Assembly: GCA_017395365.1 (NCBI GenBank)
Contig: JAFPUN010000010.1
Span: 1 to 56,214, forward strand
Direction of reading: 5' to 3'
From: Bacteroidales bacterium
GTDB lineage: Bacteria > Bacteroidota > Bacteroidia > Bacteroidales > F082
Length of the DNA: 56,214 nt
In this document: one piece after another, positions 1 to 56,214 of the stretch
Layout: every line of letters starts with the position of its first letter
Numbering within the stretch: the stretch's first letter is position 1
Notes under the pieces: generated by a model
The model's input: the letters and a program-made list of their open reading frames with translations, nothing else
Told to the model about the DNA's origin: nothing
Databases searched by the model: none
Translations under genes and position numbers: made by a program

Positions 1-1
1 G

Positions 2-604
2 GATTTGCAGGAATTCACCACCTTGTATGACCTCACTGCCGAAGCTGGTGACGAATGGGAAATCAAGGTGGGCACGGAAAGCGTTACAATGCATGTGGAT
101 ATGGTGGAATACCAAGAACTCAACGGACTTAATATCAGGAAACTGCGCATAAGTGACGAAAACGACCTTTTCAGCGGCGACATCTTGTGCAGTTTCGGCC
201 ACATGACCAATTTCTTCCCCGAACGGCTGATGAACCGTAACAGCAATTTCGATGTGAACGGATTGCGTTGTTTCTGGGTAGAAGACGCCTTGCTTTACCA
301 TAATGATGACGAGGACTGCGATGCCATCTATAGCGAGATTCATGGTGTTGATGAGGACGGCCCTTCGACGGGCTCAGGGACCTTCATGGTCTATCCCAAT
401 CCTGCGAATAACATCCTGTTTGTAGAGACGGTGTGCACACCGTCTCTACCAGACCAAACCTACCGCATCACCAACCTGATGGGACAAACCTTGCTCACTG
501 GCAACATTTCGGCAGAGACCCAACAGATTGACATTACCAATCTACCCGCTGGGATGTATTTCATCAGCGTGGGCGAAACGACACTGAAATTCGTGAAACG
601 ATGA
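2..604 (+). CDS. 3' part of a secreted protein with T9SS C-terminal sorting domain (partial)
   Basis: The reading frame is open to the left edge, so the true start lies outside the window. The last ~72 residues form a type IX secretion sorting domain: YPNPANN near residue 130, a middle strand with NLMGQTLLTG, then LPAGMYFISV and a basic end (KFVKR). Family knowledge says such a domain directs export through T9SS and cell-surface attachment or release. The upstream ~120 residues show no domain I recognise. Two palindromic repeats lie in frame: 359-382 encodes GPSTGSG just before the sorting domain, and 422-449 encodes ETVCTPSL inside it. The stop overlaps the next start as ATGA, so the two genes are probably translationally coupled. 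The function of the passenger domain is unknown. Confidence 0.8.
   Translation, partial: DLQEFTTLYDLTAEAGDEWEIKVGTESVTMHVDMVEYQELNGLNIRKLRISDENDLFSGDILCSFGHMTNFFPERLMNRNSNFDVNGLRCFWVEDALLYHNDDEDCDAIYSEIHGVDEDGPSTGSGTFMVYPNPANNILFVETVCTPSLPDQTYRITNLMGQTLLTGNISAETQQIDITNLPAGMYFISVGETTLKFVKR
359..382. repeat. Family A palindromic repeat, in frame in the 5' partial CDS
   Basis: The core CCTTCGACGGGCTCAGGGAC matches elements at 2872, 6071, 19224, 25232, 45184 and 50124. Here it encodes GPSTGSG in the linker before the sorting domain. The copy at 45184 inside alpha-2-macroglobulin is read in the same phase and also gives DGPSTGSGT. Confidence 0.75.
422..449. repeat. Family B palindrome (GTAGAGACG...CGTCTCTAC), in frame
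   Basis: A perfect 28-nt palindrome, GTAGAGACGGTGTG followed by its reverse complement, lies inside the sorting-domain coding sequence. Its outer arms match the elements at 6910-6983 and 14170-14196. It adds about nine residues to a domain that normally has none at this place. Confidence 0.75.
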
Positions 605-1950
605 AACCAAAAACCATAATCATCAGCGTGTTTCTGGCGTTGGCAATCCTCGCGGCCTGCCATGACGAGACTTGCTACTTCCGACAGGCGGAGGCTGGCC
701 TTGAACAAGGACGCCAGCACATCGCCGACAAGCAGACGGAGGCCGCCGCACAAAGTCTGAGCCAGGCCCTGCTCGCCATCGACCGATGCGACCCGACGAA
801 GACCGAGGTGCAACGCCTGAAAGGCCTTATCGAGGACAACCTCGGTTTCGCCTATTGGAAACACGAACTGTTCGACGAAGCCCTGCCCCTCCACACCGAC
901 GCTGCCCATCTGTTTCGCAACTTGGGCAACGACACATTGTTAATGAACGCATTGCGCAATTGCGGTCGCACTGCCGCCTCTATGGGCGACATCGACGCGG
1001 CACAACAGCACTACGATGAAGCCTTGCAACTCGCCAAGACACTGAACAACAAAACCATGGAGCGCGAACTGCTTTTGAATTCGAGCCTTGACGTGCTGAT
1101 GGTCAAGGAAGACTATGGACAGGTGATAGAACGTGTCGGCCAAGCCTTGGCTCAAGGCGCCGATGCCGACGCTTGCCACCTGACCTTGGGCTTGGCACAT
1201 TACTATCTGTCGCACGACAGCCTCGCCATCGTCCATCTCAACGAGGCCACCCACAGCGACAAGGCGGGTGTCCGCATGTCGGCCTACCAAAGCCTCAATT
1301 ACCTCTACCAGTTTGCCGGCGACTACCAAAAGGCACTTGAATGTCACGAGCTGTTCAACGAAAACATGATGCAAGCCGACCGTGAGCATCGTAGCGAACA
1401 AATGCAGCACATCAAAGCGGATTATGACCTTCAGATGCAGAAAAACAACCTCGAAGCCGAGCAAAAACTGAAAAGCCTCTATCTCTACCTCATCCTCGGA
1501 GGCTTGGTCGTGGCCTTGGCAATAGTATTACTCCTCCTGCGACAAAAAACACTCAATGCCAAGTTGAAAGCCGAGGAGATAAAGAACCAACTAGAGCTGG
1601 AATTGAAGAAAAACAAGGTGTATGTGACCGCCCTCGCCCTCACCGAGCAAATCACCGCCTCGACCCTCGACTTCAACCTGAAGGAAAACGAATGGGATGA
1701 CTTCGTGACGCTCATCGACAAGGTCTACGGCAACTTCACGAAAAGGCTGATGGAAAAATATCCCACCCTCACCAAGAGCGACCTGCAAATCTGCTGCCTC
1801 ACCAAGCAAGGCTTCAGCAACCAGGTCATCTCCATCCTAATGAACCTGCAAACCAACAGCTATGCACGCCGCAAGTCGCGCATCAAGCAGGAAAAGATGA
1901 ACGGTTTGGAGGACGAAAGAAGCTTCGAGGAAATCATTGATAGCTTGTAG
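601..1950 (+). CDS. TPR lipoprotein with transmembrane helix and C-terminal HTH-like domain
   Basis: 449 residues. The N-terminus is a lipoprotein signal ending AILAAC with Cys20 as the lipidation site. Residues ~30-280 are tetratricopeptide-like helices. A single transmembrane helix (LILGGLVVALAIVLLLL) spans ~296-314, followed by a short coiled coil and a C-terminal segment (~387-430, LTKSDLQICCLTKQGFSNQV) that resembles a LuxR-type helix-turn-helix. This architecture is common in Bacteroidota and is thought to be sensory or regulatory, with TPRs outside and the HTH inside. DNA binding is inferred. A related gene sits at 23202-25358. The start overlaps the previous stop by 4 nt. Ligand and target are unknown. 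Confidence 0.75.
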   Translation: MKPKTIIISVFLALAILAACHDETCYFRQAEAGLEQGRQHIADKQTEAAAQSLSQALLAIDRCDPTKTEVQRLKGLIEDNLGFAYWKHELFDEALPLHTDAAHLFRNLGNDTLLMNALRNCGRTAASMGDIDAAQQHYDEALQLAKTLNNKTMERELLLNSSLDVLMVKEDYGQVIERVGQALAQGADADACHLTLGLAHYYLSHDSLAIVHLNEATHSDKAGVRMSAYQSLNYLYQFAGDYQKALECHELFNENMMQADREHRSEQMQHIKADYDLQMQKNNLEAEQKLKSLYLYLILGGLVVALAIVLLLLRQKTLNAKLKAEEIKNQLELELKKNKVYVTALALTEQITASTLDFNLKENEWDDFVTLIDKVYGNFTKRLMEKYPTLTKSDLQICCLTKQGFSNQVISILMNLQTNSYARRKSRIKQEKMNGLEDERSFEEIIDSL

Positions 1951-1972
1951 CCGATGGTTGATGCTTTTTTGC

Positions 1973-2003
1973 AGGAGATTGCGGATCAAGTCCGCAATGA
2001 CTC
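1973..2003. repeat. Family C palindromic repeat (GCGGATCAAGTCCGC)
   Basis: GAGATTGCGGATCAAGTCCG followed by CAATGAC lies between two convergent genes. The same core is found in frame at 24949-24978 and in longer intergenic forms at 17040, 42975 and 50558. Its hairpin may end transcription from both sides; that role is inferred. Confidence 0.7.
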
Positions 2004-2034
2004 CTTTGAGTCAAGCCTGTCATGTGCCATAGGT

Positions 2035-5000
2035 TTACCTCACATTCGCCTTCAAGCGGTCAGCAATCATCTTCTTCAATTCGAAATACATCTGCTCCGT
2101 GTCGTTACGCTTGTTGGGCTTGTATAGGTTCGGGTATTTGCAGCCTTCGAGCTTGTATTCCAAATTGTTCAAAGGACCTGAAATCATCAGTCCAAGACGC
2201 ACGGGCAAGGGCGACTGCGTCACCGAGAGATGGTATTCGCCATTCTTGTCGAGCTTCATGCGGCCGTCGACGGTCACTTTGTACTTGCCAATGGCAATCT
2301 GCGAAGGCCACAAGTCGATCTCATCCTTGAAAGCGGTGAGTTGCACATCGAGGCTGTCGACACGATACTGGCCATTGGTGCTGATGTCTAACATGTCGGT
2401 AATCTTCGTGAAGGTGAATTTGTCCTTGACCGTCAAGTTCTTGCCTTCAATGTCGGCAGCAGCCCTCAAGGTCGAAATCTTGGGTTGGTAGTTCGAGGTG
2501 AGTCTGGTCTCGGCCCCAATGTGGAACTCGGCTTGACCGTCGAAGGTCTTCAGCATAGGCACCAAGGTGTCGATATAGGGTATCATCGTCAGCAGGTCGT
2601 TGATCTGCACCCGCAGCAAGTGGAAGTCCATGGCGAGGTAGAGGTTGTTCTTGCGCGGCGACTGGTAGAGTGCCGTCAGCTGCATCTCGGCAGCCTTGTT
2701 GGTGAAGCCGATTTCACGCAAGATGAGCGTGCCGTCCTTCACCGTCATCGTGCCGTTGAGGTTGTTCAAGTCGAAGTTGTCATACAAAGCCTTCTTCGTG
2801 TTGAGAACGAAATTGAAGTCGATGCCTTCGGGCACCATGAAGGGGTCATCGGTAGTGTTTTCGGTGACGGTCGCTTCGACTCCTTCGATGGACTCAGGAA
2901 CCGAAGGCTCAGCGTCCGAATGGCCCAAACCGCTAGTCAAATCCAAGATCTCGTTGATGTCGGCAAAATTCGAGGTGAGTTGCATCTCACCCTTCATCAA
3001 GTTCTTGTGATCCTCAACCCACTCTTTGATGCCAATGACGCTGCCTTGCAGGCTGAAGTCTGACTTGCCAAGACGGAAGGTGCTCTTCTTGAAGTCGAGT
3101 TCGTGCGAGTTGAACAAAAAGTCGATGTTACTGATCTTGATGTCTTCATCGATGCCGTCGACCTGGACAACGGCATTGCCCAAGGTGAAGTCTGCCGATG
3201 GATTCCAGCGGTTCAGGAAATCGGTTTTTTTCTTGTTTTCATCCACCGAGGCATTCACCTTCAGCGTATTGCTGTTCAAAGCAAAGTCTTTGCCCTTCTT
3301 GGCTACGATGTCCTTACCATCCAAGGTGATGCGCGCGTTTAAGCGCTTTGCATTTTTCTCTGGCGTAGTCACGAAAGTGAGGGCAGGCGCATCGAGATGG
3401 GCCGTTACATCGTCATAAACCACATCCAACTTGCTGAAATTCAAAGCAGCATCCAAAAGCATCTTTTCGAAACCGCCTTTGAAGTTGTCGGCCGACAACT
3501 TGATATCAGGACTCTTCATGTCGGCCTGGATACCCTTCCCTGCTTTGGCTTGCAGCGTTTGCGAAGCCAAGCTGACATAGGCCCCCTTGCGACCTTTCCC
3601 TTTGGCCGCGGCAGGCAGGGTCAAGCCGACATTCAACAAAGGCGAAGTCACATTGATGGTGTCCATATCGAAGGCGAAATCCTTGATCTTCAAGGTACCA
3701 TTGGCTTTCAGACGATTCAGGTTATAGTCGTCCAACGACTTCATCAATTGGTCGACGGTGAAGTTTGTCGCCAAGTCGAGGTTAGTGCGACCATTGAGTT
3801 TCATTTTCTTGGGCAGGAAACCCTTGATGTCGGTCATCGGCACATCACCCTTCACCTTAAGTTTCAGCCCGATGTCACCCAACAAATCGTCCACCAAGCC
3901 ATCGGCAGTGAAGCTGCTGCGGTTGAATTTGGCATTCATCGCGTTGACCGTCACACTATTGGCTGAGGAGTTCAAATCCAAGTCCAAATCGGCATCCAGA
4001 TTGATTTCAGTCAAAGGATAAGGCAAACTCGGCACATTCACCATCGCATTGTCGGTCAGGATTTTAGCCGAAATCAGAGGCATCAGGCTGTCGTTGTAGG
4101 TACCTACCACCACCGCATCCTTAACACGCATCTTTCCGGCATAACCGATGCTGTTGAGGCGTTTTTGCAGTTTTTCAGGAAGGTAGGCCATCACGTTTTC
4201 GATGTCCAAAGTGTTGGTAAACAGATTCACATCAAGTTCAATATCCTTATTTTCAAGTATTTCCGCACTCCCTCTTACCGTAATCTCATATTGATTCAAA
4301 CCAATATCCCAATCGTCGAAATGAGCCTTCTTACGAACCATATCCAAATTCAAGTAGGCATCCAAATTCAAGGTGTCATGCTGAAGATAGTTTTCCTTGA
4401 ATGCGAAACTTACGTCGGGCGTATGGAGCTCAAAAAGGCAGTCTAGGATTTCTTTCTGTTCCAGGGTACCGTCAAATTTCAACTCCAAACCGTTGATTGC
4501 CAAATCAATGTCATTCATCCGCAACGACAGTGACAAAGCCTCCAGTCCGAGCTCCGCATCAATAGTATCATTCATCATCGACCCTTCCAAGTCGAGATTG
4601 AAACCATGGGCTTGAGCTGTCATCTTATTGCGGTCATCAGTATAGAACAAAGTGGAGTTTTTCAGTTTTACTTCCTCAATATCAACGAGATAATCGAAGG
4701 AAGAACTTGTTGTGTCATTGTCCTTTTTTGCATTGAACACGTCGAGGTTGGAGTTGCCGATGGAATCCGTATAAAGGTTGACGAAAGCATCTTCGAGGAT
4801 GCATCTGCGCACCACTATTTCTTTCTCCTTCAGGAACTTTTTCGCATCGACCACCACGATGAGATTGTTGATGTTGGCCAACGTATCAGACGGCGAACCC
4901 GCCATCGGGTTGATGAGGGCGACATTCTCTATATCAATACCCACATTAGGGAAGGTCTTGAACAGTGTGAGGTCTGCCTTACCCAACTCCATCTCGCAAG

Positions 5001-5145
5001 TGATGAATTCCGGGGCATATTTCTTCACCATCTTGGTCAGTCGTCCCGATGAGGTGACCATGGCCACGGCGATGCCAGCCACGATGAGTATCAGCCCCAC
5101 AAGCGAAGCCAAAACAATGCCGGTGATCTTCAGTGCCTTTTTCAT
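2035..5145 (-). CDS. AsmA family protein
   Basis: 1036 residues. A single N-terminal transmembrane helix (~8-30, GIVLASLVGLILIVAGIAVA) is followed by a long, beta-rich domain with many short hydrophobic/polar alternations, typical of the AsmA/TamB/YhdP group. The C-terminal third (LRAAADIEGKNLTVKDKFTF onward) matches the AsmA C-terminal region. AsmA-like proteins are anchored in the inner membrane, span the periplasm and are implicated in lipid transport to the outer membrane; that role here is by family. It is the last gene of a minus-strand operon, 2 nt after the lipoprotein gene. A family A repeat (2872-2902) is read in frame, giving VPESIEGVEAT in a low-complexity linker. Confidence 0.8.
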   Translation of the reverse strand: MKKALKITGIVLASLVGLILIVAGIAVAMVTSSGRLTKMVKKYAPEFITCEMELGKADLTLFKTFPNVGIDIENVALINPMAGSPSDTLANINNLIVVVDAKKFLKEKEIVVRRCILEDAFVNLYTDSIGNSNLDVFNAKKDNDTTSSSFDYLVDIEEVKLKNSTLFYTDDRNKMTAQAHGFNLDLEGSMMNDTIDAELGLEALSLSLRMNDIDLAINGLELKFDGTLEQKEILDCLFELHTPDVSFAFKENYLQHDTLNLDAYLNLDMVRKKAHFDDWDIGLNQYEITVRGSAEILENKDIELDVNLFTNTLDIENVMAYLPEKLQKRLNSIGYAGKMRVKDAVVVGTYNDSLMPLISAKILTDNAMVNVPSLPYPLTEINLDADLDLDLNSSANSVTVNAMNAKFNRSSFTADGLVDDLLGDIGLKLKVKGDVPMTDIKGFLPKKMKLNGRTNLDLATNFTVDQLMKSLDDYNLNRLKANGTLKIKDFAFDMDTINVTSPLLNVGLTLPAAAKGKGRKGAYVSLASQTLQAKAGKGIQADMKSPDIKLSADNFKGGFEKMLLDAALNFSKLDVVYDDVTAHLDAPALTFVTTPEKNAKRLNARITLDGKDIVAKKGKDFALNSNTLKVNASVDENKKKTDFLNRWNPSADFTLGNAVVQVDGIDEDIKISNIDFLFNSHELDFKKSTFRLGKSDFSLQGSVIGIKEWVEDHKNLMKGEMQLTSNFADINEILDLTSGLGHSDAEPSVPESIEGVEATVTENTTDDPFMVPEGIDFNFVLNTKKALYDNFDLNNLNGTMTVKDGTLILREIGFTNKAAEMQLTALYQSPRKNNLYLAMDFHLLRVQINDLLTMIPYIDTLVPMLKTFDGQAEFHIGAETRLTSNYQPKISTLRAAADIEGKNLTVKDKFTFTKITDMLDISTNGQYRVDSLDVQLTAFKDEIDLWPSQIAIGKYKVTVDGRMKLDKNGEYHLSVTQSPLPVRLGLMISGPLNNLEYKLEGCKYPNLYKPNKRNDTEQMYFELKKMIADRLKANVR
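2872..2902. repeat. Family A repeat, in frame in the AsmA gene
   Basis: GCTTCGACTCCTTCGATGGA and flank matches the reverse complement of the intergenic copy at 6071-6100 with a few changes. On the coding strand it gives PESIEGVEAT in a linker between domains. Confidence 0.65.
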
Positions 5146-5147
5146 GC

Positions 5148-5549
5148 TTATTCGACCTTTGTGAAATAATGTGCCATCCCGTAATCGTCTTTATAAATCA
5201 ACTCATTGGCATTGAGCGAAGTAATGGTATATAGTTTCGGGACTATGATAAAAGCACCCACATGCTCATGCTTGAGCGTAGCACCTGTCAAGGTCCACTT
5301 AAAGAGCTGGGCTTCTTCCTCTGTCACATCGTCGCTCACATCCCAAGTGGTGCCATTCACATATACCGTATCGCCATTCGGCAGGACACGCTCGATAGGC
5401 GAGTCATAATAACGCTCAAAGACAGAACCTTCTTGCCATTTGCCATACAGCATGGAAGCATCATAATGGATCACTGGAGGCTTTTTGTGACAAGCGCCAA
5501 GGCTCAAAACAAGAAACAGGAACAGTAAAATATGAAGGTGCTTTTTCAT
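5148..5549 (-). CDS. Small lipoprotein, lipocalin-like candidate
   Basis: 133 residues with a lipoprotein signal (LVLSLGAC, Cys20). The start of the mature part (LYGKWQEGSVFERYY) has the 'GxW' look of the lipocalin-like domains frequent in Bacteroidota, but I cannot assign it firmly. It sits between a Nudix hydrolase gene and asmA in the same orientation with 15 and 2 nt gaps, so it is probably co-transcribed and may act at the outer membrane with AsmA. Function unknown. Confidence 0.65.
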   Translation of the reverse strand: MKKHLHILLFLFLVLSLGACHKKPPVIHYDASMLYGKWQEGSVFERYYDSPIERVLPNGDTVYVNGTTWDVSDDVTEEEAQLFKWTLTGATLKHEHVGAFIIVPKLYTITSLNANELIYKDDYGMAHYFTKVE

Positions 5550-5564
5550 CGGTTTGATGTTTGT

Positions 5565-6014
5565 TTACTGGTTTAGTTTTCCTTTTATCTCATGGTTTGA
5601 AAGGGCTTTATGTAAGATTATTTCATGATCGAAGGCCAGTTGTGGCAATTGGTCCAAGGCAAACCACTGCGCCTTTGCCGCATCGTCGCTTCCTTTGGCT
5701 TGCTGATCCGTGTCATCGAAGCCCCAAAAGGCGATGCTGATGGTGCGATGACGCGGGTCGCGGTCGGGAGCCCCGAAGGCATAGAGCTGATGCAAGCTGA
5801 TGCCTGTCAGTCCAGTCTCTTCCTGCAATTCTCGTGCCGCACAGGTCTCCAAATCCTCCTCCATCTCCAAAAATCCACCAGGCAAAGCCCAACAACCCTT
5901 GAAAGGCTCGTTGCCCCGCTCGATGAGCAGCAAGTTCCAAACAGAATCTATCTTTTTGAATATCAAACAATCAGTAGTCACACAGGGACGCGGATATTTA
6001 TAAGTAAAACTCAT
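5565..6014 (-). CDS. Nudix hydrolase
   Basis: 149 residues. A perfect Nudix box spans residues 47-69: G47, E53, then RELQEETGL with R61, E62, E65, E66 and G68, the Mg-binding and catalytic signature for hydrolysis of nucleoside diphosphates linked to X. The upstream strand VWNLLLIERGNEPFKGCWALPG is typical of ADP-ribose/NADH pyrophosphatase-like or NrtR-like members, but no DNA-binding domain follows, so a housecleaning pyrophosphatase is the likeliest role. The substrate cannot be told. It is first in an operon with a lipoprotein and asmA, behind a TATTTTTG box at 6032-6039. Confidence 0.88.
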   Translation of the reverse strand: MSFTYKYPRPCVTTDCLIFKKIDSVWNLLLIERGNEPFKGCWALPGGFLEMEEDLETCAARELQEETGLTGISLHQLYAFGAPDRDPRHRTISIAFWGFDDTDQQAKGSDDAAKAQWFALDQLPQLAFDHEIILHKALSNHEIKGKLNQ

Positions 6015-6031
6015 GGCATTTAGATTTTCTG

Positions 6032-6039
6032 CAAAAATA
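6032..6039 (-). promoter_or_regulatory. -7 box TATTTTTG of the Nudix-lipoprotein-asmA operon
   Basis: This matches the Bacteroidota -7 consensus TAnnTTTG, ending 17 nt before the Nudix ATG. It is back to back with an identical box on the other strand at 6052-6059, making a divergent promoter pair. Confidence 0.6.
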
Positions 6040-6051
6040 AGATTAATTTTC

Positions 6052-6059
6052 TATTTTTG
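6052..6059 (+). promoter_or_regulatory. -7 box TATTTTTG of the nitrilase-family gene
   Basis: This is the same consensus box on the plus strand, mirrored with the one at 6032-6039. The leader it would produce carries the family A repeat at 6071-6100. Confidence 0.6.
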
Positions 6060-6070
6060 CGAAAAAATCA

Positions 6071-6100
6071 GGCTCCTGAGCCTGTCGAAGGAGTCGAAGG
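6071..6100. repeat. Family A repeat in the 5' leader of the nitrilase-family gene
   Basis: CTCCTGAGCCTGTCGAAGGA and flank. It lies 12 nt before the ATG, so a hairpin here would sit next to the ribosome entry site. It is the only family A copy in the window clearly outside an ORF. Confidence 0.7.
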
Positions 6101-6112
6101 ACCGAATTGTCT

Positions 6113-6907
6113 ATGAACAATCTTCATGTAGCTTATATCCAAGCCGACCTCGTTTGGGAGGATAAAACCTCTAATTTACATCGTTTCGGCCAGTTGCTTG
6201 AACAGGTGCAGCCTGGCACCGACCTCATCCTCATGCCCGAGACCTTCACCACGGCCTTCCCCGTCGACCCAAAACGCTTTGCCGAAAAAGAAGACGGCCC
6301 CACGATGCAATGGCTACGCGAACAAGCCCAAGCCAAGCAAGCCGTCATCGCGACCACCTTCCCTATCGAAAAGGACGGACATTACTTTAACAGCCTCGTA
6401 TGGATGCGCCCCGATGGCACCTACGAACTCTATTTCAAGCGCCACACCTTCACCATGGGCGGTGAGGATAAGTTGGTGGAACGCGGTGACAAACAGCTGA
6501 TTGTGGAACTGAATGGATGGCGCATCAAGCCGATGGTATGCTACGACATCCGATTTCCAGTGTGGGCCAGAAACCGCTATGCTGACGGACAATATGAATA
6601 CGACTTGGCCTTCTATCTCGCCAACTTCCCCGATTCGAGGATGGTGGTTTGGAACACGCTCTTGGTGGCCCGCGCCATCGAGAACCAAGCCTATTGGATG
6701 GGTGTAAACCGCATCGGCGAAGATGCCAACGGCCTGCATTACAGCGGTGAGTCGCAGGTCATCAATGCCCGGGGCGAGGTCATCTCAAAAGCAGAGCCTT
6801 ACCAAGAGGCTGTGCTGCATTGCACCCTGGATTACGAAAAGTTGGTGCGCTTCAGACAGAAGTTCCCCTTGGGACCGGATTGGGATAGATTTAAGATCAT
6901 ACAATAA
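6113..6907 (+). CDS. Carbon-nitrogen hydrolase (nitrilase superfamily, omega-amidase type)
   Basis: 264 residues from the ATG at 6113; a TTG two codons earlier is less likely. The catalytic triad is visible: E43 in LMPETFTTAF, K109 in LYFKRHTF and C143 in MVCYDIRFP. The sequence resembles YafV/Nit2 omega-amidases, which hydrolyse 2-oxoglutaramate or 2-oxosuccinamate and act in metabolite repair. Length (about 260) and motifs agree with that family; the exact substrate is inferred. The protein is cytoplasmic with no signal peptide. A perfect 26-bp inverted repeat follows directly (6910-6983), separating it from tadA. Confidence 0.88.
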   Translation: MNNLHVAYIQADLVWEDKTSNLHRFGQLLEQVQPGTDLILMPETFTTAFPVDPKRFAEKEDGPTMQWLREQAQAKQAVIATTFPIEKDGHYFNSLVWMRPDGTYELYFKRHTFTMGGEDKLVERGDKQLIVELNGWRIKPMVCYDIRFPVWARNRYADGQYEYDLAFYLANFPDSRMVVWNTLLVARAIENQAYWMGVNRIGEDANGLHYSGESQVINARGEVISKAEPYQEAVLHCTLDYEKLVRFRQKFPLGPDWDRFKIIQ

Positions 6908-6909
6908 TC

Positions 6910-6983
6910 TTGTAGAGACGCGATTCATCGCGTCTAAAATAATCAATAAAATTAAGGAGACGCGATGAATCGCGTCTCTACAA
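6910..6983. repeat. Family B double palindrome: perfect 26-bp inverted repeat with 22-nt spacer
   Basis: The left arm 6910-6935 (starts TTGTAGAGACGCGATTCATC) and right arm 6958-6983 are exact reverse complements, and each arm is itself palindromic around CGCGAT-ATCGCG. The spacer is AT-rich. It could form a stable hairpin ending upstream transcription, 3 nt after the nitrilase-family stop and 9 nt before the tadA start. The same arm occurs in frame at 14170-14196. Confidence 0.85.
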
Positions 6984-6992
6984 ACAAACACA

Positions 6993-7433
6993 ATGATTTC
7001 CGTTTTCTCCGACGAATATTACATGAAACAGGCCTACCAAGAGGCCCAGCAAGCCCTTGAGGCCGACGAAATCCCCATTGGAGCCGTGGTGGTGTGCAAC
7101 AACAAGATTATCGCCCGCGCCCACAACCAAACCGAAACCCTCAACGACGTGACCGCCCACGCCGAGATGCTCGCCATCACCGCAGCGGCCAACGCTTTAG
7201 GCGCCAAGTATTTGGACGAATGTACGCTGTATGTCACCTTGGAGCCCTGCCCCATGTGTGCCGGCGCACTTTGCCATTCCCATATTGGAAAAGTGGTTTG
7301 GGCTGCCGACGACCCGAAAAACGGCTTCTCACGCTTCGGCAACATGCTGCATCCCAAAACCAAAACCGAAAGCGGCGTGATGCACGACGAATGTTTGTCG
7401 CTACTGACGGAATTTTTCAAGAAGAAACGATGA
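6993..7433 (+). CDS. tadA: tRNA-specific adenosine deaminase
   Basis: 146 residues. The zinc deaminase signature is complete: H56-A-E58 in VTAHAEMLAI and PCPMC with C86 and C89. TadA converts A34 to inosine in tRNA-Arg(ACG), needed to read CGN codons. Length and the N-terminal YYMKQAYQEAQQALE helix fit bacterial TadA. The start is an ATG 9 nt after the right arm of a large inverted repeat; no Shine-Dalgarno sequence is seen. It stands alone, with the next gene carrying its own promoter box. Confidence 0.92.
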   Translation: MISVFSDEYYMKQAYQEAQQALEADEIPIGAVVVCNNKIIARAHNQTETLNDVTAHAEMLAITAAANALGAKYLDECTLYVTLEPCPMCAGALCHSHIGKVVWAADDPKNGFSRFGNMLHPKTKTESGVMHDECLSLLTEFFKKKR

Positions 7434-7493
7434 TTTCTGCGCAAAACTTCCCATTCTGCGCAACATCATTGGCCATTTTGACAGCAAAAACGG

Positions 7494-7501
7494 TAATTTT
7501 G
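7494..7501 (+). promoter_or_regulatory. -7 box TAATTTTG placed for a (nearly) leaderless transcript
   Basis: The box ends 5 nt before the ATG at 7507. With the usual spacing, the start of transcription falls 1-2 nt before the start codon. Confidence 0.5.
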
Positions 7502-7506
7502 CCGCC

Positions 7507-8181
7507 ATGATTGGAACCCGTTTACTCATTGTTTCTATCATCGTCGTGTTCGTGATCGCCTTTATCATCACGATGCTGCTGCTGAATGCCAATGCTAAGA
7601 AAATCATTGACACCAATTCGAAGTTGGTGGAAAACCAGAACAAATTGCTGGAACAGAATAGGTTGCAAGAAGACGACAAAGCCGACCTGAAGAAACGCAT
7701 CGACGAATTGGAGGGGCAGCTGAGTCAACATGTTTCGGAGGAAGTGAAGTCGTTGCAGGCAGAGACACGACAACGCCGCAAACACATCGAACTGACCGCC
7801 GACATGGATGATGCGGCCTTGATGGCTTGGCTCGACCAAGAAATGGAAAAGACGCACCTTTACACCAATACCAACCTTACACTCAAGACCTTAGCAAACA
7901 CCTTCGGCCTGACGCAGCGTCGTCTTGCCGCGTTGTTCAAGAACCATCCGAAATATGCCAACTTAGGCGACTACCTCAACGAGAAACGCTTCATATTGGC
8001 GTGTCGGCTGCTGCGCGAGCAACCCAACTGGACCATCGAAGCCGTTGGAAAGGAAGCGGGATTCGGAGGGCGCAGAACCTTCCAAATGGAAGTGAAGCGC
8101 AGGCTGGGCATCACGCCCTTGCAGTACCGTCAAGGCGCGGAAAGCGTCATTTCCCTGGAAAACACTGAGACTTCAGATTAA
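7507..8181 (+). CDS. Membrane-anchored AraC-type transcription regulator
   Basis: 224 residues. Residues 6-27 (LIVSIIVVFVIAFIITMLLL) form one transmembrane helix, ~33-98 a charged coiled coil, and ~120-208 an AraC-type double helix-turn-helix (LKTLANTFGLTQRRLAALFK ... GKEAGFGGRRTFQMEVKRRLG). The end of the HTH domain, ITPLQYRQG, is classical. AraC proteins activate promoters; here the sensor is a membrane helix plus coiled coil with no ligand domain, so it may respond to an envelope partner. Its stop overlaps the end of a convergent gene by 9 nt. Targets are unknown. Confidence 0.82.
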   Translation: MIGTRLLIVSIIVVFVIAFIITMLLLNANAKKIIDTNSKLVENQNKLLEQNRLQEDDKADLKKRIDELEGQLSQHVSEEVKSLQAETRQRRKHIELTADMDDAALMAWLDQEMEKTHLYTNTNLTLKTLANTFGLTQRRLAALFKNHPKYANLGDYLNEKRFILACRLLREQPNWTIEAVGKEAGFGGRRTFQMEVKRRLGITPLQYRQGAESVISLENTETSD

Positions 8182-8775
8182 CACCTGCCGCTGTACCCAA
8201 GCGAAGACAACAATGGCAGCAACGGTGGAAATCTCCAACAGCAAGTAAGCCCACAACTGATCAGGCTCGAAAAGCAGCACGACAATGACTGGCAACAGAC
8301 TGGAAATCAATATATAGAGCACCATCCAGATGCCTACCTGACGAAGCCGTCCCCGATAGTTGATGGCGATGGCACTGCCCAAGGGCAGATAGACGAGCAT
8401 CAGCGAAACGGCGACGGGAAGGCCGACGCTATCGGAGATGGATGGGATGCTGTCCGTCAGGAAACCCGCAAAGTTGAGCACGATGACGAGCCACCACCAC
8501 ACCGTAAACGGACGATAGAGCGACTTCATGCCTCGCATCAGGCCAATATACATCACCATGGAGCCAAAAGTCCTGACAATGCCGCTCAACCACGCGAGAC
8601 GATGACCTTCCATCCAAAGCGACACATCCGTCCAACTGACAACAGCCTGCAAGAGATAGCTCACGAAAGCCGCCTCGATGAGCCAGCGGGGCAGGCCGCT
8701 TTCAACGTGGTTCACAAGGTATTGGTTCTCAATCTTTTCCATCTGCTCGATGGGATGCTGTCGGGTTGTTTCCAT
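8173..8775 (-). CDS. Polytopic membrane protein, unknown
   Basis: 200 residues with about five or six hydrophobic helices (for example residues ~31-50, 60-82, 91-108, 118-140, 146-168 and 173-194). The N-terminal ~25 residues are polar and cytoplasmic in appearance. I recognise no family motif. It is convergent with the AraC-type regulator and overlaps it by 9 nt at the 3' ends. A TATTTTTG box at 8781-8788 lies only 5 nt before the ATG, which suggests a leaderless message. No function can be assigned. Confidence 0.65.
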   Translation of the reverse strand: METTRQHPIEQMEKIENQYLVNHVESGLPRWLIEAAFVSYLLQAVVSWTDVSLWMEGHRLAWLSGIVRTFGSMVMYIGLMRGMKSLYRPFTVWWWLVIVLNFAGFLTDSIPSISDSVGLPVAVSLMLVYLPLGSAIAINYRGRLRQVGIWMVLYILISSLLPVIVVLLFEPDQLWAYLLLEISTVAAIVVFAWVQRQVLI

Positions 8776-8780
8776 GGCTG

Positions 8781-8788
8781 CAAAAATA
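8781..8788 (-). promoter_or_regulatory. -7 box TATTTTTG, 5 nt before the ATG
   Basis: The box reads TATTTTTGCAGCC then ATG on the minus strand. The predicted transcription start is 2 nt upstream of the start codon. Confidence 0.5.
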
Positions 8789-8929
8789 AGGTTTTATTCC
8801 GACAAAAAGCTCAAAAATGTTTTATTTGTCATATTCCCTGTTGATTCGGAAAAGCGGAGATTTTGCGCAAAATCGCACTTTCTGCGCAGCAAGTCGAAAA
8901 AAATTCCGAAACAAGTCGAGGGCGAATGT

Positions 8930-8937
8930 TACTTTTG
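8930..8937 (+). promoter_or_regulatory. -7 box TACTTTTG of the hydrolase-LRR operon
   Basis: A consensus TAnnTTTG lies 41 nt before the ATG at 8979. The upstream -33 TTG is not clear. Confidence 0.5.
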
Positions 8938-8978
8938 CCAGCTTTTAGAAACTACTGTACATTTTAAACACTTATTCC

Positions 8979-10535
8979 ATGAGAAAAAAACGTTTTCTTG
9001 AAACGACCCTGAGCCTCGCCTTGGCCTTCGCTGCCACGGGCGCCTGGGCGCAGGTCAACTTGGGCGATGTCCCGAAGGAAATCCACTTCGATGACGCCAG
9101 CATCGAGAATTTCGGCCACCTGACGATGACCGTGGCCGATTCCGTAGTCTTCGACGCCGAGCGTCAAACCTACGACACCATGCAAGTGACCAAAAACATT
9201 GAGTGGGACACCTCGGCGGGTACCGCCATGAAACGCATGAAAGAGAGAGAAGCCAATAGCAAGGAAAGCCCCAGCGACTTCATCAACGGACAACACAGCT
9301 GGTGGTACGACATGTACTGGTACCGCTTCTTCTATCCCTCCATCAACGCCAAGGGCGAGGAAATCGTCCTTTCCGCCCTCGCCGCCTTCCCCGACGGCGA
9401 CCCCGACCATATCAACAACGTCATCATCGGTTGCCACGTCACCATCACCAGCAACAAGGAAGCCCCTTCGGAATATTACCTGACAGGCAATTGGCAGACC
9501 GACGTCGGCATGTTGATGTGGCACGCCTCAAGCGGCACAACCTTTCATAAGCCACTGAGCAACCTGCTTTACTACAACTTGGTCATCCTGCCCGACTATG
9601 AGGGCTATGGCATCACCAAAAACCTGCCCCATCCCTATCTTTACCAGGAACTGACGGCGCGGCAGGTGGTGGACGCCACGCGCTACGGCATCGCGCTCTA
9701 CCAAAACAGCCCTGTCATTGCCTCCTTCCGCCGTCCGTTCCGCGATAACTGGAAGACGGCCTCGGTAGGCTATTCGCAAGGCGGCAGCGTAGCCATGGCC
9801 ACCCACCGCTTCATCGAGCAAAACGGCCTCGACGGTGAGCTTAACTTTGCAGGCTCGGTTTGCGGCGACGGCCCTTACGACCCCATAGCGCACGTGCGTT
9901 ATTACATCACTGAGAACGGTGGCCTGCTCAACATGCCCGTGGTGCTCCCCCTAATCCTGAAAGGGATGCTCGACAGCAACCCCTACATGCGCGAGCACAA
10001 GCTGGAGGACTACCTCGTGAAGGATTTCCTCGACACCGGCATCGTGCAGTGGCTCATCGACAAGAACGACCCGACCAAGGAAAAAACCACCGACGACATC
10101 ACCGCCGCACTGAAAGCGCTCTACGACAATGGCCAATTCACAAATATCTTGAATTCAGACGGCACGGCATATATCTATAAACTGATGACCCCCGAAGTCT
10201 ATGCGTATTTCAGTGACGCGAGCAATTTCAATGCAATGCCCAACACGCGCGGCGTGGCCCAAGACCTGCACTTGGCCCTCGAAAGCAACAACCTGACGCG
10301 AGGCTGGACACCCCGACACCCCGTCAAGCTGTGGCACTACACGAGAGACACCGTCGTGCCCTACGTCAACGCCCTAAATGCCCATAGCTGGCTGGGGTCC
10401 TATTGCATGCTCACCACACCCGACTTGTCATGGTACCAGTCGAGCTGGGATCATGTGGGCGGTGGCCGCGTGTTCTTCACGGGCTTGAATGTCGGCGATG
10501 CCGAAAACGAGCTTTTGGAAATCATTCTTCAGTAA
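8979..10535 (+). CDS. Secreted alpha/beta hydrolase (lipase/esterase-like)
   Basis: 518 residues with a signal peptide (LSLALAFAATGAWAQ). The nucleophile elbow GYSQGGS places the catalytic Ser at 266; a likely acid is D457 in HYTRDTVVPY and a likely His is H492 in SSWDHVGGG, giving the order Ser-Asp-His of the alpha/beta hydrolase fold. The long form with an N-terminal ~200-residue region resembles the fungal-type secretory lipase group found in some Bacteroidales. No T9SS sorting domain is present, so it is probably periplasmic or exported otherwise. It is followed after 17 nt by the LRR surface protein, so the two are probably co-expressed. The substrate (ester or acyl peptide) is unknown. 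Confidence 0.75.
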   Translation: MRKKRFLETTLSLALAFAATGAWAQVNLGDVPKEIHFDDASIENFGHLTMTVADSVVFDAERQTYDTMQVTKNIEWDTSAGTAMKRMKEREANSKESPSDFINGQHSWWYDMYWYRFFYPSINAKGEEIVLSALAAFPDGDPDHINNVIIGCHVTITSNKEAPSEYYLTGNWQTDVGMLMWHASSGTTFHKPLSNLLYYNLVILPDYEGYGITKNLPHPYLYQELTARQVVDATRYGIALYQNSPVIASFRRPFRDNWKTASVGYSQGGSVAMATHRFIEQNGLDGELNFAGSVCGDGPYDPIAHVRYYITENGGLLNMPVVLPLILKGMLDSNPYMREHKLEDYLVKDFLDTGIVQWLIDKNDPTKEKTTDDITAALKALYDNGQFTNILNSDGTAYIYKLMTPEVYAYFSDASNFNAMPNTRGVAQDLHLALESNNLTRGWTPRHPVKLWHYTRDTVVPYVNALNAHSWLGSYCMLTTPDLSWYQSSWDHVGGGRVFFTGLNVGDAENELLEIILQ

Positions 10536-10538
10536 ACT

Positions 10539-10544
10539 AGGAGG
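10539..10544 (+). promoter_or_regulatory. Shine-Dalgarno AGGAGG before the LRR gene
   Basis: A perfect AGGAGG lies 8 nt before the ATG at 10553. Most starts in this window have no such site, so it is unusual here and fixes the start. Confidence 0.7.
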
Positions 10545-10552
10545 ACAAAGCC

Positions 10553-13500
10553 ATGAGAAAGATATTATCAGCCATCGCATTACTGCTTGCGACCGTTGCC
10601 GCACAAGCCACCGTAATACGAACCAGTGTCAATCTGCCTCTTGAAGGCGGGACGGTGTCAACAAAAGTCGTGCTGAACACCGACACCCACACCGCCTCCA
10701 TCGGATGGGACTACGACGCCTGCATTCCGCAGTATTCCGTAGGGAAACTGAACATCCCCTCTACCATCACTTACGAAGGAGAGACCTACACCGTCACGGC
10801 CATCGCCAATGTGGCCTTCCGCTTCTGCAGCCAACTGACGGAGGTGGAGATTGAAGAAGGCGTGACCACCATCGGCAACTACGCTTTCATAGGTTGCAGC
10901 AACCTTGAGGCCATCAGCCTGCCCTCATCGCTCACCAACATCGGCGGCGGCGCCTTCTGCGGATTGTCGAAGCTGACCGCCATCAAGGAGTGCGCCACCA
11001 CGCCGCCCGCATGGGCTTGGTACGATGTGCTGCAAGTCAGCGGCGGCACCGAAGGAGTCAACAGCAATTTGAAGCTCTATGTGCCCAATGGCAGCCAAAG
11101 CGCTTACCTTAACGCCAAGTGGGACTATTCATGGACGTGCATGAACACAAACAACGTGCCATACACTTGGGACCTTACCGAGACCCGCTCACAGGTAGGT
11201 TGGGGCAGCTACTTCGATGCCAATACCATCCTCACGTTAGAGGAGTGGAACCAACACCGCAGCATCAACATCTTCAGCGTGGCCGACCTGAAGGCCTTCC
11301 GCGACATGGTGAACAATGGCACCACCTATAATAATTACATCATCACTTTGGAGGCCGACCTCGACCTGAACAACGAGGAATGGACTCCCATCGGACGCGT
11401 CGAACAAAATCTTTCAAACCTGTACCACGACTTCTGCGGCACCTTCGATGGCAAGGGGCACACCATCAAGAACCTTAGGATTTCAGAAGAATCGCACAAT
11501 AGTGGACTTTTCGGCGGCACACGCAATGCCACAATCAAGAGACTCATCGTGGAGGATGCCTCCGTGGCAGGCGATTTCTATGTGGGCATTGTCATCGGCC
11601 ATGCCGAAGGCACGACCATCATACAAGACACCTATGTGAAGAACTGCACCGTGAGTGGACGTAGCTTCACAGGCGGCATCGTAGGCGGTGCCGTCAATTA
11701 TGACAACGTAGACAACTGTGACCTGCAAATGGACCGGTGTGTGATAGAAGGTGGTTCGGTCAGTTCCTTCTATAATCATTACAAGCCCGATATAACGAAT
11801 AACCAGCCTTTCTGGGAAAGTTACCCGTTCTATGGCACCGTTGGCGGACTTATTGGCTATGTCGATTGCGCCAAGGTTCAGAATTGTGCCAACTTGAACA
11901 CAAAGGTCTTTTGGGATTCCAGCCAGGTGAATGATGAATACGGAGAAGAACTCAGAAAGACTGTCACCCGAGGCGCACTCATCGGCTACCAGCAAAACAA
12001 TGCCACCACTCCTCCTGCCATGTCGAATTGCTACGTTCTGCTTCATCCGGAAAACAGCCTCACTGCCACAGATTATATGGTGAGCGCTCATAAAGACTAT
12101 TTGGATCCAGACCGTTATTACGGCAACGCATATTATTCGGGCGGCTATACCCACTGGAGCTACGATGAAAACACGTTGGCCAATAGCGGAAATGCAAGCG
12201 AACTCAACGGCTTGCAATTGCAATCGACGTTAGGCACCACCGCTTGGGGTTATACTGACGAACAACTCCCTCTGCCCGCCAATTTCGCTTACCTGTTTGG
12301 CGATATCCCTGTCAACAAGGCGGCCTTTTTGCCTTACGGCACCGAAATCGATGCCCCCAACTACCTAACTTTGACCGAGAACGGCACCGCTTACACGGCC
12401 AGTAGCATCCACGTCAACAAATATTTTGTTGGTTTAGAGAATTATTTGCCTCTCGGTTCCAGTCAAATCACCGTTGCGAATGGTGTCGTCAACGGAATCA
12501 CACTCAGCGCAACAACGAATGGCACGCAGGAGGTCACCACTGAGTATCCTGTTTATGTGAAAGACGAAAACAATATGCTCGTCCTCGACCCGCATGGCAA
12601 CCCCGTGCAAGCCACCAACGATGACGGCACGCCCATGACGGAATCCTTCACCGAAACGGTAAACACCTACACACCAAAAGGTTATACACTTTATTTGCCG
12701 TACAGCATCACCCTTTCAGGCGACTGCAAAGTGTATGAGCCAACCTCCTGGGACGTAAGCACAAGCAAGTTGAACTTCACCCGTGTGGAAAACAACGAGG
12801 TGGAGGCCTACAAGCCTTACTATGTCGTGGTCAACAAGGGCGAGATAAGCCTCAATACCTACACCGAACATGTTATCGCAACGCAATCAACCCATACTTT
12901 CACGCTTGATGATGTCTCTTTCACTATAATAGGAGCTTTGAATGGAGACATTTTCGGCACTTCTAATTACTACATCTTTAATAACGGTCAGTGGGTAAAA
13001 ACTTCATTAGGGAGCACGCTCGACGCATTCACTTTCTATATCCAAAACAACCAGGCAAACCCCGGTGAGTCTTTCGGCATCAACTTGATAGACAACACCG
13101 TCATCAACCTGGCCGTGACAGGCCATGGCGGCAGCAACGGCGGCTGGGCATTCATCGCCTCGCCGGTGGCGGACGACATCGCACCTTCTATGGTGGAAAA
13201 CCTTGAGGGAGTGAAGTATGAGACAGGCACGTACAACTACGACCTCTACCGCTTCAACCAAAGCGCCGACTTGGAATGGGAAAACTACCACTCGAACGAC
13301 ACGCCACAGAATCCTTTCATGCTCGAGAACGGCAAGGGCTATCTCTACGCCTCCAAGGCTGATAGAACGTTGACTTTCAGCACACCCTTCAACACCGACA
13401 ACACCAAGACCTTCGATCTCGAATACGATGCCGACGCCGAGTTTGCCGGTTGGAACCTTGTCGGCAATCCTTTCCCCGTGGCGGCCTACGCCGACAAGAG

Positions 13501-14275
13501 CTACTACACGATGAATGAGGCGGGAACGGGCATTGAGCCGATAGCAGTTTCTTCGGCGATGCCCATCGATGCATGCACCGGCGTGATGGTGAAAGCCCAA
13601 ACGACAGGCGAAACGGTCACCTTCAGCCGCACGGCGCAGCAAAGCACGGGCAACAACGGAATGATCCAGATTGCCGTGGCGCAAGCCAACACGCGCGTTA
13701 ACGCCATTCAGGACAAGGCTATCGTGAGCTTCAACGAAGGCTCACAATTAGGCAAATACTACTTCGGCAGACAAAACGCCAACATCTATCTCCCGCAGGG
13801 CGGTGAGGAATATGCCATTGCCTTCAGCGACGGCCACGGCGAAATGCCCTTGAACTTCAAGGCCACGAAGGACGGCGAATACACCCTTTCCGTCGCCCCC
13901 GACGGCGTGGAGATGGAATACCTGCACCTTATTGACAATCTGACGGGTGCGAATGTGGATTTGACAGCTACGCCTCAATACACCTTCACCGCCAAGACGA
14001 CGGACTACGCTTCGCGTTTCCGCCTTGTGTTTTCCATTTGTGAGGACGCAAATGGCGACAATGCGCCGTTTGCCTACGTCAGCAATGGGAAAATCATCCT
14101 CACCACCAACGTGAATGGCAATGCGACGTTGCAAATCGTGGACGTGACGGGGCGTGTCATTGTTCAGGGAGACGCGATAAATCGCGTCTCTACAAGCGGA
14201 ATGACATCTGGTATATATGTCTTGCGCCTCATCAACGGCGATGACGTCAGAACGCAGAAAATCGTCATTCCATAG
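10553..14275 (+). CDS. Large secreted LRR/GLUG surface protein with T9SS sorting domain
   Basis: 1240 residues. A signal peptide (ILSAIALLLATVAAQA) is followed by BspA-type leucine-rich repeats (~60-150: LTEVEIEEGVTTIGNYAF, LEAISLPSSLTNIGGGAF), then a GLUG-like region (~290-400: GTFDGKGHTIKNLRI, GGIVGGAVNYDN), a long beta-rich middle, and a C-terminal T9SS sorting domain ending GIYVLRLINGDD...KIVIP. BspA-type LRR proteins are adhesins or mucin/host-binding surface proteins; the binding partner here is unknown. A family B repeat (14170-14196) adds GDAINRVSTSG in frame in the sorting domain, between GRVIVQ and MTSGIYVL. It is the second gene of an operon and converges with the ClC gene, leaving only 10 nt between them. 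Confidence 0.82.
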   Translation: MRKILSAIALLLATVAAQATVIRTSVNLPLEGGTVSTKVVLNTDTHTASIGWDYDACIPQYSVGKLNIPSTITYEGETYTVTAIANVAFRFCSQLTEVEIEEGVTTIGNYAFIGCSNLEAISLPSSLTNIGGGAFCGLSKLTAIKECATTPPAWAWYDVLQVSGGTEGVNSNLKLYVPNGSQSAYLNAKWDYSWTCMNTNNVPYTWDLTETRSQVGWGSYFDANTILTLEEWNQHRSINIFSVADLKAFRDMVNNGTTYNNYIITLEADLDLNNEEWTPIGRVEQNLSNLYHDFCGTFDGKGHTIKNLRISEESHNSGLFGGTRNATIKRLIVEDASVAGDFYVGIVIGHAEGTTIIQDTYVKNCTVSGRSFTGGIVGGAVNYDNVDNCDLQMDRCVIEGGSVSSFYNHYKPDITNNQPFWESYPFYGTVGGLIGYVDCAKVQNCANLNTKVFWDSSQVNDEYGEELRKTVTRGALIGYQQNNATTPPAMSNCYVLLHPENSLTATDYMVSAHKDYLDPDRYYGNAYYSGGYTHWSYDENTLANSGNASELNGLQLQSTLGTTAWGYTDEQLPLPANFAYLFGDIPVNKAAFLPYGTEIDAPNYLTLTENGTAYTASSIHVNKYFVGLENYLPLGSSQITVANGVVNGITLSATTNGTQEVTTEYPVYVKDENNMLVLDPHGNPVQATNDDGTPMTESFTETVNTYTPKGYTLYLPYSITLSGDCKVYEPTSWDVSTSKLNFTRVENNEVEAYKPYYVVVNKGEISLNTYTEHVIATQSTHTFTLDDVSFTIIGALNGDIFGTSNYYIFNNGQWVKTSLGSTLDAFTFYIQNNQANPGESFGINLIDNTVINLAVTGHGGSNGGWAFIASPVADDIAPSMVENLEGVKYETGTYNYDLYRFNQSADLEWENYHSNDTPQNPFMLENGKGYLYASKADRTLTFSTPFNTDNTKTFDLEYDADAEFAGWNLVGNPFPVAAYADKSYYTMNEAGTGIEPIAVSSAMPIDACTGVMVKAQTTGETVTFSRTAQQSTGNNGMIQIAVAQANTRVNAIQDKAIVSFNEGSQLGKYYFGRQNANIYLPQGGEEYAIAFSDGHGEMPLNFKATKDGEYTLSVAPDGVEMEYLHLIDNLTGANVDLTATPQYTFTAKTTDYASRFRLVFSICEDANGDNAPFAYVSNGKIILTTNVNGNATLQIVDVTGRVIVQGDAINRVSTSGMTSGIYVLRLINGDDVRTQKIVIP
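14170..14196. repeat. Family B palindrome, in frame in the LRR protein sorting domain
   Basis: AGACGCGATAAATCGCGTCT and CTACAAG. It is the same arm as 6958-6983 with one base changed (TAA for TGA before ATCGCG). In this frame it reads DAINRVST. Confidence 0.85.
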
Positions 14276-14285
14276 CCCTACAAAC

Positions 14286-16076
14286 CTATTCCTCCGAAAT
14301 CTCGCTCACCATGCTGCGGTAGGCCGAAAACACATTGGCACGCGAGATGTAGCCCAGATACTTCCCGTCTTGAATGACCGGGATGTTGTATTTGCCTGAT
14401 TTCTGGAACTTTTGCACGATCTCCTCCATCGCCTCGTCGGGGTGGATGACAACATCGGGGAGGACGGCGAAATTCTGTATCGACTGGTCGTAATACTGCT
14501 CGTCGAAGAGGATGCCGCGCACGTCGTCGAACAAGACGTGACCGCAAAAAACACCCTTCTTGTCGACCACCGGGAAGATATTGCGCTTCGACGACGACAC
14601 CAACGGCAACAAGTCGCGGAAAAGACTGTCAGGATCGATGGGGCTGAAGTTGGTCTCTATCAACTGGTTGATAGCCATCATGTTAAGAATACTCTTGTCT
14701 TTGTTGTGTGTGACCTCCACGCCTTTTTCTGCCACGGCATTGGTATAGATGGAGTGATTGAAAAACAGCCGGTTGATGGCATAGGCCAGGGCAGAAACGA
14801 TCATCAAAGGCACAATAAGGGCATAGCCATTGGTGATTTCGGCAATGAGGAAGATGCCCGTCAAAGGTGCATGAAGCATGCCTGCCACCAATCCGCTCAT
14901 GCCTACGAGAGCAAACTTGGCAGGGTCTAAGTGCCCGATTCCGAGGTAATTGACCAACAATGCAAAGAAAAGCCCAGTGAATGCCCCAATGAACAATGCT
15001 GGAGCAAAGGTGCCACCTACGCCACCTGCACCAAAGGTGAAGGCTGTGGCAAAGGCTTTCAGCAAAATCATGCCCGCAAAGAGTATGATAACCACCAAGT
15101 CGTATTCCTTGAACCTCGCAAACCACGCGTTGCCAAAGACCGGGCTGTAGTCGCCACGCAAAGCCGAGTTGATGGCCTCGTAGCCCTCGCCGTAAAGTGC
15201 TGGAAACAAGAAAATAAGGATACCCAACAGTGTACCTCCAACGAGGAAACGAACCCATGGCGACTGCACCTTCTTGAAGCGCTTTTCCACACTAAAAGTC
15301 ACCTTGAGGAAATAGGCCGACACCAGACCCGCAAAGAGGCCCAAGCCGACATAAAACAAGGCATTGCTTGGAATGAACCCCTCGGCGATGACAGCAGGAT
15401 ACTCCACCGTCTGGCCAAGGAACCAATAAGCCGTTAAGATGGCGACAAACGAAGAGCAAATGATTGGCACCAAGGCATTGAGCGACAAGTCGATCATGAA
15501 CACCTCCAGGGCAAAGACGATACCCGTTATGGGGGCTTGGAAGATGGCCGCCAAAGCCGCTGCGCCACCCATGCCGATGAGCTGGATGGTGTGTTTGTAG
15601 TCGAGCTTCAAGGCTTGCGCGATGTTGGAGCCTATGCTGCCGCCTGTCGACACGCTCGGACCTTCCAATCCCACCGAGCCACCAAAACCGACCGTCAACG
15701 CGCTGGTAACGATGCTCGACCAGGTGCTACTGCGGCTCACCTTGCCCTTGTTTTTCGAGATGGCATAAAGGATGCCCGGAATGCCGTGCCCGACATCTTT
15801 CTTCAGGATGTACTTGCAGAACAGAATCGTCAGCAGGATACCGATGGCAGGGCAAATGAAATACAACAGGAAGGAATATTGGAACTGCGCGTTGATGACC
15901 AAGTCGCGGATGCCGTGGGCCAGCTTCTTGATGATGACGGCGGCGGCACCAGCGAGGAATCCCGTCGGGATGCTGAGTATCAGCATAAAACGACGGTCAC
16001 TCATGTGCGTCGTACGCCAAGCGTTGAAGCGGTCAATCCACCCGTTGATTCTATCCTTGAATTTACCCACGGTCAT
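14286..16076 (-). CDS. ClC-family chloride channel/transporter with C-terminal CBS pair
   Basis: 596 residues from the ATG at 16076; the open frame runs further up to 16232, but that stretch is repetitive intergenic DNA. Membrane helices run from ~30 to ~430 with the three selectivity-filter signatures: GHGIP (97-100), GSVGLEGP with gating E138, and GGTFAPALFIG. Two CBS domains follow (~450-596), which often bind adenine nucleotides and regulate gating. The position of the internal 'proton glutamate' of ClC antiporters (after FALE, residue 192) is valine, as in ClC channels, and the filter serine is His97. This suggests a channel rather than an H+/Cl- exchanger, but that is inference. Confidence 0.88.
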   Translation of the reverse strand: MTVGKFKDRINGWIDRFNAWRTTHMSDRRFMLILSIPTGFLAGAAAVIIKKLAHGIRDLVINAQFQYSFLLYFICPAIGILLTILFCKYILKKDVGHGIPGILYAISKNKGKVSRSSTWSSIVTSALTVGFGGSVGLEGPSVSTGGSIGSNIAQALKLDYKHTIQLIGMGGAAALAAIFQAPITGIVFALEVFMIDLSLNALVPIICSSFVAILTAYWFLGQTVEYPAVIAEGFIPSNALFYVGLGLFAGLVSAYFLKVTFSVEKRFKKVQSPWVRFLVGGTLLGILIFLFPALYGEGYEAINSALRGDYSPVFGNAWFARFKEYDLVVIILFAGMILLKAFATAFTFGAGGVGGTFAPALFIGAFTGLFFALLVNYLGIGHLDPAKFALVGMSGLVAGMLHAPLTGIFLIAEITNGYALIVPLMIVSALAYAINRLFFNHSIYTNAVAEKGVEVTHNKDKSILNMMAINQLIETNFSPIDPDSLFRDLLPLVSSSKRNIFPVVDKKGVFCGHVLFDDVRGILFDEQYYDQSIQNFAVLPDVVIHPDEAMEEIVQKFQKSGKYNIPVIQDGKYLGYISRANVFSAYRSMVSEISEE

Positions 16077-16154
16077 TCTCGTTTTTCGGCCGCTAAAATA
16101 TAAAAAAGTAACGCGCGCACCGAAAAGAAACAACTTTTTCACTATTTTCGCAGT

Positions 16155-16232
16155 CTCATGGACACGGGACACGAGACTTCGGGACACGAGACATTGGACC
16201 CCGTAGTCCCGCGTCCCGCAGTCCCGCGTCAA
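16155..16232. repeat. Short direct repeats between clc and xth
   Basis: GGGACACGAGAC occurs twice (about 16166-16191), followed by GTCCCGCGTCCCGCAGTCCC-type repeats (16204-16230) that are partly complementary to the first block. They sit in the divergent intergenic region, so hairpins could affect either leader. Function unknown. Confidence 0.6.
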
Positions 16233-16243
16233 AAAAGAACACC

Positions 16244-17005
16244 ATGAAGATCGTCAGCTACAACGTGAACGGCATCCGCGCAGCCATCAACAAAGGCCTG
16301 CTACAATGGATCAACGACTACCAACCCGATGTGCTCTGCTTTCAAGAGTTGAAAGCCACGCCCGACCAGATTCCCTTGATGGACTTCGAGATGATGGGCT
16401 ACCACCACTATTGGTTCCCGGCCCAGAAGAAAGGCTACAGCGGCGTGGGCCTCATCGCGAAAACCGAACCCGACAACGTGGTCTACGGCATGAACGAGCC
16501 TCTGTACGACAACGAAGGCCGCTTCCTCCGTGCCGACTTCGGCGACCTCTCGGTGGTGAGCGTCTACCACCCTTCGGGCACCACGGGCGACGAGCGCCAA
16601 GCCTTCAAGATGGTGTGGCTCGACTTCTTCCGCCGTTATGTCAACGAATTGCGGAAAGAGCGTCCGCAATTGGTGCTTTCGGGCGACTACAACATCTGCC
16701 ACGAGGACATCGACATCAACAACCCGCGCAAGCACGACACCTCGTCGGGGTTCCTACCCGAGGAACGCCAATGGATGACCGACTTCCTCAGCGATGGCTA
16801 CGTCGACTCGTTCCGCCATCTGGTGAAGGAGCCCAACCGCTACAGCTGGTGGAGCTTCCGCGCCGGTGCAAGAGCCAAGAACCTCGGCTGGCGCATCGAC
16901 TACCATATCACGACCGACAACCTGCGCGACCGCATCGCCGGCGTCGACATCCTGCCCGAGGTGATGCAGAGCGACCACTGCCCTATTGTGTTGGAGCTGA
17001 AATAA
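16244..17005 (+). CDS. xth: Exodeoxyribonuclease III (AP endonuclease)
   Basis: 253 residues. The opening MKIVSYNVNGIRAA, the metal ligand E35 in LCFQELKATP, the active-site D148/N150 in SGDYNICH, and the terminal SDHCPIVLEL with D244/H245 form the exonuclease III catalytic set of the endonuclease/exonuclease/phosphatase fold. The enzyme cuts DNA 5' of abasic sites in base excision repair and has 3'-5' exonuclease activity. Length matches the family (about 250-270). It is divergent from clc; a family C palindrome and a tRNA gene follow. Confidence 0.94.
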   Translation: MKIVSYNVNGIRAAINKGLLQWINDYQPDVLCFQELKATPDQIPLMDFEMMGYHHYWFPAQKKGYSGVGLIAKTEPDNVVYGMNEPLYDNEGRFLRADFGDLSVVSVYHPSGTTGDERQAFKMVWLDFFRRYVNELRKERPQLVLSGDYNICHEDIDINNPRKHDTSSGFLPEERQWMTDFLSDGYVDSFRHLVKEPNRYSWWSFRAGARAKNLGWRIDYHITTDNLRDRIAGVDILPEVMQSDHCPIVLELK

Positions 17006-17039
17006 GTATCATCTTTTTCTGTAGCATCACTCTCTTAAG

Positions 17040-17152
17040 CGTCATGGCGGGCATAGACCCGCTGCCTCATCGCAGACGCAGACCCGCGATCTCATAAAGC
17101 GGGTAGTGCCCCATAGCTCAGGAGATCGCGGAGCAAGTCCGCGATGACGACA
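17040..17152. repeat. Family C compound palindrome downstream of xth
   Basis: The segment contains GACCCGCGATCTCATAAAGC and GGAGATCGCGGAGCAAGTCC-GCGATGACG. It matches the compound element at 50558-50647 (CGCGATCTCATAAAGC ... GGAGATCGCGGA). A long hairpin is possible, serving as terminator by inference. Confidence 0.65.
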
Positions 17153-17228
17153 AAGGTCGGCTAATACCCAATAATAAGGCATGGAAACGTTTTTAAAGCC
17201 ACTTTTGCCTTTATTTCAGAAAAAGTCG

Positions 17229-17236
17229 TACTTTTG
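17229..17236 (+). promoter_or_regulatory. -7 box TACTTTTG of the tRNA gene
   Basis: Consensus TAnnTTTG with TTG at 17205-17207 (spacing 21), about 45 nt before the tRNA. A palindrome CCCCCTTTCGAAGGGGG (about 17262-17278) sits between. Confidence 0.55.
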
Positions 17237-17281
17237 CAGCGGATTTATTAATCCCCCCTGCCCCCTTTCGAAGGGGGAGAT

Positions 17282-17353
17282 GGCCTAATAGTTCAAGGGA
17301 TAGAACGGAAGTTTCCTAAACTTTAAATCTAGGTTCGAGTCCTAGTTGGGCTA
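17282..17353 (+). tRNA. tRNA-Arg (anticodon CCT)
   Basis: 72 nt that fold as a cloverleaf: acceptor GGCCTAA pairs with TTGGGCT (two wobbles), D stem GTTC/GAAC, anticodon stem GAAGT/ACTTT with loop TTCCTAA (anticodon CCT), variable loop AAAT, and T arm CTAGG-TTCGAGT-CCTAG. The discriminator is A, and CCA is not encoded. It reads AGG arginine codons. It borders an AT-richer accessory Rhs region, and tRNA 3' ends are common integration sites, though no integrase is seen here. Confidence 0.92.
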
Positions 17354-17362
17354 CAGCACAAC

Positions 17363-17406
17363 AAAAATCCCTAATTGATTATCAATCAGTTAGGGATTTT
17401 TATTTT
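17363..17406 (+). terminator. Strong intrinsic terminator after the tRNA
   Basis: AAAAATCCCTAATTGATT, a 3-nt loop, then AATCAGTTAGGGATTTTT: an 18-bp stem with one G-T pair, with T-rich tail TATTTT. It would end tRNA transcription and, being A-rich on the left, may also stop the converging Rhs transcript. Confidence 0.88.
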
Positions 17407-17451
17407 CCAAAACCTTCATGTTCATTCTGTGAAGAATGACTTTATTCCTTT

Positions 17452-17682
17452 CTAGGGTTGAAGCACGTCGTTGGGATCATCGGAATGGTATCGGGCCGTG
17501 GGGTCGTAGCTCTGCGGCTGGGGCTGGCGACCATATCCGTCGGCGTACCACCCCGTCGGGTCGGTGTAGCGCAAGGGGTTGTAGCCGCAATAGGCGTAAC
17601 GGTTGAAGGCTTGGGCGCTTGTCGGGTCCTGCACATAGGCGTCCACCGAGAGGAAGCTGCTGGTTAAGGGTGCGTCATTCAT
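17452..17682 (-). pseudogene. Orphan Rhs core-tip fragment (third copy)
   Basis: 76 residues starting MNDAPLTSSFLSVDAY and continuing through the conserved Rhs tip (FNRYAYCGYNPLRYTDPTGW) to DDPNDVL, then QP and stop. The nucleotide block 17461-17669 is nearly identical to blocks at 18912-19176 and 20452-20716. No toxin part follows: the homology stops just before the WGRSVHPC seen in the other copies, and a terminator and tRNA lie beyond. This is probably a leftover of cassette duplication or loss. It could be expressed, but nothing suggests a function alone. Confidence 0.8.
17461..17669. repeat. Rhs tip direct repeat, copy 1 (~209 bp)
   Basis: Nearly identical in nucleotides, including silent positions, to copies 2 and 3. 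This is long enough for homologous recombination. Confidence 0.88.
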
Positions 17683-17693
17683 AGCGGTTCAAT

Positions 17694-18098
17694 TCATTTG
17701 CAAAAACGTAAAGCCATTATGAAACTCACGAGAGAAAAAACAATAAATAAAAGCACCAATATTCCTTTTAGCCAAGTCAGTTTTTCGTTATGGTATTTCT
17801 TCTCTAATTCTTTGTATCTTAGTTTTAAATCTCCCATGAACCGTTCTGCGAAGATATAAAATAAAGCAAACGGAAGTGCCGTGACAATAATTAGACTTTT
17901 GTTTATTTTTAATCCAAGCTCCCATAAGACAAGCGTTTCTATAGATAATGTGTAGGAACATATTGTAGAAACCAGCACTAGCAATCCCCAACTGAAACAA
18001 CTTTGAATTAGAAGATAACCAGGAGCATCTTCTATCCCAAAAATGTTCCTGTAAGCTTTTGCGATTCTGAAATAAATGTATAAAAACAGATTCTTCAT
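17694..18098 (-). CDS. Small membrane protein, candidate immunity protein for the second Rhs tip
   Basis: 134 residues with about three transmembrane helices (~31-50, 66-86, 110-130) and a charged stretch (~88-107, DLKLRYKELEKKYHNEK). I recognise no family. It begins 14 nt downstream of the 394-residue Rhs tip/toxin ORF in the same direction and is noticeably AT-richer than surrounding genes. A small, family-less gene right after an Rhs toxin end is the usual place of the immunity gene. An inner-membrane immunity protein fits a membrane-acting toxin. All of this is inference from context. Confidence 0.6.
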   Translation of the reverse strand: MKNLFLYIYFRIAKAYRNIFGIEDAPGYLLIQSCFSWGLLVLVSTICSYTLSIETLVLWELGLKINKSLIIVTALPFALFYIFAERFMGDLKLRYKELEKKYHNEKLTWLKGILVLLFIVFSLVSFIMALRFCK

Positions 18099-18112
18099 GG
18101 CAGGGACACGGT

Positions 18113-19297
18113 TTATTTAAATGGTTGATAGGCTGGCATGCCTGGATTGATACCCTCTTTCATTAATTCCCCCACAGTATATCCATATTGGAAAACCAAC
18201 TCTCTACCTCCAAAGAACCAGAATGTACTAATAACAGAACCTCCTGGTGCATACCCTAATCCGCCAAAAACCACATCAGCACCATATTTTATTTTATCAT
18301 CAATAGTTCTAGCCGAATAATACTGACCAATAGAAATCCATATTCCAACGGCATTGAGCATGCCAGAAGCCCTCCTGAATTTCTCCCCAATGGCCTTCCC
18401 ATACTTCAATTTTCCACCAGTATATTGGTTCCCATTCTCGGTGAGAGGTCTTCTGTTGCCTTGCCTATCCGTCCACTTCCCAAGAGTCTCACTATAATGA
18501 AGCACTCCTTCAACATAGGTGTACAAACCTGCAACATTTACCATCCAACCCGAAACCCTGGCATTTTGGTTTTCATAGCTCTCAGGAGTCCTGTTTGAGA
18601 GGGTGCAGGCTCCATTTTCATTGCCTCCGTAATATTCCAAATACTTGGCGCTATAGAACTGTCCGGTGGCATCCGTCCAACTATAGGTGGATACACAATA
18701 GCCAGGAATCCCATAAAATTCGCCATAAAGGCATCCAACATTCAATTCAATTCCTAAATCTTCCAATGCCTGGCTGGTCTCCTTGCAGGGATTGTTTCGC
18801 CATGCGAGAATGGCTTTTAGGTGAGATGGGGGAACATTCCCCGTCACGTATCCATTACCAATAGTGTACCCAGCAAAAGTCATGTTAACCTTGTTCATAT
18901 TGCCAGCATCACACGGATGCACGCTCCTTCCCCAAAGTACGTCGTTGGGGTCGTCGGAATGGTATCGGGCCGTGGGGTCGTAGCTCTGCGGCTGGGGTTG
19001 GCGACCATAGCCGTCGGCGTACCACCCCGTCGGGTCGGTATATCGGAGCGGGTTATAGCCGCAATAGGCATAGCGGTTGAAGGCTTGGGCACTTGTCGGG
19101 TCCTGCACGTAGGCGTCCACCGAGAGGAAGCTGCTCGTAAGCGGATCGTAGCAGCGGCCGTTCATGTTAATCAGGTCGAACTCGTCATAATGCTCATGCA
19201 GGGTGTAGCCACGGTCGAAAGTTGCTTCGACAGGCTCTGCAACCGAATAGTTCTGCCATGTGGCTGAGTCTATTATTATTCTTCTTTTAACCGCCAT
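18113..19297 (-). CDS. Displaced Rhs tip with distinct C-terminal (toxin-like) domain
   Basis: 394 residues without a signal peptide. Residues ~29-125 repeat the Rhs tip (FDRGYTLHEHYDEFDLINMN, FNRYAYCGYNPLRYTDPTGW, up to GRSVHPC). The rest (~126-394) is unrelated to the other copy and contains a hydrophobic glycine-rich stretch (YGADVVFGGLGYAPGGSVIS) near residue 350, as in some membrane-active Rhs ends. The toxin identity is unknown. The first residues overlap the end of the preceding lipoprotein gene by 22 nt. A family A repeat (19224-19239) gives AEPVEAT exactly where homology to the main Rhs copy begins. As it stands the tip cannot be exported; it looks like a silent cassette. Confidence 0.78.
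   Translation of the reverse strand: MAVKRRIIIDSATWQNYSVAEPVEATFDRGYTLHEHYDEFDLINMNGRCYDPLTSSFLSVDAYVQDPTSAQAFNRYAYCGYNPLRYTDPTGWYADGYGRQPQPQSYDPTARYHSDDPNDVLWGRSVHPCDAGNMNKVNMTFAGYTIGNGYVTGNVPPSHLKAILAWRNNPCKETSQALEDLGIELNVGCLYGEFYGIPGYCVSTYSWTDATGQFYSAKYLEYYGGNENGACTLSNRTPESYENQNARVSGWMVNVAGLYTYVEGVLHYSETLGKWTDRQGNRRPLTENGNQYTGGKLKYGKAIGEKFRRASGMLNAVGIWISIGQYYSARTIDDKIKYGADVVFGGLGYAPGGSVISTFWFFGGRELVFQYGYTVGELMKEGINPGMPAYQPFK
18912..19176. repeat. Rhs tip direct repeat, copy 2 (~265 bp)
   Basis: This aligns end to end with copy 3 (20452-20716). Both diverge abruptly on the toxin side just after the codons for SVHPC, which marks the exchange boundary. Confidence 0.9.
19224..19239. repeat. 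Family A repeat at the junction of Rhs copy 2
   Basis: GCTTCGACAGGCTCTG, the half-element of family A, reads AEPVEAT on the coding strand. It lies at the upstream edge of the Rhs homology. Confidence 0.6.
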
Positions 19298-19740
19298 TCG
19301 TTTGTTTCGCAGGAGTATTCATAAATATAATAGTCCATACAATGAGGCCAATAACCTAATAATACTTCATCACCATTCATTGTCGCTGTCAAATAGTGTA
19401 TGTATATTTCGATACAGTTCCCTTTCAAATAATAATGAACGTCCAAAATATCGATACCTTGTTCTAAATCATCTTTCAGTTTTGTAATGGTTCCCTTAGA
19501 AACTGTTCGTAAACCAATACTCTCATAGAAAGATTCATTGCATTTGACCTCCTTGGGAGGCAATCCATCTTGGCATAAGAAAAATGGATGCTGTATGGGT
19601 AAGTTTTTAACAAGATGAAGATAATTGTCTCTACTTTTTATTATACTTTCTTCGAGCATTCGGTTAATTTCATTCTCATTTTGTCCGAAAGAGCATGCAT
19701 ATATTAAGATTAGAATAATGGTTATTATCGACTTTCTCAT
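19276..19740 (-). CDS. Small exported lipoprotein, candidate immunity protein of the JAB-tip Rhs
   Basis: 154 residues with a signal sequence (IITIILILIYACSFGQ), possibly lipidated at the cysteine. The rest is soluble, with no family I know. Its ATG overlaps the stop of the 586-residue Rhs ORF (ATGA), the tight coupling typical of toxin-immunity pairs. Its own 3' end overlaps the start of the next Rhs fragment by 22 nt. An envelope location for an immunity protein would suggest the toxin acts in, or enters through, the periplasm. This is inference. Confidence 0.6.
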   Translation of the reverse strand: MRKSIITIILILIYACSFGQNENEINRMLEESIIKSRDNYLHLVKNLPIQHPFFLCQDGLPPKEVKCNESFYESIGLRTVSKGTITKLKDDLEQGIDILDVHYYLKGNCIEIYIHYLTATMNGDEVLLGYWPHCMDYYIYEYSCETNEWRLKEE

Positions 19741-21497
19741 GGTCTGATGAATTTGGTTGGATTAATGAAATCTTGTGTTGTTATTATGGATTGAACCCCT
19801 TTTCTGTTGTAAACGTATACATTTCCGTCTCTTCTGCCGAAAACATAGCACACATGATTTCCTGCAATTGCATAATCATCTGGTGTTGGAGACTGCTGAA
19901 ATATAGTTGTTGAAATATGGTCATCATATACAACGCTCGCACAATTCCCACTAGGGTGACTATGAAATGTCGGATATTCCATCCCTGTAGGGAATTTTAT
20001 ATTTATCTTTTGATCAACGCAAGGACTTTTTACATCTCCTGGTGGAACTTCCATGACAAGACACTCATCAATATACCCTCCATACTCTCTATTATTGCAT
20101 TCTGCGGAACCTCCATTGCCATCGTCTTGAGAAACAATATCATACATTCTATTTCGACCGAAACAGGACGGAAATATTTCTACAAAGCAATTATAGATAT
20201 CATTCCATGTTAAGGTAGTTGCCCCTCCGTCAAAAAAGCTTAAAATGTCATCTTTCATACCCATAACTTCTGGTATTTCTGAACGCAAAACATATACCTT
20301 CCCATTATCATATCTATTGGCACCTAAGAAATCCCCGTTTTGGTCATAAAATCCTCCAACTCCCCCTCGACTCGTCGATGAGTTATTACCTTCCGTATAT
20401 CCCGTACTCGTAACCGCCGTTCCATTAACATACCCCGAAGAGCTATTAACGCACGGATGCACGCTCCTTCCCCAAAGCACGTCGTTGGGGTCGTCGGAAT
20501 GGTATCGGGTTGTGGGGTCGTAGCACTGCGGCTGGGGTTGGCGACCATAGCCGTCGGCGTACCACCCCGTCGGGTCGGTGTAGCGCAAGGGGTTGTAGCC
20601 GCAATAGGCGTAGCGGTTGAAGGCTTGGGCACTTGTCGGGTCCTGCACGTAGGCGTCCACCGAGAGGAAGCTGCTCGTCAAGGGATCGTAGCATCTTCCA
20701 TTCATGTTAATGAGGCCAAAGGCCGTCATGTGTTCGTGGCCTGTGAAGCCGCGGTCGAACATGGGCGTGCCAGAATAACTCCCACTCCATGTCTCGGGGT
20801 CGCGCAGGTTGCCCCAGGCATCGAAGCTCAATTCTTGCACAACGTTGCCCTCGTTATCGGTTATCGTGGTCCACGAGCCGAGGTGGTCCTTCAGGATATA
20901 GTGGATGACTTCCTCGTTGTCCTGCTGTTCTACCACAGCGAAAACGCCGTAGGGGCCTACAAGGTAGGTAAGCGTCTTTTCTGTGGTGTTTTCCCCATCG
21001 TCTTCGGTGATGTATTCGCACACGCCCACGTAGTCCTTTGTTCGTGTTATGTCTCCTATGTTTTCCACCATGCGGATGCGTTGCTGGTCGTGGCCGTAGG
21101 TGTAGGCCAGCGTGTTGCCGCCTTCGGCGATGGTCTTCACCTTGTCGAAGCCCGTGTACGTAATCTCCTGGGGGGCCGAGGGGAACACGCCTTCCACCGT
21201 CTCGGCGCTCGTCATGGCGTGGGGCCGTGAAGGTTGCCCTTGGGCTGCGGCAAATCCTGCATTGGCAAACACGGTCTGCCCGTCGGCCTGCTTGTCGGTC
21301 ATGCGGCCCAGTGGGTCGTAGACGATCTGGCTGTGGGTGTTGCCAAGGTATATGTCGGTCAAACGGTTCATCTTGTCGTAGTGGAAGGTCTCCTCAAGGT
21401 TACGGAGGTTGTCCTTCCGGCTGGCTAAATTACCGAATTTATCGTAACCATACGACAGGTTCTGCAAATTATTTGAGGTGACGATATTAGAGAGCAT
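19737..21497 (-). CDS. Rhs/YD-repeat protein, N-terminally short, with JAB-like C-terminal domain
   Basis: 586 residues. Residues ~1-230 are YD/Rhs repeats (YDKFGNLASRKDN, YDPLGRMTDKQ, GPYGVFAVVEQ, KDHLGSWTTITDNEG), ~255-345 the conserved Rhs tip, and ~346-586 a variable end. The end has FHSHPSG (~510) followed by SPTPDDYAIAG, which resembles the JAMM/JAB metal site (HxH...S/TxxD). JAB peptidases cleave isopeptide or peptide bonds; in an Rhs end it would be a candidate toxin activity. Full Rhs proteins run over 1000 residues with a signal peptide; this one starts inside the shell, 20 nt after a T9SS cargo gene, so it is truncated and export is doubtful. Confidence 0.82.
   Translation of the reverse strand: MLSNIVTSNNLQNLSYGYDKFGNLASRKDNLRNLEETFHYDKMNRLTDIYLGNTHSQIVYDPLGRMTDKQADGQTVFANAGFAAAQGQPSRPHAMTSAETVEGVFPSAPQEITYTGFDKVKTIAEGGNTLAYTYGHDQQRIRMVENIGDITRTKDYVGVCEYITEDDGENTTEKTLTYLVGPYGVFAVVEQQDNEEVIHYILKDHLGSWTTITDNEGNVVQELSFDAWGNLRDPETWSGSYSGTPMFDRGFTGHEHMTAFGLINMNGRCYDPLTSSFLSVDAYVQDPTSAQAFNRYAYCGYNPLRYTDPTGWYADGYGRQPQPQCYDPTTRYHSDDPNDVLWGRSVHPCVNSSSGYVNGTAVTSTGYTEGNNSSTSRGGVGGFYDQNGDFLGANRYDNGKVYVLRSEIPEVMGMKDDILSFFDGGATTLTWNDIYNCFVEIFPSCFGRNRMYDIVSQDDGNGGSAECNNREYGGYIDECLVMEVPPGDVKSPCVDQKINIKFPTGMEYPTFHSHPSGNCASVVYDDHISTTIFQQSPTPDDYAIAGNHVCYVFGRRDGNVYVYNRKGVQSIITTQDFINPTKFIRP
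20452..20716. repeat. Rhs tip direct repeat, copy 3 (~265 bp)
   Basis: This is the copy within the longest Rhs ORF, the presumed acceptor of alternative tips. Upstream of it the conserved core continues; downstream the sequence is unique. Confidence 0.9.
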
Positions 21498-21517
21498 TAG
21501 TATTAATGCTGTTTCCT

Positions 21518-23053
21518 TTATTCCTTCACAAATTTTCCTTCGGCCACCGTGCGGCTTCCGGCGACGATGCGATACAGATACAGACCCGAGGCAAGGTTGC
21601 CCGTATCGAGCCTAATCAGGTTGCCCTCCTGGCCGACGGCACTGTCGAGGCATTTCACACCACCAGCGTCGAACAGCAGGATGCGGGTGTTGTCGGCAAT
21701 GGCTTCCGGAAGCGGAATGTTGATGGCGTCGTTCGTGGGGTTGGGATAGGGCGAAAGTAATGATGCTGTGCTGTTTTCCTCCACCACGTCCCAGGTGATC
21801 TCGATGTCCTCCCTTCTGAACTTCATCAGCATCCCTTGAAACTCCGGGTCACCAGGTTCATTCGTCCCTCTCCGCTTGAGCATCGGCACAAGGCACCCGC
21901 CGTCGTTGAAAGCCGCGGGCTGTCCTGGGCGGAACAGGAACTCGTCATCCCTGAATGCCTTACGCCCCAAAAGGTTGAGATGCTTGTCCACAAGGATCAC
22001 ATTGGCCTGATAGATGTCTGCATATAGCCATTCGGCACAATAGGTGATTGCAAAGATTGTGGTGTCGTCGATGTAGGCCGTGCTGGTACCCCGTGGCATC
22101 CATGCAGTCGAGTCGTAGGGTGGCAGTCGCAATTCTCCGTACACGTTCAATGCCGAATCGATGACGTATAGGGAAGAGTAATAGAAAGTAGTCCGGCGAT
22201 TAAGCTGGACTTTATTGGCGTGAAGTATCAAACGGTCGTCGTCTATCCAATTGCCGTCGGTGGAGATTTCATAAATGGGATCCACTTCGTATCCATATCC
22301 GCCTTGCACCTTATTCAGGTTTTTCCTAGATACGACTTCAAAACCCATGTCGACCACATATATCCCCGGAACGCCCGTGGAGCTCAGGAAATCACCTCCT
22401 TCCACAGCCATCAACAAATTGTCGGAATGCGGCTCATAGGTGATTTCCTCGATGGAACTGGCATAATAGGTCGGAAGCGACTTCATGACAAGTATGTTGA
22501 GTTCTTCGTCCAATTCGTATAGCTGCAAGGCTCGCTGATAATACTCCTGCTCGGTATAGTAGGCAGGTGCGGCGGCAAGGATGACTGTGCCCGAAGGGGA
22601 CAGGATGGAATTCAGCAACATCCCTGAAATGACATAAAAGCAATCGAAAGCTTCGTCCTCAACACTGAAAGTTCTCGAGTTTATCGGCTCCAATTCGCTG
22701 TCGAAGACATCCACGCGGATATATCTTTGGTAGTGTGGGTCACATAGGCTGTCATCGCACACGCCGAATACCATGTAGTTTCCATCGTTAAGCTCCACGG
22801 CGCTGAAATAGTTGAGTATCATGCCTTGTGGGTGTACTAGCCTGTCGATGTGCTCGCCGTCCTTGTCGACTTTCACCAACAGCCCGTGTTTGTTGGACGT
22901 ACAGCCCATGCAAAGTGCCGACTCGCCATCGTCAACCGATATGACATCATTGAGGGCCCATGTGTTTTCCGTCTCTATCTGGACCGTCCATTCCTGGGCG
23001 AACATGGGCTGGCTAAGGACAAACATGAGCGATAGTTGTAGGAATCTTTTCAT
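21518..23053 (-). CDS. Secreted protein with T9SS sorting domain, unknown passenger
   Basis: About 511 residues from the ATG at 23053, which starts a clean signal peptide (MKRFLQLSLMFVLSQPMFAQ); an ATG at 23083 would add ten residues. The body is beta-rich with repeating short motifs and may be a propeller, but I cannot identify it. The last ~85 residues form a sorting domain (SPYPNPTNDAINIPLP ... LASGLYLYRIVAG...KFVKE). A well-formed promoter lies upstream (TTG at 23138-23140, 20 nt, TACTTTTG at 23110-23117). The truncated Rhs gene starts 20 nt downstream and is probably on the same transcript. Confidence 0.78.
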   Translation of the reverse strand: MKRFLQLSLMFVLSQPMFAQEWTVQIETENTWALNDVISVDDGESALCMGCTSNKHGLLVKVDKDGEHIDRLVHPQGMILNYFSAVELNDGNYMVFGVCDDSLCDPHYQRYIRVDVFDSELEPINSRTFSVEDEAFDCFYVISGMLLNSILSPSGTVILAAAPAYYTEQEYYQRALQLYELDEELNILVMKSLPTYYASSIEEITYEPHSDNLLMAVEGGDFLSSTGVPGIYVVDMGFEVVSRKNLNKVQGGYGYEVDPIYEISTDGNWIDDDRLILHANKVQLNRRTTFYYSSLYVIDSALNVYGELRLPPYDSTAWMPRGTSTAYIDDTTIFAITYCAEWLYADIYQANVILVDKHLNLLGRKAFRDDEFLFRPGQPAAFNDGGCLVPMLKRRGTNEPGDPEFQGMLMKFRREDIEITWDVVEENSTASLLSPYPNPTNDAINIPLPEAIADNTRILLFDAGGVKCLDSAVGQEGNLIRLDTGNLASGLYLYRIVAGSRTVAEGKFVKE

Positions 23054-23109
23054 GGCTGTATTCCCTTTCTTTTCTTTTTTCATCGTGTGTTACGTTTAAA
23101 ATCACGATG

Positions 23110-23140
23110 CAAAAGTACAATGACGCTCAAAACTTGTCAA
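23110..23140 (-). promoter_or_regulatory. Bacteroidota-type promoter (TTG-N20-TACTTTTG)
   Basis: TTG at 23140-23138 and TACTTTTG at 23117-23110 on the minus strand. It would drive the T9SS cargo gene and, by read-through, the Rhs array. Confidence 0.68.
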
Positions 23141-23201
23141 GAAAAAGATGGTACGAAAAGGTACGAAGAATTGTTTTAATATCTTGATTGATAAATAATA
23201 G

Positions 23202-25358
23202 TCATTCGTCAAGCATGTTGCGAAGGGTATAGTAAAGGCTGTCATTAGTCCCGATAATGCGGCTTATTTTCCTGCTCCGGTCACAAACCGTGGTATACGC
23301 CCGCTGCATCATGGCGGAAATGTCGGCTTCATTCAGGCCCAGCAGGACAAGACAACAACAATCCATATCGTTGTCGGTCAATTTTGGGTATTGTCTACGA
23401 ATGTGCGAAACAAACCGTGGCAGATGCTTTTGAACAGCATTGCGCAAATCCAAAAGCTGTTCTTTGCTGAGCGCATTGTCCTTGTAAATCAAATAATCCG
23501 TCTTCGACTTGAACTGCTGTTTGTGAGCGACCCCAACAATGTGTTTGCAGATGGGGTCGTTTATGAATGCAGCATAGTCATTGGAGACACCTGATTCGTA
23601 TTGTGCATTTTTTGACAAAGACAGCTCCAATCGTTTCGATATGTCGCGCAGTTCCTCGTTACTACGCTTCAAACGGCCCGAGAGGGCGGCTTGTTGCATC
23701 TGGTGGGTTTGTCGCACCGCCTCCAATTCCTCATCATGCCGCTTCTTGGTCTTCTCCATCTCCTTGTCAGCCCTGTCTTTTTGTGTCCTTAACTCTTCTG
23801 AGTGTCGCTCCTCAGCATCCGCCATCCATTGCTGGTGCTTCTTTTCCGCCTCTGCCAGGTGTTGTTTCGTCTCAGTCTTCAACTGTTCCAGCTCTGCCTC
23901 ATATTTCTTCTCCGTTTCTTCCAATGTCTTGTCAGCCTCGGCTTGCCACAGCCTCAGCTCCTTTTCATGCTCTTGATCCGCCTCCCTAAAAGCCCCATCC
24001 GCTTCTTCTTTCTGCTTCTTCAGCTGTTTTTTGTTCCTTATCACCAACAAAAGGAAAACACCTAACGCGACCCCAGCGATACAGATGATGATTCCCCCAA
24101 CTATCTTCATGGTCTTTTCTCTTTCAATCTCCACCTGTCTCTCCTGCTTTTGATCTTGGTATTCCTTAAACAGGTCTTCCAGTTTTGAGACTAAGGCCTT
24201 GTTTTCTCCATCAGGTTTTTTGAGTTTCGTCAAAAACCGCATATATGCATCGGATTGCTCCCTGTTCCCTATACTGTCATAAATGATACGCAAATAACCT
24301 GCTGCTTGGGCTTGTAGTCCCGCTTCATTATTCTCAAACACGGGTTCCAAATAGAATAAAGCTGAGTCATAATTACCTTCGTAGAAAAAAACACCCCCGA
24401 TAGTCAGATAACGATTTAATCGTTCATTCTCCGTCCTTGCCTGAAAGAGAACACGATTGAGCTCATCCAAGGATTGTTTTGCAACTCCATTAATGTGATA
24501 GTCGCAAAGAGCCTTGTTCGCAACAATATCCCTATAAACCATATTGTCAGTTACCGTCATATCCTCTAAGGCCTCGTGGAAATAGGATTGTGCTATTTCC
24601 ATCTCTTTCTTTTTGGCATACTGTTTGCCTATTCGATATAGAATACTGGAAACACCAATAGGCGATGTAGGTTCAATTCTACAATATATTAGTGCTTTCT
24701 CATAACAAGTGATGGAGGACTCCATCATGAACTGTTCCGAAAACAAATCACCAAGACGGTTGTAGGTATAGGCCAAGAATCGAGCCCTATGTTCCACCAA
24801 TTCCCTCTCCTCAAAATGCGCTTCCATCACCTCCAAGGTCTTCAGGTATTCAGCACAGGCTTGCACAATACTGTCTTGTTCGTAATAGCCTGCGCCGTTG
24901 ATGTAGTGGGCGCGGGCGGCGAGGAAAGCGAGGTTGGGGGTTGGGTTGAGAGATTGCGGATCAAGTCCGCAATGACGGTTTCGTGGCTGAGAGTTGTCGT
25001 TCAGAGCGATTGTCAGGCTGTCGAAATAGGCCACGGCTTGAAGCAATTCCTCACGGTTGCTTTGGGCCGCATAGTTCTTATACAGCAGCTCCGAAATCAG
25101 CAGCTGGCAGTAATGCCCATTAAAAACATCGAGGCTGTCGGCCGCTGGGCTTGCCACAAACCGCTGCAGCTGCGCCAAGGCACTATCCGGCTGGCGCCAC
25201 ATCAGGCTGTCGATGGCAGACAATTCAAGGGACGGCCCTTCGATGCTTCGACTTTGCTCAGCAACCTCAGGCTCAGGGACCTTAACCGAGGGTGAGCAGG
25301 CAGCAAAGGCTATGCCCATCACCAAACAAACCATGCAGCCGTGTAGGCATCTTTTCAT
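23202..25358 (-). CDS. TPR lipoprotein with coiled coil and C-terminal HTH-like domain
   Basis: About 718 residues from the ATG at 25358, which gives a standard lipoprotein signal (MVCLVMGIAFAAC); the ATG at 25382 is also possible, but starts further up lie at or beyond the promoter box. TPR-like helices fill ~40-380, a transmembrane helix (IVGGIIICIAGVALGVFLLLV) lies near 425-445, a long charged coiled coil (~450-600) follows, and the end (LTDNDMDCCCLVLLGLNEAD) resembles the HTH end of the gene at 601-1950. A sensory regulator is the likely role. Two repeats are read in frame: family A right after the lipobox (VAEQSRSIEGPS) and family C (CGLDPQSLNP) between two TPR-like helices. Confidence 0.75.
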   Translation of the reverse strand: MKRCLHGCMVCLVMGIAFAACSPSVKVPEPEVAEQSRSIEGPSLELSAIDSLMWRQPDSALAQLQRFVASPAADSLDVFNGHYCQLLISELLYKNYAAQSNREELLQAVAYFDSLTIALNDNSQPRNRHCGLDPQSLNPTPNLAFLAARAHYINGAGYYEQDSIVQACAEYLKTLEVMEAHFEERELVEHRARFLAYTYNRLGDLFSEQFMMESSITCYEKALIYCRIEPTSPIGVSSILYRIGKQYAKKKEMEIAQSYFHEALEDMTVTDNMVYRDIVANKALCDYHINGVAKQSLDELNRVLFQARTENERLNRYLTIGGVFFYEGNYDSALFYLEPVFENNEAGLQAQAAGYLRIIYDSIGNREQSDAYMRFLTKLKKPDGENKALVSKLEDLFKEYQDQKQERQVEIEREKTMKIVGGIIICIAGVALGVFLLLVIRNKKQLKKQKEEADGAFREADQEHEKELRLWQAEADKTLEETEKKYEAELEQLKTETKQHLAEAEKKHQQWMADAEERHSEELRTQKDRADKEMEKTKKRHDEELEAVRQTHQMQQAALSGRLKRSNEELRDISKRLELSLSKNAQYESGVSNDYAAFINDPICKHIVGVAHKQQFKSKTDYLIYKDNALSKEQLLDLRNAVQKHLPRFVSHIRRQYPKLTDNDMDCCCLVLLGLNEADISAMMQRAYTTVCDRSRKISRIIGTNDSLYYTLRNMLDE
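24949..24978. repeat. Family C repeat, in frame in the TPR lipoprotein
   Basis: GAGATTGCGGATCAAGTCCG and CAATGACGG are identical in the core to 1976-2001. The coding strand reads RHCGLDPQSLN. It lies in a loop between two helical repeats. Confidence 0.85.
25230..25281. repeat. Family A repeat, in frame just after the lipobox
   Basis: GACGGCCCTTCGATGCTTCG ... CCTCAGGCTCAGGGACC. It has two half-elements, like the long copy at 50124-50240, and lies in the flexible linker following the lipidated cysteine. Confidence 0.7.
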
Positions 25359-25402
25359 TGTCATAGCAAGCGCTATTTTCATATCGCCGTGATTTTTCAC
25401 TG

Positions 25403-25410
25403 CAAAGTTA
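25403..25410 (-). promoter_or_regulatory. -7 box TAACTTTG of the TPR lipoprotein gene
   Basis: TAACTTTGC on the minus strand, ending 21 nt before the ATG at 25382. It decides against the longer frame starting at 25418. Confidence 0.55.
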
Positions 25411-25445
25411 TAAAACATTTCGGCAAAACTAGCGTTATCTCCTTA

Positions 25446-25453
25446 TAGTTTTG
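25446..25453 (+). promoter_or_regulatory. -7 box TAGTTTTG of the porZ-recO operon
   Basis: A consensus box 29 nt before the ATG at 25482, divergent from the box at 25403-25410. Confidence 0.5.
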
Positions 25454-25481
25454 TATTTTTACCGCCCAAATTCATCAACCT

Positions 25482-27806
25482 ATGAAGCAACTCAACCTCC
25501 TCGCACTCATCATAATGATGGTCTCCTCATTGGCCTCGTTCGCCCAAGACGGCGTCTCCATCGGTAACTGGCGCACCCACCTGCCCTATCAGAAAGTCAT
25601 CGACGTGGAACCCGTCGGCTATAAAATCTATGCCGCCACGCCGTTCGAGCTATTCTACTATGACACACAGGACAACTCCATCAATATCCTGAACAAAATC
25701 AACGGACTGTCGGACATCGGCATCAGCAACATCGGCTACAATGAGAGCCAACGCAAACTGCTCGTCGCCTATGCCAACGCCAATGTCGACCTCGTCTGCC
25801 ACGATGGCGCCATCCATAACATGAGCGACATCAAGGACAAAAACATCGTGGGCAACAAGAGCATCAACAATGTCTTCTTCGACGGCGACCTCGCCTACAT
25901 CGCCTGCGGCTTCGGCATCGTGGTCTTCGACTTGAAAAAGGAAGAGGTGAAAGACACTTATTATATCGGTAACCATGGCGATGCAGTGAATGTCACCGAT
26001 GTGGCCATCTACAGCAACCGCATCTATGCCTCCACCGACGACGGTCTGTATTATGCCGACCTCAACGCCACCAATCTGGCCAACTATGCCTCATGGCATT
26101 TCGACACCAGCGTCCCCCATCCCCACTTGGGCTACACCGAGATGGAAGTCTTCGGTAACAGGCTTTACGTGAATTACGACGGCGGGTTCAACGCCGACAC
26201 GCTCTATGTCCTCAACGGCAGCCAATGGGACTACTTCGACAAGGAGGATGTAACCCAGAAAATGGAGCTCCGCGCTTACAACGACCGCTTCATCACCACT
26301 AACCGCTATGGCGTTAGGGTGTTCGACTACAACCACAACCTGATGCTGAACATCTACTCGCCAGGCGGCTCCATCGAACCCCTCTCGACAGCCTGCGACC
26401 CGAGCGGCAACTATTGGATTGGAGACTTGCGCCGCGGCCTACTCAAGACCAGCGACGGATGGGACAATATGGACGTGAAACCTAACGGCCCTGCCTCACA
26501 AAACGTCTTCGAACTGCAAGCCAGCGGCGACCAGGTATGGATTGCCACCGGAGGCCATGCGTCCAATTGGGGCAAACGCTACATGAAAGAGGGCGTCGCC
26601 CGCTTCGATGGCTCGTGGACCATCCTCAACGCCAACACCCTGCCTGACTTTGGCAACTATTCCGACTTCGTGTGTACCGCCACCGACCCGAAAGACCCTT
26701 CCGTCACCTACGTGGGCACCTGGGGCAACGGCATCCTGAAGTTCAAAGGCAATGAGTTGGTTGAGGTCTATGATGACAGCAACTCCACCTTGCAGCCCTG
26801 GATGCAAGACATGAGTCTCATCAACGTCAGCGGCTTGGCTTTCGACAGCAAAGGCAACCTCTGGGTCGCCAACACTGGTGCACCGTCGCTCCTCTCCGTG
26901 ATGGAACGCAACGGCACTTGGCACGCCTTCAGCCTTGGCGGCAGCCTGAGCGGTATCGACATCGGCACACTCCTCGTCGACAACAACGACTATAAGTGGA
27001 TCATCCGCCGTGGCGGCGAACTCATCGTCTTCAACGAAAACAAGACCTTCGACAATCCCAACGACGACCAAACCGTCACCCTTAACACCGCTACCGGTAG
27101 TGGCCACTTGGCTGGCGCCGTCAACTGCCTCACCGTTGACAATACTGGTGCTGTGTGGGCCGGCACCGACCTTGGACCTTGTCTTTTCGAAGACACCCGC
27201 GCCCTCTTCAACGGCTCGGGCAACTACGACGCCACGCAAAAGAGAGTGCCCCGCAACGATGGCACCGACCAATATGACTACCTTTTTGCCAACACCAACG
27301 TACTCTCCATGGCCGCTATCGAAGGCACCGACCAGATCTGGTTCGGCCTCGAATCGGGCGTCTACCTGATGTCGTTTGAGAAACAACCTACCGAGATTCA
27401 CCACTTCAATGTCGACAACAGCCCGTTGCTCGACAATGCCGTCACCACCATGGCCATCGACAAGAGCGGCGAGGTGTTTTTCGGCACTGCCAACGGCGTC
27501 ATCTCCTACCGTGGCAAAGCCGCGACTCCTGAACCACAAGTCAGTGATGTTGTGGCCTACCCCAACCCTGTCAGAATGGGCTTCAATGGCTTTGTAGGCA
27601 TCAAAGGCTTGGTGTCCAACTCATTGGTGAGAATCACCACCGTCGACGGCACCTTCGTCACCCAGTTGATCTCGGAAGGCGGACAGGCCGTTTGGGACCT
27701 CACTAACATCAACGGCGAGCGCGTCGAACCTGGTGTTTACTACATCTTCGTCAGCACCAAGCGAGGTACCGATAAGTTTGCCACCAAGATTCTGATCATG
27801 AACTGA
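25482..27806 (+). CDS. porZ: PorZ-like T9SS protein (two beta-propellers and CTD)
   Basis: 774 residues with a signal peptide (MMVSSLASFAQ). The start of the mature part (GNWRTHLPYQKVIDVEPVG, then YKIYAATPFELFYY and NGLSDIGISNIGYNE) matches what I recall of PorZ, whose N-terminal half is built of propeller repeats. More propeller motifs follow (GNLWVANTG, GAVWAGTDLG, DQIWFGLESGVYL). The C-terminus (~690-774, VAYPNPVRMGFNG ... PGVYYIFVS) is a sorting-like domain. PorZ works with PorU at the cell surface, bringing A-LPS to the sortase that attaches T9SS cargo, which fits the several T9SS cargo genes here. The stop overlaps the recO start (TGATG). Confidence 0.82.
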   Translation: MKQLNLLALIIMMVSSLASFAQDGVSIGNWRTHLPYQKVIDVEPVGYKIYAATPFELFYYDTQDNSINILNKINGLSDIGISNIGYNESQRKLLVAYANANVDLVCHDGAIHNMSDIKDKNIVGNKSINNVFFDGDLAYIACGFGIVVFDLKKEEVKDTYYIGNHGDAVNVTDVAIYSNRIYASTDDGLYYADLNATNLANYASWHFDTSVPHPHLGYTEMEVFGNRLYVNYDGGFNADTLYVLNGSQWDYFDKEDVTQKMELRAYNDRFITTNRYGVRVFDYNHNLMLNIYSPGGSIEPLSTACDPSGNYWIGDLRRGLLKTSDGWDNMDVKPNGPASQNVFELQASGDQVWIATGGHASNWGKRYMKEGVARFDGSWTILNANTLPDFGNYSDFVCTATDPKDPSVTYVGTWGNGILKFKGNELVEVYDDSNSTLQPWMQDMSLINVSGLAFDSKGNLWVANTGAPSLLSVMERNGTWHAFSLGGSLSGIDIGTLLVDNNDYKWIIRRGGELIVFNENKTFDNPNDDQTVTLNTATGSGHLAGAVNCLTVDNTGAVWAGTDLGPCLFEDTRALFNGSGNYDATQKRVPRNDGTDQYDYLFANTNVLSMAAIEGTDQIWFGLESGVYLMSFEKQPTEIHHFNVDNSPLLDNAVTTMAIDKSGEVFFGTANGVISYRGKAATPEPQVSDVVAYPNPVRMGFNGFVGIKGLVSNSLVRITTVDGTFVTQLISEGGQAVWDLTNINGERVEPGVYYIFVSTKRGTDKFATKILIMN

Positions 27807-28531
27807 TGGACGACAAGATCCAAGGCGTTGTCCTGCAATCCATCCGCTATGGCGACACCAGCCTCATTGTGAAGGTGTTCACCCGTCAATACGGCTTAAG
27901 GTCGTATATGGTGAAAGGCGCCTTCAACCGAGGCTCAAGCTTGAGGGCTGCCTTGTTCCAAAACTTGAATTTCATCCACTATGTAGAAGCAGGCAAGACC
28001 AACAAAGGTTCCCTTCACTACATGAAAGACGTGCAGCTTTCGTTGGTCTACCAAAGCATTCCCTTGGTGATGAACAAAAGCGCCATCCTCATGTATGTCA
28101 GCGAGTTGCTCTCAAAGACCTTGACAGAAGAAGCCTCCAACGAGACCCTGTTCGATTTTATCCAGCAATCCATGCATTGGCTCGACCTCGTAGAGGAAGG
28201 CTATGCCAACTTCCCCTTGTATTTCACCCTTGAGCTGACGCGCCAATTGGGCTTCTACCCCAAGGCCAACCATCAGGTAGGATGGTGTTTCGACATGATG
28301 GAAGGCTCGTTTGCGCACGACTATCCCTTGCATCCCTATTACTATGATGCCAACGATGCCGCATGGCTTGCCGCCTTGCTCGATTTGGGCATCGACGAGA
28401 CCTGCAGGCTGCCCATGTCGACCCAACAGCGTCGTGCCATGCTCAATGGGCTGATCACCTTCATGCGCCTTCACGCCCCCGTGATGAACGACTTCCATTC
28501 GCATGAGGTATTGCAGACCGTGCTGCAATAA
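27806..28531 (+). CDS. recO: DNA repair protein RecO
   Basis: 241 residues. The N-terminal OB fold (IQGVVLQSIRYGDTSLIVKV, RQYGLRSYMVKGAF) and the helical C-terminal part (PLYFTLELTRQLGFYPKAN) are characteristic of RecO, which binds SSB and loads RecA with RecR in gap repair. The zinc-binding cysteines of some RecO proteins are absent, as I expect for Bacteroidota. The start overlaps the porZ stop by one base (TGATG), so translation is coupled. A hairpin terminator follows. Confidence 0.92.
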   Translation: MDDKIQGVVLQSIRYGDTSLIVKVFTRQYGLRSYMVKGAFNRGSSLRAALFQNLNFIHYVEAGKTNKGSLHYMKDVQLSLVYQSIPLVMNKSAILMYVSELLSKTLTEEASNETLFDFIQQSMHWLDLVEEGYANFPLYFTLELTRQLGFYPKANHQVGWCFDMMEGSFAHDYPLHPYYYDANDAAWLAALLDLGIDETCRLPMSTQQRRAMLNGLITFMRLHAPVMNDFHSHEVLQTVLQ

Positions 28532-28532
28532 A

Positions 28533-28556
28533 AAAGCCAACCCGAAGGCTGGCTTT
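28533..28556 (+). terminator. Hairpin terminator after recO
   Basis: AAAGCCAACC-CGAA-GGCTGGCTTT, a 10-bp stem with one mismatch and a stable tetraloop. The T-tract is short. It lies between converging genes and may act on both. Confidence 0.68.
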
Positions 28557-28590
28557 AACAATCAAAATGAATGAAAAACACTACTACTAT

Positions 28591-29505
28591 TTATCTCAAA
28601 TCCACGGAGGTTTGTCCCACGAGTTTGCCGCCTTCTTCATAGACATCGATGAAATAGGTGCCGGGGCGCATCTCGAAATTGGTAGGCTTGCTATAGTAGG
28701 CCCTCACAGGGGTCGCCGTGCCATCATAGTTGACGCGCACCTTCTCGGTGAACTGCAGTGTCTCGCCATTGGCCTTGAACGAATACTCGTCGCCTGAACC
28801 CTTGGTGATGATAGCCTTGGTCGGGTCGGCAATGCGCACGTAGAAGAGCTTGGTGCCAGGAGCCACGAGGTCGTTGGCGGCCACCGTGAAGTCAACACGG
28901 ATACGCTCGGCGCGGTCGGCGCGGTCGGTAGCGGTTTCCTTGCCACCACCCTTGAAACGCACGGCTTGTGCGCTGTAGTTGTAAAGCTTCAACGTGGCCG
29001 CTTGGTTCACTTTGCTGGTCAGCTCTTCCTTTTGGCGGGTAAGGGTGGTATTCTGACGGCGCTCGGCTTGATACTCCTCACGGATGCGCTCGTTTTCGGC
29101 TACCAACTCACGGTTGACCGTATACAGCGAGTCCATTTGGCGCACATAGCGCTGCGAGATCTCCTGAAGCTGCGTGACTTTCTTCTTGATGCGGTTGTAA
29201 TCCCATTGCGAATCAAGGAGTTTCTTGATCTCGACGGCGTCAGCCTGGATGATACTGTCCTTCTCGGCCAGTTCCTGACTCAACTCGCCGTAGCTGTCTT
29301 TCAGCTCGTTGTGCACTTTCAGCAAACTGTCCACTTCGGCTTGGAAGTCGAGGCGTTGCATCTCTTTTTCGGCCTTAAGATCCTCCAGGTCGCCCTTCAT
29401 ATGGCTATTGCGCACCAAGAGAAACACCAAGCCGATGGCCAAGAGGCCGAGGATGGCATAGAGCCATATAGGCTGATTTGACTTTTTCCTGTTTTCTGAA
29501 TCCAT
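28591..29505 (-). CDS. Membrane-anchored coiled-coil protein, unknown
   Basis: 304 residues. One transmembrane helix (~13-32, IWLYAILGLLAIGLVFLLV) is followed by a long coiled coil (~38-175) and a C-terminal beta domain (~176-304) with FYVRIADPTKAIITKGSGDE and FEMRPGTYFIDVYEEGGKLV. The layout is that of a periplasmic stalk with a globular head. I recall similar uncharacterised proteins in Bacteroidota but cannot name a function. It has its own -7 box at 29531-29538, so it is transcribed apart from the export operon upstream. Confidence 0.7.
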   Translation of the reverse strand: MDSENRKKSNQPIWLYAILGLLAIGLVFLLVRNSHMKGDLEDLKAEKEMQRLDFQAEVDSLLKVHNELKDSYGELSQELAEKDSIIQADAVEIKKLLDSQWDYNRIKKKVTQLQEISQRYVRQMDSLYTVNRELVAENERIREEYQAERRQNTTLTRQKEELTSKVNQAATLKLYNYSAQAVRFKGGGKETATDRADRAERIRVDFTVAANDLVAPGTKLFYVRIADPTKAIITKGSGDEYSFKANGETLQFTEKVRVNYDGTATPVRAYYSKPTNFEMRPGTYFIDVYEEGGKLVGQTSVDLR

Positions 29506-29530
29506 GACTTATAGGTTTAGTAATTTTCTG

Positions 29531-29538
29531 CAAAAATA
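29531..29538 (-). promoter_or_regulatory. -7 box TATTTTTG of the coiled-coil protein gene
   Basis: TATTTTTGCAG on the minus strand, 25 nt before the ATG. Confidence 0.5.
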
Positions 29539-29579
29539 GAAATATTCTTTTGATTGACCACTCTTTTCGTATTACTTCT

Positions 29580-30113
29580 TCAAACGGGTTCCACCTTGGC
29601 CCGTGGGATATGCACCGGAATGCATTGACCCACCACATCGATGTAGACGATGAGATGGCGTTTGTTGCGGATGGTATCGAGTCGCCCTTCGAGGCCCTTC
29701 ATGGGTCCGTTGATGATCCTTACCATCTGTCCCACCATCAGCTCCTCGTCGTTGTTCATCTTATATTCCTCGCCATTCTCATACTCACTGACAAACTTCT
29801 TGATGGCAAGGATCTGGTTTTCGGGGACAACGACGGCTTCTTTCTCGAAACAGACAAACTTGACGACGCCATATACGTTGAGTATCGAGATGTACTGTTT
29901 GTCGTTGGAGAAAACGAACACATACGACTTGAACAAAGGCTCCTGCACTTTCTTGCGGCGGTCGCTCCATTGCTTGACCATCGAGATCATCGGAAGATAA
30001 GCCTGTATGCCCATGTCCTCAAGCTGCGTAAGCACCTTCTTCTCGCAGCGTGACCTAACATAGAGGGCATGCCAAAACTTCACGTCATGACTGTCCAAGG
30101 GTTTCGGGACCAT
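29580..30113 (-). CDS. UpxY/NusG-type transcription antiterminator
   Basis: 177 residues. The NGN domain (FWHALYVRSRCEKKVLTQLE, PLFKSYVFVF) and the C-terminal KOW motif (GQMVRIINGPMKGLEGRLD) identify a NusG paralogue of the UpxY/LoaP/RfaH kind. Such proteins prevent early termination in long capsule or exopolysaccharide operons. They usually sit at the start of the locus; here it is the last gene, 5 nt after wzc, with no glycosyltransferases following. It may therefore act on a sugar-synthesis locus elsewhere. Operon: GldH-like, wza, wzc, upxY. Confidence 0.85.
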   Translation of the reverse strand: MVPKPLDSHDVKFWHALYVRSRCEKKVLTQLEDMGIQAYLPMISMVKQWSDRRKKVQEPLFKSYVFVFSNDKQYISILNVYGVVKFVCFEKEAVVVPENQILAIKKFVSEYENGEEYKMNNDEELMVGQMVRIINGPMKGLEGRLDTIRNKRHLIVYIDVVGQCIPVHIPRAKVEPV

Positions 30114-30118
30114 AGTAT

Positions 30119-32593
30119 TTAGTTCTCTTTGCTTTTCTTAAAAGGACGATGTTTTTGTTTTTCGGTGGCTTCGCTCTCACCGTAGTATTCGCTGCCATAG
30201 CCATAGCCGTAACCGTAGCCGTAGCCATATTGTTGGCCTCCATAGCGATAGACATAGCCCTTCTCTGCTTGAAGGCCATTGACCACGATAGAGAATGGCA
30301 AGTCGCGACTCTCAAGATCCTTAATGATGCTGGCGAAGGCATTCTTGTTGGTCACGCCCTGACGGACGATAAAGAGGTTGGCGTCGGAATGGCGCATCAG
30401 CAGCAAGGCATCAGTGACCAAACCGAGGGGAGGCGTGTCGATGACAATATAATCGTAGCGTTTTTTCAATTCGGCAAACAACGCATTGCACTTCTCGGAA
30501 GCGATCAACTCGGAGGGGTTGGGCGGGATGGGACCACTGGTAATGATGTCGAGCACCGGGATTTTGCCCGACGCCTGAATGACGTCATCCAGACTATCCT
30601 TGTTACTGAGATAACTGCTTAAACCGACATTGTTGCTCAGACCAAACTCTTGGAAAAGCTTGGGTTTACGCAAGTCGAAGCCCAACAGCACGGTCTTCTT
30701 GCCATAAAGTGCATAAATCGAGGCGATATTGATACTGTTATAGGTTTTGCCGACGCTCTGCATGTCGCCCGTAACGAGCACAGTGCACGGCAACTTACTC
30801 TGCGTGATGAACTCGACGTTGGTACGAATCGAGCGGAACGATTCTGCTGCTGGTGATTTCGGGTTATTGACGACCAGAAGCGGATCCTTTGAGTGGGTCT
30901 GCATCACTTGTCCGACGATGGGATAATGCGTCAGCTTCTCTACCTCGCTGCGGTCGCTGATGGTAGTCTTGAAATAGTTCTTTAAGAAGAGATACAAGGC
31001 CGGGATCAGCAGACCGATGATGACGGCGATGAGATAGTTCAACGAAGTGCGGGGCGAGATTCTCACCGTGCGCTCCAGACGGGCCTCGTCGAGGATCTCG
31101 TTGTCGGGCGTGTTGGAAGCGCGCAAGATTTGGGCCTCGGCCAAGCGTTGCATCAAATACTTATAAGTATCGTCTGTAAACTCGAAATTACGCTGATAGT
31201 TGATGAGCTGTTGTTGCTTGCTGGGCAGCTGGCGCGACTCCGACTCGAGCACGCTGATACGGCGGTCGATTTCGTTGAGGCTCAGTTGTGCGTTATCCAC
31301 AAGGTTGTTGATGGTCTCAAGCAGGGCTTTCTTCGTGGTGATGATTTGCTCGTTGAGTTTCAGGATCTCGGGGTGTTGCTCAGTTTGCGTGAGCAATTTG
31401 GTGGCTTTGGTTTGAGAAAGCATGACCAGGTCGCGGGCCAATTGATTGAGCATCGGGTCGTTGATGCCCATCGTACTCGGCGAGGCCAAGTTCTCGGGGT
31501 CGTCGATCTGGGTTTGGATGTAGGTCTGCATACGCTTGTAAATCTTCAGGTTGACGGCCATCTCGGCACGTTCCTTCCCTAAAGCCTGCAAGTTGGTATA
31601 CACCTGGCTAGCCTGCAAGTCGAGGTTCATCAGGTCGTTTTGCTGGCGGAAATCTTTCAGCTCGGTCTCGGCCTGATTCAACGACTTCTGAATGCCTTCC
31701 AATTCGTTGTTGATAAATTCAATCGTGTTTTCGGAAACGAGGTTCTTCTTCTCCAAGCCACGATTGACATATTCGTTCATGAGCAGGTTGGTGAACTCAA
31801 CGATTTTCAGCTTGTTGGGTCCTTTCGTAACCACCGAGGCCACCGAGGCCATCTTGCTGATGGGACTCACGGTGTAGTTGCTCATTTGCCTGACGAGGGC
31901 AGGATAGCTGTTGAGCCAAAAATACATCTTACGGCCACCGATGGTTTCGCTGTCGTATTGATCGGTCTTGGTGATGCGGATGCGATTGTAGCCGTTGTCG
32001 ACCCATTCGCCTTCCTTGTATTCGCCATTGATTTCAATCTTGGCAAAAGGATTGGTTTCCGTCGTCTGGCAAAGAATGAAGTCGTACTTGCTGAGCCCCT
32101 CGCCCTTGGCCTGAAGCCTGAAGTTGCCATCGGGAAGGAACGATATCTCGTAGGCGAGACCTACGGCTTGTGGCACGCTACGCTCAAACTCCACATGGAA
32201 AGGAGAACTCTTATACATCTCGGTAGTAGCAATTCGGCCTTTGTCCATGTAGCTCACCTCGATACCCATCTTCTTGACCACACGTTCGGTAAGCGAATAC
32301 GACTGGAGGATGGCAATCTCGTTGTCAATATTCTGCATGTTGCCGAAACTCATCGAAGTCATGATAGACGTCGCATCGTAACTGTTCCGCCCTTCCTTGA
32401 TGAGCACCGTGCCCGAAGTTTGGTATACCTTGGTTGAATAACGGTTGATGACAAAACAGATGGCCAAAGCCGCCACTACAAAGATAACGAACAGATACCA
32501 ATGGCGTAAGGCAATGTAGATCAATTGTTTGATATCAACACTTTGCTCCTCTTTGCCAGGCTGGGGGATGTATGCTTGCTTCTCGTTTGCCAT
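30119..32593 (-). CDS. wzc: Wzc-type polysaccharide co-polymerase and BY-kinase
   Basis: 824 residues. Wzz domain with a first transmembrane helix (~31-50, WYLFVIFVVAALAICFVI), a periplasmic coiled coil (~270-470), a second helix (~520-540, LIAVIIGLLIPALYLFL), then a cytoplasmic BY-kinase: Walker A GDMQSVGKTYNS near 612, Walker A' VLLGFDLRKPK, Walker B YIVIDTPPLG. The C-terminal tail has a tyrosine cluster (YGYGYGYGYGSEYYGE), the site of autophosphorylation in this family. The kinase controls chain length and export together with Wza. The Walker A has SVGKT in place of the usual GEGKS. The gene follows wza by 9 nt. Confidence 0.9.
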   Translation of the reverse strand: MANEKQAYIPQPGKEEQSVDIKQLIYIALRHWYLFVIFVVAALAICFVINRYSTKVYQTSGTVLIKEGRNSYDATSIMTSMSFGNMQNIDNEIAILQSYSLTERVVKKMGIEVSYMDKGRIATTEMYKSSPFHVEFERSVPQAVGLAYEISFLPDGNFRLQAKGEGLSKYDFILCQTTETNPFAKIEINGEYKEGEWVDNGYNRIRITKTDQYDSETIGGRKMYFWLNSYPALVRQMSNYTVSPISKMASVASVVTKGPNKLKIVEFTNLLMNEYVNRGLEKKNLVSENTIEFINNELEGIQKSLNQAETELKDFRQQNDLMNLDLQASQVYTNLQALGKERAEMAVNLKIYKRMQTYIQTQIDDPENLASPSTMGINDPMLNQLARDLVMLSQTKATKLLTQTEQHPEILKLNEQIITTKKALLETINNLVDNAQLSLNEIDRRISVLESESRQLPSKQQQLINYQRNFEFTDDTYKYLMQRLAEAQILRASNTPDNEILDEARLERTVRISPRTSLNYLIAVIIGLLIPALYLFLKNYFKTTISDRSEVEKLTHYPIVGQVMQTHSKDPLLVVNNPKSPAAESFRSIRTNVEFITQSKLPCTVLVTGDMQSVGKTYNSINIASIYALYGKKTVLLGFDLRKPKLFQEFGLSNNVGLSSYLSNKDSLDDVIQASGKIPVLDIITSGPIPPNPSELIASEKCNALFAELKKRYDYIVIDTPPLGLVTDALLLMRHSDANLFIVRQGVTNKNAFASIIKDLESRDLPFSIVVNGLQAEKGYVYRYGGQQYGYGYGYGYGYGSEYYGESEATEKQKHRPFKKSKEN

Positions 32594-32602
32594 AGTTGAT
32601 GA

Positions 32603-33424
32603 TTATCCGTTGGGGGTGGTTCTTTTCAAACTAAAGATCAGCGTAACGGTGGTCAATGCGACCGACACCACCGAGAGAACCGTCGAATAGGGGAAAGCGG
32701 TGAAGCCCCATTGCTTCATCTTGAGCGGCTCCACATAGACGATGTCGTTGGGTTTCAGATAGTAGTAGGGCGAAGAAAGGATGTCGGCCGAGCCCAAGTC
32801 GACGGTGACGATTTCGGAGCCATTGTCGGTCTGCCTTACGATCTTCACCTCTTCGTTCTTGGCGAAGTTGGTCATGTTGCCCGCCATGGCAATGGCTTCC
32901 AAGAGGTTGATCTGAGACTGGTAGATTTTATACATACCCGGTTTGTTCACCTCGCCCAGGATGCTCAGGTTGAAATTCGACAGCTTCACAATAAGGGTGG
33001 TTTGGGTCATGAACTTGTTCACCTCATTTTGCATCTTGTCTTTGGCTTGGTTAACCGTCAGGTTCTTCAATTCAATCTTTCCCGTCAAGGGCAACTCGAT
33101 GCATCCATCATCATCAAGGGTGTATGACTGGAGGTAGATGCTAGCGTCCGACGAGAGTTGGGTCGACCGATAATCACCGGCAAGCGAGGCGGCGGTACGC
33201 TCATCCATCGTATTGATGAAACGGATGTAGAGATTGTCGCCTGGCTGAAGCTTGTGGTCCACCGAACGCTCGTTCACATAGTTGACCGATTGGTTTTCGG
33301 CGGCCATCTGCGCCTCCTTCAGCAGCAGCATCTTCTTCTGGGGCACACATGAGGCAAAGGTCATTGCCAGCAACACTGCCGCCAAAACAAATCTAAAAGG
33401 TTTGCGTATATCTTTCATGTTCAT
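32603..33424 (-). CDS. wza: Polysaccharide export outer-membrane lipoprotein (Wza-like)
   Basis: 273 residues. The lipoprotein signal ends TFASC (Cys26). A poly-export domain (HKLQPGDNLYIRFIN) and an SLBB domain (LSILGEVNKPGMYKIYQSQI, NLLEAIAMAGNMTNF) follow, then a final transmembrane segment (TVLSVVSVALTTVTLIFSL). In the family this protein forms the periplasmic and outer-membrane channel for capsule or exopolysaccharide, joined to Wzc. The C-terminal helix may cross the inner membrane, a Bacteroidota variation. It is the second gene in the operon. Confidence 0.88.
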   Translation of the reverse strand: MNMKDIRKPFRFVLAAVLLAMTFASCVPQKKMLLLKEAQMAAENQSVNYVNERSVDHKLQPGDNLYIRFINTMDERTAASLAGDYRSTQLSSDASIYLQSYTLDDDGCIELPLTGKIELKNLTVNQAKDKMQNEVNKFMTQTTLIVKLSNFNLSILGEVNKPGMYKIYQSQINLLEAIAMAGNMTNFAKNEEVKIVRQTDNGSEIVTVDLGSADILSSPYYYLKPNDIVYVEPLKMKQWGFTAFPYSTVLSVVSVALTTVTLIFSLKRTTPNG

Positions 33425-33434
33425 TTGATATTTC

Positions 33435-33908
33435 TCAATTGTTCAAAAGCACCAGTTCCTTGACGCCGACAATCGGTGTGATGGGCATCTTCTGTTCAAG
33501 ATGGAAGCTATAGGTGCCAGGATCGCTGATTTGCAAGTTCTTGTTGATAGGAACGTTAAAGGTATAGCACCCGTCGACAAGTTCGGCACTCCACTGGCCA
33601 TCCCCGTCTTTGAGCTTGGTGACATATTCCTTGCCCCTATAGCGCTCGCCTTCTTCGGTGAAGACGACAAAAACAAGGTCGATATAGTCGTAGGGATAGT
33701 CGTCGGTGAAGCTGATTTGCATACTCAAATCGAAGGTGGTAGGCGAAGTGATTTTGACATCCTTTTTCAAATAGTCAAAACGCTCCCAAACGGTATTGTA
33801 GAAGCTGCGCTTGATCAGCTCGCGTTCCTTCTCCTGACGTCCGCATCCGAGGAGACCACAGCACAAAACCAATAACACTAAAGTGATTCTCTTCATTTTC
33901 ATAGGCAT
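33435..33908 (-). CDS. GldH-like lipoprotein heading the export operon
   Basis: About 157 residues from one of three nearby ATGs (33908, 33902, 33896); the last gives the cleanest lipoprotein signal (LVLLVLCCGLLGC). The mature part (YPYDYIDLVFVVFTEEGERY, DGDGQWSAELVDG, DPGTYSFHLEQKMPITPIVG) resembles GldH, a lipoprotein first linked to gliding motility and present in non-gliding Bacteroidota too. I call this by remembered motifs, so it could be only a similar fold. It lies 10 nt upstream of wza under a TACATTTG box at 33920-33927, so it may serve envelope export here. Confidence 0.6.
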   Translation of the reverse strand: MPMKMKRITLVLLVLCCGLLGCGRQEKERELIKRSFYNTVWERFDYLKKDVKITSPTTFDLSMQISFTDDYPYDYIDLVFVVFTEEGERYRGKEYVTKLKDGDGQWSAELVDGCYTFNVPINKNLQISDPGTYSFHLEQKMPITPIVGVKELVLLNN

Positions 33909-33919
33909 ATAAAACCGTG

Positions 33920-33927
33920 CAAATGTA
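33920..33927 (-). promoter_or_regulatory. -7 box TACATTTG of the GldH-like/wza/wzc/upxY operon
   Basis: A consensus TAnnTTTG on the minus strand, 11 nt before the first ATG (33908). It is the only box found ahead of the four genes. Confidence 0.55.
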
Positions 33928-34031
33928 CGAAAAAAAGTCAAGCGAGTCCGTATTCCACGCCGTTTTTTGGCGAAAAGAATTTTTTTTGAAAAAAACGCCG
34001 AGAAGCCACCTTCGGTACGGAGAAAATCTTT

Positions 34032-34039
34032 TACCTTTG
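34032..34039 (+). promoter_or_regulatory. -7 box TACCTTTG of mrdA-rodA
   Basis: A consensus box 18 nt before the ATG at 34058. It shows that the frame upstream of 34058 is not translated. Confidence 0.6.
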
Positions 34040-34057
34040 TCCTTCCCGATTAGACCT

Positions 34058-35926
34058 ATGAGAACGAAAAACAACAATCTGTCAACCAGAAAGTTACTTA
34101 TAATGGGCGTCTTCATTGCCATTGGAGTCGTCTATATTGTGAAATTATTTGCCCTCCAAGTGGTCGACCAAGAATATAAAGAGCAGGCCGACAACAATGC
34201 CTTGCGTTTCGTCACCCAATACCCCGCCCGAGGCAAGGTGTACGACCGCAACGGCGAACTCTTGGTGTTCAATGAGGCCGTATACGACTTGATGGTCACC
34301 CCGAAACAAATTGCCGATGCGGTGAGAAAAGACACCTTGCATCCTTTCGACACCCTGATGTTTTGCCATCTTTTGGATATCGACAAGGCGTCGTTCATCG
34401 AGCGGATGGACAAAGCGAAGAAGGAGTCGTATTTCAAGTCCTCGCCTTTCATGACCCAGGTGTCGAAGGAAAGCTATGCCCACATCGCCGAGGTGCTCTA
34501 CCGTTTCCCGGGGTTCTATTTCCAGACCCGCACGGTGCGCCACTATCCCAAATCCATTGCCGCCCACACCTTGGGCGACATCGGCGAAATCAGCAAGGCC
34601 GAGTTGGACAAGGACACTGAAGGCGAGAAATACTACCGCAGAGGCGACTACATCGGCAAGTCGGGCATCGAGAAGTCGTATGAGAAAGAACTGCGTGGCA
34701 AAAAGGGCCTGAAAGTGATGATGGTCGACGTCCACAACCGCGAGATGGGCAGCTACAAGGACGGCGAGCTCGACAAGGAACCCGTGGCAGGCAAAGACCT
34801 CTACCTGGGCCTCGATGCCGAGTTGCAAGCCTATGGCGAGCAGCTGATGGTAGGTAAGATAGGCTCCATCGTGGCCGTCGAACCCTCGACAGGACAAATC
34901 TTGGCCTTCGTCACCAGCCCCACCTATGACCCCAACCTACTCGTAGGTCGTGAGCGCGGACAACACTACAAGGAGTTGCAGGCCGACCCGATGAAGCCCC
35001 TCATCAACCGCGCCATCAGCGGCACCTACCCTCCTGGCTCCACCTTCAAGACCGTCGTGGGCCTCATCGCCATGCAGAGCGGCAGCATCACGCCTGCCAC
35101 CTGCTTCCACTGCAGCGGCACCGGCTCACTACCCATCAAGTGCACCCACAGCCACGGCAGCAGCCCCGACTTCGCCAACGCCATCATGAACTCGTGCAAC
35201 CCTTACTTCTATGAGTCGTTCAAGGCTACCATCAACAACCCGAAGTTCGGCGGCATCAAAGAAGGCTACCGATACTGGAAAGAAATGACCTACAAGTTGG
35301 GCCTCGGTCGCAAGTTCGACACCGATATCCCCTACGAGCGCAAGGGCAACATCCCTGATTGCGAGTATTACGACAAGATGTATGGCGGCCAATGGAACTC
35401 GGTGACCATCCGCTCATTGGGCATCGGACAGGGCGAGGTGCTCGTGACGCCCTTGCAACTTTGCAACATTGCTGCCTTGATTGCCAACGAGGGCTATTAC
35501 TACCCGCCCCACCTCATCAAATGCTTCGGCGACAGCACGGCCATCCCCGAGGTGATGACCACCAAAGTCGACCCAGGCATCGACCCGAAATATGTCCGCA
35601 CGATGAAAAGAGGCTTGCGCACCGTTTTCAGCGGCCCTCACGGCACGGCACGTCGCTACGAGCTGAAAGACATCCCGCAATGCGGCAAGACGGGCACCGC
35701 ACAAAACCCACACGGCAACTACCACTCCAATTTCATCGCTTTTGCCCCTGAAGAAAACCCTAAGATCGCCCTTGCCGTCATCATTGAAAACGGCGGCTAC
35801 GGCGCCACCTGGGCCGCCCCTATTGCCAGCCTCATGATTGAGAAATACATACGCGGCTATACGGTACGCGAAGACCTGGAGAAACGCATCATGGAAGGTA
35901 GAATCTCATATAAGAACGAACGATGA
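34058..35926 (+). CDS. mrdA: Penicillin-binding protein 2 (elongasome transpeptidase)
   Basis: 622 residues from the ATG at 34058; the frame is open further up to 33917, but that part lies before the promoter. A transmembrane anchor (~14-34, LLIMGVFIAIGVVYIVKLFAL), a dimerisation domain, and a transpeptidase domain follow, with active-site S328 in PPGSTFKTV, the SxN motif in MNSCNPYF and the KTG motif in CGKTGTAQNP. PBP2 cross-links peptidoglycan during cell elongation with RodA, whose gene overlaps by 4 nt. Beta-lactams acylate the serine. Confidence 0.94.
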   Translation: MRTKNNNLSTRKLLIMGVFIAIGVVYIVKLFALQVVDQEYKEQADNNALRFVTQYPARGKVYDRNGELLVFNEAVYDLMVTPKQIADAVRKDTLHPFDTLMFCHLLDIDKASFIERMDKAKKESYFKSSPFMTQVSKESYAHIAEVLYRFPGFYFQTRTVRHYPKSIAAHTLGDIGEISKAELDKDTEGEKYYRRGDYIGKSGIEKSYEKELRGKKGLKVMMVDVHNREMGSYKDGELDKEPVAGKDLYLGLDAELQAYGEQLMVGKIGSIVAVEPSTGQILAFVTSPTYDPNLLVGRERGQHYKELQADPMKPLINRAISGTYPPGSTFKTVVGLIAMQSGSITPATCFHCSGTGSLPIKCTHSHGSSPDFANAIMNSCNPYFYESFKATINNPKFGGIKEGYRYWKEMTYKLGLGRKFDTDIPYERKGNIPDCEYYDKMYGGQWNSVTIRSLGIGQGEVLVTPLQLCNIAALIANEGYYYPPHLIKCFGDSTAIPEVMTTKVDPGIDPKYVRTMKRGLRTVFSGPHGTARRYELKDIPQCGKTGTAQNPHGNYHSNFIAFAPEENPKIALAVIIENGGYGATWAAPIASLMIEKYIRGYTVREDLEKRIMEGRISYKNER

Positions 35927-37194
35927 ACGAAAGAAACAGCATCATAGGAAAAGTCGACTGGCTGACCGTGCTCATTTATTTGGCTTTGATCATCATTGGA
36001 TGGTTCAGCATCTTCTCGGCCAAATACGACGAGATGCATCCCAGCATCTTCGACATGTCGCAAGTGTATGGCAAACAGCTGATTTGGATTGGCGCCTCGC
36101 TGCTCATCGGCTTCATCATCCTTTTGATTGACGCCAAGTTCTTCAACGCTTTCTCGCTATGGATCTATATCTTCTTCCTCTTTAGCCTCTTCGCCGTGTT
36201 GGTCTACGGCAAAGCCACCAAAGGCGCCACTTCCTGGATCGACCTCGGGGCCGGCATCAAGTTCCAGCCCTCCGAATTCGCCAAAATGGCCACGGCCTTG
36301 GCCCTCGCCGGCCACCTCGACCGCCTCGATGTGGACCTGCAAAAGCGCAAGGACCAAATCGTGGCCGCTGTCATCGTGCTCATCCCCATGGCTTTGGTGT
36401 TGCTGCAAAACGACACGGGTTCGGCCATCGTCTTCGTGTCGTTCATCTTCGTGCTCTACCGCGAAGGCTTCCCTGGGGCCGGTTGGGTGATGGCGGCAGG
36501 TGTCGTTGCCATCCTCCTGTTTATCTTTACCTTGATTTGGAGCCAAAAGGTCATGTACATCATCTTGGGCAGCTTGCTCGTCCTTGCCGTGGTGTACTAC
36601 ATCGTAGCCAAGCGAAAAGGCATCGTCAAGATGTTGGCAGTCTTCGCCTTCATGTTCGTCTTCGTTTTCTCCGTCGACTACGCCTTCCATAATGTATTGC
36701 AACAGCATCAGCAAAACCGCATCCTCGTCATGCTCGGCAAGCTCGACGACCCGCAAGGCGTAGGCTATAACGTGCACCAGTCCAAGATCGCTATCGGTTC
36801 GGGCGGCCTCACGGGAAAAGGCTTCCTGCAAGGCACGCAGACCAAATACGACTTCGTGCCCGAGCAACACACCGACTTCATCTTCTGCACCGTAGGTGAG
36901 GAAGGCGGCTTCGTCGGCACCGCCGTGGTAGTGCTGCTCTATGTGGCGCTCCTGATACGCATCATCATCCTCGCCGAACGACAACGATCCACCTTCAGCC
37001 GTGTGTATGGCTATGCCATCGCGGGCATCTTGTTTGTCCATGTGGCCATCAATATCGGCATGACCATCGGCTTGGTGCCGGTCATCGGCATCCCTCTGCC
37101 CTTCTTGAGTTATGGCGGCAGTAGCATGCTGGCCTTCACCATAATGTTGGCCATTTTCGTGAAACAGGACGCCAACCGATTGAATATTCTGTAA
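35923..37194 (+). CDS. rodA: Rod-shape protein RodA (SEDS glycosyltransferase)
   Basis: 423 residues with about ten transmembrane helices. SEDS signatures: GIKFQPSEFAKMATALALAG, LLQNDTGSAIVFVSF, QTKYDFVPEQHTDFIFCTVG and the end PLPFLSYGGSSMLAF. RodA polymerises glycan strands from lipid II as partner of PBP2. Operon order mrdA-rodA with an ATGA overlap is standard. A 195-bp nested palindrome follows directly. Confidence 0.95.
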   Translation: MNERNSIIGKVDWLTVLIYLALIIIGWFSIFSAKYDEMHPSIFDMSQVYGKQLIWIGASLLIGFIILLIDAKFFNAFSLWIYIFFLFSLFAVLVYGKATKGATSWIDLGAGIKFQPSEFAKMATALALAGHLDRLDVDLQKRKDQIVAAVIVLIPMALVLLQNDTGSAIVFVSFIFVLYREGFPGAGWVMAAGVVAILLFIFTLIWSQKVMYIILGSLLVLAVVYYIVAKRKGIVKMLAVFAFMFVFVFSVDYAFHNVLQQHQQNRILVMLGKLDDPQGVGYNVHQSKIAIGSGGLTGKGFLQGTQTKYDFVPEQHTDFIFCTVGEEGGFVGTAVVVLLYVALLIRIIILAERQRSTFSRVYGYAIAGILFVHVAINIGMTIGLVPVIGIPLPFLSYGGSSMLAFTIMLAIFVKQDANRLNIL

Positions 37195-37197
37195 AAT

Positions 37198-37393
37198 CTG
37201 TCACCCCTACGGGGTTCAATAAAACGGTATCGATTCATTTTTCGGCAGGGGAAACCGCCTGCCTATTCATCCGTCACCCCTACGGGGTTCCGCCCAGTCC
37301 CGTAGGGACGACGGATGATAAGCAGGGGTGGAATGCAATGCAACCCCTGCCGAAAAAACGTAATAAATCCACTGAACCCCGTAGGGGTGACAG
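37198..37393. repeat. Nested palindrome (family D, CACCCCTACGGGGTT) filling the rodA/adeC gap
   Basis: Outer arms 37198-37218 and 37373-37393 are perfect 21-bp inverted repeats containing GTCACCCCTACGGGGTTC. Middle arms TTCGGCAGGGG (37241-37251) and CCCCTGCCGAA (37344-37354), and inner arms around 37270-37316 (CATCCGTC / GACGGATG), nest inside. The element occupies the whole space between two converging genes and probably works as a two-way terminator. Confidence 0.85.
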
Positions 37394-37395
37394 GA

Positions 37396-39030
37396 CTACT
37401 CGTCGTAAAGCGACGTCAAAGCGAATTGCTTCACGTCGAACAGTCCCTGGTCGCTGAGCTTCAATTCGGGGATGACGAGCAAGGCCATGAATGCCAGCGT
37501 CATGAAAGGCGCGAAAAGCGTCGAGCCAAGGCGTTTGGCCAAGGCGTCGGCGTTTTTGTAGGCCTGCGCCACCTCATAGCCGTCCTCGTTGCTCATCAGT
37601 CCTGCCACGGGCAAGGGCACCGCCACCATCTCCGTGCTGCAATAGGCCGTCACACCACCCGTGTGCTCGATAAGTAAGTTCACGGCATGGAGGATGTCGC
37701 TGTCGGTGGCACCCACCGCCACAAGGTTGTGACTATCGTGGGCCACACTCGAAGCCAAGGCACCTCTCTTCAAGCCGAAGCCTTTGATGAATGCCACGGC
37801 AGGCGTGTAGGGCTGGTATCGGTTGACCACCACCATCTTGAGAATGTCATGCTCCACATCGCTGACGATGCCACCGTCGACCACCTTAGGCTCAACGATG
37901 TCGCATTTGGTGATGAGTTGTCCGTCAAAGCACTCTATCACCTTGATCTTCTTGCCTTCATCAGGCACGAAGAGGTCTTGGAAATACAAGTAGGGTCGCT
38001 CAAAGATGTTGGGGGTAAAGGTCTCCTCGTATTTGAATTTCGCCACGCCGTTTTCAGCCACCAACATTCCTTTGATATAGGTCTGCTTGGCGACAAGTTG
38101 GTGCAGGTTGTCGACCACGATAAAGTCGGCATCGTCGCCCTCCTGCAACATGCCCACGGGCAAATGATAATGCTGCACCGCATTGAGCGAGGCGGCTTTC
38201 AACACATCCATCACATCGTATCCCAACTCGATAGCCCGGCGCACCAACACATCGATATGACCGTCGTCCAGTTCATCGGGATGCTTGTCGTCGGAGCAGA
38301 ACATCAACTTGTGGGGATGGGTGGCCATCAGCGGGATGAGGGCATCGAAGTTCTTGGCCGCGCTGCCTTCGCGGATGAGGATCTTCATGCCGAGGCTGAT
38401 CTTCTCCAAGGCCCCCGCCATGCTGAAGCACTCGTGGTCGGTGGTGATACCCGCACCCACATACTTCTGTAGGTCGGTGCCTGTGACTGCAGGCGCATGG
38501 CCATCGATGGGTTTGCCGTACCGTTGGGCAGCGGCGATTTTACGCATCATCTCTGGGTCGTCGTGGATCACACCCGGATAGTTCATCACCTCCGAAAGGT
38601 AATAGATGTCGGGCGAGGCCATCAGCGCCTCAATGTCGTCGGAGTTAAGGATAGCACCCGAGGTCTCGAAGGCAGTGGCGGGCACACAACTTGGCGCACC
38701 GAAAAAGAATTTGAACGGCACCTTCTTGCCATTGTCGATCATGTATTGTACACCTTTCTTACCCAACACATTGGCGATCTCGTGTGGGTCGCTGACGGTG
38801 GCCACGGTACCATGGCATACCGCCAAGCGGGCAAACTCCGACGGCACCAGCATCGAGCTCTCGATGTGGACATGGGCATCGACGAAGCCAGGCATGATAT
38901 ACTGCGTGTTGCCCACAGGCTGTTCCTCAATCTTGGCGATCTTGCCGTCCTCGACGATGACAACACCCGAGAAAATCCTGGAGTTGACGAGGTCGACAAT
39001 CTGGCCTCCGATGGTAAAAGAGTTGTTCAT
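37396..39030 (-). CDS. adeC: Adenine deaminase
   Basis: 544 residues from the ATG at 39030; the earlier in-frame start at 39069 lies upstream of the -7 box. An amidohydrolase-superfamily protein: the metal site HVH in PGFVDAHVHIESSML, the following TVATVSDPHEIANV, and the C-terminal half (VAHDSHNLVAVGATD, GGVTAYCSTEM) are typical of Ade enzymes that turn adenine into hypoxanthine with a binuclear metal centre. Length (about 545) fits. It is cytoplasmic, in purine salvage, and divergent from rlmI. Confidence 0.93.
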   Translation of the reverse strand: MNNSFTIGGQIVDLVNSRIFSGVVIVEDGKIAKIEEQPVGNTQYIMPGFVDAHVHIESSMLVPSEFARLAVCHGTVATVSDPHEIANVLGKKGVQYMIDNGKKVPFKFFFGAPSCVPATAFETSGAILNSDDIEALMASPDIYYLSEVMNYPGVIHDDPEMMRKIAAAQRYGKPIDGHAPAVTGTDLQKYVGAGITTDHECFSMAGALEKISLGMKILIREGSAAKNFDALIPLMATHPHKLMFCSDDKHPDELDDGHIDVLVRRAIELGYDVMDVLKAASLNAVQHYHLPVGMLQEGDDADFIVVDNLHQLVAKQTYIKGMLVAENGVAKFKYEETFTPNIFERPYLYFQDLFVPDEGKKIKVIECFDGQLITKCDIVEPKVVDGGIVSDVEHDILKMVVVNRYQPYTPAVAFIKGFGLKRGALASSVAHDSHNLVAVGATDSDILHAVNLLIEHTGGVTAYCSTEMVAVPLPVAGLMSNEDGYEVAQAYKNADALAKRLGSTLFAPFMTLAFMALLVIPELKLSDQGLFDVKQFALTSLYDE

Positions 39031-39046
39031 AGGCAGAATTTTGGCG

Positions 39047-39054
39047 CAAAGGTA
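39047..39054 (-). promoter_or_regulatory. -7 box TACCTTTG of adeC
   Basis: Consensus box 16 nt before the ATG at 39030, fixing the start. Confidence 0.58.
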
Positions 39055-39088
39055 GGGAATCGGTTTCAAATCGTAAAAAGAAAAAAAC

Positions 39089-39096
39089 TATCTTTG
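39089..39096 (+). promoter_or_regulatory. -7 box TATCTTTG of rlmI
   Basis: Consensus box 18 nt before the ATG at 39115. It excludes the long open frame upstream, which is antisense to adeC. Confidence 0.58.
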
Positions 39097-39114
39097 CATC
39101 AAAATCCGAACATC

Positions 39115-40320
39115 ATGGAACAAACGCCACTCTATCCTGTCATACGACTCAATCCCGGCAAGGAGGAAGCCATCAAGCGCTTTCATCCTTGGGTATTCTC
39201 GGGCGCCATCCACGACACCGCCAAAGGCCTGCAGGCGGGCGACACCGTCACCGTCACCGACTATGACGGCCACATCCTCGGCACCGGCTTCTGCGAGTCG
39301 GAGAGTATCGCCGTCAAGATGCTCTGCTTCGACAACCGCAAAATCGACGAATGGTTCTTCCTCGAACGCCTCAACCAAGCCTACGAGGTGCGCAAGATCA
39401 TGGGCTTGACCCATAATGCCCATACCAACTGCTTCCGTCTCGTCCACTCGGAAGGTGACGGCTTGGCGGGCCTCATCGTCGACATCTACGGCCACACCGC
39501 AGTGGTGCAAGCCCAAACCGAAGGCATGGCGCTGCATATCAAGGAAATCGTGCGTGCCCTCAAGCTCATGCCCGACCTCGGCCTTCAGGCCATCTACAAC
39601 AAGAGCGCAGAGGCCATGCAACGCATGGGCAAAGAAGACGCCATCGTCGAAGACGGCTATCTCTTCGGTGACAGGCTGGAGGAAGTGATCCTGGAAAACG
39701 ACAGCCGCTTCCTGCCCAACTGGGAAGAGGGACAGAAGACAGGCTTCTTCCTCGACCAACGCGAGAACCGCGAGATGGTACGCCGTTTTGCACAAGGCAA
39801 GACCGTGCTCAACGCCTTCGGCTACACGGGCGGCTTCTCCGTCACGGCCCTGAAGGGCGGTGCCCGTAGGGCCGTCACCGTCGACGCCTCCAAGAAAGCC
39901 ATGGCCATGGCCGAAGCCAACCTCGAGCTCAACGGCTACTCGAAAGAGGAGCATCCCTGTTATGTGGCCGACATGAAGGAATACATCACCGAGATGCGTG
40001 AAGGCGCTTTCGACCTCATCATCCTCGACCCGCCGGCATTTGCCAAACGGCATCAGGACAGGCACCGCGGCCTGGGGGGCTACAAGTTCCTCAATGCTGA
40101 AGCCATCAAGCGCATCGCCAAAGGGGGACTGTTGTTCACCTTCAGCTGCTCACAAGCCGTCGACAAGGCCACCTTCCAAGGCATCGTCACCGCAGCAGCC
40201 ATCGAGGCCAAACGCAACGTGAGGATCGTCGACCAACTGTCGCAGCCCGCCGACCATCCTATCAACATCTTCCACCCCGAAGGGGCGTACTTGAAAGGAT
40301 TGATGCTCTATGTTGAATAA
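39115..40320 (+). CDS. rlmI: 23S rRNA cytosine methyltransferase, RlmI family
   Basis: 401 residues from the ATG at 39115. An N-terminal PUA-like domain (IRLNPGKEEAIKRFHPWVFS) is followed by a Rossmann methyltransferase with the SAM site NAFGYTGGFSVTALKGGARR, the catalytic-region motif LDPPAFAKR and the FSCSQ motif holding the catalytic cysteine. RlmI methylates C1962 of E. coli 23S rRNA; the same target here is inferred. It is a single gene, divergent from adeC, followed by a palindrome-rich 150-bp gap. Confidence 0.88.
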   Translation: MEQTPLYPVIRLNPGKEEAIKRFHPWVFSGAIHDTAKGLQAGDTVTVTDYDGHILGTGFCESESIAVKMLCFDNRKIDEWFFLERLNQAYEVRKIMGLTHNAHTNCFRLVHSEGDGLAGLIVDIYGHTAVVQAQTEGMALHIKEIVRALKLMPDLGLQAIYNKSAEAMQRMGKEDAIVEDGYLFGDRLEEVILENDSRFLPNWEEGQKTGFFLDQRENREMVRRFAQGKTVLNAFGYTGGFSVTALKGGARRAVTVDASKKAMAMAEANLELNGYSKEEHPCYVADMKEYITEMREGAFDLIILDPPAFAKRHQDRHRGLGGYKFLNAEAIKRIAKGGLLFTFSCSQAVDKATFQGIVTAAAIEAKRNVRIVDQLSQPADHPINIFHPEGAYLKGLMLYVE

Positions 40321-40321
40321 T

Positions 40322-40475
40322 GCTGAATGCTGAAATGCTAAGCATTCGACGGAGTCAATGAAGAATGCGGAATGATAGCCTGTGGTAGGCTCATTCCGCA
40401 TTAGCTTCGCTGAATCTGCGATTTCAGCATTGACTACGTCGAATACTTCGTATTTCCTAATTCCGCATTCCGAGT
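40322..40475. repeat. Large imperfect palindrome between rlmI and a lipoprotein gene
   Basis: The inner hairpin AATGCGGAATGA / TCATTCCGCATT is perfect. Outer arms ATTCGACGGAGTCAATG and CATTGACTACGTCGAAT match but for one base, and ATGCTGAAAT pairs with ATTTCAGCAT. It fills the gap between converging genes. Confidence 0.75.
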
Positions 40476-41065
40476 TATCTGCTCCCTAAGAACGAACCTG
40501 GATGGTTCGGATGCTTCACTGCCTCACGGCTGGACGATTTCGAAGGAGAATTGCTGACACGTTTCAGATAGGCCTTCTCCACATAGTTGACATTGTATTC
40601 GTTCTCATAAACGAATGAGTTGTCTTCCACATCGGACACCTTCACCATAAACGTGCGAGAATATACATAGGGGTAGGTATATTTCATGTTCATGTAGAGG
40701 GCCGATTCGCTCTTGTCGTAGGAATAAGTGAAAGTGTACACCAACACCGTATCAGGACGATACAAGACCGTCTCATAGACTTGGGTCTCTTCGTTATAGT
40801 CCAAATACAAGGTGTCGATGGCGCCGTCGCGCATCTCGCCGGTCTTGTCTTCCCTGAATACCAACTGGATGGTATTGTCAGGATCGTTAGGGTTATAGTT
40901 GAAGGATTCAATCGAAGAGCTGATTGGGTGGCCATAATAGTCGATGTTGAAATACTCAATCTTCTCGACGCCCCAGGTGCCTACGAAAGACTTGTAATCG
41001 GTTTTATTGCATGAGGCAAACAGAAGGGCCGCAAAAGCCATAACAAATAAGGTAAGTTTCTTCAT
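40475..41065 (-). CDS. Lipoprotein, unknown
   Basis: 196 residues. Lipoprotein signal LLFASC (Cys19). The mature part begins FVGTWGVEKIEYFNIDYYG, the strand pattern of small lipocalin-like Bacteroidota lipoproteins, and ends in a basic, serine-rich tail (SPSKSSSREAVKHPNHPGSF) that looks unlike the rest and may come from read-through into the neighbouring palindrome. It lies 20 nt after a similar lipoprotein gene in the same operon. No function is known to me. Confidence 0.68.
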   Translation of the reverse strand: MKKLTLFVMAFAALLFASCNKTDYKSFVGTWGVEKIEYFNIDYYGHPISSSIESFNYNPNDPDNTIQLVFREDKTGEMRDGAIDTLYLDYNEETQVYETVLYRPDTVLVYTFTYSYDKSESALYMNMKYTYPYVYSRTFMVKVSDVEDNSFVYENEYNVNYVEKAYLKRVSNSPSKSSSREAVKHPNHPGSFLGSR

Positions 41066-41085
41066 TTTGATATTTAATTATACTG

Positions 41086-41580
41086 TTAATCAATTCGTTT
41101 CAAGAAAAACCTTTCAAAGAAAGGTATGTCCTCCGAGACGCGGTTGGTCCACGAGGCTACCAGGGTGCTGTCGGTCAAGGTCTCCACGTTGAAGACGGCG
41201 TTCTTCTCGTTGTGGAGCAGCGAACCATAAAGGCCCATCAACCATGAACTGCTCTCAATCCTGACCACCTGTTCGATGGAGTCATAGACATAGTCGCACG
41301 AGAACTCCTTGATCCAAGCCGGACTGTTGTTGAGCTTGAGCAAGCCCTTGCCCGTGTTGTAGAAAAAGAGCTCGTAGTCAATGGTGTCTGCGTGGGGATC
41401 GTAGCAGATTGTGTCCCAACGGTCGACACCTGCTGCGGTATCCACGCGGTGGCTGACATATTGCTCACAAGCCCAATGCCCTACGACAGGCGTGTCAAAT
41501 GTGACTTCCTCTTTGTGGCACGAGGCCAACAGCAGCATGGCCAAGAAGGCCAAAAATCCAATTTTTTTATTGTTTCTCAT
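41086..41580 (-). CDS. Lipoprotein, unknown
   Basis: 164 residues with lipoprotein signal MLLLASC (Cys21). The mature part (VVGHWACEQYVSHRVDTAAG, DYELFFYNTGKGLLKLN) resembles the following lipoprotein in its general beta-barrel-like pattern, so the two may be distant paralogues. Its -7 box (41595-41602) mirrors the one of the secreted nuclease-like gene, so both directions are driven from one short region. Function unknown. Confidence 0.68.
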   Translation of the reverse strand: MRNNKKIGFLAFLAMLLLASCHKEEVTFDTPVVGHWACEQYVSHRVDTAAGVDRWDTICYDPHADTIDYELFFYNTGKGLLKLNNSPAWIKEFSCDYVYDSIEQVVRIESSSWLMGLYGSLLHNEKNAVFNVETLTDSTLVASWTNRVSEDIPFFERFFLKRID

Positions 41581-41594
41581 AATGATATGCGTTG

Positions 41595-41602
41595 CAAAAA
41601 TA
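41595..41602 (-). promoter_or_regulatory. -7 box TATTTTTG of the lipoprotein pair
   Basis: Minus-strand TATTTTTGCAAC, 14 nt before the ATG at 41580. Divergent with 41633-41640. Confidence 0.55.
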
Positions 41603-41632
41603 GGATTAATTCAAATATCGCGCCAAAATTTC

Positions 41633-41640
41633 TATTTTTG
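41633..41640 (+). promoter_or_regulatory. -7 box TATTTTTG of the secreted nuclease-like gene
   Basis: TATTTTTGCTGCGC, 20 nt before the ATG at 41661. Confidence 0.55.
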
Positions 41641-41660
41641 CTGCGCAAATAACCACAAAT

Positions 41661-42962
41661 ATGAAGCGCAAGACCCCTCTTATATTCCTTCTTCTGTTGT
41701 GGATAGCATTGCCGTCGTGGGCGCAAGACACCCTTACCGTGATGCAGTACAACCTGTTGTATTACGGCAACTACAACAGCGGCTTTGCAGACTGCTACGA
41801 GACCAACAACAACACCCAACGCAAGGACGAATGCATACGCACTATCGTCGACTATGTGAAGCCCGACATCTTCACCGTATGCGAGTTTGGCGCCACCGCC
41901 GCCTTGCAAAACAACTTCCTCAGACACAACCTCAATATCAATGGTGCTAGTTACTGGAAGTCGGACAACATCATCAACTACGCGGGAGAGAACATCATCA
42001 ACCACATCTTCTACAACTCCAACAAGATGGGGTTGAAAAGCCATGTCGCCCTGCGCACCAACCCTCGCGACACCGACGTCTACGAGTTGTATCTGAAAAC
42101 CCCTAACCTAGCCGCTGGCGACACCATCAAGCTGGTTTGCATCGTGGCCCACCCCAAGGCGGGACAAGGTTACGAGAGCCAGCGACGCGCCTTGATGCAG
42201 ACCGCCATGGATTACGTCAACCAGCACTACCCTACCGACAATGTGCTGATTATGGGCGACTTCAATATGTATAGCGCCAACGAAAGCGGCTACCGACTGC
42301 TCACCCAGACCTATAGCAACCCGGCTATCTGCTTCATGGATCCCGTGGCAGGTGTTGGCGGCGTGGGCGAATGGACCAACAACAGCCAATTTGCCCAATT
42401 CCATACCCAGTCGACACGTAGCTATTCCGACGAATGCTTTTCTTCTGGTGGCTTGGACGACCGCTTCGACTTCATCCTGATGGCTGATGAAATCGCCTTC
42501 AGCTACAACCACATGCGCTACGTGCAAGGCTCCTACCATGCCGTGGGCAACGACGGCCACCACTTCAACATGAGTGTCGACCAAGGCACCAACAATGCCG
42601 TGCCTGACGAGGTCGCCGAGGCCCTCTTCGACGGCTCCGACCACCTCCCCGTGACGATGAAGATTGCGGTGGACGTGCACCTCGGTGTGGAAGACCTCGA
42701 GGCACAAAGCCTCTGTGCCACCGTAGCGCCCAATCCAGCCAGAGACAGGGCATCCGTGACTTTCTTCAACCCTGCGCAAGGACAGGTGCAGTTTGAGCTG
42801 TATTCGCTGCAAGGGCAGTTGCTGCAGCGCGAAGCTGCCGCTTTTGGTGAGGGAACGCAACAGTATGAGTTGGCGCTTCATGACCTCACGAAAGGGTTTT
42901 ATCTGCTGCGCATCAAGCATGATAGAGGCTGGGGACAGACGGTGAAGCTGGTTGTCGACTAA
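41661..42962 (+). CDS. Secreted endonuclease/exonuclease/phosphatase-fold protein with T9SS sorting domain
   Basis: 433 residues. Signal peptide (LLLLWIALPSWAQ). The catalytic fold shows LTVMQYNLLYYG at the start, the metal ligand in FTVCEFGAT, the active-site MGDFNMYS near 195, and GSDHLPVTMKI near 330, the DNase I/sphingomyelinase/phosphatase set. The last ~80 residues (VAPNPARDRASVTFF ... KGFYLLRIKHD) are a T9SS sorting domain, so the enzyme is exported to the surface or medium. An extracellular DNase (nutrient gain, biofilm or neutrophil-trap escape) or a phosphodiesterase is possible; the substrate cannot be told from sequence. Confidence 0.82.
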   Translation: MKRKTPLIFLLLLWIALPSWAQDTLTVMQYNLLYYGNYNSGFADCYETNNNTQRKDECIRTIVDYVKPDIFTVCEFGATAALQNNFLRHNLNINGASYWKSDNIINYAGENIINHIFYNSNKMGLKSHVALRTNPRDTDVYELYLKTPNLAAGDTIKLVCIVAHPKAGQGYESQRRALMQTAMDYVNQHYPTDNVLIMGDFNMYSANESGYRLLTQTYSNPAICFMDPVAGVGGVGEWTNNSQFAQFHTQSTRSYSDECFSSGGLDDRFDFILMADEIAFSYNHMRYVQGSYHAVGNDGHHFNMSVDQGTNNAVPDEVAEALFDGSDHLPVTMKIAVDVHLGVEDLEAQSLCATVAPNPARDRASVTFFNPAQGQVQFELYSLQGQLLQREAAAFGEGTQQYELALHDLTKGFYLLRIKHDRGWGQTVKLVVD

Positions 42963-42974
42963 ACCCACCCCAAA

Positions 42975-43066
42975 ACCCTCATCGCGGAGGAACATCCGCG
43001 ATCTCCTACGCATTGGGGATCCCTTTCGCTTAGGAGATCGCGGGTCCATGCCCGCGATGAGGGCTT
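42975..43066. repeat. Family C compound palindrome
   Basis: CCTCATCGCGGAGGAACATC-CGCGATCTCCT ... AGGAGATCGCGGGTCCATGC-CCGCGATGAGG. Each half is a small palindrome and the halves are inverted copies of each other, as at 50558-50647. Confidence 0.8.
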
Positions 43067-43088
43067 TGGGTCTCACTACGGCGATGTA

Positions 43089-43177
43089 GCGTGTCTCCGA
43101 CACGCCGTGGATGGACGGTAGCTCTCCTCCCCCACACTGCGTATGGGGTAAATAGGATGGTGTGTCTTCGACACACC
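43089..43177. repeat. Two short perfect palindromes before the alpha-2-macroglobulin 3' end
   Basis: GCGTGTCTCCGACACGC (43089-43105) and GGTGTGTCTTCGACACACC (43159-43177) share the plan GTGTC-N-CGACAC. They are probably terminators for the converging genes. Confidence 0.7.
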
Positions 43178-43179
43178 CC

Positions 43180-46100
43180 TTACTCGCCTACCTTCACGCG
43201 CATGCCATCCGAATACGCGCTGAACTCTGGCGCATACTGGCACTGGATCAAGGCGTAGCCGTTGTTGAGGTAGCCTTCCTTGGTGACGAACATGCTGTAC
43301 TCCAACTGGTGCGTACCCTTGGGCAGGAACTCGATGAAGAACTCCATGTCGGTGTCGGTGTTGCTCTGGTAGTAACTCATGCGGTCGTTGTACTCGTAAC
43401 GCGAGATCTGTTCTATCGGTTCAAAGCCGGCGGCACGAAGATCCTTGACGAAAACGAAACTCATGTCCTGCTGGTTAGTGAAGGTAATCTTCACGGTCAG
43501 TTTGTCGCCAACCTTCAGCATACGCTTTTCCGCAGGCACCAAAACCTTGCCCTTGTCGGTCACTGTCTCCACAAACAATTCGCGCTTGATGGTGAAGCCC
43601 GACTCATCGCTCTTCACCTCGTCGATCGGGACGAAATACTGGCGGAACAGGCCGCCCCAAACCAAGTGCGGGGTCGGGTTGTTGACGGTGAGCTGACGCA
43701 TCTCTTGGGTCACTTCGTTGGCGTTCCAGCGACGCTGGATGAAGCCCGTGCCAGCCACGCCGCCCTCGGTGCTAATGGGCGTGTTGCCGAAGCGCAGGGT
43801 GACTTCCTTGCCTTCCTCGAACCAGTCGCTGCCACGCATCAGCAGGGCATAGATGGCATCGGCTGTGGAAGCGGAGTTTTCCCATTTGTTGGTCTGCTTC
43901 TGGGTGAGCAGCCACACGCGCAACTCGTCGATCATCTCCTGGTTCTGGTCGATTTCGGCGAAGGCGGCCATGATGTTGGCGTGGGTGGCGATATGCGACT
44001 CAAACGAGAAGTATTTCTTCGGCCAGTACATGCCGATTTGCTCGTTCTTCTGGGCGCATTCCTTGAACGACTGGATCATCAGCTTGGCGGTCTTTTCGTT
44101 GCCGCTGCGGTAGAGCACCAAAGCACCCTTCGAGCGGTCGTTGAAGTTGAACGAAGTCCACTCCTTGTCGAGGCTGCCGAGGTAGTATTTCTTGGCCGTG
44201 GCAAAATCCTTGTCCGAGTTTTGTGCTTCAAAGAAACTCAATGCATAGAGCTCGTTCAAGGTGCTGGAACCGATGGGCCAGTCCTTGCCCTTGCTGTGGG
44301 CTTTCATATAGCGGTAGGTCTCGGCCACCTCATATTCGAGGTAACGCACGGCCTTGTCGCAGATACTTTGGGCCGTGTTTTGGTCGGCCTTGCTCAACGA
44401 CTCCCATGCACCCATCTTCTGCAACTTGCCGAAGCCGCTCAAGATATAGGTGCTGATGTAGGGACTTTCAGGCATACCGTCCATCCACGGCCAACCGCCG
44501 TTGTACTTCTGCTTCTGCTCGATGAGCCTCAAGGCGTTGGTCTGTTGGTTGCGGATCATGTTCACCTCGAAGAGCGTGGCGATGCGGCTGCGCTGCTCGG
44601 TCTCGCTCTTGGCTTCGAGCACCCATGGCGTCTCCTGCAGCATGATGGCCTTTAGGTCTTGGTCTTTCTCGAGTTGTGAGAGCAGGGCATCAGGTGTCTC
44701 AATCTGCCATTTCTTGATGTAGTTCAAAAGGTTCGGGATGTGGTCGGCGATGTAGGACGAGAGCGTGTTGGCGTAGAACACGTAGAAGGCGGTCTCGGCA
44801 CGGTCGGTGCTAACGTTGGCCAGGTAAGGCAAGGCTTGAACAGCGTACCACACGGGGTTGGTGCTGAAGTTGAGCGTCAGGCTGTAGTCACGCTCGTGAT
44901 TATGGCTGTCCCTTGGCAGAGATTGCGGGTCTTCGCCCGCAATGAGGCTGCCAAGGGGAACGTCGAAGGTCTTTTCGGTCTCTGCCTTCACGGTGATGGG
45001 CAGGGTCTGCGTCATGAAGATCTCGCTGCTCAGCACAGGCAGGAGGTGCTGCTCGGCGTCGCTGAACTGTCCCGCATAGGCCGTGAAACGGAAAGCCAAA
45101 AGGCTGAGGTCATACTGTCCCTTCACCTTCCAATGCACTTCCTTGCTGCGACCAGGTTGGATGGTCTCCATTGGTATCGTGCAGGTCCCTGAGCCTGTCG
45201 AAGGGCCGTCCATAACAATCAAGTTCACAGGCTCCATCGTGCCCGCATCAAAAACCTCAAGTTTTGCCTTAGGCGTGACTGGCTCGTCGCCCGTGTTGAT
45301 GACGTTGGCCACGAACCACAGCGTGTCGTTGTCGTACATATAGCGCGGCATGTCGGCCATGATCATCACGGGCTTCGAGGAGGTGAAAGTATAGTCTTTA
45401 CTACCCGTTTTGCGGTCTTTGGTGTAGGCCATCAGCATCAGGCGCCAGCGCGTAAGGGCGTCGGGCATAGTGAAGCTGAAGGTCGCGCTACCATCGTTGT
45501 TGGTGCGCAGTTGCGGGAAGAAGAAAGCTGTCTCGTTGAAGTTCTCGCGAAGGGTGGGCTCGGCTTCTTCTCCAGCGGGATTCGGTTCTTCTCCTTTGTC
45601 AATAGGAGCAACCTCTGCTGAAACAATAGTAGCGACTTCTTGCTCAGCAGTCTCACGAATAGAACCCACTTCTCCATCCATTGAATAAACGGCTTTATTC
45701 ATCGCATCTTCTTCTACCATCGCTATCGGTGCGGCACATTCCTCCACCATGTCGTACATCACCCTGCCCGCACCCAACGATTTGACAGAACGGTAGACAT
45801 GGATGTAGTCGAAGAACGGTGCATCGGAAGGCAGGCTGAAGTTGAACAATTCGGCGAAGTAGTAGTATTCGCCATGAGTAGCCGAGGAGGTGAAACCGAG
45901 TTCATCGGTGGAAAAACTAGAACTATAAGCAGCCAAAGGCTTCATGCTGAGCCTCCAATAATTACGGGCAAACTCGTCCAATGAGGCATCGTACATTCCA
46001 GCCAACAATGCGGCTTCCAAAGGCTTGTCCTTGTAGTCGCGGACGGTCACTTCCCATGTTTCCTCGGCTCCAGGCGAGAGTTTGTCGCGCACAGTGGCAA

Positions 46101-49100
46101 GGCTCACATTCAAATCATAGTTGTCAAAAGGAACGGACACCCACACGTGGCCGAAATTTAAGGTGTTTTCTTTCACAAAGACATAACGCCAACAGAGACC
46201 GCCATGGTCTTGTTCGGTCACCTTATAAGACAAGGTCTGCACGCTATTGTTGAGGTTGATTTTCTTGTCGAGGCGGATTTCGTCGCCCTGGAGCAACTGC
46301 ACCCAAACGTCCACGTCCTTGGCCGAACTACCGAGACTGAATTGGATTTCGTCACCCGGATGGGCGGTCGACTTGTGATACACCCATTCCATCGTGGTGA
46401 AGGGCAACTGCTTGGCGTCCTTCTCGTAAACGATGAAATCTCGTGTCGTCTTCGCTAACGGGTCATCGAGACTTTTTAGTTCAACGACATATTTTCCAGG
46501 CTTCAATGCCTTACCATCATAAAACTTGGTCTTATCGTCCACCATGATTTCGGCCTCGTCCACCAAGGTCTTGTTTTCCTTTTCGTAAAAACTGAAGTTC
46601 GGGAAAAGTCGGGCCAATTCCTCATCGCTAAGGATTTGACGGTCATATTTCTGGTCATAATGCATCGCCTCGAAATAATTGATTCTTTTGGCATCATCGT
46701 AACGGTAAATTGTCCGCTTGACGCGACTCTTGGCGGGCTGCCAGCTGAGGTTGCTCACGCTGATGTTGTAGTTGCCGATTTCCGATTTCTCAATTTCGGA
46801 AGGCAGGTCGGTGCTGATGGCGATTTCGTTGTAACCCGCGCGGATGCTGTAAGTATCGGCATGGGTCTCGCCCTGCTTGCTCGTGGCAGTCACCTCAATC
46901 TCGTAAGTGAACACGGGTTGTTTCTCGGGCGCGATGCTTAATGAAGGTTTCAAGTTGAAGGTGACGGCGAACTTGCCGCTCTCGTCGGTGCGGGCCTTGC
47001 CATAGGTGATTTGCTCGTCCTCGACGGTCGGGTACCACCACCACCAGCAACGCCAGGGGAAGGAAGTCTTGCGGATAACACGATACGAGTATTCCACATC
47101 GTCCAAGCCGAAGCCTGCGTAAGCCTTCACGTCTCCGCGCACCGTCACCTCCTGGTTGAGTTTATATTGCTCTTTCGGACGCTCGAAGTTGACCTCGAAG
47201 GTCGGGCGCTTGTACTCCTCCACGCGGATGGTCGTGCTGCCTTGCTTGGCGTTGAGGTGGAACACGCCGTTTAAGCGGTTGGGGGGGATGACGAAAGAGC
47301 CGCTGAAAGAACCGTATTCGTCGGTCTTGAAATCGGCCGAGCCAATCTCCTGCCAGTTGGCATCCTTAAAGGAAATCCTCTCACTGTAACCGTTCACTAA
47401 AGTCTGATCGTCGCCCTGACGGCGCACCACAATGCCTTGGAAATAGACGGTCTGTCCTGGACGATAGATAGCGCGGTCTGTGAAGAGGGTGGTGGTGTAA
47501 TGCTCTTTGTCGTCTTTGTATTTAGCACGAAGTGTGAAATAATTGTGTGACAGCAAGTTGTCATCGCCCTTGCGCAGGTTGATGCTAAAGGAATTGTCGG
47601 TCTTTTTGGTCAGTTTCACCACACCGTTGCGGTCGCTCTTGGGCGTTTCGACGATGATGTTTTTGTACTCGCGAGCCTTATAGTCGTACTCGCGACGGTA
47701 GAGTTCCACGGTGACGCCTTCCACGGTTTTCCCCGTTTTGCGGTCCACGGTGACCACCGTCATTTGGTCGTCCTTCTGATCGGTGATGTAACCCAATTGC
47801 GACACCTGGAATTTGAGCATCAGCATCTTATCCTTGTCCTTGTTGCCTTTACTGATGTTGCCCACCAAATAATAGAAACCGCATTCCAAGGCAGGTAAGG
47901 CAATCAAGGTTTTGTGGCGGCGGTAGTCGGTCTCGGCGGGCAGCGTGTTTTCCTGTTCGGCCACGACTATTTTCTTATTCAGTTCTTTCAACAAGTCTTC
48001 CTTGTCCAAGTTGTTCAGTTTTTCAAGGTCTTTCTCGCTGACCTTCACAATCTTATAATAAGGTGTTGTCACATTTGTGAACGCCAGTACTGCGGGAATG
48101 GCCTCGTTGGGCAGCTGCACTGAATTCAAAGTGATGTCGATATCTGGCTCTTCGATGCGTTTGATGAGATTCTGGCAATTTTTCGCGCCCTGCGACTTCG
48201 GGAATTTGGCGATGGCCTCTTCGCACAAAGCCTTGGCTTTCTTGTAGTTGTCAAAGTAGGCACTATCTTCGCTGTGGCTCTGGTATTGGTTCATCATGTT
48301 CCGCGCAATCAACGAAGTAATCTCTGCAGAGAGCGGGTTGTCTTGATGTTGCGCCCTCAGATCCTCCATCGCGGCTTGGTACATGTCGTCCTTGTCAAGA
48401 ATGTCATTAACAAACTCAAAACGCCTGAAGTCGTTGTAGATCAGCACATCCTCGTTCTTTTCCTTGAGGTTGTAGGCAAGGAGGTCTTGGTAGATCTTCA
48501 GGCATTTCGTAAGCGGGTTGTCCGTGGCGCCCAAGTCGGCTTTCACAAAGTCCTTGGCAGGCAGCCACCAGGCATCGGTCTCGCCTTCCACATCGTCGGC
48601 ATCGGCCTGTTCTTGGTAGTATTTTGCCACGCGGTGGAACATGAACTCGAATAAGGAAGCCTCGTATTCGATGTTTTCCTCGTTGTTGTTTTTGTTTTCA
48701 AACAACTCCATGAAATCTGCGGTCTTGGCTTTTTTCAATGCCTCGACGGGCTTCAGCGCCTCGTCATAGTGTTGGTTGATGCGCGTTTTGAAACTCTCCT
48801 TGTCCCAATATTTCATCTCCACCTTTGAAATATCGCCGTCGATGGGAAGGTTTTCGTCGATGCGCCATTCGTTTTCGTCCAGATAATTGGCGTAGGCCTT
48901 GGCGATTTCCTCGTGCAGGAGGGCGTCGTGCACGGCATCCAGTTGGCCGACTTTGGACTCAAGGTATTGGATGAAGGCCTGTTCAGGGTCTTCTTCCACG
49001 GTTCTCAGCATGATGTTTTGCCGATAGAGCCAGGTCTTCAGCAATTGGGTTTGGTTTTTGTCCTTCGAGGCCTTCTCCTCGATGGCATTCAGTTCTTTTT

Positions 49101-49278
49101 CAGCCGATTCCGGCAAGTCTTTTTCAAGGTTTTCCTTAACTTTTTTCCACATAGTCTCATAATTGTTTTTCGGGGTTTTGGGGTTGTCGGGATTGGGCGT
49201 CCTGCTGGGCATGGCAAAAGCCAATACGCCGATGGCCACTAGGGCGACGGTTGCGATGATGATTCCGAGGTGTTTCAT
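43180..49278 (-). CDS. Alpha-2-macroglobulin family protein lacking the thioester motif
   Basis: 2032 residues anchored by one N-terminal helix (IIIATVALVAIGVLAFAM). After a helical N-terminal part come macroglobulin domains with the MG2-type motif FTDRAIYRPGQTVYFQG (~600), the A2M motif ALTRWRLMLMAYTKD (~1280), and a terpenoid-cyclase-like domain (QKYNGGWPWMDGMPESPYI ~1600). Where thioester members have CxEQ the protein reads PYLANVSTDRAE, so it cannot form a thioester. It may trap proteases mechanically or act as a periplasmic scaffold, as in thioester-less bacterial A2Ms. Two repeats are read in frame: family A (GPSTGSG, ~1360) and family C (AGEDPQSLP, ~1445). Confidence 0.88.
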   Translation of the reverse strand: MKHLGIIIATVALVAIGVLAFAMPSRTPNPDNPKTPKNNYETMWKKVKENLEKDLPESAEKELNAIEEKASKDKNQTQLLKTWLYRQNIMLRTVEEDPEQAFIQYLESKVGQLDAVHDALLHEEIAKAYANYLDENEWRIDENLPIDGDISKVEMKYWDKESFKTRINQHYDEALKPVEALKKAKTADFMELFENKNNNEENIEYEASLFEFMFHRVAKYYQEQADADDVEGETDAWWLPAKDFVKADLGATDNPLTKCLKIYQDLLAYNLKEKNEDVLIYNDFRRFEFVNDILDKDDMYQAAMEDLRAQHQDNPLSAEITSLIARNMMNQYQSHSEDSAYFDNYKKAKALCEEAIAKFPKSQGAKNCQNLIKRIEEPDIDITLNSVQLPNEAIPAVLAFTNVTTPYYKIVKVSEKDLEKLNNLDKEDLLKELNKKIVVAEQENTLPAETDYRRHKTLIALPALECGFYYLVGNISKGNKDKDKMLMLKFQVSQLGYITDQKDDQMTVVTVDRKTGKTVEGVTVELYRREYDYKAREYKNIIVETPKSDRNGVVKLTKKTDNSFSINLRKGDDNLLSHNYFTLRAKYKDDKEHYTTTLFTDRAIYRPGQTVYFQGIVVRRQGDDQTLVNGYSERISFKDANWQEIGSADFKTDEYGSFSGSFVIPPNRLNGVFHLNAKQGSTTIRVEEYKRPTFEVNFERPKEQYKLNQEVTVRGDVKAYAGFGLDDVEYSYRVIRKTSFPWRCWWWWYPTVEDEQITYGKARTDESGKFAVTFNLKPSLSIAPEKQPVFTYEIEVTATSKQGETHADTYSIRAGYNEIAISTDLPSEIEKSEIGNYNISVSNLSWQPAKSRVKRTIYRYDDAKRINYFEAMHYDQKYDRQILSDEELARLFPNFSFYEKENKTLVDEAEIMVDDKTKFYDGKALKPGKYVVELKSLDDPLAKTTRDFIVYEKDAKQLPFTTMEWVYHKSTAHPGDEIQFSLGSSAKDVDVWVQLLQGDEIRLDKKINLNNSVQTLSYKVTEQDHGGLCWRYVFVKENTLNFGHVWVSVPFDNYDLNVSLATVRDKLSPGAEETWEVTVRDYKDKPLEAALLAGMYDASLDEFARNYWRLSMKPLAAYSSSFSTDELGFTSSATHGEYYYFAELFNFSLPSDAPFFDYIHVYRSVKSLGAGRVMYDMVEECAAPIAMVEEDAMNKAVYSMDGEVGSIRETAEQEVATIVSAEVAPIDKGEEPNPAGEEAEPTLRENFNETAFFFPQLRTNNDGSATFSFTMPDALTRWRLMLMAYTKDRKTGSKDYTFTSSKPVMIMADMPRYMYDNDTLWFVANVINTGDEPVTPKAKLEVFDAGTMEPVNLIVMDGPSTGSGTCTIPMETIQPGRSKEVHWKVKGQYDLSLLAFRFTAYAGQFSDAEQHLLPVLSSEIFMTQTLPITVKAETEKTFDVPLGSLIAGEDPQSLPRDSHNHERDYSLTLNFSTNPVWYAVQALPYLANVSTDRAETAFYVFYANTLSSYIADHIPNLLNYIKKWQIETPDALLSQLEKDQDLKAIMLQETPWVLEAKSETEQRSRIATLFEVNMIRNQQTNALRLIEQKQKYNGGWPWMDGMPESPYISTYILSGFGKLQKMGAWESLSKADQNTAQSICDKAVRYLEYEVAETYRYMKAHSKGKDWPIGSSTLNELYALSFFEAQNSDKDFATAKKYYLGSLDKEWTSFNFNDRSKGALVLYRSGNEKTAKLMIQSFKECAQKNEQIGMYWPKKYFSFESHIATHANIMAAFAEIDQNQEMIDELRVWLLTQKQTNKWENSASTADAIYALLMRGSDWFEEGKEVTLRFGNTPISTEGGVAGTGFIQRRWNANEVTQEMRQLTVNNPTPHLVWGGLFRQYFVPIDEVKSDESGFTIKRELFVETVTDKGKVLVPAEKRMLKVGDKLTVKITFTNQQDMSFVFVKDLRAAGFEPIEQISRYEYNDRMSYYQSNTDTDMEFFIEFLPKGTHQLEYSMFVTKEGYLNNGYALIQCQYAPEFSAYSDGMRVKVGE
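44911..44956. repeat. Family C repeat, in frame in alpha-2-macroglobulin
   Basis: GATTGCGGGTCTTCGCCCGC-AATGAGG, flanked by CCTTGGCAG and CTGCCAAGG, which extends the palindrome to 46 nt. It reads SLIAGEDPQSLP in the protein. Confidence 0.8.
45184..45211. repeat. Family A repeat, in frame in alpha-2-macroglobulin
   Basis: GGTCCCTGAGCCTGTCGAAG-GGCCGTCC. The coding strand reads DGPSTGSGT, identical to the insertion at 359-382. Confidence 0.8.
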
Positions 49279-49309
49279 ATTGTATCATGTTTTATTGTTC
49301 GTTATTTTA

Positions 49310-49445
49310 GGAGATTCCCTGCGGGAATGGAGAACCGTTTGTGTTGCTTACTGCGGCGGCTTGTGGCGTTTACATTCAGAAGGCTCTACAAGCCGCCGCC
49401 CTTTAAACACATGACCAATTCCATTCCCAACGGGAATCTCTCATG
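49310..49445. repeat. Family E nested palindrome upstream of alpha-2-macroglobulin
   Basis: Outer arms GAGATTCCCTGCGGGAATGG / CCATTCCCAACGGGAATCTC; inner arms GCGGCGGCTTGT (49353-49364) and ACAAGCCGCCGC (49388-49399), 12 bp perfect. It fills most of the left part of a 386-nt gene-free stretch (49279-49664). Confidence 0.78.
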
Positions 49446-49539
49446 TCTTATTCAACGCAAAAATAACAAATATCGTGCTATTTTTATCACAAAACTCACA
49501 AAACAAGGCAAAACCCAAAAAATAACAGTTGGAAAGCAG

Positions 49540-49612
49540 CCCCTCATTCCGAACTTGATTCGGAACGGCCTGCTTTCCTGCGGCCACCCGGTTGGGTAGG
49601 CCGCACCAACCA
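49540..49612. repeat. Two further palindromes in the 386-nt gene-free stretch
   Basis: CATTCCGAACTTGATTCGGAAC (about 49550-49571) and TGCGGCCACCCGGTTGGGTAGGCCGCA-type hairpin (about 49580-49607). Between them and the family E element (about 49446-49540) I see only AT-rich DNA with no gene. Confidence 0.65.
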
Positions 49613-49630
49613 AATAAAGTTTTATACGTT

Positions 49631-49660
49631 TTGCAAGTTTTGTGATAATTCCTACCTTTG
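49631..49660 (+). promoter_or_regulatory. Bacteroidota-type promoter (TTG-N19-TACCTTTG), leaderless
   Basis: TTG 49631-49633, 19 nt, TACCTTTG 49653-49660: a textbook match. The GTG start at 49665 is 5 nt downstream, so the message should begin at or beside the start codon. Confidence 0.72.
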
Positions 49661-49664
49661 CCGC

Positions 49665-50546
49665 GTGAAAGAATTGGAGCATATCATCGAGCCCATTCGC
49701 GATGAATTGGCGCAGTTTGAGGTCTTTTTCGAGCAGACCATGAAAGCCGAGACCGAGCCCATGGACGACATCATGCACTATGTGCAGGAGTCGCGGGGCA
49801 AACGCCTGCGTCCCATCCTGGTGCTGCTCAGCGCGAAGCTCTTTGGCGAGGTCAACGAGCGGACGCTGCGTGCCGCCACCTTTGTGGAGATGATGCACAG
49901 CGCCACACTCATCCACGACGACGTGGTGGACGATGCCGACGAACGTCGAGGCAAGGCCTCAGTGAAAGCGCAGTTTGGCAACCACTCGGCGGTGCTGGCT
50001 GGCGACTACCTCTTGGCCAAGGCCATGCTCCTCCTCAGCCAACCCGACGAATACAACATCCTGCAGGAGATGCTGCGCACCGCCGCCGCCATGAGCGAAG
50101 GGGAACTGATGCAGAACGCTTCCAGGTCCCTGAGCCTGCGGCCCCTGAGGCCTCTCGAAGGGTCGAAGGGCCGGGACAAAAAGGTTGAATCTTCTATAGG
50201 TCGGCCCTTCGACCCTTCAACAAGCTCAGGGCTCAGGGGCCTCAACTATCTCGACATTATAATTAGAAAAACCGCCACCCTGTTGCGTGCCTGCTGTGTC
50301 GTCGGCGCCTTTTCTGTCAATGCCACCCATGAACAGGTACAGCAAATGGCCGACTTCGGCCTCAATTTCGGCATCCTTTTCCAGCTGCGCGACGACATGC
50401 TCGATGGCGAGAACGTGGAACAGGCACAAGCACTGCTTCCCGTTTATTACGAAAAGACCATGAAGGCTTTGGAGGGCTTCCCGCCTTCGGAAACCACTGA
50501 GGCATTGCGTGATTTGACTGTGTTTTGCGCGGAGCGGGAGGAATAA
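49665..50546 (+). CDS. Polyprenyl (trans-isoprenyl) diphosphate synthase carrying a repeat insertion
   Basis: 293 residues from a GTG. The first aspartate-rich motif is DDVVDDADERR (D85-), the second LRDDMLDGE (D243, D244, D247). The enzyme adds isopentenyl units to make C30-C50 diphosphates for quinones or lipid carriers. Between GELMQ (~148) and YLDIIIRKTATL (~194), where homologues have a short helix such as LxKARxLD, about 41 residues come from a double family A repeat (SLSLRPLRPLEGSKG ...). The part after the second motif is also shorter than in the usual ~324-residue enzyme. Whether it is active is uncertain. The gene has its own promoter. Confidence 0.82.
   Translation: MKELEHIIEPIRDELAQFEVFFEQTMKAETEPMDDIMHYVQESRGKRLRPILVLLSAKLFGEVNERTLRAATFVEMMHSATLIHDDVVDDADERRGKASVKAQFGNHSAVLAGDYLLAKAMLLLSQPDEYNILQEMLRTAAAMSEGELMQNASRSLSLRPLRPLEGSKGRDKKVESSIGRPFDPSTSSGLRGLNYLDIIIRKTATLLRACCVVGAFSVNATHEQVQQMADFGLNFGILFQLRDDMLDGENVEQAQALLPVYYEKTMKALEGFPPSETTEALRDLTVFCAEREE
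50124..50240. repeat. Long family A double element inside the polyprenyl synthase gene
   Basis: The left part (CCCTGAGCCTGCGGCCCCTG ... GGGTCGAAGGGCC) and right part (GGCCCTTCGACCCTTC ... AGCTCAGGGCTCAGGGGCC) are inverted copies around an AT-rich loop. It is the largest family A copy in the window, and it stays in frame. Confidence 0.85.
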
Positions 50547-50557
50547 CCCTTGTTTTT

Positions 50558-50705
50558 AGCCTCATCGCGGGCTTGACCCGCGATCTCATAAAGCAAGGGA
50601 CTGTCCCAAAGCGCAGGAGATCGCGGATGTTCCTCCGCGATGAGGCTAGTAGTGGGTATTCGCGATGAGGCTAATAGGGGTATTCGCAATAAGGCAAGTA
50701 GTGGG
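50558..50705. repeat. Family C compound palindrome with tandem GCGATGAGGCTA units
   Basis: CCTCATCGCGGGCTTGACCC-GCGATCTC ... GGAGATCGCGGATGTTCCTC-CGCGATGAGG, then short repeats TAGTGGGTATTCGCGATGAGG (three degenerating units to ~50705). It lies between the polyprenyl synthase and ileS. Confidence 0.78.
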
Positions 50706-50744
50706 TATTATTCGTTATTTCTATAGCGGAAACAAAATATTTCG

Positions 50745-50752
50745 TATCTTTG
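50745..50752 (+). promoter_or_regulatory. -7 box TATCTTTG of ileS
   Basis: Consensus box 25 nt before the ATG at 50778. It probably drives ileS, the dksA-like gene and lspA. Confidence 0.6.
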
Positions 50753-50777
50753 CGCCCTAAATTAGGAATCATAGTAT

Positions 50778-53700
50778 ATGAACAACAACTACAAGGAATA
50801 TAAACAGCTGAATCTCACCGAGACAGCCGATGAAATCCGCCGTTATTGGGAAGAGAACGACACCTTCCAAAAAAGCCTTGACAACCGCGACAAGGACAAC
50901 GCTTTCGTATTCTTTGAAGGACCGCCGAGCGCCAACGGCACCCCGGGCATCCACCATGTGATGGCCCGCTCGATCAAGGACGTGGTGTGCCGCTACCAGA
51001 CCCTGAAAGGCAAACACGTGGTGCGTAAGGCCGGCTGGGACACCCACGGCCTGCCCGTCGAACTCGGCGTGGAGAAGAAACTCGGCATCACCAAGGAAGA
51101 CATCGGCAAGAAGATCAGCGTCGACGACTACAACCGCGCCTGCCGCGAGGAGGTGATGAAATACAAGGACATGTGGGACGACCTCACCCGCAAGATGGGC
51201 TATTGGGTCAACCTCAACGACCCCTACATCACCTTCACCAACGACTACATCGAGACCTTGTGGTTCCTGCTGAAAAACCTCTATAACAAAGGTTTGCTCT
51301 ATAAGGGCTATACCATCCAACCCTATTCGCCCGCTGCCGGCACCGGCCTCAGCTCTCACGAACTGAACATGCCTGGCTGCTATCGTGATGTGAAGGATTT
51401 GACTTGCGTGGCGTTGTTCAAATTGAAAAAAGATGTACGGCTGCCACAGTATGACAGTCCTACATACGCTATCGCATGGACGACAACACCATGGACCTTG
51501 CCGAGCAACACCGCTCTCTGCGTCGGTCCCAACATCGACTATGTGCTGCTGAAGACCGTGCACCCCTACACCGAAGAGCCCTGCCAAATCCTGATGGCCA
51601 AAGCCTTGGTGGAGACCATGTTCAAGGAAGCACCTGAAGTCATCAAAGAATACAAGGGCGGCGAACTTGTTGGCCTTGAATATGAACAACTCATCCCATG
51701 GGTCAATCCGGGTGAAGGCGCCTTCCGTGTTATCGCCGGCGACTATGTTACCACCGAGGACGGTACCGGTATCGTCCACATCGCACCCACCTTCGGTGCC
51801 GACGACAAGCGCGTGGCCGCCGCCGCGGGCATCCCGCCCTTGCAGATGATCGACAAGGACGGCAAGCCACAGCCTATGGTCGACCGCACGGGTAAGTTCT
51901 TCCGCATCGAAGACCTCGACCCCGACTTCGTCAAGAACTGCATGGATGTGGAGGCCTACCGCTCCTATGCCGGCCAGTTCGTGAAGAACGCCTACGACCC
52001 CACCAAGACCGAAAAGGACAAGAGCCTCGATGTTGACATCGTGATGCTCCTCAAGGAACAAGGCAAGCTCTTCAAGAGCGAGAAACATACGCACAACTAC
52101 CCGCACTGCTGGCGCACCGACAAACCCGTGCTCTACTATCCCCTCGACAGCTGGTTCATCAAGACCACGGCCCTCAAAGACCGCATGATCGAACTCAACA
52201 AGACCATCAACTGGAAGCCCGAGGCCACAGGTAGCGGCCGTTTCGGCAACTGGCTGGAAAATCTCGTCGACTGGAACCTGTCACGCTCTCGCTACTGGGG
52301 CACACCGCTGCCCATCTGGCGCACCGAGGACGGCAAGGAAGAGATCTGCATCGGCAGCGTCGAAGAGCTCCGCAACGAGATCGAGAAATCCATCAAGGCG
52401 GGCTTTATGACTTCGAATCCATACGCTTCTGAAGACTATACGAAGTTTGATTTGCACCGTCCTTATATCGACGGCGTGGTTTTGGTTTCGCCAAGCGGCA
52501 AGAAGATGTTCCGTGAGCCCGACCTCATCGACGTGTGGTTCGACAGCGGTGCCATGCCCTACGCCCAATACCACTACATGGGTAAGGAAGGCCAATTGGG
52601 TAAAGATGTATTCCCCGCCGACTTCATCGCCGAGGGCGTCGACCAGACCCGTGGCTGGTTCTTCACCCTGCATGCCATCGCCACGATGTGCTTCGACAGC
52701 GTGGCCTACAAGAACGTCATCTCCAACGGCTTGGTGCTCGACAAGAACGGCAACAAGATGTCGAAACGTCTGGGCAATGCCGTCGACCCATTCGGTGCCA
52801 TCGAGAAATATGGTGCCGATGCCGTGCGTTGGTATATGATCACCAACTCGCAGCCTTGGGATAACCTGAAGTTTGACGAGGCTGGAGTCGACGAGGTGCG
52901 CCGCAAGTTCTTCGGCACCCTCTACAACACCTATGCCTTCTTCGCCTTGTACGCCAACATCGACAAGTTCGACTACAGCCAAGCTGACATCGACATCAAA
53001 GACCGTCCCGAGATCGACCGTTGGATTCTCTCGGAGCTCAACTCCCTCATCCTCGAAGTCGACAACGCCTACCAAAGCTATGAGCCTACCCGTGCGGGTC
53101 GCGCCATTGCAGAGTTCGTCGACGCCCACCTCAGCAACTGGTACGTGCGCCTCTCGCGCCGCCGTTTCTGGAAGAGCGAGGATAACCAAGACAAGCTTTC
53201 GGCCTACCAAACCCTATACACCTGCCTCGAGACCGTGGCACGCCTCAGTTCACCCATCGCGCCGTTCTTCAGCGAGCAGCTCTACCGCGACCTGAACAAT
53301 GTCACGGGGCGCAACAAGGCCGAATCGGTCCACCTGACGGACTTCCCCGAGGCCAACACGACCTTCATCGACAAGGCCTTGGAGGAGCGCATGGAAGCCG
53401 CTCAGCTCATCTCTTCGCTGGTGCTCTCGCTGCGTAAGAAAGCCAACATCCGCGTGCGTCAGCCCCTGTCGAAGATCATGATCCCCGTCGCCAACGAGGA
53501 GATGAAAGCTCAGATCGAGAAGGTGTCGCACCTCATCAAGAGCGAGGTCAACATCAAGGAAATCGAGTTCCTCTCGCCCGACAACAACATCCTGGTGAAG
53601 AACGTGAAGCCTAACTTCAAGACTTTGGGCAAGAAGTACGGCAAGCAGATGAAACAGATCCAGGCCTACTTCACCAACATGAGCCAAGACGAGATCCATG

Positions 53701-54116
53701 CCTTCGAGAAGAACGGTGGCACCCACCTCGATGTGGACGGCGTCGACGTCGAGCTGACCCTCGAAGATGCCTTAATCTCGACGCAAGACATCCCTGGCTG
53801 GGCTGTCACCTCGCAGGACGACATCACCGTGGCCCTCGACATGACCATCACCGACGAGCTGATGCAGGAAGGCCTCGCCCGCGAGATCGTCAACCGCGTG
53901 CAGAACCTCCGCAAGACGGGAGGCTTCGAGGTGACCGACCGCATCGAACTGCTCATCGAGAAGAACGACAAGACCAACACCGCCGTGGCGAAATACGGCG
54001 ACTACATCTGCAACGAGACCCTGGCCACCATCACCGAGGTTGACGCCTTGGAAGGCGTTGAGGCCGAAGAATTGGTGGAAGGCGTGAATGTGAAATTGAA
54101 GATTCAAAAGAAATAA
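50778..54116 (+). CDS. ileS: Isoleucyl-tRNA synthetase
   Basis: 1112 residues. A class I synthetase with the HIGH-type motif PSANGTPGIHHVMAR (~52-66), the editing (CP1) domain with AWTTTPWTLPSNTALC (~233), the tryptophan-rich ligand region GVDQTRGWFFTLHAI, and KMSKR (660-664) in NKMSKRLGNAVDP. The long C-terminal anticodon-binding part is the form found in Bacteroidota (about 1100-1150 residues). It charges tRNA-Ile and edits valine. The dksA-like gene and lspA follow, a gene order I expect in this phylum. Confidence 0.97.
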   Translation: MNNNYKEYKQLNLTETADEIRRYWEENDTFQKSLDNRDKDNAFVFFEGPPSANGTPGIHHVMARSIKDVVCRYQTLKGKHVVRKAGWDTHGLPVELGVEKKLGITKEDIGKKISVDDYNRACREEVMKYKDMWDDLTRKMGYWVNLNDPYITFTNDYIETLWFLLKNLYNKGLLYKGYTIQPYSPAAGTGLSSHELNMPGCYRDVKDLTCVALFKLKKDVRLPQYDSPTYAIAWTTTPWTLPSNTALCVGPNIDYVLLKTVHPYTEEPCQILMAKALVETMFKEAPEVIKEYKGGELVGLEYEQLIPWVNPGEGAFRVIAGDYVTTEDGTGIVHIAPTFGADDKRVAAAAGIPPLQMIDKDGKPQPMVDRTGKFFRIEDLDPDFVKNCMDVEAYRSYAGQFVKNAYDPTKTEKDKSLDVDIVMLLKEQGKLFKSEKHTHNYPHCWRTDKPVLYYPLDSWFIKTTALKDRMIELNKTINWKPEATGSGRFGNWLENLVDWNLSRSRYWGTPLPIWRTEDGKEEICIGSVEELRNEIEKSIKAGFMTSNPYASEDYTKFDLHRPYIDGVVLVSPSGKKMFREPDLIDVWFDSGAMPYAQYHYMGKEGQLGKDVFPADFIAEGVDQTRGWFFTLHAIATMCFDSVAYKNVISNGLVLDKNGNKMSKRLGNAVDPFGAIEKYGADAVRWYMITNSQPWDNLKFDEAGVDEVRRKFFGTLYNTYAFFALYANIDKFDYSQADIDIKDRPEIDRWILSELNSLILEVDNAYQSYEPTRAGRAIAEFVDAHLSNWYVRLSRRRFWKSEDNQDKLSAYQTLYTCLETVARLSSPIAPFFSEQLYRDLNNVTGRNKAESVHLTDFPEANTTFIDKALEERMEAAQLISSLVLSLRKKANIRVRQPLSKIMIPVANEEMKAQIEKVSHLIKSEVNIKEIEFLSPDNNILVKNVKPNFKTLGKKYGKQMKQIQAYFTNMSQDEIHAFEKNGGTHLDVDGVDVELTLEDALISTQDIPGWAVTSQDDITVALDMTITDELMQEGLAREIVNRVQNLRKTGGFEVTDRIELLIEKNDKTNTAVAKYGDYICNETLATITEVDALEGVEAEELVEGVNVKLKIQKK

Positions 54117-54161
54117 TGCTACTGGCCATTGGCTACTGGCTACTGGCAGTCCCCTCCCCAA

Positions 54162-54210
54162 GGCCTCATTGCGGGCCCCTCATTCCGCGAAGGTGGAACG
54201 CAATCTCCTG
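54162..54210. repeat. Diverged family C/E element between ileS and the dksA-like gene
   Basis: GCCTCATTGCGGGCCCCTCATTCCGCGAAGGTGGAACGCAATCTCC. Nearby ACTGGCCATTGGCTACTGGC (about 54120-54146) and CTGCCAGAGGCAAAGAGCCAGAGGCC (about 54224-54249) form a further weak inverted pair. Confidence 0.6.
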
Positions 54211-54271
54211 AACACAGAGGAACTGCCAGAGGCAAAGAGCCAGAGGCCAAAAGCAACAAAAATATACAACT

Positions 54272-54655
54272 ATGGAAAAGAAAGAACCCCAAGTGCGTTA
54301 TTCCGACGAAGACCTTGAGGAATTCAAAGCACTGATACTCGAGAAGCTCGAGCAGGCCAAAGCCAGTCTGGAGACCTTGCAGGCCAACCTCTCTGGCGGC
54401 GAGCACAGCACCGACGACACCGCCCCCACCTTCAAGGTGTTGGAAGACGGCTATGCCGTGGCCCAGAAAGAAGAGAACGCCAAACTCGTGGCTCGTCAGG
54501 AGAAGTACATCCATAACCTCGAGCTCGCACTGATGCGCATCGAGAACAAGACCTATGGCGTGTGCTGCGAGACGGGTCGCCTCATCCCCAAGGAAAGACT
54601 GCGCTGCGTGCCCATCACCACCCGTTGCCTCGACGCTAAACTGAAGAAAAAGTGA
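54272..54655 (+). CDS. DksA/TraR zinc-finger family protein
   Basis: 127 residues. A helical N-terminal part (DEDLEEFKALILEKLEQAK, then ALMRIENKTYGVCCETG) leads to a C-terminal zinc finger: C-C in GVCCETGRLIPKERLRC and a fourth cysteine in PITTRC. In the family such proteins bind the RNA polymerase secondary channel and modulate transcription, often with ppGpp. Length and motif IPKERL match. The stop overlaps the lspA GTG start (GTGA), so translation is coupled. The target regulon is unknown. Confidence 0.88.
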   Translation: MEKKEPQVRYSDEDLEEFKALILEKLEQAKASLETLQANLSGGEHSTDDTAPTFKVLEDGYAVAQKEENAKLVARQEKYIHNLELALMRIENKTYGVCCETGRLIPKERLRCVPITTRCLDAKLKKK

Positions 54656-55293
54656 AAAAAGAAGGCAGCCGCGGCCTCATCTGGTCGTTTGTGGTGATAT
54701 TTCTCGTCTTACTCTTCGACCAAATCCTCAAGATTTGGGTCAAGACCAGCATGACTCTCGGACAAGACACCCCTATTTTCGGGAGTTGGTTCAGGTTGTT
54801 GTTTGTCGAAAATAACGGCATGGCTTTCGGTTGGCTGGGCGGTGGCGGCTTCCTTAAGCTCGCCTTGAGTCTTTTCCGCATCGTAGCCATCGTCGCCTTG
54901 TTCTGGATCTTGATCCGTCAGGCGAAGAAAGGCACCAAGTTCGGTGTGTTGTTTGGCCTTGCCCTCATCACGGCTGGCGCCATGGGCAACATCATCGACA
55001 GCGTGTTCTACGGGCGTATCTTCAGCGAGAGCACCTTCACGCAGGTGGCGACGCTCTTCCCCGACGGGGGCGGCTATGCGGGTTGGCTGCACGGCCGCGT
55101 GGTCGACATGCTCTATTTCCCCATCATCGACGTCGCCCGCGAGAATGCCACCTGGCTACCCGATTTCTTCTTCGGTCCCGATGGGCATTTCATCTTTTTC
55201 CGTCCCATCTTCAATCTCGCTGACGCGGCCATTACCATTGGGGTCTTTTATATGTTGATCTTCCAGTGGAAATGGTTGAAGACGTTGAAATAA
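54652..55293 (+). CDS. lspA: Lipoprotein signal peptidase (signal peptidase II)
   Basis: 213 residues from a GTG overlapping the previous stop. Four transmembrane helices; catalytic aspartates D116 in MGNIIDSVFYG and D191 in FNLADAAITIG. The FVENNGMAFGW motif is conserved. LspA removes signal peptides of prolipoproteins in the inner membrane, serving the many lipoproteins of this window. The extra loop (LFPDGGGYAGWLHGRVVDML ... FFRPIFN) is usual in Bacteroidota. Confidence 0.95.
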   Translation: MKKEGSRGLIWSFVVIFLVLLFDQILKIWVKTSMTLGQDTPIFGSWFRLLFVENNGMAFGWLGGGGFLKLALSLFRIVAIVALFWILIRQAKKGTKFGVLFGLALITAGAMGNIIDSVFYGRIFSESTFTQVATLFPDGGGYAGWLHGRVVDMLYFPIIDVARENATWLPDFFFGPDGHFIFFRPIFNLADAAITIGVFYMLIFQWKWLKTLK

Positions 55294-55347
55294 AACAGTT
55301 GTAATAGGCTTTCTTTCCATCTTAATATCAATATTTTTTTAAAACGC

Positions 55348-55377
55348 TTGCGGAATGAGAAAATGTTTGTACTTTTG
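55348..55377 (+). promoter_or_regulatory. Bacteroidota-type promoter (TTG-N19-TACTTTTG) before the truncated fic gene
   Basis: TTG 55348-55350, exactly 19 nt, TACTTTTG 55370-55377. Transcription would start near 55381, yet no good start codon follows until 55528. Confidence 0.7.
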
Positions 55378-55527
55378 CAAACACTCAAAAATCCGCAAAA
55401 AGGTGGTATATACCCCACTTAATTTGGTGGTATTACCGTAGGACAATACAAGACACGCCCCAACAGCGTAATCACTCGTTACGGAGATCGTTTTGAGTAT
55501 GCCTCGCCCGAAGAAACACCCTCGTTG

Positions 55528-56115
55528 ATGAGTGACCTTATTGACTGGTACAACGATGCCGAAAATGAAGGCCTGCTATCTCCAGTAGAATTAGCGGCAT
55601 TGTTCCATTATCGCTATATCCGCATTCATCCCTTCGAGGACGGAAATGGTCGTATTGCCCGCCTAATGGCGAACTACATACTGGCCCGCCACGGATGGCC
55701 AATGATAGTTATCCGCAACAGAAAGAAAGCAGAATACTTGGAAGCATTGCACAAATCGGATCAAAAAATCGGCAAAGTACCTTCGGATGGTGCACGTGCC
55801 CCAATAGGAAAGATAACCTCATTTTTAGCTTTCTTCCGCAAAACAGTATGCGAAGAAATGCAATGCGAGATAGATATTGTCATGAGCGCCGAAAAAGACA
55901 ATTGGTGGTACGATGGACAAAGGATTAATTTCAGAAGCCAAAACGGAGAACGTTTACTCAGTTTAATGAGAGACAAACCTTTCGTCACATTCACTGAGAT
56001 AGCGGAGTATTTGTCAGTGAATCGGTCGGCAGCACAAAAACTGGTTGAAGGTTTCAGGAAGAAAGGCTATGTGGAGATACTGTCCCAAAAAGTGTGTCTG
56101 AGCGTTGACGCGTAA
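55528..56115 (+). CDS. Fic family protein, N-terminally truncated
   Basis: 195 residues from the ATG at 55528. The Fic motif is complete: HPFEDGNGRIAR with H34 and R42, and the flap-like region is RNRKKAEYLEAL. A winged-helix-like end follows (FVTFTEIAEYLSVNRSAAQKLVEGFRKKGYV). Fic enzymes usually transfer AMP from ATP to target side chains. In the same frame upstream (55441-55527) the DNA reads GQYKTRPNSVITR ... YASPEETPSL, which is the normal sequence of larger Fic proteins, but a TAA at 55420 and lack of a start cut it off. So it is a 5'-deleted gene or a shortened active form. Confidence 0.78.
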   Translation: MSDLIDWYNDAENEGLLSPVELAALFHYRYIRIHPFEDGNGRIARLMANYILARHGWPMIVIRNRKKAEYLEALHKSDQKIGKVPSDGARAPIGKITSFLAFFRKTVCEEMQCEIDIVMSAEKDNWWYDGQRINFRSQNGERLLSLMRDKPFVTFTEIAEYLSVNRSAAQKLVEGFRKKGYVEILSQKVCLSVDA

Positions 56116-56116
56116 A

Positions 56117-56142
56117 AAAAGGGACTGGTCATTGCGGACCAA
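56117..56142 (+). terminator. Hairpin after the fic gene
   Basis: GGGACTGGTC-ATTGC-GGACCAATCCC, 10-bp stem with one mismatch; no T tract follows, so termination is only probable. Confidence 0.5.
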
Positions 56143-56147
56143 TCCCG

Positions 56148-56190
56148 AAAGTCTGTAACTTTAGGGTGCCCAAACTCTAAAACACAGACT
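56148..56190. repeat. Imperfect inverted repeat before the last ORF
   Basis: AGTCTGT ... ACAGACT enclose TTTAGGGT and AACTCTAAA, giving a long interrupted hairpin directly before an ATG. It could be the outer end of an insertion sequence, or a leader hairpin. Confidence 0.45.
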
Positions 56191-56193
56191 AAA

Positions 56194-56214
56194 ATGAAGT
56201 TCACAAAGGAACAA
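56194..56214 (+). CDS. Start of an unidentified ORF (partial at window edge)
   Basis: ATG followed by codons for KFTKEQ, then the window ends. The hairpin before it (56148-56190) suggests a mobile-element gene, but seven residues do not allow a call. Confidence 0.35.

Follow-up and report, generated by a model that had tools for sequence, protein, structure and literature searches.

Headless and orphan Rhs tips with candidate immunity genes form a tandem array in a gut Bacteroidales genome

Displacement of Rhs C-termini, with the formation of arrays of dissociated tips, has been described in Enterobacteriaceae (Jackson 2009, PMC2935791), and the fusion of an orphan rhs-CT/rhsI module to the main rhs was shown in culture for Salmonella (Koskiniemi 2014, PMC3967940). 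Tox-JAB-1, according to the sections of Zhang 2012 (PMC3482391) drawn on here, has an RHS N-terminal region and the residues E, HxH, S and D, with an NxxxE spacing, and is found with Imm65, characterized by a YxC motif and a signal peptide with a lipobox. In one genus, Apibacter, the majority of Rhs genes adjoin genes for type IX sorting-domain proteins (Steele and Moran 2021, PMC8125069), and T9SS export has been proposed for TANFOR polymorphic toxins located near T9SS substrates (Jana 2020, PMC7073777). The kind of array reported below, Rhs C-terminal displacement, is already known, and the adjacency of Rhs and T9SS genes is itself published for Apibacter.

The window, i.e. the whole stretch of DNA analysed, is a contig of 56,214 nucleotides (JAFPUN010000010.1) from a metagenome-type draft assembly of a gut Bacteroidales bacterium (GCA_017395365.1, here G000), which is 72.6% complete. 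An array is found on its minus strand, composed of unit A with its small gene immA, unit B with immB, and a terminal unit C, which has no end. Its features, in the direction of reading of the array, are:

21518..23083, minus strand: T9g, 521-aa protein with a type IX sorting domain (PF18962, 2.7e-9), preceding the array
21477..21519, minus strand: headless junction, from the stop of the type IX-sorted gene to the Rhs core (exact 43-mer shared with G053:C81 and G052:C59)
19737..21497, minus strand: A, headless Rhs ORF, 586 aa, made of core fragment, tip and JAB-like end (RHS_repeat PF05593, 1.5e-6; TIGR03696, 6.7e-14)
20452..20720, minus strand: tip copy A (repeat family D1)
19740..20453, minus strand: JAB-like candidate toxin end resembling Tox-JAB-1 (HSHPSG, EYGG, ..D; alignment of 5 sequences)
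19276..19740, minus strand: immA, exported protein of 154 aa with an invariant YSC, Imm65-like and the candidate immunity protein against A (alignment of 8)
18113..19297, minus strand: B, orphan tip ORF, 394 aa (TIGR03696, 1.1e-11)
18912..19180, minus strand: tip copy B (repeat search)
18116..18904, minus strand: B end, candidate toxin with a Gly-rich hydrophobic stretch at its end (fused to full-length Rhs in G023)
17694..18098, minus strand: immB, hydrophobic protein of 134 aa and candidate immunity protein against B, with a remote likeness to the Bfi1 immunity family (adjoins B-end matches)
17452..17682, minus strand: C, tip of 76 aa that closes the array and bears no end (tip copy 17461-17670; right-hand junction as in G053:C81)
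17282..17354, plus strand: tRNA-Arg(CCT), the gene next after tip C, at the end of the array

Exactly three copies of the Rhs core tip were recovered in the window by the repeat search, in register and in one orientation, at the places given in an earlier note on this DNA, and the A and B ends are each followed by their own small gene. G+C content is 56-63% in cores and tips and 33-44% in ends and small genes. Over the shared block of 198 nt, identity is 94.4% (A-B), 94.9% (A-C) and 92.4% (B-C); the tips are thus almost identical, as claimed, in protein and total nucleotides, less so at silent sites, where Ks is 0.21 (A-B), 0.21 (A-C) and 0.42 (B-C). The earlier note held that low identity at silent sites would speak against swapping; the divergence there is moderate. 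Very recent homogenisation of the tips inside the genome is ruled out by these values, and there is therefore no sign of very recent swapping within G000. All sequence past SVHPC was said to differ, which holds for A and B, where no similarity is found, but not for C, which departs before reaching SVHPC (DPNDVL, then QP and a stop). On its left side C joins immB as in G023, and on its right, tRNA side it continues as in G053:C81.

Close relatives bear such ends on a complete toxin, which makes the row look like a reserve of exchangeable warheads. The B end, with 74-75% amino acid identity, is fused in G023 to a full-length Rhs of 2212 aa, and there too the same small membrane gene comes next, so that the fusion to a main Rhs which the earlier note proposed to look for does exist in a relative. 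An immB-type gene stands beside all 6 B-end matches that include the C-terminal half. The Ka/Ks of the B end is 0.14, a ratio that mixes both branches and does not describe this strain alone. No known family was found for the B end in Pfam, NCBIfam or PDB sequences; NF053699, the Bfi1 immunity family, is matched by 4 of 10 immB homologues (best E 4.7e-4), while the window copy scores 9.9 bits, under the curated cut-off of 100 bits. PADLOC reported a single weak match on the window, again immB (E 0.051).

A complete locus, as found in relatives, consists of type IX-sorted genes, a small protein with a YD repeat and a type IX sorting domain, a full-length Rhs (2.0-2.3 kaa, secreted, SpvB/FG-GAP/RHS, ending in a toxin), an immunity gene and, behind it, cassettes of orphan tip, end and immunity gene. 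At least one tip ORF follows 17 of 49 long Rhs genes and at least two follow 9 of 49; these counts are not a rate, because the stretches were hand-chosen, some for holding arrays. The intact main rhs that heads the array in relatives is missing from the window, where A aligns only from about residue 1595 of the G023 Rhs, about 1,595 residues being absent. The reading of 19737-21497 as a complete short Rhs has therefore to be abandoned. No full-length Rhs of the array's family was found in the G000 assembly, from which, at 72.6% completeness, one could be missing, and on these two grounds the array is classed as orphan-only.

The headless junction is common to 5 loci of 4 genomes, with different ends after it; its 43-mer is identical in the window, G053:C81 and G052:C59, and a variant occurs in G053:C52 and G004:C99. 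G053 has a T9g, 97.8% like that of the window, in a position without synteny to it. The left flank of G053:C52 shows no synteny with the window and its right flank has only short matches in G000; one idea is that the window represents a fusion of two loci of the G053 type. That the draft mis-joined repeats or dropped the head is very unlikely. The incomplete metagenome-type assembly, the exact repeats of 68, 62 and 44 nt among the tips and the T9g likeness would fit such an artefact, but the headless junction recurs in separately assembled genomes, the right-hand junction of tip C recurs in G053:C81, and the tips differ by 5-8%. Divergence of this order between repeats is usually sufficient for assemblers.

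The JAB-like end is consistent with a Tox-JAB-1-type domain. HSH and D are invariant in 5 of 5 aligned sequences, the E of EYGG is kept in 4 of 5, and S is replaced by T in the window, where NNRE is read against the published NxxxE spacing; the RHS N-terminal region and the Bacteroidetes host are both as in Tox-JAB-1. The window copy has no Pfam match, and a PDB profile search with this end gave a chance-level match only. An immA-type gene stands beside all 5 JAB-domain matches, and YSC, corresponding to the YxC motif of Imm65, is present in 8 of 8 aligned sequences. Its description as a lipoprotein is doubtful: a plausible lipobox (IYAC) is seen in the window copy, but 7 aligned homologues do not conserve its cysteine, and in several of them the sequence resembles an ordinary signal peptide. 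The window copy matches no Pfam family at E <= 10, and no immunity family is among the 10 matches listed for the 8 members. From its sequence features the pair appears to resemble Tox-JAB-1/Imm65; immA is not classed as Imm65, because no profile matched.

In its mode of evolution the headless core resembles the full-length core, with a Ka/Ks of 0.16; for the JAB end the ratio is 0.10, with Ks saturated and both branches mixed rather than this strain alone. Headless A might then be an expressed, working short protein, e.g. one that leaves the cell together with T9g or belongs to an internal toxin/antitoxin pair, and not part of a silent store. Besides the core ratio, the ATG that opens the frame at 3 of the 5 headless loci and a first codon only 21 nt past the T9g stop, where read-through is possible, would suit this alternative. 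We consider it improbable nevertheless: A shows no visible signal peptide and has lost most of the Rhs shell, G053:C52 and G004:C99 do not have that ATG, and promoter-like matches (11, against 7.5 +/- 3.2 in shuffles) are in no meaningful excess.

Evidence for exchange comes from comparison with SprA as the reference gene, since the tips are more alike across species than this gene is. Tip A lies nearer to that of a full-length Rhs in another species, G023 (96.5%, Ks 0.154), than to the neighbouring tips. SprA Ks between G000 and G023, G004 or G027 is 0.64-0.76, against 0.15 for the closest tips, pairs picked from several, a choice that favours low Ks; in each of these three pairs, 0 of 2000 SprA windows were as low as the tips, and the same was found for G023-G053 (0 of 2000). 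The tips of G004-G027 do not differ from SprA (1093 of 2000 windows). Low tip Ks is not simply due to slow silent change, because in the sister pair G000-G053 SprA Ks is 0.087 and tip Ks at least 0.21. One toxin that is an orphan in G023 has a 98.8% identical counterpart in G004 that is attached, its immunity gene being 96.7% identical, whereas SprA Ks between these genomes is 0.58. Plain tandem duplication and divergence in one lineage, with no exchange between genomes, would explain tips in tandem, of the same orientation and moderately diverged at silent sites; it is hardly credible in view of the likeness of the tips across species, the toxin common to G004 and G023, the unrelated A and B ends, and the B end attached again in G023. 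When the tip alignment was tested for recombination by pairwise incompatibility of neighbouring sites in 13 tips, after the divergent G053C81_1 and G052_1 were dropped, 129 of 435 site pairs proved incompatible, which is not significant (P = 0.61).

The occurrence of the small genes without any Rhs had also been put forward as evidence against the model, and on this and the silent sites together the answers are mixed. Within the 4-11 kb fetched, no Rhs was present for 12 of 22 immB matches and 5 of 12 immA matches, but the 5 immB relatives of at least 47% identity all adjoin a tip or a B-type end. Immunity genes standing alone are known, and the lone small genes do not, for this reason, refute the model. 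A recombinase-linked immunity island was considered for them and rejected, no recombinase being found among the 10 scanned; the neighbouring genes encoded transporters, GTPases, O-antigen functions and the like. It is also conceivable, although rather unlikely, that selection keeps the immunity genes and that tips and ends are relics travelling along and being lost. The Rhs-less matches would fit this explanation, as would G083:C22, where T9g is followed by an immB-like gene with no Rhs, G004:C99, where 70 Rhs residues and 23 residues of a B-type end are kept before immB, the endless tip C, and G053:C81, where a partial toxin precedes an immunity gene 96.7% like that of G023. However, the A and B ends both read as long uninterrupted frames, with the low Ka/Ks given above, and the JAB end keeps its histidines and aspartate.

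We favour, with a probability of about 0.72, the reading that the window keeps Rhs warheads in a reservoir that is silent or almost so. A head of some 1,595 Rhs residues would have been lost from this locus together with the small partner, leaving headless A with its JAB-like end and immA, orphan B with its new end and immB, and terminal C. The ends would be toxins and the small genes their immunity genes; homologous recombination in the tip block would move the cassettes of end and immunity gene, and delivery of A and B by this strain would first require that they be joined to a head again. Against the reservoir stand the result of the recombination test, the SprA-like G004-G027 pair, the failure to find an acceptor in G000, and the Ka/Ks of the headless core, since pure decay would not give such a value. 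Of the proposal that silent tips and immunity genes are swapped into an Rhs, the array of displaced tips is borne out, whereas no acceptor was found in the assembly and the gene taken for the main Rhs has no head.

The result with the fewest precedents comes from outside the window and concerns the YD-repeat/type IX sorting partner. Of the Pfam-tested proteins whose genes immediately precede a full-length Rhs gene in the genus, 47 of 47 have a type IX sorting domain and 46 of 47 one visible YD repeat. Delivery by a T6SS was considered and rejected, the sheath gene being absent from G000 (no PF05943 or PF17541 match; 72.6% complete) and rare in the genus (over cut-off, PF05943 in 0 of 99, PF17541 in 13 of 99; the latter was added because PF05943 alone would miss the Bacteroidetes form). 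We tentatively suggest that in T9SS-bearing Bacteroidota the SpvB-type Rhs might be a two-protein type IX cargo, in which the partner, with its one Rhs-like YD repeat, would dock on the shell and lend its sorting domain, while tip arrays like the present one, those made of orphans only included, would supply interchangeable warheads across species. If this partner is a real adaptor, the exit of Rhs from T6SS-less Bacteroidota cells becomes directly testable. Tip displacement, best studied in PAAR-type Enterobacteriaceae Rhs, also operates in SpvB-type Rhs of gut Bacteroidales; the same ends are attached and orphan in related species, and a headless store can persist.

The array shares with those of Jackson 2009 (PMC2935791) tandem core fragments, unrelated C-termini, one core clade per locus and A+T-rich ends. 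In the parts of that account used here, the Enterobacteriaceae strings sit behind an intact rhs and the Rhs are PAAR-type, whereas the first member in this Bacteroidota window is itself headless and the Rhs of relatives are SpvB-type. As in Salmonella (PMC3967940), an orphan end and immunity gene recur on the full-length Rhs of another strain; fusion was seen there in culture, and here the case comes from genome comparison, with no main rhs found in the assembly. Tox-JAB-1/Imm65 (PMC3482391) shares the Bacteroidetes host, the RHS N-terminal region, the JAB-type residues and an exported partner with YxC, and differs in the spacing (NxxxE, against NNRE in the window), in having S where the window has T, and in the lipobox, which is unconserved among the homologues here. 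The portion of the Apibacter account considered (PMC8125069) mentions no YD repeat in the partner, unlike the partners in this genus. TANFOR proteins (PMC7073777) are likewise Bacteroidetes signal-peptide toxins with T9SS substrates nearby, but have another N-terminal domain and, as partner, an SprB-repeat rather than a YD-repeat protein.

The window represents one entire contig (C8, 56,214 bases) of the draft Bacteroidales genome G000 (2.11 Mb, 25 contigs, 72.6% complete). The array of Rhs tips is bordered by a type IX-sorted gene and a tRNA gene, in the following order:

Elements of the Rhs tip array
21518-23083, minus strand: T9g, type IX-sorted gene (PF18962), one border of the array
minus strand: A, Rhs fragment of 586 aa with a JAB-like end, followed by immA, a candidate immunity gene
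minus strand: B, tip of 394 aa with an end other than that of A, followed by immB, a second candidate immunity gene
minus strand: C, tip of 76 aa without an end
17282-17354: tRNA-Arg(CCT) gene, the other border

The three-tip array with differing ends, described in the earlier note, stands: a repeat search of the window placed all three tips in a single family, the ends of A and B are distinct, and C is endless. By the NCBIfam Rhs core model, A (6.7e-14) and B (1.1e-11) are above the cut-off of 32.5 bits, which C narrowly misses with 32.4. The coding sequence of tip B contains, at 19224-19237, a short dispersed repeat, GAGCCTGTCGAAGC, with near-copies at 6078 and 45191 (3 found, 0.02 expected); a related stretch is present in the full-length Rhs of a related genome, G023. 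Two genes upstream of the array, at 25482-27806, lies a gene for a protein with an N-terminal PorZ propeller (PF21544), whose family name denotes a T9SS component. A second near-identical tip pair, GIWLSVDPMSDKYPSLSPYVYCADNP, is found on another G000 contig, C20 (L008:5497-8622), with two different Peptidase_M91-type ends (PF14891) and a small gene behind each.

Within a block of 198 nt the tips are 92.4-94.9% identical, with Ks values of 0.21, 0.21 and 0.42 and Ka between 0.006 and 0.020; low Ka together with moderate Ks indicates that the protein was held constant while silent sites moved. The tip closest to A is that of the G023 full-length Rhs (96.5%, Ks 0.154), and the closest to B is that of the G004 full-length Rhs (96.0%). 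No significant signal of recombination emerged when the tip alignment was examined for clusters of mutually incompatible sites (P = 0.61). Tip matches at E <= 0.001 occur in 70 of 99 genomes of the genus, and in 41 of the 46 of good quality.

In order to measure genome divergence, a gene with the SprA N-terminal domain was used as a yardstick, and 2000 SprA windows of tip length were compared with the tips. SprA Ks of G000 is 0.64 with G023, 0.67 with G004 and 0.76 with G027; for the closest tip pair, chosen out of several, the corresponding values are 0.154, 0.151 and 0.152. None of the 2000 windows was as low as the tip Ks in any of these three comparisons (for G027, the pair tested was A with G027:C32, Ks 0.154), nor in that of G023 with G053. 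For the sister pair G000-G053, SprA Ks is 0.087, tip Ks is at least 0.21, and all 2000 windows are lower; for G004-G027, tip Ks is no different from SprA (1093 of 2000 windows). Overall, the pattern is the one predicted for tips that pass from lineage to lineage instead of being inherited with the genome, with the reservation that selecting the closest pair favours low tip Ks. When G000 is compared with G023, Ks is 1.16 for the B end, 0.43 for the core and 0.42 for immB; judged from silent sites, the cassette is again a mosaic, with an end much older than its core or immB.

The B end (18113-19297) was sought on full-length Rhs proteins in relatives, as the earlier note had proposed, and was found in G023 as the C-terminal part of an Rhs of 2212 aa that has a signal peptide and both SpvB and FG-GAP domains. 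Behind this gene come immB (81% aa identity), an orphan tip bearing a different end, a small gene of 303 aa and another orphan tip. The end of the G023 orphan is attached to a full-length Rhs in G004 (98.8% over 245 aa), where the small gene behind the toxin is 96.7% identical to the 303-aa gene; the same small gene (96.7%) also lies behind a partial toxin in G053:C81. The same cassettes thus occur attached, orphaned and eroded.

A search with the B end gave nine matches in 7 of 173 family genomes, and an immB-like gene is directly behind all 6 that include the C-terminal half. Of eleven rows obtained with the JAB end, six match only the constant stretch preceding it; an immA-like gene is directly behind 5 of 5 JAB-domain matches. 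Small genes were also found with no Rhs in the examined stretch (12 of 22 immB matches, 29-42% identical, and 5 of 12 immA matches), those scanned being adjoined by ordinary chromosomal genes. At L103 and L106, immA-like genes accompany immB-like ones, no Rhs is present, and the genes on either side are of the O-antigen ligase and FKBP types. A YSC motif, fitting Imm65, is present in 8 of 8 immA sequences; immA matched no Pfam profile, and its lipobox is not conserved among aligned homologues. Remote likeness to the Bfi1 immunity family was detected in 4 of 10 immB homologues (best E 4.7e-4), and immB of the window scored 9.9 bits, below the cut-off of 100. The hydrophobic immB and the Gly-rich hydrophobic C-terminus of the B end suggest a candidate membrane-acting toxin.

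The complete locus was analyzed in regions surrounding full-length Rhs genes, which were picked from the list of tip matches in the genus; these stretches include 49 Rhs ORFs that are 1700 aa or longer. An ORF lies immediately upstream (-124 to +52 nt) of 47 of them, with a Pfam type IX sorting domain in 47 of 47 and YD..GNR in 46, the exception being cut by a contig end; 46 of the 47 are distinct in sequence, yet some source genomes are close kin. At the 48th long Rhs (L132) an overlapping ORF carries both motifs, and a contig end truncates the 49th. As a control, all 1383 ORFs of 100-260 aa in the same stretches were considered: YD..GN and PNP were combined in 41, all directly upstream of a long Rhs. 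An example of this small YD-repeat/type IX sorting-domain protein is L041:15793-16248, with 46 other loci, and other families of the phylum have it too. In a phylum sample the SpvB region was matched in 18 of 395 genomes; in 30 of 33 matches examined, a YD-bearing ORF is upstream in 23, with a PNP/PVP motif in 22, and two of the remaining seven lie in a different kind of ORF, of about 3,400 aa. SprA is present in 95 of 99 genus genomes, including G000, and the Bacteroidetes T6SS sheath gene in 13; the latter was not found in G000 (72.6% complete), G023, G053, G004, G027 or G052.

Both the partner and the Rhs head are absent from the window. The earlier reading of the array as a store of tips and immunity genes is correct as to its type, although this particular store lacks a head: A starts 21 nt past the stop of T9g and aligns with the G023 Rhs from about residue 1,595 onward. 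The junction sequence is common to G000, G053:C81, G053:C52, G052:C59 and G004:C99, as an exact 43-mer in G000, G053:C81 and G052:C59 and as a variant without ATG in the other two. Behind it G000 has the JAB-like end, G053:C81 another end, rich in Gly, and G004:C99 short remnants, a pattern that points to either one deletion or one headless unit, spread or inherited, whose ends were exchanged. The left side of C corresponds to the immB side of the G023 array, its right side to the tRNA side of G053:C81. Next to the array, identity between G000 and G053 is 72-90% at 6986-17020, short better stretches excepted, against 96.5% at 1787-6908; the flanking xthA has a Ks of 0.47, against 0.087 for SprA. 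The neighbourhood of the array, and not the tips alone, has exchanged. Over 21742-23002, T9g shares 97.8% identity with a T9g in a non-syntenic location on C52 of G053, although its last part differs; recombination seems to affect these type IX-sorted genes as well.

Every main element of the array is covered by known systems. Displacement of Rhs tips (PMC2935791), the fusion of orphans in Salmonella (PMC3967940) and the Tox-JAB-1/Imm65 pair (PMC3482391) have been described. PMC8125069 reports Rhs present as orphans only in Gilliamella apicola and, in Apibacter, Rhs adjoining type IX sorting-domain genes; TANFOR toxins located close to T9SS substrates are the subject of PMC7073777. A YD-repeat partner of Rhs was not found named in the portions available of the open-licence literature, which is weak evidence of absence. 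The array is a new instance of the already known Rhs tip displacement, to which the YD/sorting-domain partner possibly adds a new detail.
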